Origin: Chitinophaga pinensis
GTDB lineage: Bacteria; Bacteroidota; Bacteroidia; AKYH767-A; OLB10
Length of the DNA: 33,111 nucleotides
Assembly (NCBI GenBank): GCA_943332105.1
Contig: CALQOD010000027.1
Location: 1 to 33,111 of the forward strand
Direction of reading: 5' to 3'
Below the pieces are notes generated by a model. The model made no database searches. It worked only from the letters and a program-made list of their open reading frames with translations, and had not been told where the DNA came from. Position 1 is the first letter of the stretch; each line of letters opens with the position of its first letter. A program made the translations under genes and the position numbers. This document shows, piece by piece, positions 1 through 33,111 of this stretch.

Positions 1-2
1 AC

Positions 3-152
3 TACTCTGACTGGGGCTCTTTCAGCTTTAATGCAAGCAGTCAGATTAAGTTTAAAGTTGTAACCATCGATGGTTCTCTTCGCGTTACACATCCAGAAAT
101 AAACTGGAAAGACCCTCAATCGATTGTTAACGGTTTAAACCTTCAATTATAA
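3..152 (+). CDS. C-terminal end of an unknown protein (partial)
   Basis: An open frame enters from the left edge and ends at TAA (150-152), giving 49 residues that end VNGLNLQL. No start is visible. The segment is rich in alternating polar and hydrophobic residues (for example IKFKVVTIDGSLRV), which looks like beta structure, but it is too short to assign to a family. A strong hairpin terminator follows the stop directly, which supports this being the real end of a gene. Confidence 0.6.
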   Translation, partial: YSDWGSFSFNASSQIKFKVVTIDGSLRVTHPEINWKDPQSIVNGLNLQL

Positions 153-183
153 AAAAATCCCGGGTATCACACTCGGGATTTTT
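153..183. terminator. Bidirectional intrinsic terminator
   Basis: A perfect 10-bp stem (AAAAATCCCG paired with CGGGATTTTT) encloses an 11-nt loop, with A and T runs on either side. It lies between the convergent partial gene on the left and the lipoprotein gene on the right, so it can serve both strands. Confidence 0.85.
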
Positions 184-189
184 TATTTC

Positions 190-630
190 TTACTTTTTAT
201 TTAGTCGCATCAGTTCTTGATCATCTTTGAAAAGGATAAGCTGTTCCTTTAGTTGCTTATTTTGTTTTGTCGTTTTAATTTGAAAATGATTCGCGCTTTT
301 TGCTTGTTGAACAAATTCGCCATATAGTTGCGGATTACATTGCACATCCGTTCTCCCTAGCACATTCAATAAAACAAAATCATCATGTGCTGTATAAAGT
401 CCATAGGCAGTATCGCATTCACAGCTTAAATAAAGAGCGTTGTCTTCTGAAAAAATTTCCATTGCAAACATTCGTAAGCTATCTGTTTCAGTAATCGTTT
501 TATTATTTAGAGTTGTAAGGATCCATTTTTTATCCTCAAGTTTAGTAGCTCTTCCAAAAGGATCTTGCTTTCTTGTTTTACAAGAAGCAATTAATGCAAG
601 AATAAATATATATAGAAAAATGTTTTTCAT
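190..630 (-). CDS. META (HslJ-like) domain lipoprotein
   Basis: A 146-residue predicted lipoprotein. The signal peptide runs to about residue 17 and ends in a lipobox (LIASC), with Cys17 as the lipidation site. The rest looks like a single META/HslJ domain: it opens with the typical W-x-L-x2-L pattern (KKWILTTLNNKTI), has a central segment with two cysteines (SCECDTAYG), and closes with the family-like hydrophobic strand LILFKDDQELMRL. META proteins are small envelope proteins; HslJ of E. coli is linked to novobiocin and heat stress, but the molecular role is unclear. The gene starts 2 nt after the xseB stop, so it is probably the last gene of the xseA-xseB operon. The family assignment rests on pattern recognition only. 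Confidence 0.6.
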   Translation of the reverse strand: MKNIFLYIFILALIASCKTRKQDPFGRATKLEDKKWILTTLNNKTITETDSLRMFAMEIFSEDNALYLSCECDTAYGLYTAHDDFVLLNVLGRTDVQCNPQLYGEFVQQAKSANHFQIKTTKQNKQLKEQLILFKDDQELMRLNKK

Positions 631-632
631 GG

Positions 633-830
633 TTATTCTTCAAAAGATTCTAAAATGGTTTTAACTTCTTCATCTGTGGCTTTAAGCTTTTCCTTACAAA
701 GCTTTATTAATTCATTAGCACGCTTAACCAATTTTGCTAGTTGATCAATTCCAACCTCGCCCCCTTCAAGTTCTTCCAAGATTTGTTCTAATTCGGCTTT
801 TGCTTTGTCGTATGTAATTTTATCTGCCAT
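633..830 (-). CDS. xseB: Exodeoxyribonuclease VII small subunit
   Basis: A 65-residue protein that matches XseB in size and sequence (MADKITYDKAKAELEQI, then EGGEVGIDQLAKLVKRANEL). XseB is a small helical protein. Several copies bind XseA to form exonuclease VII, which degrades single-stranded DNA to oligonucleotides in the cytoplasm. I chose the ATG at 830 rather than the upstream in-frame ATG at 875: the latter would add 15 residues absent from the family and overlap the xseA end. With the chosen start the gene begins 4 nt after the xseA stop, the usual arrangement for co-translated subunits. Confidence 0.93.
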   Translation of the reverse strand: MADKITYDKAKAELEQILEELEGGEVGIDQLAKLVKRANELIKLCKEKLKATDEEVKTILESFEE

Positions 831-834
831 CTTT

Positions 835-2211
835 TTATTTCGTTTTTTTGCTTTTAAATCTACCCTTAAACACAACAGTTTCTACTTCTGCCCCCAAAGG
901 TACTTCTTTCGGATCAAAAACAAGTTGGTCATTATATAATGTATAACTAAACCCTCGCATTAAAATATTGTAAGGGTCCAACATATTGTTTTTCATTTGC
1001 GCGAGGCGCAAATAATTTTCTTCTCGATTGGTCACAAAATTTGTTTTGTTTTTTAATTCAGTATGATCAAACAATAATTGATTTTTATTTTTCAACAGAA
1101 TAGAGTCGACAAATAGTCGAATTTTATCTTTTGTGTGGCTCAAATTGCTGTTTTCACTTATAATTTCTTGGGTAATTATTTGCTTCATCACGCGGGCGAG
1201 ATTATCAAAAAAAGATTTTTCATCCTGCACTTTTTCCGATACATAAGAGCTAATAGCGTTCATTAATTCAGAAACTGTTTCTTCCTCCGACTCAATACAT
1301 AGATTTGCATACGCATGAATACCATCACGCAGATAATCGATGTGCTCTTTAAATGAATTGGCGTGTTGTATGATGAAATCGGCTACAGCGGTAGGTGTTA
1401 TTAAGTTAAGATTCGCCACTTCATCTACTACAGAAACATCTGCTGTATGTCCGATACCTGTAAGAATGGGCAAGTTAAAGTTTGCTACTTCGTAAGCTAA
1501 AAGATAATCGTTATAGCAACTTAAACTTGATGTTTGTCCACCACCTCTCACAATAACTACCGCATGTAAATACGGATAACATGAATGATTTTTTATTTTA
1601 TTTAATGCGGAGATTATATCAGAAGGCGCATTATCTCCTTGCATTAAAGAAGGAAAAAGTTTGGTATGAAAAACGACTCCGAATTTATTCTCGTTAAGTT
1701 TAGTTGTGAAATCCTTAAATCCATCTGCATCTGCGGAAGATATCACTGCAACGTTTTGTATTACGGAAGGAAGCTCTTTTTGCTTATTTAAAAAATAAAC
1801 CCTTTCTTGTTTCAGTTTATCCACCGTCTTTTTACGTTCGATGGCAATTTTTCCTAAGGTGTAAGCAGGATCGATATCATGAACAATAAGGCTCATTCCA
1901 AATCGCTCATGAAACTGCACTTCAACTTTACAAAGAATTTCCATGTTTTCTTGCAACTCGTTTCCTGTTTCTGAAACAAATCGATGATGAAGCATCGAAA
2001 AGTTGCTGGACCAAACCATTGCCTTAAACTCCGCTTTAGGCTGGGTGCTGCGATCATCTTTTTCGCCAAGCTGTAAATAACAATGTCCCTTATTAATCTT
2101 TAATCCAAGTATTTCCGCCGAAACCCAATACCTTTCCATCGAAAAATTCTTTCGAAAAACTTCTGTAATTTCTTTAGCCAAATCAGAAAGGCGAATGATG
2201 TTTTTGTCCAT
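835..2211 (-). CDS. xseA: Exodeoxyribonuclease VII large subunit
   Basis: A 458-residue protein of the XseA family. An N-terminal OB-fold (about residues 5-115, with FSMERYWVSAEILGLK) is followed by the catalytic core. The core includes the conserved segment IVRGGGQTSSLSCYNDYLLA and then the GIGHTADVSVVDEVANL stretch typical of the family. A long charged helical region (about 290-400) matches the coiled-coil arm that binds XseB. The enzyme cleaves single-stranded DNA from both ends and acts in repair of DNA-protein crosslinks and recombination. It heads an operon with xseB and a lipoprotein gene. The ATG at 2211 lies about 40 nt beyond the end of the tRNA gene. Confidence 0.95.
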   Translation of the reverse strand: MDKNIIRLSDLAKEITEVFRKNFSMERYWVSAEILGLKINKGHCYLQLGEKDDRSTQPKAEFKAMVWSSNFSMLHHRFVSETGNELQENMEILCKVEVQFHERFGMSLIVHDIDPAYTLGKIAIERKKTVDKLKQERVYFLNKQKELPSVIQNVAVISSADADGFKDFTTKLNENKFGVVFHTKLFPSLMQGDNAPSDIISALNKIKNHSCYPYLHAVVIVRGGGQTSSLSCYNDYLLAYEVANFNLPILTGIGHTADVSVVDEVANLNLITPTAVADFIIQHANSFKEHIDYLRDGIHAYANLCIESEEETVSELMNAISSYVSEKVQDEKSFFDNLARVMKQIITQEIISENSNLSHTKDKIRLFVDSILLKNKNQLLFDHTELKNKTNFVTNREENYLRLAQMKNNMLDPYNILMRGFSYTLYNDQLVFDPKEVPLGAEVETVVFKGRFKSKKTK

Positions 2212-2250
2212 TGTTGCGAAAAACAGTTGTTTAACTAATTATCTGTTAAG

Positions 2251-2325
2251 TGGTAGTCCCGAGCAGAATCGAACTGCTATCTAGAGTTTAGGAAACTCCT
2301 ATTCTATCCGTTGAACTACGGGACC
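2251..2325 (-). tRNA. tRNA-Arg(CCU)
   Basis: The minus strand folds into a complete cloverleaf. The acceptor stem is GGTCCCG paired with CGGGACT (one G-U pair), the D stem GTTC/GAAT, and the anticodon stem GGAGT/ACTCT with loop TTCCTAA. The T stem is AGCAG/CTGCT with loop TTCGATT, and the 3' CCA is encoded. The anticodon CCU reads AGG (arginine). The gene is 75 nt including CCA, with no intron or large variable arm. I see no att-like repeat of its 3' end nearby. Confidence 0.96.
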
Positions 2326-2397
2326 ATCGAGTCAAGGATTGCAAAGATAAAAATTAGGAGAGAGGTATCTGAAAAAATCAAAACATATATCAATGAA

Positions 2398-2422
2398 AAA
2401 GCCCTGAGATTATCAGGGCTTT
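2398..2422 (-). terminator. Intrinsic terminator after the 2455-2943 gene
   Basis: A perfect 10-bp stem (AAAGCCCTGA paired with TCAGGGCTTT) encloses a 5-nt loop. Read on the minus strand, a TTTTT run follows directly. It lies 32 nt beyond the stop of the small secreted protein gene. Confidence 0.85.
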
Positions 2423-2454
2423 ATTACTATTTAATGTGTTTACTTAAAAATTTA

Positions 2455-2943
2455 TTACTGCAAATTGCTTTTCCAGGCAGCTTCCATTGTTGGCCATTTA
2501 GCTCCCAGAGCAGCAGGCTTTAATAACATTTGCCATTTCAACAAAAGGCTGTTATACATTTTAAAATCAATTTCATCATTAATTGAAGAGGCAATCTTTT
2601 TTGCCGCCTCTATATTATCTGATTTATAGGCTTCGGCCGGTGTAGACATCATGACTACTCGCATATTGTTGTACAATTCACCTTTCCTATGGCAATCGCC
2701 CAACATGCCAATTGTGTTTTTAAGCATAGTAGTATCGAGCTTTTTAAAGTTCGATTTTAACATTGCCTTTACAATTTGTGTTGTTGCAAGTTTCGATTTA
2801 TTGTTTGCACTCACCATATCGACCGTTTCGTCGATTGCTTTTGGCGGCGATACCATTTCCTCGCGATCTCCATTTTGGTTTGTTTGAGAATAACCCAATG
2901 TTGTAATCAAACATAGTGAGGCAATAAATAGTGTTTTTTTCAT
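2455..2943 (-). CDS. Small secreted protein of unknown function
   Basis: A 162-residue protein with a clear Sec signal peptide (MKKTLFIASLCLITTLGYSQ, probable cleavage after residue 18 or 20). The mature part is mostly helical, with no cysteine pair apart from one Cys in MLGDCHRKGE. It contains two lysine-rich helices (NNKSKLATTQIVKAMLKSN and KKLDTTMLKNTIG) and a C-terminal tryptophan-containing segment (KWPTMEAAWKS). I do not recognise a family. It has its own terminator, and a 190-bp gap separates it from the divergent M4 protease gene, so it is probably a single-gene unit exported to the periplasm or outside. Confidence 0.75.
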   Translation of the reverse strand: MKKTLFIASLCLITTLGYSQTNQNGDREEMVSPPKAIDETVDMVSANNKSKLATTQIVKAMLKSNFKKLDTTMLKNTIGMLGDCHRKGELYNNMRVVMMSTPAEAYKSDNIEAAKKIASSINDEIDFKMYNSLLLKWQMLLKPAALGAKWPTMEAAWKSNLQ

Positions 2944-3133
2944 TTTATCAGTGTTTTTCTTAAAATCGTTTTTATTTTATGCTAGCTAAATTACTACATT
3001 TTAAATTATTTTGGAAGTTTTTAGTAGGATTATTTTGTAAATCGTAATCATAAATAGCAATTTGACTATTTGAACATAATAAGTTTTTAAAAATCAATTT
3101 TATTTCCATAATTTGCGTTTCAAATAAAAAATT

Positions 3134-5734
3134 ATGAATTACAATCGCTTAGTGTTTTTATTCTGCTTATCAATTATTTCGAATTTGTCGTTAGCACAAA
3201 TTAATTTGCGTAACCACGCAGCATCGGTAGAAGAAAACAACCAATTAATTCTTCGCTTATCATCAGAAGAAAAACAAAGTTTTAATCCGACAAAAGCCGA
3301 GGCCTCACTTGGATTGTCTGATAACACATCCTTTGATTTATTATCTAAAGAAGATGATTCAAGGGGGATTTACTATCGTTATAAGCAAAGAATTAACAAT
3401 GTTCCCGTAGAAAATAGCATGTTGATTGCCCATACACAAAATGGCCTTTTAACTGTCCTAAGCGGAAATATTATTACTTCAACCGAATCTTTCAGCAACA
3501 GAACTACTGCAACTATTACTTCGAATGTAGCTATTCAAATTGCAACAGGTCTTGTTCATGCAAAACATTATGCATGGGAAAATGATCAAGAAAGCAATGA
3601 CGAAATCAGGAAAGCAAATGCACCATCTGCTGAGCTTGTATGGTATTGCTCTGACAATTATTTAAATCCTCAAAATCTTGTTTTGGCTTATAAGGTTGTT
3701 ATTTATGCTACTGAACCTTTAAGTAGAGCAGCTTATTATTTAGATGCTAATTCAGGTTCTTTAATAGGTAAAAAGGACATGCTTTATTTTGTTGATGCTG
3801 TTGGTACGGCTACAACTGCATATAGCGGAACACAAACAATTCATAGCGATCTTAATGGAACGTCTTACCGTTTGCGTGATTTAACAAAGGGAAATGGTAT
3901 CATCACTCTTCATGGTGAAACTACCGCACATGCTGATTATACAAGTGCAACTGCTAACTGGGCATATACTACCAACGATAAATATGCATTGGATGCACAC
4001 TATGGTGTTTCACAAACTTATGATTTCTATTTCTCGAACTTTAATCGTAATAGTATTAATAACGCAGGATTTGCTTTAACTAGTTATGTAAACGAAACAA
4101 CCACTACCAATAATGCTTATTGGGATGGATCTATCATGCACTATGGCGTGCGTTCTACTAATGGCGCTGGAATCACAGCTATCGATGTTATAGCTCACGA
4201 ATTAACGCATGGTTTAACTCAATATACATCCAACTTAAATTACAGTTATGAGTCAGGTGCTATTAATGAAAGTATGAGTGATATTTTTGGTAAGGCTGTT
4301 CAGTTCTGGTCGAAGCCAACCGATATCAATTGGTTATTAAGCAACGATATGAATTGGGGTATACGCAATATAGCTACACCAAAAACGTATAGCCAACCAA
4401 ATTGCTACCAAGGTGCCTACTGGTATACAGGAACTTCGGATAACGGTGGTGTACATACGAACTCTGGTGTAGGCAATTTTTTCTATTACTTATTAGTTAA
4501 TGGTGGAAGCGCAACAAACGATAAAGGAAATGCATATAATGTGACAGGATTAGGTCTAACAATATCGAATGCTATAATTTACAGAAGTGAAACCGTTTAC
4601 TTAACCCCTACTTCTAACTATGCTGCATGGAGAACAGCTTGTATTAATGCGGCTACCGACTTATACGGAGCTGGATCTGTAGAAGTAAATCAAGTAATGA
4701 ACGCTTGGTATGCTGTAGGTGTTGGTGTACAAGGAGCAACTGGAACTTGTAGCACAGCATCTGGTTTAATAGCTTCGTCTATCACAGATACAACTGCTAC
4801 TGTTAACTGGACAGCTGCAACAGGAGCTGCATCATATTCTTTACAGTATAAAACAAATGCAGCTACTACATGGACAACAATCAATACTACTAATACTTCA
4901 GCAAACTTAACAGGATTAATTGCTGGTACAGTATATAATTTCCAGGTACGATCACAATGTACTGCTGGAGGTGCTTCCTTATATAGTGCTGCTGTAAACT
5001 TTACAACTACAGGAACAAGTCCAATTAGTTATTGTGTATCGAAGGGAGCCAGCGTTACAAGAGAATACATTAATAAAGTAGCCATTGGTACTATTAGTAA
5101 TACAAGTGGAAGCAATGCGGGTTATGGAAACTTTACCAATTTAACTACAAGTCTAACAGGTGGCGTTACCGTTACAATTGTTTTAACTCCTGGATATGTT
5201 TCAAATTCTAGAAAAGAATACTGGAATGTATGGATTGATTATAATAAGAATGGTTTGTTTACGGATGCTGGAGAAAAAGTAACCTTCGGAAATGCAACAG
5301 GTGCTTTAACAAAAACTTTCGTTGTTCCAACAACTGCTTTAAATGGAACAACACGTATGCGTATTCAAATGCAATATAATGCATATCCTTCAACATCTTG
5401 TACAACCTATACTTCAGGAGAAGTGGAAGACTATACAGTTAATATTGTTGGTAACGTAGCGTTTAATAGAGTTGCGGAAAATATCAGCAACTATGTATTA
5501 TTCCCTAATCCTACATCTGATGTTATTCACTTAAATATGATTGCTGAAAAATCTGAAAGTAAAAACTTCAGCATTTATAATAGTGTTGGACAATTACAAT
5601 ATGCAGTTAATTATTCTCTGATAGAAGGTATGAACTACGTAGAGTTTAATACTTCAGAATTAGAAAAAGGTATTTATATTTTAAAGATTGATGGCGAACA
5701 ACCAAAAACAATGCGCTTCGCTGTTCAACGTTAA
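3134..5734 (+). CDS. Secreted M4 (thermolysin-like) metalloprotease with T9SS sorting domain
   Basis: An 866-residue preproprotein. Domain order: signal peptide (1-21, ending SLAQ), FTP/PepSY propeptide region (about 40-215), M4 catalytic domain (about 225-530), one fibronectin type III domain (about 537-626), a GEVEDY-type domain (about 630-772; motif SGEVEDYTVNI), and a C-terminal type IX secretion sorting domain (about 785-866; NYVLFPNPTSDVIHL to GIYILKI). The active site is complete: HELTH at 355-359 gives two zinc ligands and the catalytic Glu356, Glu379 in INESMSD is the third ligand at the thermolysin spacing of 20 residues, and His441 in GGVHTNSG matches the transition-state histidine. 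It is expected to be exported by Sec, moved across the outer membrane by T9SS, and activated by removal of the propeptide. It is a single-gene unit ending in a strong terminator. Confidence 0.95.
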   Translation: MNYNRLVFLFCLSIISNLSLAQINLRNHAASVEENNQLILRLSSEEKQSFNPTKAEASLGLSDNTSFDLLSKEDDSRGIYYRYKQRINNVPVENSMLIAHTQNGLLTVLSGNIITSTESFSNRTTATITSNVAIQIATGLVHAKHYAWENDQESNDEIRKANAPSAELVWYCSDNYLNPQNLVLAYKVVIYATEPLSRAAYYLDANSGSLIGKKDMLYFVDAVGTATTAYSGTQTIHSDLNGTSYRLRDLTKGNGIITLHGETTAHADYTSATANWAYTTNDKYALDAHYGVSQTYDFYFSNFNRNSINNAGFALTSYVNETTTTNNAYWDGSIMHYGVRSTNGAGITAIDVIAHELTHGLTQYTSNLNYSYESGAINESMSDIFGKAVQFWSKPTDINWLLSNDMNWGIRNIATPKTYSQPNCYQGAYWYTGTSDNGGVHTNSGVGNFFYYLLVNGGSATNDKGNAYNVTGLGLTISNAIIYRSETVYLTPTSNYAAWRTACINAATDLYGAGSVEVNQVMNAWYAVGVGVQGATGTCSTASGLIASSITDTTATVNWTAATGAASYSLQYKTNAATTWTTINTTNTSANLTGLIAGTVYNFQVRSQCTAGGASLYSAAVNFTTTGTSPISYCVSKGASVTREYINKVAIGTISNTSGSNAGYGNFTNLTTSLTGGVTVTIVLTPGYVSNSRKEYWNVWIDYNKNGLFTDAGEKVTFGNATGALTKTFVVPTTALNGTTRMRIQMQYNAYPSTSCTTYTSGEVEDYTVNIVGNVAFNRVAENISNYVLFPNPTSDVIHLNMIAEKSESKNFSIYNSVGQLQYAVNYSLIEGMNYVEFNTSELEKGIYILKIDGEQPKTMRFAVQR

Positions 5735-5752
5735 TCGTAAAATTGATTCATA

Positions 5753-5786
5753 AAAAAGCCCTGTAGTAAATTCTACAGGGCTTTTT
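5753..5786. terminator. Bidirectional intrinsic terminator
   Basis: A perfect 14-bp stem (AAAAAGCCCTGTAG paired with CTACAGGGCTTTTT) encloses a 6-nt loop. It sits between the convergent M4 protease gene and the pyrophosphohydrolase gene and carries T runs on both strands. Confidence 0.9.
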
Positions 5787-5803
5787 ATTTATATCATAAT
5801 AAT

Positions 5804-6199
5804 TTACTTTTCTAAAATACTTTCAATATTTGGTAGAAAATACAATTCGCTTTTCATCACCTTTCCGTCCTCTCTGTAAATTGGTTTTCCGTCCGCATCC
5901 AGCTTACTCATATTTGAGCGATGAATCTCTTCAAACACTTCAACAATCTTATGCTGCAATCCGTGAGAAATAATTGTTCCGCATAAAATGTAGAGCTTGT
6001 CGCCTAAGGCATCTGCAACCTGCACTAAGTCGTTATTTTTTGCAGCCTCTAAATATTCATCATTCTCTTCGGCCATTAATCGATGTCGCAGGTTGATGGT
6101 TTTTTCGTCTAATGTTGCAATAGGTTCTGATTTATGATCAATGCCAAAAGAAGTATGAAATTCTTTTACCGCATTCATGATTTGATGGAAGTCAGACAT
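5804..6199 (-). CDS. MazG-like nucleoside triphosphate pyrophosphohydrolase
   Basis: A 131-residue all-alpha NTP-pyrophosphatase family protein (the broad MazG / phosphoribosyl-ATP pyrophosphohydrolase group). The metal-binding pattern is present: an acidic cluster on the first core helix (RLMAEENDEYLEAA, an ExxE-type motif) and Asp on the next one (QVADALGDKLYIL). The C-terminal part (HRSNMSKLDADGKPIYREDGKVMKS) matches the conserved tail seen in the stand-alone phage and bacterial versions. Such enzymes hydrolyse (d)NTPs to NMP and pyrophosphate and clean the nucleotide pool; the substrate cannot be read from the sequence. It starts 4 nt after the endonuclease I stop, so it is the third gene of the metG operon. 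Confidence 0.85.
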   Translation of the reverse strand: MSDFHQIMNAVKEFHTSFGIDHKSEPIATLDEKTINLRHRLMAEENDEYLEAAKNNDLVQVADALGDKLYILCGTIISHGLQHKIVEVFEEIHRSNMSKLDADGKPIYREDGKVMKSELYFLPNIESILEK

Positions 6200-6203
6200 A
6201 GTA

Positions 6204-7883
6204 TTATTTTTTGATGAATGAATAGTTGCTCGTTATTTTGTTTTCTGTTACATTGATGAAATATTTTCCCTTCGGATAGTTTGATAAGCCTGCTATTGTA
6301 TTTCCGTTAAATGAGTTATTCACTTGAAGTTGTTTTCCGCTTGCATCGAAAATGATAAATGATGCATTATTCAAAGGTTTCGTAAAATAGATCTCATCCT
6401 TCACAGGATTAGGATAAATACTATTTGTTACACCTTCATTTTCGTTAACACCGGTAACAGATACGTATGCTCTGATTGGAACTTGAACCGTGGTATTTAA
6501 CGAATTACCATTCAAGATAAAATTCATGTTGCCGGAAAAAATTCCAAGTGTTGCGTTGTTCAGTTCAACATCAATGGCTGCAGACTCGCCAGGTTGAATT
6601 GTCGCATTTACCCCTGAATTATTCGCAAAGGTTAATTTGTTATTAGGATTTAATGTTAGTCCTGAAACTGTGATAACTTGATTACCATCATTTACAATCC
6701 AGAAACGATATACATTTGGAACGCCACCATTGATTAATCCATAATTGATAGTGTCCTCAGGCAAAAGAAAGGTATTGTTTGATGGCGCTGAAGAGAAATT
6801 AGAAATAGAATTTATGCGTTCTAAAAATTGTGGATAATCGATAAACGGATTTCTGTTTTTTTGGTAGGTATAAATATCATTACATCTTCTTCGCTCTGCT
6901 TGGGTGGGGGCAAATGTTTTATGCCACTGACGCAAAATTTGTTCTTGATTATCTAGATAACTGCTGTAATTCTGATAGCGGGTGACAAAATAAAACATCG
7001 CACGTGCAACATCTCCTTTATGTAAATCGCGTGGTTCAAAGGTGTTAGTATTTTGATCAAACTTACTTCCACCAACGCTCCAGGTAGGATTCGTTACAAC
7101 TCCAAAAGGATAATTAGATCGTTTGTTATTCGCCGATTCATCCGTTGGAAATAAATGAAACATATCCGATCGCATTGGCTCCATAGATGAAAACAAACTT
7201 TGTGGAAAAGTATGTTCAGTATTAAAGTTATAATATGGGTCGGCTATATTCTGACATTGTACTCTATCTACATACCCAACTATTTGTCTTCCTGTATACA
7301 CACACTCAATTGTATTTTGCGCAGCTCCCTGACCGTTAGTAGCCTGATTATCGATGATCATAAACATGGTATCACGAGCGCATGGAGATGGAGCGGGGAA
7401 TGGAGCAGAATATCCGAGCGAGCGATACCCTTGTCCGGTAATTACTTTCAGCGCCTGTTTCAAACTTTCTTCTTCTAAATTTTCAGTCGTATCGTAATAC
7501 GCATTCGAATAATGTCCTTGTCCTCTTAAATCAACACGTACATCTCCTTTAGGTCCGTCCGTTCTGATTATCATTTCACAATTATGATTAATATTATGTG
7601 AAGGATAGAAACGCACCCAGATTCCAACTGCTGCACCTGGAGCTAAAGAATATTGTTGAGGATTAACAGAAAATACTGGAGCACCATAGGTTTTCGTAAA
7701 CAGGTAATCAAATACTTTTACCGTGTATGCATTATTGTTAGTGAGCCACACCTGTTGACTATCCACAGACAATTCATCTACACTTCCAAAAACTAATTGT
7801 GAAGGCCACACCTGTAACGTTTGTGCCTTAACGAAGTTTGCAATTAATAACAATGCAAACAATACTAAGCTTATTTTCTTCAT
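6204..7883 (-). CDS. Secreted endonuclease I family nuclease with T9SS sorting domain
   Basis: A 559-residue secreted nuclease. Signal peptide 1-20 (ending FVKAQ) is followed by an immunoglobulin-like choice-of-anchor/ASPM-SPD2-type domain (about 22-125). The endonuclease I domain (about 135-365) carries the signature NTEHTFPQS (His224), then RSDMFHLFPTD (Asp240, His243) and the Asn-rich ANNKRSNYPFG. A second anchor-type beta domain lies at about 375-475, and a C-terminal T9SS sorting domain (about 485-559) opens with NSIYPNPVKDEI. Family members are Mg-dependent ββα-Me nucleases that cut DNA nonspecifically outside the cell, for nutrient scavenging or biofilm DNA breakdown. The start codon shares one base with the metG stop (TAATG), so the two are probably translationally coupled, which is odd given their unrelated roles. 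Confidence 0.92.
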   Translation of the reverse strand: MKKISLVLFALLLIANFVKAQTLQVWPSQLVFGSVDELSVDSQQVWLTNNNAYTVKVFDYLFTKTYGAPVFSVNPQQYSLAPGAAVGIWVRFYPSHNINHNCEMIIRTDGPKGDVRVDLRGQGHYSNAYYDTTENLEEESLKQALKVITGQGYRSLGYSAPFPAPSPCARDTMFMIIDNQATNGQGAAQNTIECVYTGRQIVGYVDRVQCQNIADPYYNFNTEHTFPQSLFSSMEPMRSDMFHLFPTDESANNKRSNYPFGVVTNPTWSVGGSKFDQNTNTFEPRDLHKGDVARAMFYFVTRYQNYSSYLDNQEQILRQWHKTFAPTQAERRRCNDIYTYQKNRNPFIDYPQFLERINSISNFSSAPSNNTFLLPEDTINYGLINGGVPNVYRFWIVNDGNQVITVSGLTLNPNNKLTFANNSGVNATIQPGESAAIDVELNNATLGIFSGNMNFILNGNSLNTTVQVPIRAYVSVTGVNENEGVTNSIYPNPVKDEIYFTKPLNNASFIIFDASGKQLQVNNSFNGNTIAGLSNYPKGKYFINVTENKITSNYSFIKK

Positions 7884-10003
7884 TAAGCGATGGTGCTTCC
7901 GTTAGTTGTTTTTACAGAGGGCTGAACAAATATCAATTTACCGTGCTCATCTTCTGCCATTAAGATCATTCCGTTCGATTCAATTCCTCTTAATTTACGA
8001 GGAGCTAAGTTTGCAAGTAATGTTACTTGTTGTCCAACGATCTCTTCTGGTTTAAAATGCATTGCAATTCCTGATACAACTGTTCGTTGATCAATGCCTG
8101 TATCTATTGTAAGCTTTAATAATTTATCGGTCTTCTCTACTTTTTCAGCAGCGATGATCGTTCCAACACGTAAATCTATTTTAGCAAAATCATCATACGT
8201 ACTGGTTTCCTTCAAAGGCTTTTGTGCTGAAGCTTCTTCTGCTATTGCAGATTCTTGCTCGGCGGAGTCGATTTTTGCTTGCTGAGCGGAGTCGATTTTT
8301 GCTTGCTGAGCGGAGTCGAAGCAAGCTTCTTCATTTGCTTTTTTAGAAGCCATTAGTTTATCAATCTGCTGTTGCACTGCCTCGTCTTCTATTTTATCAA
8401 ACAACAATGAGGCTGTGCCTAATGAATGTCCTGATTGCATTAGATTTCCTGTAAACGCATTCGTCCAATCGTAATGAGATATATTCAACATGCTTCTGAT
8501 TTTCTCTGCAGTAAATGGCAGGAAGGGTTCACACAATGAGGCTAGTGCTGCAGTAATCTCTAATGAAATATTTAAGATGGTTTCTACGCGAGCGACATCT
8601 GTTTTATAAAGCTTCCACGGTTCTGTGTCTGCTAAGTATTTATTTCCTACGCGTGCTAAATCCATCATGTTTGCAAGCGCTTCACGGAAACGATATTTTT
8701 CTAGGCTCTCTTTCACATGATTTGAAATTGTAGCTGTTGACGCTAAACAAGCTTGGTCCATTTCATTTAATGTACCTCGTGCAGGAACTTTATTCTCAAA
8801 ATATTTTCCTGTTAACACCAACGTTCTATTCACGAAGTTTCCAAGTACTGCAACTAATTCATTGTTGTTTCTATCTTGAAAATCTTTCCAGGTAAAATCG
8901 TTGTCTTTTGTCTCTGGTGCAGTAGCACATAAAACATAACGAAGCACATCTTGCTTGTCTTTGAAATCAATTAAATATTCATGCAACCAAACAGCCCAGT
9001 TTCTAGATGTAGAAATTTTATCTCCTTCTAAATTTAAAAATTCGTTCGCAGGAACATTTTCAGGAAGGATATAGTCGCCATGAGCTTTTAACATCGCTGG
9101 GAAAATGATACAATGAAAAACGATATTGTCTTTCCCAATAAAGTGAATCAGTTTCGTGTCCTTGTTTTTCCAGTAATTCTCCCAATCATTCGGTAATAAT
9201 GCTTTCGTAGCAGAGATATATCCGATAGGTGCGTCAAACCAAACATACAATACTTTTCCTTCGTTGCCTGAAATTGGAACTGGCACTCCCCAATCTAAAT
9301 CACGCGTAACCGCTCTTGGCCGTAATCCTTGATCTAACCAGCTTTTACACTGACCAAAAACCGACTTCTTCCAATTATCTTCTTTGCTCATCAACCATTC
9401 GTTCAACCACTCATTTTGCATTTTGTCGAGTGGAAGGTACCAGTGTTTTGTTTTCTTCAATATAGGCGCTTTACCACTTAGTTGTGAGTGTGGGTTTATT
9501 AATTCATTCGGACTTAAACTCGTTCCGCACTTTTCACATTGATCGCCATACGCACCAGGGTTTGCACATTTAGGACAAGTACCCGTGATGTAACGATCAG
9601 CCAAAAACATATTCGCTTCTTCATCAAAATACTGTTCGCTTTCTTCCTCTGTAAAAAGGCCATCATCATATAACTTTTTGAAAAATCCTGAAGCTGTTTC
9701 ATGATGTACAGAATCAGAAGTACGATGATAGATATCGAAGGAAATTCCGAATTCTTTAAAAGCATCGCGCATCATCGCATTGTATTTATCGACTACTTGC
9801 TGAGGTGAGATACCATCTTTCTTTGCACGAATAGTAATTGGAACTCCATGTTCATCACTTCCACAAATAAACTTTACATCTCTGTTCATCAAACGTAAAT
9901 AGCGCACATAGATATCAGAAGGTAAATAACAACCTGCTATGTGGCCAATATGCAAAGGACCGTTCGCATAAGGCAGGGCTGCTGTAACTAAATATTTTGA
10001 CAT
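7883..10003 (-). CDS. metG: Methionyl-tRNA synthetase
   Basis: A 706-residue class I aminoacyl-tRNA synthetase that charges tRNA-Met. The HIGH motif is at residues 18-21 (PLHIGHIAG). The zinc knuckle is visible as [18 protein letters not shown], and the KMSKS equivalent as [13 protein letters not shown]. The anticodon-binding helical domain follows, and the C-terminal about 105 residues (from [15 protein letters not shown]) are the Trbp111/EMAP-type OB-fold used for dimerisation and tRNA binding. The linker before this OB-fold contains a short repeat, SAQQAKID twice and a partial third, encoded by a 24-bp DNA repeat (separate entry). It is the first gene of an operon with the endonuclease and the pyrophosphohydrolase. 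A Bacteroidota -7 element lies 20 nt upstream. Confidence 0.97.
8262..8326. repeat. 24-bp tandem repeat with palindromic end inside metG
   Basis: Two exact 24-bp units starting at 8262 and 8286, each beginning GCGGAGTCGA, are followed by a partial third (8310-8326). The last part forms an inverted repeat: GCTTGCT (8301-8307) with AGCAAGC (8320-8326). The core TGAGCGGAGTCGAAG resembles short dispersed palindromes that I know to be common in Bacteroidota genomes between genes. Here it lies in frame in the linker of MetG and encodes SAQQAKID units. Confidence 0.8.
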
Positions 10004-10022
10004 TCTTCTCTTATTTTCTCTG

Positions 10023-10030
10023 CAAATTTA
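10023..10030 (-). promoter_or_regulatory. Probable metG promoter, -7 element
   Basis: TAAATTTG on the minus strand matches the Bacteroidota -7 consensus TAnnTTTG exactly and is placed 20 nt upstream of the metG ATG. No clear TTG is present at the expected -33 position (GTT is seen), so the call rests on the -7 element and its position. Confidence 0.5.
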
Positions 10031-10132
10031 CTTTTTCCCTGTCACTTTTAACGTTGGATAAGAGAGTATTTTTATTCACACATCGGGGTTTCTCTTTAAT
10101 TTTCTGATGTATTGATTTACTTTCGTGGCACT

Positions 10133-11056
10133 ATGAAAACAATTCCTCCGTTTCTGCAGCCTGGTGACTGTATTGGTATTTGTGCTCCTGCCCGTAAAGT
10201 TTCTCCCGAAGAGATGAAAGATGGAATTGACTGGCTTGTTGCACAAGGATTTCAGGTTAAAGTAAGTCAGTACCTCTATGGCGAAAATCATCAGTTTTCT
10301 GGTACCGATGAAGAAAGAGCTGCCGATTTACAATCATTGATAGATGATCCCAAGGTAAAGGCGATTATTTTTGCCAGAGGTGGTTATGGGTGTGTGCGCA
10401 TAGTAGATAAAATTGATTTTTCTTCGTTGGAAAAAAATCCAAAATGGCTGATAGGATTCAGTGATGTAACGGTTCTTCATTCTCATATGAATATTCATCA
10501 CAGCATTTGTACGTTGCATGCTCCAATGATGATTAATCTGATGAATGACAAAAGAAATGAAGAGGCTGCTTCTAAAATAATCGATATCATAACGGGCAAG
10601 AATATCCGTTATAATGAAGTAACAACAAATTATTTAAATCGCGAAGGTTCTTGTGAGGGAGAATTAGTTGGTGGAAACTTGTCGTTGTTATATTCACTTG
10701 CAGGTACCCCAACCGGACTTTCAACAGATGGTAAAATTCTTTTTATCGAAGACCTTGACGAATATTTATATCATGTTGACCGTATGATAATGCAATTGAA
10801 AAGGGCAGATAAATTAAAACATTTGAAAGGGCTAATTGTAGGTGGCATGAGTGATATGCGAGACAATGCCATTCCTTATGGAAAATCCGCCATCGAAATT
10901 ATTGCAGAAGCAGTTGCAGAATATGATTACCCTGTTTGCTTTGATTTTCCTTCTGGGCATATCGACAGAAATCTGCCATTAGTATTGGGTACTGATGTGC
11001 TATTAGAAGTAGAAAATGAAGTGACTTTAAACTTTTTATATGAGCCAGCATCTTGA
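10133..11056 (+). CDS. ldcA: LD-carboxypeptidase (peptidase family S66)
   Basis: A 307-residue cytoplasmic peptidase of the LdcA family. These enzymes remove the terminal D-alanine from L,D-bonded murein tetrapeptides during cell-wall recycling. The catalytic triad can be read as Ser110 (GFSDVT), Glu206 (FIEDLDE) and His276 (PSGHIDRN). The conserved N-terminal GDCIGICAPA and ARGGYG turns are present. I place the start at ATG 10133 (MKTIPPFLQPGD), because the ATG at 10112 adds seven residues that do not belong to the family. The end overlaps yraN by 17 nt, which implies one transcript and coupled translation. The divergent metG gene shares the 130-bp upstream region. Confidence 0.93.
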   Translation: MKTIPPFLQPGDCIGICAPARKVSPEEMKDGIDWLVAQGFQVKVSQYLYGENHQFSGTDEERAADLQSLIDDPKVKAIIFARGGYGCVRIVDKIDFSSLEKNPKWLIGFSDVTVLHSHMNIHHSICTLHAPMMINLMNDKRNEEAASKIIDIITGKNIRYNEVTTNYLNREGSCEGELVGGNLSLLYSLAGTPTGLSTDGKILFIEDLDEYLYHVDRMIMQLKRADKLKHLKGLIVGGMSDMRDNAIPYGKSAIEIIAEAVAEYDYPVCFDFPSGHIDRNLPLVLGTDVLLEVENEVTLNFLYEPAS

Positions 11057-11396
11057 AGTTGGCGCGCAAGGCGAGTTGATTGCGCAAGACTTTCTTAAAA
11101 AGTTAGACTATCACATTTTAGAACAGAACTGGCGCTATAAGCACAAAGAAATCGACTTGATTGCGCTCGATAAAAATGACTTAGTGATTGTTGAAGTCAA
11201 AACCCGGAGGTCGAAGCGACATGGTGAAACGGAAGACTTTATCAGCTATCAAAAAATCAATTTTTTAGCAGATGCAGCAGGGAAATATGTGGAGCGCTTC
11301 AAGCAAGAAGTAAACATTCGATTTGACGTGATTACCATTTATCTTTTAGGAGAAGATGTCGTGGTGGAACATGTGAAAGAGGCGTTTCATCCTTAA
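11040..11396 (+). CDS. yraN: YraN / UPF0102 family nuclease-like protein
   Basis: A 118-residue protein of the UPF0102 family, which has a Holliday-junction-resolvase-like (restriction endonuclease) fold. The motif set is intact: GAQGELIAQDFL at the N-terminus, then KEIDLIALDKNDLVIVEVKTR, where the Asp and the Glu-x-Lys form the PD-(D/E)xK-like centre. The biological role is unresolved. It overlaps the end of ldcA by 17 nt, a strong sign of co-translation. Confidence 0.92.
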   Translation: MSQHLEVGAQGELIAQDFLKKLDYHILEQNWRYKHKEIDLIALDKNDLVIVEVKTRRSKRHGETEDFISYQKINFLADAAGKYVERFKQEVNIRFDVITIYLLGEDVVVEHVKEAFHP

Positions 11397-11446
11397 TTCG
11401 TTTAATCGGCTTTTTATTCCGACCTTTGCAGCATACAAAGTACCAC

Positions 11447-13516
11447 ATGAAAAAGTCTTTTAAGCCACGTCGCAACGAAGCTGGCAGCGATAAATCAGGA
11501 GCAAGAAAAAGGGGGAGTCAGGATAGGCCAGCTGGAAGAACAAGAAGAAACAGTTCCGATAAAAATCAGGAAGAGAAGCCCTCTTCTTTCAAAAGTCGCC
11601 GTTCAAATTTCAGCAATTTCGATAATCCGAGGTTTATAAACGACAAAGACAGCGTTTCGAAACAGGCTGGCTGGGATAATTTTGATGCACCGTCCGACAG
11701 AAAGCGACCATCAAGAGACAACGACGATAGACCAAAGAGGTCTTTTTCAAGAGACAATGATGATCGTCCGAAAAGAAGTTTCTCAAGTGATAGCGAAGAT
11801 AAACCAAAAAGAAGTTATTCTCGCGATAATGATGATCGTCCGAAGAGGGCTTTTTCTAGAGATGGCGAGGACAAGCCAAAAAGAAGTTATTCTCGCGATA
11901 ATGATGATCGTCCGAAAAGAGCTTTTGCGAGAGACAACGACGATAGACCAAAGAGGTCTTTTTCAAGAGACAATGATGATCGTCCGAAGAGGGCTTTTTC
12001 GAGAGATGGCGAGGACAAACCAAAGAGAGCTTTTTCGAGAGATGGTGACGACAAACCAAAGAGAGCTTTTTCAAGAGATGGCGACGACAAACCAAAAAGA
12101 AGTTATTCTCGCGATAATGATGATCGTCCGAAGAGGGCTTTTTCGAGAGATGGCGACGACAAGCCAAAAAGAAGTTATTCTCGCGACAATGATGATCGTC
12201 CGAAGAGGGCTTTTTCGAGAGATGGCGAAGACAAACCAAAAAGAAGTTATTCTCGCGATAATGATGATCGTCCGAAGAGGGCTTTTTCGAGAGATGGCGA
12301 CGACAAACCAAAGAGGGCTTTTTCAAGAGATGGCGAAGACAAACCAAAAAGAAGTTATTCTCGCGACAATGATGATCGTCCGAAGAGGGCTTTTTCGAGA
12401 GATGGCGAGGACAAGCCAAAGAGAGCTTTTTCGAGAGACAATGATGATGGACCGAAAAAGGCGTTCTCAGGAGATAGTGATGAGAAGCCAAAGAGAAGCT
12501 ATTCTCGTGATAATGATGATCGTCCAAAAAGAAGTTTCTCAAGTGATAGCGAAGACAAACCGAAGAGAGCTTTTTCGAGAGACAATGATGATGGACCGAA
12601 AAAGGCGTTCTCAGGAGATAGTGATGAGAAGCCAAAGAGAAGCTATTCTCGTGATGGTGATGATCGTCCGAAGAGAAGTTATAAAAAATCAGCTGAAAGC
12701 GAATCAAAAAGAGGTTATTCAGCAGGACGTGAGGAGTTTCGTTCGAAAAAATCGCAACGTGGAACCTTTACTGAAAATGGCGCTATACGCTTAAACCGTT
12801 ATATTTCGATGGCCGGAATTTGTTCTCGTCGCGAGGCAGATGAAATGATTGTAGCGGGTGTTGTTTCCGTAAACGGAAATGTAGTAACCGAATTAGGAAG
12901 CAAGGTAGAGCCAGGAGATGATGTTCGTTATAACGGAGAGCGCCTGAAGAATGAAACACATCGTTATATTTTGTTGAACAAGCCAAAGGATTATATCACT
13001 ACGATGGAAGATCCTAATGCACGAAAGACAGTGATGGAATTAATTTCTGGAGCATGTAGAGAGCGCGTTTATCCAGTAGGACGTTTAGACCGTTTAACAA
13101 CAGGATTATTATTGTTTACCAACGATGGTGATTTAGCAAAGGTGTTAACGCATCCAAGTTCATTGGTTCGTAAAATATATCATGTGGAGTTGAGTAAAAA
13201 TGTAAAGGCTTCCGACTTAAAACTTATTGCTGAAGGTGTTGAACTCGAAGATGGTTTTATGCAGGTAGATCAGGTAGCTTACGATGGTGATGGTACTGAT
13301 AAGAAGATGGTAGGCTTACAGATTCACTCTGGTAAAAACAGAATTGTTCGTCGTATTTTTGAACATCTAGGCTATGAAGTTGTAAAACTAGACCGTGTGA
13401 TGTTTGCTGGCTTAACTAAAAAAGATTTGCCAAGAGGAAGATATCGTTCATTAACGGAGACAGAAGTAGGAATGCTGAAGATGATCTCTCCAAAACGCAT
13501 GAAAGGCGTACGTTAG
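11447..13516 (+). CDS. RsuA/RluB-family pseudouridine synthase with long repetitive N-terminal extension
   Basis: A 689-residue protein with a normal C-terminal enzyme and a 440-residue low-complexity N-terminus. The S4 RNA-binding domain starts at about residue 447 (IRLNRYISMAGICSRREADE). The catalytic motif GRLDRLTTGLLLFTNDGDLA places the nucleophile at Asp548, and the family motif KNRIVRRIFEHLGYEV follows. Such enzymes convert specific uridines of 16S or 23S rRNA to pseudouridine; the target site cannot be decided here. Residues 90-413 are 27 tandem 12-residue units of the type RDNDDRPKRAFS, with strongly alternating charge, presumably disordered. I use ATG 11447 (MKKSFKPRR) rather than the ATG at 11426, because a promoter-like GACCTTTGC lies at 11421-11429 and the basic start is typical. 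Charged extensions on this enzyme are familiar in Bacteroidota; this one is long and regular. Confidence 0.9.
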   Translation: MKKSFKPRRNEAGSDKSGARKRGSQDRPAGRTRRNSSDKNQEEKPSSFKSRRSNFSNFDNPRFINDKDSVSKQAGWDNFDAPSDRKRPSRDNDDRPKRSFSRDNDDRPKRSFSSDSEDKPKRSYSRDNDDRPKRAFSRDGEDKPKRSYSRDNDDRPKRAFARDNDDRPKRSFSRDNDDRPKRAFSRDGEDKPKRAFSRDGDDKPKRAFSRDGDDKPKRSYSRDNDDRPKRAFSRDGDDKPKRSYSRDNDDRPKRAFSRDGEDKPKRSYSRDNDDRPKRAFSRDGDDKPKRAFSRDGEDKPKRSYSRDNDDRPKRAFSRDGEDKPKRAFSRDNDDGPKKAFSGDSDEKPKRSYSRDNDDRPKRSFSSDSEDKPKRAFSRDNDDGPKKAFSGDSDEKPKRSYSRDGDDRPKRSYKKSAESESKRGYSAGREEFRSKKSQRGTFTENGAIRLNRYISMAGICSRREADEMIVAGVVSVNGNVVTELGSKVEPGDDVRYNGERLKNETHRYILLNKPKDYITTMEDPNARKTVMELISGACRERVYPVGRLDRLTTGLLLFTNDGDLAKVLTHPSSLVRKIYHVELSKNVKASDLKLIAEGVELEDGFMQVDQVAYDGDGTDKKMVGLQIHSGKNRIVRRIFEHLGYEVVKLDRVMFAGLTKKDLPRGRYRSLTETEVGMLKMISPKRMKGVR
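11714..12685 (+). repeat. 27 tandem copies of a 36-bp coding repeat
   Basis: A 972-bp array of 36-bp units in the pseudouridine synthase gene, with no spacers between units. Protein units alternate between an N-type (RDNDDRPKRAFS) and a G-type (RDGEDKPKRSYS or RDGDDKPKRAFS), with a few S-types (SDSEDKPKR, GDSDEKPKR) near the 3' end. A 48-residue block (RDNDDGPKKAFS onward) appears twice, which shows duplication of multi-unit blocks. Because the period is a multiple of three, several shadow frames stay open across it. Confidence 0.95.
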
Positions 13517-13532
13517 AATTTTATTTAGTTTA

Positions 13533-14063
13533 ATGTATTCGATTAGCCTTCAAAAAATAAGTGGTCACAACATCGACGAATTACAAAAAATAAGTCGTGA
13601 TACTTTTTATGAAACGTTTGTTACTTCAACTTCCGAAGAAAACATGCGACTTTATTTAGAAAATACTTTCTCGAAAGAACAACTCACAAAAGAAGTAGAA
13701 AACAATCATTCTGAATTTTATTTTGCATTAATCGAAAACAATGTGGTCGGGTATTTAAAAATAAATTATTCAGCGGCGCAAACAGAATTGAATGATGACA
13801 ACGCTTTAGAAGTAGAGCGTGTTTATGTTCGTAACAACTATCACGGAAAAGGTGTTGGTCAACAGTTATTAGATTATGCTATACAACTAGCGAAACAAAA
13901 AAACATGCAAGCAGTATGGCTTGGTGTATGGGAAAATAATCAGAGGGCTATTAACTTTTATAAGAAAAATGGATTTGTCACTTTCGATCAACATGTATTT
14001 ATGCTTGGCGAAGAAGCACAAACCGATTACATGATGCGATTAGATTTAATCACTAAAGAATAA
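13533..14063 (+). CDS. paiA: GNAT acetyltransferase, PaiA-like
   Basis: A 176-residue GNAT-fold N-acetyltransferase. It resembles PaiA of Bacillus subtilis, a spermidine/spermine N-acetyltransferase, along most of its length: TFYETFVTSTSEENMRLYLE near the start, the acetyl-CoA binding loop VERVYVRNNYHGKGVGQ, then AVWLGVWENNQRAINFYKKN and a MLGEEAQTDYMM end. It probably acetylates polyamines or a related small amine. It begins 16 nt after the pseudouridine synthase stop and could be co-transcribed. The acceptor substrate is inferred from similarity as I remember it, not from active-site proof. Confidence 0.82.
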   Translation: MYSISLQKISGHNIDELQKISRDTFYETFVTSTSEENMRLYLENTFSKEQLTKEVENNHSEFYFALIENNVVGYLKINYSAAQTELNDDNALEVERVYVRNNYHGKGVGQQLLDYAIQLAKQKNMQAVWLGVWENNQRAINFYKKNGFVTFDQHVFMLGEEAQTDYMMRLDLITKE

Positions 14064-14075
14064 ATCAATCTATTA

Positions 14076-14579
14076 CTATTCTTTATGTTCGGGCTTCGAA
14101 TTAGGTTCTAATAGTTCCTGAACCGACTTTACTTTTTCATTCGGAATCATCATCGCTAATTGATAGTGCGTAATCTTCCATCCTTCAGACGTTAACACTG
14201 CCACTCCGGCACCGGCACAAACACCCATCCACGTATCAAGCTTTTCATCCCACCATGCTGTTTTATTATCCGAAGAAAAATAAACATGTCGTTCAATTGT
14301 TTTAAAATCCCAGGTCTTCTTAGTCTCAAAATATTTCTTCGACCATTCCCGAAATTCGTTTCTTGTCCAGCGTTCAGTAGCATCAGTTCCTAAATAGATG
14401 GCTCCATCTGCCATTGCACCAAAATATTTTTCTGCATCTGCAATGGCTGCATCGTGATGCCAATTGTTAACCAGCTCTTGTATTTCTTGTTTTTTATCTG
14501 ATGCTGTGGATTGCGCATTTACATTCGAGAAAAATGAAAGCAAAAAACAAAGACCTAAAATAAATGATGTTCTCTTCAT
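14076..14579 (-). CDS. Secreted NTF2-like (SnoaL-type) protein
   Basis: A 167-residue protein with a signal peptide (MKRTSFILGLCFLLSFFSNV, cleavage after NAQ at about 23) and one NTF2-like cone-shaped domain of the SnoaL-like type. Typical features are the N-terminal helix EIQELVNNWHHDAAIADAEKYF, the GAIYLGTDATERWTRNEFREW stretch, and the closing strands TSEGWKITHYQLAMMIP. Members bind small molecules or act as accessory enzymes; no catalytic residue set can be assigned. The start lies 10 nt after the fhs stop, so the two are likely co-transcribed. Confidence 0.8.
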   Translation of the reverse strand: MKRTSFILGLCFLLSFFSNVNAQSTASDKKQEIQELVNNWHHDAAIADAEKYFGAMADGAIYLGTDATERWTRNEFREWSKKYFETKKTWDFKTIERHVYFSSDNKTAWWDEKLDTWMGVCAGAGVAVLTSEGWKITHYQLAMMIPNEKVKSVQELLEPNSKPEHKE

Positions 14580-14589
14580 ACTATTTTCT

Positions 14590-16734
14590 TTACGACAATC
14601 CTGTAATCACACCATTCTTATCGATATCCATATGCTCCGATGCAGGAGTTGCTGGTAGTCCAGGCATGCGCATAATATCTCCTAAGATAGGAATGATAAA
14701 TCCTGCACCTGCTGCATATTCGAATTCGCGCACGGTAATGGTGAAGTTTGTAGGGCGACCAATCTTCTTTTCATCATCAGAAAGCGACTTTTGTGTTTTC
14801 GCCATGCAAACCGGAAGTTTATCGAAGCCTAATTCCTTAATCGATTTTAATTGCAACTTTGCCGTTGACGAATATTCAACACCGTTAGCACCATAAATTT
14901 CTGTCGCTATCGTTTTGATTTTATCTTCTACCGATAAGTTCCAGTCGTATAAAGGCTTAAAATTGTTTTTGCCAGACTCGATTTCGCTTATCACTACTTC
15001 AGCTAATGCTTTTGTCCCTTCTCCTCCTTTCGCGAAGCCTTGAGATACTACCGCTTTCACTCCATGCTTTGCACAAGCTTCAATAACAAAATCAATTTCT
15101 TCTTGCGTATCACTCACGAAATTATTAATCGCAACAATAGGAGTAATTCCGAACTTCTTACAGTTCTCAATATGCTTCTCTAAATTCTCAAATCCTTTTT
15201 GAACACGCTCTAAACTCGCTGTGTTATACTCTTCTTTTTTCGCTCCTCCATGATGACGAAGCGCACGAATCGTAGCCACCAACACAATGGTTTCTGGTTT
15301 TAAATTTCCATAACCACATTTAATATCCATGAACTTTTCTGCTCCTAAATCTGCACCAAAGCCCGCTTCCGTTACTACGTAGTCGCCTAGCGTTAGTCCC
15401 ATCTTTGTTGCAAGAATAGTATTCGTACCTTGTGCAATATTCGCAAATGGACCCCCGTGTAAAATAGCAGGATTCCCCTCTAACGTCTGTACTAAATTTG
15501 GTTTGATGGCATCCTTTAACAAAATCGCCATCGCACCTTGTGCGTTTAACTCGCGCGCAAAAACAGGACGTTTATCAAAAGTATATCCAACGAAAATAGA
15601 ACCTAATCTGTTTTTCAAATCTTCAACATCCTTCGACATACAAAGGATAGCCATAATTTCTGAAGCGGCTGTAATATTAAATCCATCTTCACGAGGAATT
15701 CCATTTGCTGTTCCTCCAATACCAATTACGATATGACGCAACGCACGATCATTCATATCCATCACGCGCTTCCACACTACCGTACGCGGATCAATATTTA
15801 ACGAACGTGTTTTACTTTGAATATTATTATCGATAATCGCTGCTAATAAATTATTTGCTTTTTCAATCGCAGAAAAATCACCTGTGAAATGCAGGTTAAT
15901 ATCTTCCATCGGAATCACCTGTGAATATCCTCCACCTGCTGCTCCGCCTTTAATTCCGAAAACTGGTCCGAGAGATGGCTCACGCAATACCACAATCGAC
16001 TTCTTACCAATCTTATTCAATCCTTCGTTTAGTCCGATAGAAACAGTGGTCTTACCTTCTCCTGCTGGTGTTGGATTAATTGCAGAAACTAAAATCAGTT
16101 TACCCTTTTTTACTTTCTCTTCATCAATCAGGTGTAAAGGAAGCTTCGCTTTATGTTTACCATAATATTCGAGCTCTTCGGCATCAATACCAATTTTAGC
16201 TGCAATTATTTTTATATGTTGGATGTTTGCGCTTTGCGCAATTTCTAAATCAGAAGGGAAATTAGCCACGTCGTTTATTTTTTGATGCTCAAATGTATTA
16301 AAATAAATCCTAAGATTTCGAGAGATCATCCCTCCCCACAGTAGCCCGCTTTTCATACACGAAACCGTTATACTGCAAAAGCCAAATTCGATATCTACTC
16401 TTCCTGTTATCAGATAAATTCCTCGCCCACGAAAAGGATATTGTTTATGTATCATCGGAAAGTGGGTCGTATCTACAAAGGCTCCTTCTTCATCTATAAA
16501 ACAACCAAACGACATCGACTCGCCCTTGCCGGTACGGGTAGGTTTAATCGTAACAAGATAACCCAATATGCAAACTTGCTTTCCTACATAGTCTGATAAT
16601 TCCTTCACTTTAATTTTAGGATGCGGAAATTTTTCGGGCAGCTGTTTTAATAATCGAAATGGCGAACACACAGGAAAGCCTATCAACTCTATTTCATCTA
16701 ACGCATCTTCTAAATCAGAAGGGAAATTAGCCAC
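14590..16734 (-). CDS. fhs: Formate-tetrahydrofolate ligase with DnaE-derived N-terminal extension
   Basis: The open frame has 714 codons, but the enzyme proper is the last 559, a normal Fhs length. It starts at a GTG at 16269 ([20 protein letters not shown]). Fhs makes 10-formyl-THF from formate, THF and ATP. In the 559-residue numbering the phosphate-binding loop TPAGEGKTT is at 67-75, followed by [22 protein letters not shown] and the family motif [22 protein letters not shown]. Upstream, the frame stays open through 155 codons. These start at a second GTG (16734), repeat the Fhs start (VANFPSDLE), then continue as the DnaE C-terminal OB domain ([17 protein letters not shown] to GFCSITVS). 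A 1-bp deletion near 16353 moves the DnaE frame into the Fhs frame and bypasses the old dnaE stop (16310-16312). Whether translation starts at 16734, 16269 or both is not decided: both GTGs have nearly the same upstream sequence. Confidence 0.9.
16252..16716 (-). repeat. Duplicated unit: dnaE 3' end plus fhs start
   Basis: This 465-bp unit (minus strand) contains, in order, a copy of the last about 400 bp of dnaE, its stop, the dnaE-fhs spacer and the first codons of fhs. The fhs start therefore occurs twice, at 16734 and 16269, exactly 465 bp apart. The joint is a 9-bp microhomology, GATTTAGAA, at 16708-16716. The same nonamer occurs in the full dnaE (23503-23511) and in fhs (16243-16251). 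Against the intact dnaE the copy shows 23 differences in about 356 aligned bases, plus a 1-bp deletion near 16353. Confidence 0.88.
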
Positions 16735-16759
16735 GTCGTTTATTTTGATGCTCTAATTT

Positions 16760-16797
16760 ATTATAATAGTCGTATTCATTACATCGACTATTATAAT
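16760..16797. repeat. Perfect 13-bp inverted repeat at the edge of the accessory block
   Basis: ATTATAATAGTCG (16760-16772) and CGACTATTATAAT (16785-16797) are perfect inverted copies around a 12-nt loop. The repeat lies between the CAP-protein stop and the duplicated fhs start, only about 7 bp from the block edge. It could end transcription of the AAA+/CAP operon, though no U run follows on the minus strand, or mark the block end. Confidence 0.7.
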
Positions 16798-16822
16798 TGT
16801 GAAGAAAAATTATTTGGATGAC

Positions 16823-17554
16823 CTACAAACTAGCCATTACTAAAGTTGAATAAACGAGGTGTTTAAGTTTTGATCCAGTATTTGACTCTAAAACCGAGAA
16901 GCCAATAAGAGTTATATGAGGATGAAGCATTGCTTCATTGTGACCTGGCGACTCCTTCCATGCATCGAAGATATTGCATATTGTTTCCTTCGTGATTGTA
17001 GTTGAGATGAAAAAGGGCGAGTTTCCTACCTCACCAAGCATACCGCAGTTTTCGTGTAGGTTATTAAAAGTTTTCTTTTGCTTATTATACTTGGCCACTC
17101 TATCTTGACAAGAATAATAAGCTTTTCCATCAATGTTTTTTGATGTTTCAAAATGAGTCATCATTTTATTATTGCTTGTCCATAGGCTATGAAGGTAACT
17201 TGCCGAGTCTAAACAAGCATTTAAACTTACCTCTGCTAGCCCTTTACTCTTTCTATATTGATTAATTAGTTGTAAGAATAGAGTGTCCGCTTCTTTTGGA
17301 CTTATAGCAACCTCCACTATTTGATTTTTTGTGAGCGCCGCTATGGTTATACTATCCATCATTCTTATTGCTTCCGGTGTAGGCTCATACACTTTGACAG
17401 ATTTACTTTTAGTATGGTTCTCTTGTGCAATACAATTGTTGACAATGAACAATAAAGCAAATAGAATGATTAGATTATTTCTATTCACCTTATTTTTGGT
17501 TGTTTTAAAACAACACAAGCTTGCTTTTAAAATAGAATTGTTAATCGCTTTCAT
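16823..17554 (-). CDS. Secreted CAP (SCP/PR-1) domain protein
   Basis: A 243-residue exported protein. A hydrophobic segment at about 27-43 (NLIILFALLFIVNNCIAQ) follows an unusually long basic N-terminus, so it is a long signal peptide or a membrane anchor, or the true start lies downstream. The CAP domain fills about 85-243. Family marks are the first helix LFLQLINQYRKSKGLAEVSLN, the HENCGMLGEVG segment and the helix ending WKESPGHNEAMLHPHITLIGFS. Bacterial CAP proteins are secreted and often bind lipids or act in cell-envelope interactions; a catalytic function is not established. It is the last gene of a three-gene operon with the AAA+ ATPase, 32 nt after the preceding small gene. Confidence 0.85.
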   Translation of the reverse strand: MKAINNSILKASLCCFKTTKNKVNRNNLIILFALLFIVNNCIAQENHTKSKSVKVYEPTPEAIRMMDSITIAALTKNQIVEVAISPKEADTLFLQLINQYRKSKGLAEVSLNACLDSASYLHSLWTSNNKMMTHFETSKNIDGKAYYSCQDRVAKYNKQKKTFNNLHENCGMLGEVGNSPFFISTTITKETICNIFDAWKESPGHNEAMLHPHITLIGFSVLESNTGSKLKHLVYSTLVMASL

Positions 17555-17586
17555 GATTTTATCGTTTAAACCGTTTATTAAAAATC

Positions 17587-17889
17587 TTAGCTTTTTATAT
17601 TCCTCGTATCATTGATGATATCTCTAGCCATTTTACAAACCTCATAAAGTTCCTTCTCCTCAAGCACGTTTATCGCCTTAATGCATATTACTTTAAAATT
17701 AACTTGACGAAGTTTAACTTGAAATAATTCTTCTTCAATAACATAAATTACATGCACCATTCCTTTAGTATTATTATCTAATTTAAAATAATAAATATTG
17801 TAAATAAGATCTGAGTATAGCTTTTCCAAACCAACGCTATGAACGATTTTTTCAAGCGAATCTTCCAATGAATCATTATTCAGTTTCAT
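17587..17889 (-). CDS. Small protein of unknown function in the AAA+ operon
   Basis: A 100-residue protein when started at ATG 17889 (MKLNNDSLEDSLEKI); an upstream ATG at 17916 would give 109 residues. It overlaps the end of the AAA+ gene by 14 nt, so the two are probably co-translated. It has no signal peptide. The sequence alternates predicted helix and strand (NIYYFKLDNNTKGMVHVIYVIEEELFQVKLRQVNFKVICIKAINVL) and ends in a charged helix. I recognise no family. The overlap suggests a partner or adaptor of the ATPase, which is inference from position only. Confidence 0.65.
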   Translation of the reverse strand: MKLNNDSLEDSLEKIVHSVGLEKLYSDLIYNIYYFKLDNNTKGMVHVIYVIEEELFQVKLRQVNFKVICIKAINVLEEKELYEVCKMARDIINDTRNIKS

Positions 17890-19567
17890 ATGCTTGATTT
17901 TCTTTTTTAACGACAAATCCAGTAATTTTATTGTGCTTTACTTGTGGAAAAAGGCTTACTTCCTCTGAGTGAAAATACTTTTCCACTATATCCATTGTCA
18001 TTGGCGTATTAAACAATATTTGATCAAATACTATCTTTCTAGAAACATTAGTTACTTGACCTCCTGTTAATTTATACTTTGCAGCAAGCTGAGAAACCTC
18101 GAAGGAGTTAAGACAAGTAATTTTATCTGCAATTATTTTTCTTAGCGTTTCGACAGTTGGATTAGTGAATTTTATTTTAAATAGGAATCGTCTTTCAAAT
18201 GCTTTATCAAAGTTAAACTGTAAGTTAGTTGTTGCTATTAAAATTCCTTTGAAATTTTCCATTTCTTCCAAAATGATGTTTTGAATTGTATTGTTCATTT
18301 GATCAACAGAGGAGTTAATTTTAATTCGGTTACTAAATATTCCATCTGCTTCGTTTAATAATAATATAGGTGCCTTTTCACTGCTTTTACAGATTTTTTT
18401 ATAATTGACAAAAACACTCCTAATTCTTTTTTCACTTTCACCAACATATTTATCTTTTAACATACTCAAATCAACTTTTTTTATCGCTCTATCTGTTCTC
18501 TTTGCAATTTGTAGAACAGATTCGGTTTTGCCGGAACCTGGAACTCCGTAAAACAATGCACAAATCCCTTCATTTAAGTTTTTATCTGATAGCGTTTTGA
18601 TTATCGTTTGATAATTATCCTCCATTAAAGAATTGCTTAACATTTCTAATTGTTGCTTCTCTTGCGTATTCAAATGTATTATAACCGAAGGTGTTGTTGC
18701 TGGGAGAATAAGACCTTCGTTTGTAAGTGTGTTCTCACTAATAATACTGTTGTATTCTATTCCAAACAGGTCTTGTTTTGTTTCTTCAGTAAAGCGGAGC
18801 AACTCACGGTTTTCGAAATTCTCTCCATCAAATTCTACAATTTTGTTTTTAATTATCGAGGCTGTTTTATTCATGATCGACTTTTTGATATAATTTCTTT
18901 CTCGATATCCCCTAAATAATTCTGAAGAGGCTTCATTGTAGTTTATAGTAAAGTCCTTATTAAGATAATTATAAAACATGTGTGCAATTATTATTATCTC
19001 TTCGTCTCTATATTCTTTATTGAGTATTATATGGCTTATCATTAAATCTTGATTTTTATTAGCTATCCTCTTGTAATAACTAACTGCTTGGTCTATGGTT
19101 ACTCGTCTAGCTTTTAAGTGGTCTTCATATGCTTCTATTTTTTCTGCAAACCCTATTAGGTCAGTCTTTAAATTTTCTTGCCTGGGTGCGTGTCCTTTGA
19201 AAATGGCATCTTTGACTTCTGGTGTAACTACAAAGTCAAACCTACCCACGTAGCTTTCGCACTTAAAAACAAACCCAAAATCAATTAGCGAGTCTAATGT
19301 TTCAAACATCATCGGGTATTTTTTAAGTGGAATATTTAATTGTTCCGCTATATCTCGTGAAGTTGCATCTTTGTCTTTACAATTCAAATAAAAAACTGTC
19401 GCAAAAAACAGGGCCTGCTCGTCGGTCAATCCTGTTGACTCAGATAAATTATTGGCTAGTTCTTTAACCTTGGAGTGTTCTAGAATAGTTGCATGCTTTT
19501 TATTGCTAGCATCATTTAATAAATCGCCAATTTCACTGATTGTTTCAATACATGTTTTCTTTTCCAT
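17876..19567 (-). CDS. AAA+ ATPase with winged-helix-like N-terminus
   Basis: A 563-residue protein. The C-terminal AAA+ module is complete: Walker A GVPGSGKT at 341-348, Walker B-like ILLLNEADGIF at 401-411 (Asn405 replaces the usual Asp; Glu406 is kept), a pore-loop-like segment KDKYVGESEKRIR at 371-383, sensor 1 ATTN at 445-448, and arginine-finger candidates Arg459/Arg460 in FERRF. The pattern is that of the FtsH/spastin-like group with one AAA domain. The N-terminal 110 residues include a winged-helix-like stretch (ATSRDIAEQLNIPLKKYPMMFETLDSLIDFGFV). No membrane segment or protease domain is visible. It heads the operon AAA+ - small protein - CAP protein and is divergent from the HExxH protein. 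It is probably a remodelling ATPase; the target is unknown. Confidence 0.85.
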   Translation of the reverse strand: MEKKTCIETISEIGDLLNDASNKKHATILEHSKVKELANNLSESTGLTDEQALFFATVFYLNCKDKDATSRDIAEQLNIPLKKYPMMFETLDSLIDFGFVFKCESYVGRFDFVVTPEVKDAIFKGHAPRQENLKTDLIGFAEKIEAYEDHLKARRVTIDQAVSYYKRIANKNQDLMISHIILNKEYRDEEIIIIAHMFYNYLNKDFTINYNEASSELFRGYRERNYIKKSIMNKTASIIKNKIVEFDGENFENRELLRFTEETKQDLFGIEYNSIISENTLTNEGLILPATTPSVIIHLNTQEKQQLEMLSNSLMEDNYQTIIKTLSDKNLNEGICALFYGVPGSGKTESVLQIAKRTDRAIKKVDLSMLKDKYVGESEKRIRSVFVNYKKICKSSEKAPILLLNEADGIFSNRIKINSSVDQMNNTIQNIILEEMENFKGILIATTNLQFNFDKAFERRFLFKIKFTNPTVETLRKIIADKITCLNSFEVSQLAAKYKLTGGQVTNVSRKIVFDQILFNTPMTMDIVEKYFHSEEVSLFPQVKHNKITGFVVKKENQAYETE

Positions 19568-19868
19568 ATTATTATTTTTATAGTTAACTAATACAAATGG
19601 CCAATACCTAATTAAAACTAAAATGGTTTGGTTATTTATTAATCGCCATTCTGATTAATCTGTAAAATATGTAGGTGTAGTTTATAAGATGTTTGATTAA
19701 TTATAAAAGCATCTTGAAAAGCGTTTGTCAAATGTGAACTATTTTTTTATTACTTCCAAATTGGGGCTAGACTTTTTTTATTAATTTTTGTTTACACAAT
19801 AAGTTTATGATAGGTGCGTTTAATTTGCTTTTTATTATAAATAATACAATAAATACTGTTTTTAAATT
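19568..19868. other. Divergent intergenic region, 301 bp
   Basis: This very AT-rich stretch separates the AAA+ operon from the HExxH gene and must contain promoters for both. It holds a 7-bp hairpin (ATTAATC at 19638-19644 with GATTAAT at 19653-19659) and one arm of a long-range 19-bp inverted repeat (19749-19767). A -7-like TAATTTGC lies at 19821-19828, without a convincing -33 element. I see no gene or RNA in it. Confidence 0.5.
19749..19767 (+). repeat. Left arm of 19-bp inverted repeat around the HExxH gene
   Basis: ATTACTTCCAAATTGGGGC here and the reverse complement of 20439-20457 agree at 18 of 19 positions. The arm lies 101 bp upstream of the HExxH protein start. Confidence 0.8.
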
Positions 19869-20348
19869 ATGTTACTTAGATTTATAATTTATCTTGTTTT
19901 TATTTTATTTATTGGAACAGCTCTTTATTATTGGCTTAATGAAAACAAGCCAACAAACAACGCTACTGAAATAGATTCATGTTTGATAGACTGCGTTAAT
20001 GAATGGAGGAGCACACTTCTTAGTGAGGGCTTTGATTCGAAACCAGTGTTTACATCGCTTCGCAGTATTAAAATAAAGAAGCTCTCAGAAGAAATGGTGG
20101 GCATTACACATTACTATAAAAAAACAATTGAGATTGATCCAGCTATTTTAACACAAGGCACCTTTGCTTTACGTGCCACTATTTATCATGAACTAGGACA
20201 TTATGCTTTTGGGCTTAATCACGAGAGTTGTAAAATTATGTCTACTACAATTCTAAGCGAAAAAGAATACAAAGAACATTGGGATGATATGAAGAACGAA
20301 TACATCGAGCTAATCAGGAAGCAAGATTTTGAAACTCATCTTCCATAA
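19869..20348 (+). CDS. Membrane-anchored putative zinc metallopeptidase
   Basis: A 159-residue protein with one N-terminal membrane segment (residues 4-22, FIIYLVFILFIGTALYYW). The C-terminal part lies outside the cytoplasm or in it, depending on orientation. The zinc site is HELGHYAFGLNH: His107, Glu108, His111 and a third histidine, His118, followed by KIMS with Met124 as a Met-turn candidate. The spacing (six residues between the second and third His) is one longer than classic metzincins, but it matches a group of small Bacteroidota putative metallopeptidases of the HELGHxxLxRxH type. The region before it (KKTIEIDPAILTQGTFALRATIYHELGH) is consistent with an active-site helix. It is flanked by a 19-bp inverted repeat and divergent from the AAA+ operon. 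The substrate is unknown. Confidence 0.75.
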   Translation: MLLRFIIYLVFILFIGTALYYWLNENKPTNNATEIDSCLIDCVNEWRSTLLSEGFDSKPVFTSLRSIKIKKLSEEMVGITHYYKKTIEIDPAILTQGTFALRATIYHELGHYAFGLNHESCKIMSTTILSEKEYKEHWDDMKNEYIELIRKQDFETHLP

Positions 20349-20438
20349 TTCTAAATTTATTCTCGCAGACTCTATTATTTTTATGATTGGTTTTTATTGT
20401 TGATGGCGATCTTATAAAAATATTTTCAGTTTTTTTTC

Positions 20439-20457
20439 GCCCCGATTTGGAAGTAAT
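20439..20457 (-). repeat. Right arm of 19-bp inverted repeat around the HExxH gene
   Basis: GCCCCGATTTGGAAGTAAT is the inverted partner of 19749-19767 with one mismatch. It lies 119 bp upstream of the next gene. A 7-bp hairpin (AATCGCC at 20537-20543 with GGCGATT at 20564-20570) follows, ending just before that gene's ATG. Confidence 0.8.
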
Positions 20458-20576
20458 GAACAATCTTTATATATTATGCTTTCATAATCGAATTCTCTTT
20501 TACCTATAAGAAAATAAACGCAAAAATATAGACGCTAATCGCCAGACCCTAACAATCTAAAAGGGCGATTCTCTAT

Positions 20577-21131
20577 ATGAAAAAACAATGCGTTACAGAA
20601 CTCGAGAAAATAAAAAATGTTTCTCGTTACGTATGGCACATTACGCCATCATTTCAATCCTCTGCACTATCTATTGCGGAAGAGGGCCTTATTAAAAATG
20701 AATTTGTATTTGCGCACAACAATCTTCGCAGACTGGGAGATTCGTATCCTTACTTCATTGACAGTCTTGACATGATGATGTCTAAAGATCTAGAAGACAA
20801 AGATTTCTTTTTAGCTTATGATTACTGGCGCATTGACACCTCTTTGCTGGACTTCGATTGGTTCATTGATCCTTATATGGTTGAAGACATTTCTATTTAT
20901 TGCAGCCGTTTTGCTTCATTACAAAACTATGTATGTACGCCTAACGACATACCTCCGCATGCACTTACATTATTTAATTTTGACAACTCACGTTATCTTT
21001 CTCGTCCTACGCGCGTAAAGTATTATGAAGGCTCTGCCTCTGCCTTACCTTGTCGAAGCGACTTCGACACGCTCGTGTATGATAATAGTATTAATGGGTT
21101 TATCAAACACCTTATTAATAAAAATAAATAA
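20577..21131 (+). CDS. Unknown protein with an ART-like N-terminal HIT motif
   Basis: A 184-residue cytoplasmic protein without signal or membrane segment. The N-terminus reads RYVWHITPSFQSSALSIAEEG, then LIKNEFVFAHNN. This order (aromatic-HIT, a helix, GL, then a strand with the next conserved residues) resembles the opening of ADP-ribosyltransferase-like folds such as DarT and related phosphotransferases. The rest (aromatic-rich FDWFIDPYMVEDISIYCSR, then NDIPPHALTLFNFD) does not settle the question. The C-terminal segment ALPCRSDFDTLVYD is encoded over a palindromic repeat (21051-21069). A strong terminator follows 13 nt after the stop. The function is undetermined; the ART-like idea is weak. 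Confidence 0.7.
   Translation: MKKQCVTELEKIKNVSRYVWHITPSFQSSALSIAEEGLIKNEFVFAHNNLRRLGDSYPYFIDSLDMMMSKDLEDKDFFLAYDYWRIDTSLLDFDWFIDPYMVEDISIYCSRFASLQNYVCTPNDIPPHALTLFNFDNSRYLSRPTRVKYYEGSASALPCRSDFDTLVYDNSINGFIKHLINKNK
21051..21069. repeat. Short palindromic repeat inside the 20577-21131 gene
   Basis: TGTCGAAGCGACTTCGACA is a perfect 8-bp inverted repeat around CGA, continuing into ACGCTCG. Its CTTCGACACGCTC part resembles a dispersed palindromic repeat type of Bacteroidota and the TGAGCGGAGTCGAAG motif inside metG (8302-8321). It is read in frame as CRSDFDT. Confidence 0.7.
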
Positions 21132-21143
21132 CCGCTTCCTATT

Positions 21144-21168
21144 AAGAGGGGGTATTGCCCCCTCTTTT
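21144..21168 (+). terminator. Intrinsic terminator
   Basis: A perfect 9-bp stem (AAGAGGGGG paired with CCCCCTCTT) has a 5-nt loop and a following TT. It starts 13 nt after the stop of the ART-like gene and stands out for its G/C stem in AT-rich surroundings. Confidence 0.88.
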
Positions 21169-21208
21169 ATAATTCACTTTATAATTAATCAACTAAAAAA
21201 TATTACTT

Positions 21209-21493
21209 ATGTGGGACCACACACCTGATGGGCATTATATTGCTCCAGACTCTAAACGATTAGAGTATCAAAAAAAGTTAAGCTCTTTAACGAATGATGA
21301 ACTTTTAGTTTTTGTTCGAGCTTATGAAAACTGGTTATCCGACCAACGGGTAAACGACCTTTCGCAAGCCTTTCTTGGTTTTTTTTCTATGGCTTATTGC
21401 GATAATAATCCGAAACAACTCGCTGCTTATTTAGAAGAGTATGATGCTATATGTAGAGAAATTGCGAGGAGGTGGGTTGGGAAAAAATTGTAG
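21209..21493 (+). CDS. Small protein of unknown function
   Basis: A 94-residue protein starting MWDHTPDGHYIAPDSK, without signal peptide or membrane segment. It is mostly helical and charged (KRLEYQKKLSSLTNDELLVFVRAYENWLSDQR), with an aromatic stretch (AFLGFFSMAYCDN) and a basic end (CREIARRWVGKKL). It has no recognised family. It stands alone between the terminator of the preceding gene and a 185-bp gap before a convergent gene. The open frame with an ordinary composition supports a real gene, but nothing more can be said. Confidence 0.6.
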   Translation: MWDHTPDGHYIAPDSKRLEYQKKLSSLTNDELLVFVRAYENWLSDQRVNDLSQAFLGFFSMAYCDNNPKQLAAYLEEYDAICREIARRWVGKKL

Positions 21494-21678
21494 ACTTTAT
21501 TTATTAAAGCTGTCAATATTTAATTTTTATTATTTTTAAATTATCGGCCGAACGGCCTCGGTGACTTACAATTACTAAATCGCAACTATTGTTTTTGTTA
21601 GTTTATCATTATTAAACTTTTTTGGTAGTGCTAGCAAATGTATCACTTTGCTATCTTGACGACTTCAAGACTGCAGAA

Positions 21679-22356
21679 CTATGGCACTTGCACGCTGTTA
21701 TACATTGTTTTTGTTATAAGTTTTAAATGCCATATCAATCGCTCATAAGAACCAATGTCTAAGGCTCGTTGTCCAGTTAGCATACTGCTTAAGAAAACAG
21801 GTTTGTCTGTCTTAGTTAAATAGGTTCCTAAATTTTCGTTCCATTTAAGCTCAAGAGCATTTTTAAGAACTTTTGATGCAAAGGCATTTTCAATTACAAT
21901 TATTTTCGGTTCAATAATGCTTATCAGCTCTATTGACAATTTAATTTGTTCTTGATAAAAGTAATCATTAATTTTCTTTTCTATTACCTTTTGATTGGTT
22001 TCCCTTTCAAATAACAGGTCTATATGTTCCCATTCTATATTTAATTCCTTAGATATTTCAGCAAATTTTTTGAAATACGGATATTTTGCTTTTGCAAGCA
22101 ATCCAATGCTTTTAAAAACCTCTACTTTACCATCTTCGAAGGTGTTGAAGTTAAAATACGAGTCAAGGTCATTTAATATATCAGAATATTGTTTTTCATC
22201 TTTTAAAATTTGTTTCAGACCTATTATGCTAAAAGATGGATTTAATCCTATAAATAATAGCGCATTTTTTTTAAGCTCTGGATAAAAGTTGGGCGACCTT
22301 TTTTGATTTCGATTAGTCTGCCACAATTTTATTATTTTTTCGTTTATTAAATTCAT
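21679..22356 (-). CDS. Unknown protein, possible uracil-DNA-glycosylase-like fold
   Basis: A 225-residue cytoplasmic protein. It has the segment ALLFIGLNPSFSIIGLKQIL near the N-terminus, a central helical part, the strand PKIIVIENAFASKVL, and near the C-terminus VFLSSMLTGQRALDIGSYERL. A GLNPS-type loop after a hydrophobic strand, a middle I-V-x-E-N strand and a late S-x-x-x-G-x-x loop are reminiscent of the uracil-DNA glycosylase superfamily (Mug/TDG have GINPG). The key residues are not convincing, so this is only a hint. The last codons run into an AACAGCGTGCAAGTGCC stretch before TAG, where the real reading frame end may have shifted. It belongs to the accessory block and is probably transcribed with the upstream FISUMP gene or alone. 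Confidence 0.6.
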   Translation of the reverse strand: MNLINEKIIKLWQTNRNQKRSPNFYPELKKNALLFIGLNPSFSIIGLKQILKDEKQYSDILNDLDSYFNFNTFEDGKVEVFKSIGLLAKAKYPYFKKFAEISKELNIEWEHIDLLFERETNQKVIEKKINDYFYQEQIKLSIELISIIEPKIIVIENAFASKVLKNALELKWNENLGTYLTKTDKPVFLSSMLTGQRALDIGSYERLIWHLKLITKTMYNSVQVP

Positions 22357-22450
22357 TATCTGTAAATATGTTTTATAGCAGTTGCATTTAAAAGATGTTA
22401 CCTTATGTTGTTCGAATTAATCGGGACAGTGCGGCAATATTGCTTACACG

Positions 22451-23059
22451 CTATCGCTGGTTTGTTTCTTTTATTAATCTAATCGAGCACCCCCAATCAT
22501 ATTTCCAACTCGCAGGGATGATTCTTTTCTCTGGAAATTCATAATTACTTAAAAATAAGACTAATGGATATTCATTATTATGATTCATCCAATAAACCAG
22601 TGAATCTTGGTTATCTATTAAATCATAATTACTATAGCCAAGAATTTTACTTATAATACCACAAGGTTGTGCATTAAAATCGACAGAATTTATTCCGTTT
22701 TGCCTGCTCCAACCACTTATTGATTTTAGGTGCGTTGCTACAGGAGGTAATTTAAAGCCTATATTTTGAATATTATTGCTCTTTATTATATAATTAAAAA
22801 GTTGGTCGAAATCGCTTTCAAATGGTATTCTCCAACCATTGGGTACAATTTCTTTGGCTTGTTCGACTACATGATGATTGTATATTTTTCCTTGATTTTT
22901 TTCTTCTAAATTTTTATAATTGCAATACGCTGGTATTTTGTTGTTAAATGCAAATTCCCATTCAGCAGGTGTATTAGCAGGATATAAAGGTTCGCCATTG
23001 ATATATTTTGTAATATCAAAATCATTTTCAGACCATATTTGATCGCCTATTTGTATCAT
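22451..23059 (-). CDS. FISUMP domain protein
   Basis: A 202-residue protein made of a single FISUMP domain (Fibrobacter succinogenes major paralogous domain). Marks are the start MIQIGDQIWSENDFDITKYINGEP, then GKIYNHHVVEQAKEIVPNGWRIPFESDFDQLF, the SGWSRQNGINSVDFNAQPCG segment, and the end GCSIRLIKE. Most FISUMP proteins are exported lipoproteins, but this one has no signal peptide and appears cytoplasmic, as is common for stand-alone forms in Bacteroidota. The function of the domain is not known. It begins about 45 bp from the dnaE stop, at the right edge of the accessory block. Confidence 0.85.
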   Translation of the reverse strand: MIQIGDQIWSENDFDITKYINGEPLYPANTPAEWEFAFNNKIPAYCNYKNLEEKNQGKIYNHHVVEQAKEIVPNGWRIPFESDFDQLFNYIIKSNNIQNIGFKLPPVATHLKSISGWSRQNGINSVDFNAQPCGIISKILGYSNYDLIDNQDSLVYWMNHNNEYPLVLFLSNYEFPEKRIIPASWKYDWGCSIRLIKETNQR

Positions 23060-23103
23060 AATTATTTTTTTATGTCAAATATATTAGTTTTATTAAATAA
23101 ATT

Positions 23104-23511
23104 TCAAGTTTTTGATAAATCATCCCTCCCAACCGTAGCCAGCTTTTCCATCCACGAAACCGTTATACTACAAAAGCCAAATTCAATATCTACTCTTCCT
23201 GTTATCAGATAAATTCCTCGCCCGCGAAAAGGATATTGTTTGTGTATCATCGGAAAATGGGTGGTATCTACAAAGGCTCCTTCTTCGTCTATAAAACAAC
23301 CAAACGACATCGACTCGCCCTTGCCGGTACGCGTAGGTTTAATCGTAACCAGATAGCCCAAGATGCAAACTTGTTTCCCTACGTAGTCTGATAATTCCTT
23401 CACTTTAATTTTAGGATATGGAAATTTTTCGGGCAGCTGTTTTAATAATTCAAACGGAGAACAAACCGGAAAACCTATCAACTCTATTTCATCTAACGCA
23501 TCTTCTAAATC
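23104..23511 (-). repeat. dnaE 3' end, parent of the duplicated segment near fhs
   Basis: This part of dnaE encodes the last 136 residues (the OB-fold) and is about 93.5 percent identical over about 356 aligned bases to the copy at 16320-16716. Nearly all differences are silent in the DnaE frame; only Glu-Arg, Tyr-His and Trp-Cys changes are seen before the 1-bp deletion in the copy. Confidence 0.88.
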
Positions 23512-26193
23512 GTGATGGTGCAACGCTGGCAATTGATAGTTCGGTAACTCCTGCTGAAATAATTCTTGTCGCACCACCGTCTTTTTGCCTTGCTCCATAT
23601 TCAGATGTATATCCCACAACAATTGTTTCTTGCTTCTTCCTGTAAATCGAAACGCACCAATACGAATCAAACAACGCAGCTGCTCTAACTCAATGCTGAT
23701 TCTATTCATAAAATCATACACCGAAACAAACGGACCGTTCTTCATTCGCTCGGGCTCAATCGCTATTGCTACATCGTATTCTAATCCTGCGAGATGAATA
23801 AACCCTAACGTTATTACATCCTCTTCTATACTCGTTAAATACGTTCCACGATTCACGCAAGGTAAATCAATACGCGCTCCCGACATACGCGCTTCATGCA
23901 CATAAAACTCGGTTCGGTAAAAGCCACCAAAATTATTAATCACCCCCACCATAAATTCTAACGGATGATACGCCTTCAAATACAAACTCTGATAACTCTC
24001 CACTGCATACGATGCTGAATGTCCTTTTGAAAACGAATAACCCGCAAAGCTTTCTATTTGTCGCCATACTTCACTCGTAATCGTTTCGCTGTATCCTCGT
24101 TCGTTGCAATTCGAGAAAAAACGATTTTTAATTTTTAAAAACTCTTCCCTCGATCTAAACTTCCCACTCATGCCTCTACGCAATACATCCGCCTCTGATA
24201 AATCAAGTCCTGCAAAGTGATGCGCCACTTTAATCACATCTTCCTGATACACCATCACCCCATAGGTTTCTTCCATCAGCTCTTTCATAACGGGGTGGAT
24301 ATACGTTCTTTTCTCCGGATGGTGTGTTCGAAGAATATATTCCCGCATCATACCACTGCTTGCTACACCAGGACGAATAATCGAACTCGCAGCCACCAAC
24401 TGTATGTACTGATCAACATTCAACTTTTTCAATAACATGCGCATCGCAGGACTCTCCACATAAAAACAACCTATGCATCGTCCTTCGCGAATTAATTTTT
24501 TAATAGCCTCGTCTTTTTTGAAATCCTCCACCCGTCGGATATCAATCGCGATTCCTTTATTCTTCTTCACCAACTCAATAGTGTCTTTAATATGGCATAG
24601 TCCACGCTGACTTAAAATATCATACTTGTACAATCCCACATCTTCTGATTCGAGCATACTAAATTGCGTTACTGGAAATCCTTTGGGAGGATAGTTCAAT
24701 GCAGTGTAAGCATAAATAGGTTTCTCCGAAATAATTATTCCTCCTGCATGCACACTCAGGTGATGCGGAAAATCTTTGAGCAGTGCGCCATACTTTAAAA
24801 TCAGTTTGCCATACTCACCCGCCGTTGTATAATCGCCTGTGTTTTGAAGTGCATCAATTTCTGCTTTCGGCAAACCAAATACTTTTCCTAATTCACGAAT
24901 CACTGCATCACGTTGAAAAGTAGTGTACGTTCCCATCAGCACCACATGATTTTCTCCATGTCGGTTAAAAATATAATTCGTGATTTCATCTCTATCCTTC
25001 CACGAAAAATCTAAATCGAAGTCGGGAGGGTTTTGCCGATACGGATTAATAAACCGCTCGAAATATAAATCGAGACCATCGGGATCTACATCGGTAATGT
25101 TTAAGCAATACGCCACCATACTGTTTGCGCCGCTCCCTCTTCCAACGTAAAAGAAACCGCGCTTTCGTGCAAAGCGAAGAATATCCCAGTTAATCAGAAA
25201 GTAAGCACAGAAGCCAAGGTTAATAATCATGTCGAGCTCTTTCTCTATGCGCGCCTTGATTTTATCCGTCATTCTTGCACCATATCTTTTTTCTACGCCC
25301 TTATAGGTTTCTCTTCTTAGTAATGCGGCATCCAACTCTTTACTGCCCGTGAAACATTGTTTATTTTTACTCTGATGGAAGTCGAAGGAGATATGACAAT
25401 TTTTAAAAACATGTTCGGTATTTTTTATTACCTCCGGATATTCTTTATAACGCTCACGTATATCCGCCTCTGATTTAAACGTTTCGTCTTCCTTACAAAA
25501 AGCAGTTGCGGGCACACGACTTAGTAGTTCATTGTTTCCGATGGCGGTTAGCAATCGATGAATGTTATGATCCGTTTTATTACGCACATTCACCGGAGAA
25601 AGTACCACACATTTATGATAGGCTTCTGGTGAAAGCGAGAATTGTATTTGTAACAATTCATCCTCTCGAACACCGATGTACTCGTATTCTCGAAGTGTGT
25701 TTTGAGGATTCTTTTTTTCTTTGGATGCCATGGCCTTCATCAATTCACCTCGTTGAGCGCGCTTGCCAACAAACATTGATGATTCAAAAGAAATGTCTTT
25801 TAGAAAAGGAGTGTTCATAGGATAAACCACAAACACATTTTTAAATATCGGCGCTCGTTCTGGTATAACGGCATCGCGGTTACCCGATGTTTTATTTTTT
25901 TCCGAAGCTGTTTTTAAGCAATCAGACAAGAAAATATTTAGCTCTTCAAATCCCTCGTTGTTTTGTGCTAATCCAATAAACCGCAACTCATCGCCATCAT
26001 GAAAGGCAATGCCCGCTATGGGTTGAATATTGAATTGTGGCGCTAGTCGGACAAAGTCAAGAATGCCCGAGGTATTATTAATATCCGTTAAAGCAATTTT
26101 ATTCAGTCCCTGCTGTTTCGCTTCGTGCAGGAGCTGTTCTACCGACATTGTTCCGTAGTAAAAGCTGAACCATGAATGACAGTTCAAAAACAT
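23104..26193 (-). CDS. dnaE: DNA polymerase III alpha-type subunit, short error-prone (DnaE2/ImuC-like) form
   Basis: A 1029-residue C-family DNA polymerase. The order is PHP domain (from residue 1: NCHSWFSFYYGTMSVEQLL, with LTDINNTSG), palm with the catalytic PPDFDLDF (Asp391, Asp393), fingers with LSVHAGGIIIS, helix-hairpin region (QIESFAGYSFSKGHSASYAV), and a C-terminal OB-fold (about 900-1020: [20 protein letters not shown]). It lacks the long C-terminus and exonuclease of the main replicative Bacteroidota enzyme, whose usual size is much larger. With dinB and a LexA-like repressor upstream, this points to a second, damage-induced polymerase. A 46-codon gene precedes it by 37 nt. The last about 400 bp are duplicated at the front of fhs. 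The full copy ends GRDDLSKT; the displaced copy would have ended GRDDLSKS. Confidence 0.9.
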   Translation of the reverse strand: MFLNCHSWFSFYYGTMSVEQLLHEAKQQGLNKIALTDINNTSGILDFVRLAPQFNIQPIAGIAFHDGDELRFIGLAQNNEGFEELNIFLSDCLKTASEKNKTSGNRDAVIPERAPIFKNVFVVYPMNTPFLKDISFESSMFVGKRAQRGELMKAMASKEKKNPQNTLREYEYIGVREDELLQIQFSLSPEAYHKCVVLSPVNVRNKTDHNIHRLLTAIGNNELLSRVPATAFCKEDETFKSEADIRERYKEYPEVIKNTEHVFKNCHISFDFHQSKNKQCFTGSKELDAALLRRETYKGVEKRYGARMTDKIKARIEKELDMIINLGFCAYFLINWDILRFARKRGFFYVGRGSGANSMVAYCLNITDVDPDGLDLYFERFINPYRQNPPDFDLDFSWKDRDEITNYIFNRHGENHVVLMGTYTTFQRDAVIRELGKVFGLPKAEIDALQNTGDYTTAGEYGKLILKYGALLKDFPHHLSVHAGGIIISEKPIYAYTALNYPPKGFPVTQFSMLESEDVGLYKYDILSQRGLCHIKDTIELVKKNKGIAIDIRRVEDFKKDEAIKKLIREGRCIGCFYVESPAMRMLLKKLNVDQYIQLVAASSIIRPGVASSGMMREYILRTHHPEKRTYIHPVMKELMEETYGVMVYQEDVIKVAHHFAGLDLSEADVLRRGMSGKFRSREEFLKIKNRFFSNCNERGYSETITSEVWRQIESFAGYSFSKGHSASYAVESYQSLYLKAYHPLEFMVGVINNFGGFYRTEFYVHEARMSGARIDLPCVNRGTYLTSIEEDVITLGFIHLAGLEYDVAIAIEPERMKNGPFVSVYDFMNRISIELEQLRCLIRIGAFRFTGRSKKQLLWDIHLNMEQGKKTVVRQELFQQELPNYQLPALHHHDLEDALDEIELIGFPVCSPFELLKQLPEKFPYPKIKVKELSDYVGKQVCILGYLVTIKPTRTGKGESMSFGCFIDEEGAFVDTTHFPMIHKQYPFRGRGIYLITGRVDIEFGFCSITVSWMEKLATVGRDDLSKT

Positions 26194-26230
26194 AACAACA
26201 ACCGATTGAAATAAACATTAGCTCCTTTGA

Positions 26231-26371
26231 TTAGTAACGACGCTGATAGCGTGTGTTTTTTTGCAGATAGGCTTCCTTGATTTGTAAATAAAGAAGTCCT
26301 GCTAATGAAACAATCATTAATGCAACTGGTGTGTAGCGCAAGGCTGTCAGAATTAAGTCTAATGAATCCAT
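26231..26371 (-). CDS. 46-residue single-pass membrane peptide in the dnaE-dinB locus
   Basis: A short open frame reading MDSLDLILTALRYTPVALMI, then VSLAGLLYLQIKEAYLQKNTRYQRRY and stop. Residues 5-30 form one predicted membrane helix, and the end is strongly basic (RYQRRY), which predicts the C-terminus inside the cell. It sits between the operator-bearing promoter and dnaE, 37 nt before the dnaE start, and would be the first gene of that transcript. No family is known to me. Supporting points are the typical helix composition, a positive-inside tail and the position; codon evidence is limited by its size. A damage-induced membrane peptide could act as a checkpoint or inhibitor, but that is speculation. 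Confidence 0.6.
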   Translation of the reverse strand: MDSLDLILTALRYTPVALMIVSLAGLLYLQIKEAYLQKNTRYQRRY

Positions 26372-26480
26372 AGTATAAGGTGTTTAGTATTTCTGATTTT
26401 TCTACTTTTATCCCGCTACCGTGTAACTCCTTCCTTAGCTACACGGCAACGCGACGATCAACCAATTCAGTTTGAGGCAA

Positions 26481-26509
26481 CAATTCTATAAAGATTGTAA
26501 TACAATCAA
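26481..26509 (-). promoter_or_regulatory. Probable promoter of the small peptide-dnaE operon
   Basis: On the minus strand a TTG (-33, at 26507-26509) is followed after 18 bp by TAGAATTG (-7, at 26481-26488), close to the Bacteroidota consensus TTG-N19-TAnnTTTG. The 26493-26507 operator fills the spacer and overlaps the -33 element, so a bound repressor would block RNA polymerase. Confidence 0.5.
26493..26507. promoter_or_regulatory. Operator 1, LexA-like palindrome (dnaE side)
   Basis: GATTGTAATACAATC is a perfect 7-1-7 palindrome. It belongs to a group of four similar sites in the locus and lies on the spacer of the probable dnaE-operon promoter. The binding protein is inferred to be the neighbouring XRE-S24 regulator. 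Confidence 0.75.
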
Positions 26510-26516
26510 ACATGAT

Positions 26517-26531
26517 GGTTGTAATATAGTC
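26517..26531. promoter_or_regulatory. Operator 2, LexA-like palindrome (dnaE side)
   Basis: GGTTGTAATATAGTC is an imperfect copy of operator 1. Its centre is exactly 24 bp from that of operator 1, the same distance as in the pair between dinB and the repressor gene. Confidence 0.65.
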
Positions 26532-26577
26532 TTTCTGTTTTCAGAAAACCAAATTCCCACCCAAAAAAATTTGTAAC

Positions 26578-27756
26578 TTATTGATTGTCTGATTTATTTT
26601 TTTGATTGTATTTCAATCCGACCGCCCTTGAAACAGCCGCGTTGCCAAACTTTTTGCGCAAATGATCCATGGCCTGGTACAAATTAATGATCTCTTCGGA
26701 GTCTTCAAAAAGGTTGATTTGATTTCCGCCACCCACCAGATGACTAAATCGAATTCCAATCAGGCGAATCAGCATTCGGCGTTCATATAGTTTATCAAAA
26801 AGCTCCTTCGCTTTTGCTATAAGCGTATGGTCGGAAGAGGTGTATGATATGCGCGACTGTGTAGTATGCGTATCAAAATTCGAGTAACGTATTTTTACGG
26901 TAATGCATGCCGTTAGTTTATTATCAGAACGTAATTGAAAAGCCAGCTTCTCCGTCATCTTTACCAATAACGATTTCAAAAATGCTACATCGGCTGTATC
27001 TTGTTCAAAGGTTTCCTCGGTAGAAATCGATTTACGTTCGCTGTAGGGTTCAACGGGAGTATTGTCGATGCCATTAGCTTTTTTCCAAAGCACGATTCCG
27101 TTTTCGCCTAATACTTTTGTTAAGAGGTCGGGCGGCATTTCCTGTAAAGTATAAACACGTTCAACGCCCATGCTTCGTAAAAGCGTGTAGGTTTTATCAC
27201 CTACCATCGGAATCTTTTTAATAGAGAGTGGCGCAAGAAATAATTTTTCGTTCCCAAAATCAATCTGCTTTTGTCCGTTAGGCTTTGCTTCTCCCGTTGC
27301 TACTTTCGATACCGTTTTATTTTCTGATAATCCGAAGGAAATAGGAAGTCCTGTTTCTTTCATGATACGCTGTCGCAATTCCGAAGTATAATTATAACAT
27401 CCAAAAAAACGATCCATGCCTGTCATGTCAATATAAAACTCATCGATGGATGCTTTCTCATAAACAGGAACATCTTCTTTAATAATATCGGTGACCACTT
27501 CTGAATAATACGAGTAGCGATCATAATCACCACGAATAATAATCGCATCCGGACAAAGTCGGCGGGCCAGTTTAATCGGCATCGCGGAGTGCACTCCAAA
27601 GGCGCGAGCCTCGTAACTACAAGCGGCTACAACGCCTCTATCACTAGTACCTCCAACAATAACGGGTTTGTTATGCAACGCAGAATTTTCCAGTCGTGAA
27701 ACCGAAACAAAGAAACTATCCAGATCCATATGCACTATCGTGCGGTCTTTTTGCAT
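26578..27756 (-). CDS. dinB: DNA polymerase IV (Y-family, DinB)
   Basis: A 392-residue Y-family translesion polymerase. The first catalytic site is at the N-terminus (Asp11 in VHMDLDSFFVSVS), and the second is Asp105-Glu106 in KASIDEFYID. The helix-hairpin and little-finger regions follow (PMVGDKTYTLLRSMGVERVYTLQEM, then LLVKMTEKLAFQLR). A beta-clamp binding motif QINLF lies at 346-350, 42 residues before the end. I set the start at ATG 27756 (MQKDRTIVHMD): the longer frame to 27930 would run through the operators and into the divergent repressor gene and adds residues foreign to the family. A 15-bp near-match to the operator (GATTGTATTTCAATC, 26604-26618) lies in its last codons. Expected to be induced by DNA damage with dnaE. 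Confidence 0.94.
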   Translation of the reverse strand: MQKDRTIVHMDLDSFFVSVSRLENSALHNKPVIVGGTSDRGVVAACSYEARAFGVHSAMPIKLARRLCPDAIIIRGDYDRYSYYSEVVTDIIKEDVPVYEKASIDEFYIDMTGMDRFFGCYNYTSELRQRIMKETGLPISFGLSENKTVSKVATGEAKPNGQKQIDFGNEKLFLAPLSIKKIPMVGDKTYTLLRSMGVERVYTLQEMPPDLLTKVLGENGIVLWKKANGIDNTPVEPYSERKSISTEETFEQDTADVAFLKSLLVKMTEKLAFQLRSDNKLTACITVKIRYSNFDTHTTQSRISYTSSDHTLIAKAKELFDKLYERRMLIRLIGIRFSHLVGGGNQINLFEDSEEIINLYQAMDHLRKKFGNAAVSRAVGLKYNQKNKSDNQ

Positions 27757-27789
27757 GATTTGTTTGTTTGAAAAATTGTTTTTAGTTTT

Positions 27790-27804
27790 GGCGGTAATAC
27801 AATC
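27790..27804. promoter_or_regulatory. Operator 3 (dinB/repressor intergenic)
   Basis: GGCGGTAATACAATC keeps the right half of the palindrome (TACAATC) and the centre, but the left half has diverged. The half-site lies at the probable dinB -7 element (TAGATTGT, 27799-27806 on the minus strand). Confidence 0.5.
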
Positions 27805-27813
27805 TATTTGAAA

Positions 27814-27828
27814 GGTTGTAATATAACC
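27814..27828. promoter_or_regulatory. Operator 4 (dinB/repressor intergenic)
   Basis: GGTTGTAATATAACC is a near-perfect 7-1-7 palindrome with one mismatch. It ends on the TTG of a probable dinB -33 element (27828-27830, minus strand), the same relation as operator 1 has to the dnaE-operon promoter. It lies 10 bp before the repressor ATG. Its centre is 24 bp from that of operator 3. Confidence 0.7.
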
Positions 27829-27838
27829 AAATTTTAAT

Positions 27839-28636
27839 ATGTACTTCAACTCCAACATTAAAATACTTCGTCTACGTCGTAAAATTACGCAAGACATGGT
27901 AGCGGGCGGACTAGGCATTAGTCGTTCCACAATTAACAGTTACGAAAACGGCAGCGTACAAAATCCAACATTGGAAGCGCTCGTTTCTTTTTCGAAGTTT
28001 TTTAAGATGAGTTTAGATACGTTGGTGAAAATCGATTTGTCGCGCGTATCGGAATTTCAGTTATCCGAATTAGAACGCGGGCACGATGTATTTGTAACGG
28101 GTGCGAAGCTACGCGTATTGGCCACTACCGTTGATAGCAACAACAAAGAAAATATTGAAGTCGTTCCTATCAAGGCAAAGGCGGGTTATAAGAGTGGTTA
28201 TGCCGATCCTGATTTTATCAAGAAGCTACCCACGTTTCAATTGCCAATTTTATTTGGTGAACGCAAATACAGAATGTTTCAAATCAGCGGCGACTCTATG
28301 ATGCCTATTCCTGATAAGAGCTGGGTGATTGGAGAGTATGTAGAAAACTTCTACGATATTAAAGATGGGCAGGCTTATGTTTTTCTGACAGAAGACGATG
28401 GTGTTGTTTTTAAAGTTGCGAATAACAACATTAAGAAGAAAAAAAGTTTAACACTACAATCATTGAATCCGCTTTACGATGCGTATGATGTTCCTGTGAA
28501 CGAGATTCGCGAGGTGTGGAAATTTTGCAACTACCTCAGTAGCGAAATCCCTGATAAATACTGGGAGCGCGACAAGATTCTAAAGAAGATCGAAAAGGTA
28601 GAGGCGGAGATGATAGCGATTAAGAAGGCGTTGTAG
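27839..28636 (+). CDS. XRE-family S24 (LexA-like) self-cleaving transcriptional repressor
   Basis: A 265-residue two-domain regulator. The N-terminal helix-turn-helix is of the XRE/Cro type (about 8-62: IKILRLRRKITQDMVAGGLG, then ISRSTINSYENGSVQNPTLEAL). The C-terminal S24 peptidase domain (about 110-235) carries the catalytic dyad Ser153 (SGDSMMPIP) and Lys192 (VVFKVANN). A fitting scissile bond Ala115-Gly116 (KAKAGYKSG) lies at the hinge. Such proteins cleave themselves when RecA filaments form and so release the SOS-like genes. The gene is divergent from dinB across 82 bp that hold two operators, which implies autoregulation. It resembles phage CI-like and Bacteroidota LexA-type repressors rather than classical LexA with a winged helix. 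The last helix (ILKKIEKVEAEMIAIKKAL) is a coiled coil. Confidence 0.9.
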   Translation: MYFNSNIKILRLRRKITQDMVAGGLGISRSTINSYENGSVQNPTLEALVSFSKFFKMSLDTLVKIDLSRVSEFQLSELERGHDVFVTGAKLRVLATTVDSNNKENIEVVPIKAKAGYKSGYADPDFIKKLPTFQLPILFGERKYRMFQISGDSMMPIPDKSWVIGEYVENFYDIKDGQAYVFLTEDDGVVFKVANNNIKKKKSLTLQSLNPLYDAYDVPVNEIREVWKFCNYLSSEIPDKYWERDKILKKIEKVEAEMIAIKKAL

Positions 28637-28646
28637 TTAGAATATT

Positions 28647-29306
28647 CTATCTCCCCTTCACCCTTTTAAACACAACCCCTTTATTATTTGTTAGCGAAGA
28701 ATAATCATCACTAAAATCCCAAGATACACGAACGTCATTCTGATTCATGATTCCTTCTGCGCTTGTTTCAGATATTGCTTTCCATTTTCCTGAAAGCTCT
28801 ATCACCTTCGTAAAGTTTTCTGAATTAGTTTGTCCATTCATTGAATAAACTGCAGTCCGAAAAGCAAGTCCATCAAAAGCAAGCGTTGTATAAATTTGTG
28901 CGTCTTCGTTGATTGATTCCCAAACATAACCAGCAGAGGTGCCAATCTCTTTTACAAGAGGACTATTATTATCGATTTCTTCTATTCCTGTTTTTACCTC
29001 TTTCGTTCCTGTGCATCGCTCTGCGAGTTCATCAAACTTTTTACTCAGCTCCGGATTCTGTGAAAAATTTACTTTCTCCCAATTTTCTACACCCAGCTCT
29101 TTGCTGATTGCATCACGACAAGCCTCTTTATTTTCTGCAGACCATTCGGTGTTGCCTGGCTCCGTTAAACAACGACAAAGATCGACAGGTGCGCTCGTCT
29201 CTTTATTAGCTTCGTTAGCATTAGTCGTTTCTATTTTTTCGGTTGATCCCCCACCGCATCCAACGAGGAAATAAGATAACATTAAAATAAGAATTGGTTT
29301 TTTCAT
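28647..29306 (-). CDS. Lipoprotein of unknown function
   Basis: A 219-residue predicted lipoprotein: signal peptide with lipobox LVGC (Cys17) followed by GGGS and a flexible Thr/Asn-rich linker (about 20-40). A first domain (about 41-105) carries four cysteines (LCRCLTEPG, EACRDAI, AERCTG), which suggests disulfides. The second domain (about 120-219) is beta-rich and ends in DVRVSWDFSDDYSSLTNNKG and VVFKRVKGR, which resembles a lipocalin-like or META-like strand pattern. I do not recognise a family. It ends 10 bp from the convergent repressor gene. Confidence 0.75.
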   Translation of the reverse strand: MKKPILILMLSYFLVGCGGGSTEKIETTNANEANKETSAPVDLCRCLTEPGNTEWSAENKEACRDAISKELGVENWEKVNFSQNPELSKKFDELAERCTGTKEVKTGIEEIDNNSPLVKEIGTSAGYVWESINEDAQIYTTLAFDGLAFRTAVYSMNGQTNSENFTKVIELSGKWKAISETSAEGIMNQNDVRVSWDFSDDYSSLTNNKGVVFKRVKGR

Positions 29307-29403
29307 GTTAATGGTAGTTTCTTTAAAATGTGTTTATTGTCTTTACCTTATTAAAAATATTAGGCTTATTCAAATATACCAATAAATCTATTATATAAAC
29401 ACA

Positions 29404-29443
29404 AAAGCGGTGTGGTCTGCCTAAGGCTCTACTACACCGCTTT
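29404..29443 (-). terminator. Intrinsic terminator of the pirin-nitroreductase operon
   Basis: A 10-bp stem (AAAGCGGTGT paired with ACACCGCTTT) encloses a 20-nt loop with some inner pairing. On the minus strand a T run follows. It lies 17 nt past the nitroreductase stop. No gene lies in 29307-29460 otherwise. Confidence 0.7.
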
Positions 29444-29460
29444 GATGGTAATAAATAATT

Positions 29461-30027
29461 TTACTTCTTAACCAATACCTCTTCTAAAGCCTTGCGCGAA
29501 CGTGGAGCTACTTCTCTTTCGTTGAAAGGAGCTGGTAATTGTTCTGCGCTGCCTGGATAACCTAAGGCAATTAAAACAACAGGATCAAGGTCTTCCCTTA
29601 AATTAAAAACCTCTTTTGTTTTAGCAACATCAAAGCCGCCCATTAAGTGTCCTAATACTCCGTTTGCGGTTGCTTCCAACATCAAATTTTGATTAGCAGC
29701 ACCAACATCATGCATATAATGACGGTTAAGGTTACCGTTAGTAAACTTTTTTCTTGCTAATGAAATTAGTAACACCGCGGCTTCTTTTGCCCATGTTTGA
29801 TTGCCTGGCATTAATACTTCTATCATCTGATTAAACGCGGGTGTTCCACGATGCGCTGCATAATACAACCATGGCTGTTCATTCATACTGCTGGCCGCCC
29901 AAGAGGCTGCTTCAATAAATTGATTTAATAATTCATCGGAAATGTTTTTATCTGAAAAAGCGCGTGCACTCCATCTTTCTTTAATAAGTGAATTTACGTC
30001 GTAGTTTGTATTTGCTATTTTATTCAT
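29461..30027 (-). CDS. Nitroreductase family protein
   Basis: A 188-residue FMN-dependent nitroreductase-family enzyme, cytoplasmic. The N-terminal FMN-contacting motif is RWSARAFSDKNIS. Then come SWAASSMNEQPWLYYAA, the central helix HDVGAANQNLMLEATANGV with GHLMGGFDVAKTKEVFN, and PVVLIALGYPG with a C-terminal basic PRSRKALEE. The family reduces nitro compounds or quinones, or has special oxidase roles, using NAD(P)H. The exact substrate is not visible. It starts 11 nt after the pirin stop, so the two are one transcript with a probable redox- or aromatics-stress role. Confidence 0.9.
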   Translation of the reverse strand: MNKIANTNYDVNSLIKERWSARAFSDKNISDELLNQFIEAASWAASSMNEQPWLYYAAHRGTPAFNQMIEVLMPGNQTWAKEAAVLLISLARKKFTNGNLNRHYMHDVGAANQNLMLEATANGVLGHLMGGFDVAKTKEVFNLREDLDPVVLIALGYPGSAEQLPAPFNEREVAPRSRKALEEVLVKK

Positions 30028-30038
30028 TGTCTTTCTTT

Positions 30039-30881
30039 TTATAAGGATCCCATTAATCCGTTTTCGTAATCGTGTATTGCTTGTATAATTTCTGTTTTAC
30101 TGTTCATTACAAATGGACCGTAGGATACCAGCGGTTCGTTAATTGTCTCACCCGCCATAAACAACAACTCCGAATCACGTATAGCCTTTACCGTTATATT
30201 GTTTCCTTCGTCACTTAACCAGACCAAGTGTTGTGCTGGCACCTCATATTCGTCGACCTTTGTTTCTCCCTTTGTTAAATAGTAGGATGCGGTAAATCCT
30301 TTTGCAACTTCAATTGTTACTTCTTCTCCTTCGGGAATAATAACATGTAACAAGGATACTGGTGAAAATGTTTTTGCTGGCCCTTCTAAATTTTTATAGG
30401 CGCCCGCTATCACACGCACTTGACTGTTACCATCTTCTAAAACAGGTATAGTTTCCGATTTTATATCCTGATAGGATGGGGCCATCATTTTATGCGCCGC
30501 CGGTAGATTAATCCAAAGTTGTATTAAATGTAAAACACCTCCTGTTTTAGAAAAACTTTCAGTAGCGCCCTCTGAATGTACTACTCCACTTCCCGCTGTC
30601 ATCCATTGTACATCTCCACCTTTTATTCTTCCAATATTTCCAAAACTATCTTTGTGCTCTACTTCGCCATCAAACAAAATAGTGACGGGCGCAAATCCGC
30701 GGTGTGGGTGTGGTGGAACAAAAAATGGTTCGCCAGCAGGAATATACTTAGGCCCAAAATGATCTAGCATTATAAAGGGACTGATTTGTTCTACCCATTG
30801 GTTTGGCAGCGGACTCATCACAAATTGTTTGGGTCCTAGGTTTTTCTTTTCAGAAGGAATTATCTTTTTAACTGTTTTCAT
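30039..30881 (-). CDS. Pirin family protein (cupin)
   Basis: A 280-residue bicupin of the pirin family. The metal-binding motif is PPHPHRGFAPVTILFDGEVEHKDSFG (His-x-His, then the second pair at SGVVHSEGA), followed by the pirin-type C-terminal cupin (GEEVTIEVAKGF, then LFMAGETINEPLVSYGPFVMN). Some pirins are quercetin 2,3-dioxygenases and others are regulators; the residues fit an iron-binding site. I chose ATG 30881 (MKTVKKIIPSE) over 30926, because the longer frame runs over the promoter elements and a palindrome. It is the first gene of the operon with the nitroreductase. Confidence 0.9.
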   Translation of the reverse strand: MKTVKKIIPSEKKNLGPKQFVMSPLPNQWVEQISPFIMLDHFGPKYIPAGEPFFVPPHPHRGFAPVTILFDGEVEHKDSFGNIGRIKGGDVQWMTAGSGVVHSEGATESFSKTGGVLHLIQLWINLPAAHKMMAPSYQDIKSETIPVLEDGNSQVRVIAGAYKNLEGPAKTFSPVSLLHVIIPEGEEVTIEVAKGFTASYYLTKGETKVDEYEVPAQHLVWLSDEGNNITVKAIRDSELLFMAGETINEPLVSYGPFVMNSKTEIIQAIHDYENGLMGSL

Positions 30882-30894
30882 AGTTGCTGTGACG

Positions 30895-30902
30895 CAAAGA
30901 TA
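30895..30902 (-). promoter_or_regulatory. Probable pirin promoter, -7 element
   Basis: TATCTTTG on the minus strand matches the consensus TAnnTTTG. It is placed 14 nt upstream of the pirin ATG, and TTG lies 21 bp upstream within the palindrome at 30913-30928. Confidence 0.5.
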
Positions 30903-30912
30903 TACTTTTAAT

Positions 30913-30928
30913 TGTTGTATATACAACA
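30913..30928. promoter_or_regulatory. 16-bp perfect palindrome at the pirin promoter
   Basis: TGTTGTATATACAACA is a perfect inverted repeat that lies over the -33 part of the pirin promoter. The TTGTATATACAA core resembles sites bound by MarR/HxlR-type regulators. No such regulator is in the window, so the binding protein is inferred. Confidence 0.6.
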
Positions 30929-30959
30929 GTTTTTTGTTCTCGTATGAAAGTCAACGTGA

Positions 30960-31625
30960 TTATTCTTTTCCAGCCACACAAACCACAATCTCGCCCTTAG
31001 GCGGATGAGCCGAAAAATGCTGAAACAACTCTTCTGCTGTTCCACGGCGAGTTTCTTCAAACATCTTGGTTATCTCTCTCGAAACAGAACATTTTCTGTC
31101 GGTACCAAAATGCTCCATCACCTCTTCTAATAGTTTAACTAATCGGAACGGTGATTCATAAAATATAATTGTTCGCTCTTCTTCTTTTAAAAACAAAAAT
31201 CGTGATTGTCGTCCTTTTTTCTGAGGTAAAAATCCTTCAAACACAAATTTATCACAAGGCAAGCCACTCATTACTAACGCAGGAACAAACGCTGTTGGGC
31301 CTGGTAAACAATAAACTTCAATGTCTTCTTTTATACACTCCCTCACAATCAAAAAACCAGGATCGCTAATAGCAGGCGTGCCAGCATCAGAGACCAATGC
31401 AATATTATTTCCTTCTTTCAAGAAACGAATGACTTCTTTCAAAGCATTATGTTCGTTATGCTGATGATGCGATAAAATTCTTTTTTCAATTTGAAAATGC
31501 TGCAACAGAAAACGAGTAGTCCGTGTATCCTCTGCTAAAATTAAGTCCGCATTTTTAAGCACCTCCAACGCGCGCAGCGTGATGTCTTGCAGATTACCGA
31601 TAGGCGTTGGAACAAGCGTAAGCAT
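30960..31625 (-). CDS. rsmI: 16S rRNA (cytidine1402-2'-O)-methyltransferase
   Basis: A 221-residue SAM-dependent methyltransferase of the tetrapyrrole-methylase fold. RsmI methylates the ribose of C1402 in the decoding centre of 16S rRNA. Motifs in order: VPTPIGNLQDITLRALEVL at the N-terminus, LILAEDTRTTRFLL, ALVSDAGTPAISDPG, then CLPGPTAFVPALVMSGLP and the late ECF-like REITKMFEE followed by PKGEIVVCVAG. It is a little shorter than the E. coli enzyme (286 residues), which has a longer C-terminus; the short form is usual in Bacteroidota. It is divergent from the membrane protein gene that follows, across 81 bp. Confidence 0.94.
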   Translation of the reverse strand: MLTLVPTPIGNLQDITLRALEVLKNADLILAEDTRTTRFLLQHFQIEKRILSHHQHNEHNALKEVIRFLKEGNNIALVSDAGTPAISDPGFLIVRECIKEDIEVYCLPGPTAFVPALVMSGLPCDKFVFEGFLPQKKGRQSRFLFLKEEERTIIFYESPFRLVKLLEEVMEHFGTDRKCSVSREITKMFEETRRGTAEELFQHFSAHPPKGEIVVCVAGKE

Positions 31626-31706
31626 ATAAACTTTTTATTAGCTGCAATACTACAAATTAGTTGAATGTGCTTTGTGATGATTTAATTGTATTTTCAACCT
31701 TGCATT

Positions 31707-33111
31707 ATGAATAAACCCTTTAGTTTGAAATCGCCAGTGTTTATTGGCGGTCATCTGCTCTTTGCTATTCTGTTTTTTTACAGTTTGCTTTTCTGGAAAG
31801 AACGACAAGCATTTGATGCAGCACATTATTTATTAGAAATCATTCTTCGCAACTCTTTTTTCATCGCACACTTTCGTCCGCTAGGTGTTGTTTCACAAGT
31901 ATTGCCGGTAATCGGTGTTTGGTTGAGTGTTCCATTAAAGTGGTTAATGCTTTTATACAGCTTGGGTGATGTGCTTTATTATTATCTGATTTTCTTATTG
32001 CTGATTATTTATTTTAAAAACGAGCGGGCTTCGATTTGGTTTTTTATTATTTATTTGAGCACATTGGCGTATTCGTTTTATTGTCCGGTTACTGAGCTAT
32101 TGCAAGGACTAGCTTTATTGCCAGTAGTTTTTTGTTTGATGGAAAAGGGTAGCGCTGTTTCACAAATTTGGGTTTATGTAATTACGTTATTGATTGTTTT
32201 TTCTCATCCTTTGTTATTTATTCCACTTGGGGCTTTGCTGGCTTTTTATTTCTTCAGAAGTAAAATGGAAAAGAAACAATGGTTGCTGATTTTATGGTTT
32301 GTTGCATTACTCGCTGTTAAATTTTTAACGCTGGATATTTATGATAGTCAAAAGGCTTTTTATCCTGTGGTATACAACGACTATGGCAACATGAATAATA
32401 TTACCGATGGCGGTTATCTGATTTCCTTTTTCAAGATGCTATTTATAAACTATCCTGTATTGTTTTTTCTCTTCGGATGTTCTTGTTTTTTGATAATTCG
32501 TCAAAGGGCTTTTCGTTCGTTGTTGGTTTACGTTGGAAGTGTTTTCGGATTTCTGCTGATTATCGTTTGTACACATCATTTTGAACATATCAGTAATTAT
32601 TCAGAAAGGATGTTGCTTCCTTTACCATGTCTGATTGCAATGCCAATTGCTTTTTATGAATTGAGTACTAATAAATCAAAGGTTCAACAATTTTCATTTA
32701 TGTTACTCTTCGGATTTTTTCTTTTCCGTCTGACGCAAATTTATCAGTCAGGGCAAGAGTTTGTTTTGCGCAACGAACAGATGAAGCGCATCATCGATGT
32801 TTCACGTTTAATGGGCGCACAGAAAGTAATTGCAGATGAAAATCTTTTAGAGCAGCTTCCTTTTGCAAATACGGGCTGGTGTTATTCTATTGAAAGCATG
32901 TTATTGTCGGCTGTTGACGGACCCGAAAAAGTTGTAAGCATTGCTATGCAACACGAACATATTGATCGCATCAAACAATTGGGAAGCAACTTGTCAAATA
33001 ATAATTGGATTAAATGGACAGAATTTATTTTACCTGATGATAGCCTCCCTTCAAATTATTTTTCATTTAAAAAGCAGAGCTATGTTCCTTTATTAAAAGA
33101 TTCTGTGCCAA
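31707..33111 (+). CDS. Large multi-pass membrane protein of unknown function (partial)
   Basis: An open frame from ATG 31707 (MNKPFSLKSPVFIGGHLLFA) with no stop before the window edge; 468 codons are visible. Nine to ten predicted membrane helices fill the first about 340 residues, for example VFIGGHLLFAILFFYSLLFW, VLYYYLIFLLLIIYF and LLVYVGSVFGFLLIIVC. A soluble region follows from about residue 350 (QEFVLRNEQMKRIIDVSRLMGAQKVIADENLL), which looks like an alpha/beta periplasmic or cytosolic domain. The arrangement (about ten helices then a globular C-terminus) is seen in polyisoprenyl-linked glycosyltransferases and related proteins, but I see no DD or DxD catalytic motif that would prove it. 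No family is assigned. Confidence 0.75.
   Translation, partial: MNKPFSLKSPVFIGGHLLFAILFFYSLLFWKERQAFDAAHYLLEIILRNSFFIAHFRPLGVVSQVLPVIGVWLSVPLKWLMLLYSLGDVLYYYLIFLLLIIYFKNERASIWFFIIYLSTLAYSFYCPVTELLQGLALLPVVFCLMEKGSAVSQIWVYVITLLIVFSHPLLFIPLGALLAFYFFRSKMEKKQWLLILWFVALLAVKFLTLDIYDSQKAFYPVVYNDYGNMNNITDGGYLISFFKMLFINYPVLFFLFGCSCFLIIRQRAFRSLLVYVGSVFGFLLIIVCTHHFEHISNYSERMLLPLPCLIAMPIAFYELSTNKSKVQQFSFMLLFGFFLFRLTQIYQSGQEFVLRNEQMKRIIDVSRLMGAQKVIADENLLEQLPFANTGWCYSIESMLLSAVDGPEKVVSIAMQHEHIDRIKQLGSNLSNNNWIKWTEFILPDDSLPSNYFSFKKQSYVPLLKDSVP

Follow-up and report, generated by a model that had tools for sequence, protein, structure and literature searches.

According to PMC3240628, joints formed by homology-facilitated illegitimate recombination (HFIR) mostly consist of 3-10 bp of microhomology, the other end being homologous, and the mean insert length is about 1 kb. 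In Vibrio T6SS clusters, orphan immunity genes and displaced 3′ ends of effector genes were described, with HFIR proposed as the likely process (PMC5361080). For restriction-modification systems, insertion with long, variable target duplication was reported (PMC3031569, PMC3154945). Among polymerase genes, a DnaE2B-PolY-RecA group was described in Bacteroidetes (PMC12926913).

Here, a stretch of 33,111 nucleotides from Chitinophaga pinensis (assembly GCA_943332105.1, contig CALQOD010000027.1), further referred to as the window, was analysed. In this window the 3′ end of a dnaE2 gene lies in one open frame with fhs, which an earlier note had described as a fusion formed by duplication and a 1-bp deletion. 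Judged from comparison with related genomes, the piece before fhs is probably the 3′ end of the dnaE2 that the recipient already had, pushed aside by a one-sided insertion; a rough probability of 0.65 was assigned to this reading.

Results

Structure of the chimeric frame

The open frame comprises 714 codons against 559 for fhs by itself, and the additional 155 codons run through a copy of the dnaE 3′ end (Table 1). The start sequence VANFPSDLE was found twice, at 16734 and 16269, 465 bp apart; the last three of its nine codons (DLE) are common to the fhs start and dnaE2. The repeated block around both starts (16243-16305 and 16708-16768) showed 92% identity with one gap. Following alignment within the window, the dnaE copy (16716-16275) matched 23511-23062 with an E value of 4e-157, the best 393 bp (against 23119-23511) being 92.9% identical and weaker similarity extending approximately 35 nt beyond the dnaE2 stop. 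The microhomology at the joint, GATTTAGAA, is present at three sites in the window (16243, 16708 and 23503) versus 0.82 expected, and at least three sites were obtained in 2 of 100 shuffles. The single-base deletion was located at 16354/16355, leaving the old dnaE2 stop codon (TAG, 16310-16312) out of frame. The stretch following the deletion was free of stop codons in about 9% of single-base shuffles. Every feature that the earlier note had given at base level was confirmed.

Table 1. Features of the window around the dnaE2-fhs joint
Feature	Position	Strand	Basis or remark
Chimeric frame	14590-16734	-	9 fhs-start codons, ~118 dnaE2 codons, ~28 out-of-frame codons, followed by fhs
fhs, formate--tetrahydrofolate ligase, 559 aa from native GTG	14590-16269	-	Pfam FTHFS, NCBIfam PRK13505
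Old dnaE2-fhs spacer	16270-16309	-	G003 and G004 have closely similar spacers, as does L067 after its intact dnaE2
dnaE2 3′ end (DnaE2 residue 895 to stop)	16310-16716	-	alignment to intact gene
Joint of fhs start and dnaE2, 9 bp, GATTTAGAA	16708-16716	-	also at 16243-16251 and 23503-23511
Second copy of the region upstream of fhs with the 9 opening codons of fhs	16708-16768	-	GTG 16732-16734
Accessory insert, ~6.3 kb	16769-23061 (edges approximate)	both	low GC, family DNA search
CAP-domain protein	16823-17554	-	Pfam
AAA ATPase, weak IetA/TRIP13 similarity	17876-19567	-	Pfam
SprT-like protein, below cut-off	19869-20348	+	Pfam
Insert frame without assignment	20577-21131	+	
Insert frame without assignment	21209-21493	+	
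Insert frame without assignment	21679-22356	-	
Fib_succ_major protein	22451-23059	-	Pfam
Intact dnaE2-type polymerase, 1029 aa	23104-26193	-	same window and strand, 6.4 kb from copy
Y-family polymerase (IMS) adjoining dnaE2	26578-27930	-	domain match

The source gene and the inserted segment

The label 'replicative dnaE' for the source gene at 23104-26193 was dropped, as the window's genome carries a second, longer DnaE on contig C41, likely the replicative enzyme, and a Y-family polymerase gene adjoins the gene in the window. Nearby, one gene encodes both helix-turn-helix and S24 peptidase domains. The product passed the cut-off of the polc superfamily model TIGR00594 (524.6 versus 434.35) and scored below that of the NCBIfam error-prone DNA polymerase PRK05672 (499 versus 939 bits), so that the name dnaE2-type rests on gene context. 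Identity to dnaE2 of another member of the genus (G003; L020, 1764-4853) swings between 75 and 94% from one 150-nt block to the next, which suggests mosaic recombination of dnaE2 between the two; no single crossover point was found by sliding identity against G003.

Between the two dnaE2 copies, the GC content drops to 31.7%, versus 39-41% in the flanking DNA. In a DNA search of 24 family genomes including the window's own, in which up to 12 candidates were scored for each genome, no counterpart of the insert was obtained in the 23 other genomes besides two matches of approximately 30-50 bp. With its presence in one of 24 genomes, these short matches apart, and its low GC content, the segment appears to be foreign DNA acquired beside dnaE2. 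The insert also contains a 109-codon frame at 17587-17916. Seven other insert proteins were scanned with Pfam; no integrase was recognised among these seven, three of which gave no Pfam match at all. Nothing was detected at gathering scores by Rfam over 16000-23600. Elsewhere in the window, a 696-codon frame (11426-13516) carries many internal direct repeats at about 11714-12682, spaced by multiples of 36 nt.

Gene order around fhs in related genomes

The fhs gene was present in five of the seven genomes of the genus. In three of these five (G000, which is the window's own, G003 and G004), a dnaE2 tail directly precedes fhs with a closely similar spacer, and the three tails have different left ends. 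Compared to intact DnaE2, the tail of G004 was 95% and that of G003 73% identical; no intact dnaE2 was found in G004 using full-length DnaE2 as query. Upstream of fhs, the frame in G003 is open for about 33 codons, not in the dnaE frame, and that in G004 is interrupted by a TAG codon. At locus L067, intact dnaE2 is followed by a spacer of the G000 type and a few bases resembling the fhs start. This match scored 32, the best of 500 shuffles reaching 17, and the same spacer scored 16, 16 and 19 behind the intact dnaE2 of L066, L068 and the window, respectively. No fhs was found in the genome of L067, which is of unstated completeness, and an intact dnaE2 directly before an intact fhs was seen in none of the genomes examined.

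The simplest reading of these gene orders is that dnaE2 and fhs were once neighbours in this branch of the genus. Adjacency applies to one branch only, because in G001 and G002 another gene precedes fhs and in G001 dnaE2 is located 11.4 kb from fhs, where no tail is present.

Recurrence of dnaE2 tails

Using full-length DnaE2 as query, five tail pieces were obtained in the seven genomes of the genus (one each in G000, G004 and G005, two in G003), all C-terminal and 73-96% identical; the other matches were the main gene and other DnaE genes at 31-35%. The tails of the genus begin at DnaE2 residues 893-895, 966, 974, 980 and 987. A profile search of 42 genomes of the order yielded extra tails in G000, G003, G004, G005 and G015, all belonging to the window's family, and none in other families of the order. 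G030, with two nearly whole C-terminal matches, one of them in a 359-aa frame, was not counted. In G015, which belongs to another genus, dnaE2 (C56, L048) contains additional repeat-rich sequence within the 3′ part of the gene, and C267 (L049) carries a dnaE2 tail that is short and decayed.

From 114 dnaE2-like loci found, 80 were kept, assigned to Bacteroidota by title, 63 of which had at least 5 kb of downstream sequence. A tail on the same strand, 0.6-1.9 kb downstream, was present in five of the 80: L066 (G005) and L068 (G003), both of the window's genus, L075, L086 and L105, the last from an isolate of Ekhidna lutea. Weak, upstream-only matches in L077 and L115 were not counted as tails. 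Downstream 3′-end repeats were found for four of 70 testable dnaE2 genes versus three of 590 other genes that were 200 aa or longer (Fisher p 0.003), and for 3/69 versus 3/590 when the same-genus locus L068 was left out (p 0.017). The 70 genes do not include L066, cut by a contig end; L113, a full paralogue, was dropped. In control stretches of G000 and G003, the repeat was found for two of 427 genes of at least 150 aa, two of the three G000 hits, which represent full-length paralogues, being omitted. The corresponding contrast of 2/2 versus 2/427 (p 6.5e-5) was set aside, as those two dnaE2 genes had prompted the test. As judged from these comparisons, dnaE2 appears enriched for downstream 3′-end repeats, with small counts and with first examples that prompted the test. 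The tail pattern is pronounced in one genus and seldom seen outside it.

Other genes are flanked by dnaE2 3′ ends in G000, G003, G005, L075, L086 and L105. Between intact dnaE2 and the tail, G005 encodes a PDC-S01-type ATPase, L086 a ParE toxin beside a small unassigned frame, G003 a methyltransferase and L075 an ATPase_2 protein; the cargo of L105 and three of the window's insert proteins gave no assignment. Behind dnaE2 of G003 (C54; L020, 4984-8750), the methyltransferase and the dnaE2 tail are followed by an EcoRI-type methylase and a GmrSD/HNH endonuclease.

Repeated 3′ ends were also observed for other genes. In L075, the locus that carries a dnaE2 tail, a DinB-like polymerase gene, named by eye (9947-11125, minus strand), has a 131-bp 3′-end repeat (93% identity) 884 nt downstream. 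In G000 (C18; L166, 11162-14074), the last approximately 43 nt of a polyprenyl synthetase-like gene, also named by eye, recur at least three times downstream (+99, +1001 and +1144). The first two repeats enclose a DUF5615/DUF433 pair, and a Gp49/HTH pair follows closely after the third; this looks like the same 3′-end pattern around units of the toxin-antitoxin type. In G003 (C7; L175, 7526-9259), 61 nt of the rho 3′ end recur 346 nt downstream with 98% identity, followed by near-identical terminator-like sequence.

Divergence of the copy and alternative origins

Over the 120 codons before the deletion, 24 differences were counted between the copy and intact dnaE2, 20 silent and four non-silent. 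Changes were polarised using two outgroups, G005 and G003, in a genus that seems to recombine. Eight changes, all silent, were assigned to the copy and nine (five silent, four non-silent) to the intact gene; seven, all silent, were ambiguous. Among all possible single changes 78% are non-silent (74% when weighted for transitions), and at 0.75 expected the probability of observing none in eight is 1.5e-5. Because all eight assignable changes are silent, the divergence of the copy seems to date from a time when it still formed the end of a functional dnaE2. The non-silent shares in the remnant of G005 (7/24) and in the DinB-like remnant of L075 (1/9) agree with this; those in G003 (8/18), the dnaE2 remnant of L075 (12/23), L086 (7/10) and L105 (5/10) do not discriminate, being compatible with decay in place.

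The origin by duplication and deletion given in the earlier note is not well supported, in view of the eight silent and zero non-silent changes on the copy and the tails before fhs in two other genomes. An in-place tandem duplication of 465 bp between two GATTTAGAA sites, at a time when dnaE2 and fhs were neighbours and with foreign genes entering the first spacer later, does predict both the 465-bp spacing and a single 9-bp joint, needs no donor, and could draw on the capacity of transformation to make tandem duplications, though far larger ones (PMC3784515). A copy formed in this way would drift freely, yet its assignable changes are silent throughout and 4/24 of all differences are non-silent versus about 62% expected under a rough hand-made model; gene conversion could mask such drift. 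On balance, this origin is considered unlikely. That the tail was displaced rather than brought to fhs is the more likely course, because a dnaE2 tail precedes fhs in G003 and G004 as well. A site-specific integrative element that attaches within the 3′ end of dnaE2 and restores it on integration would also rebuild an intact gene and leave the old tail on the opposite side, as is seen in several genomes. With no integrase recognised among the seven insert proteins scanned, three of them without a Pfam match, and no fixed core, the tails of the genus starting at five different places, such an element is very unlikely. Still less credit was given to an assembly or binning artefact: the assembly consists of 147 contigs, but the join of remnant and fhs recurs in G003 and G004, the copy is 7% diverged from its source, and mixing of strains with the orders dnaE-insert-fhs and dnaE-fhs would not be expected to yield the fhs/dnaE joint, which neither holds. 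Plain assembly error was set aside.

The product of the fhs region

The Pfam FTHFS profile matched over its full length (867.7 bits, profile positions 2-556 of 556, residues 161-714 of the long frame), and the fhs product exceeded the cut-off of the NCBIfam equivalog PRK13505. The native GTG is conserved in all five genomes of the genus having fhs, the window's included. It is preceded by TACATTTG at 16290-16297, which fits TAnnTTTG, a Bacteroidota -7-like element. Before 16734, the upstream copy has TAAATTAG in place of the native TACATTTG and lacks the TAnnTTTG box. The earlier suggestion that either start may be used, drawn from the similarity of the upstream sequences, is weakened by this difference. 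Because a dnaE-to-fhs frame was seen in neither G003 nor G004 and the native GTG is kept, the 559-residue enzyme from the old GTG is likely the product to be expected.

Least probable of the readings weighed here is a functional fusion, i.e. a 714-residue OB-Fhs protein made from GTG 16734 and kept by selection. The frame is open across the dnaE2 part into fhs and no amino-acid change was assigned to the copy branch. The dnaE part was predicted with a block pLDDT of 85-94 for residues 41-130, and the model matched RPA and other PDB chains, presumably OB folds, with a query TM of 0.41-0.54 among the 50 matches listed. This fold assignment rests on the structure model, because a PDB sequence search with the tail profile returned none up to E 1. 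On the other hand, the fused frame is missing in G003 and G004, and the unfused tail of G004 is conserved at 95% identity to intact DnaE2, so that conservation needs no fusion. The last dnaE2 residues were lost to the frameshift, pLDDT is below 50 at residues 134-155 and for most of residues 1-21, the open stretch following the deletion has an approximately 9% chance of arising, and the native box before the start is replaced. A plasmid search with the long frame gave 66 records, three of which cover at least 80% of the query; the five matches listed cover only the fhs part (query 151-713). No report of a dnaE2/fhs fusion was found by exact words in open-licence PMC text. The chimeric OB-Fhs protein put forward in the earlier note is possible, its dnaE part being modelled with good confidence and matching OB folds, and is unlikely to be selected; the joining is real and the fusion probably incidental.

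Discussion

The displacement of a resident dnaE2 tail, preferred here, may have proceeded as follows. Earlier in this branch, dnaE2 would have been located directly upstream of fhs. A relative in which dnaE2 was followed by foreign genes and then fhs would have supplied DNA that entered the cell, and this incoming DNA (dnaE2 tail, ~6.3 kb of low-GC DNA and fhs start) would have paired by homology inside dnaE2. At its other end, a 9-bp chance match, GATTTAGAA, between the donor fhs start and resident dnaE2 codon 895 may have been used. The outcome would be an intact dnaE2 ending in the donor tail and, behind it, the foreign genes, a short remainder of donor fhs and then the tail of the resident dnaE2 with resident fhs, so that the present order could be reached in one step from a donor dnaE2-insert-fhs and a dnaE2-fhs chromosome. 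Loss of one base from the tail, by then without use, would later have opened the frame into fhs by chance, and a similar process may repeatedly have left dnaE2 tails in this genus. Two diverged dnaE2 alleles are present in the window, and the 3′ part of the intact gene would be the incoming one. A donor with the order dnaE2 - insert - fhs was not found among the 24 genomes searched. Genes with ComEC and DprA domains are present in the window's genome; these say little, because 10 and 11 of the 14 control genomes, respectively, have them as well.

If the locus is read in this way, one-sided recombination can leave debris that looks like a domain fusion, and the silent-site divergence of the fragment, taken with gene order in relatives, may distinguish such debris from a real fusion. 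The repeated dnaE2 tails would mark a spot of recurrent entry of foreign genes in this genus and, less often, in other Bacteroidota. More tentatively, and doubtful as a general rule, SOS-type polymerase genes, namely dnaE2 and, at a single locus, a DinB-like gene, might offer in their 3′ ends a preferred docking place for small defence or toxin-antitoxin units in Bacteroidota, each piece bringing its own polymerase tail and so rebuilding the gene. Stacked tails would then record successive acquisitions and, if confirmed in larger samples, a mutagenesis gene would be linked to the uptake of defence genes. No report of dnaE2 as an integration hotspot or of displaced remnants in Bacteroidetes was found by exact words in open-licence PMC text.

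The mechanism itself is already known from T6SS effector 3′ ends and from long target duplications; a possible dnaE2 hotspot is the part of interest beyond it. By gene context, the source gene resembles the DnaE2B-PolY-RecA group as presented in PMC12926913, being likewise a second DnaE beside a Y-family polymerase. As in the HFIR events reported in PMC3240628, one homologous end and one microhomology end would be combined, with foreign DNA beside a conserved anchor gene. The 9-bp joint falls inside the 3-10 bp range given there; the insert of 6.3 kb is several times the average, and the event is proposed here from the sequence. Long target duplication, as reported in PMC3031569 and PMC3154945, likewise places defence or toxin-antitoxin-type genes between repeats of a host gene end, as seen in G005, L086 and also L166, but the repeats in the window are 7% diverged, with most of the differences silent, and thus look like two alleles and not like a recent target duplication. 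With the C-terminal displacement of Vibrio T6SS effectors (PMC5361080) and of rhs genes, as cited there, the locus shares a constant 5′ gene, a new 3′ end arriving with cargo, an old 3′ end moved downstream and serial insertions, whereas the anchor in the window is an error-prone polymerase gene whose old tail has no evident use.
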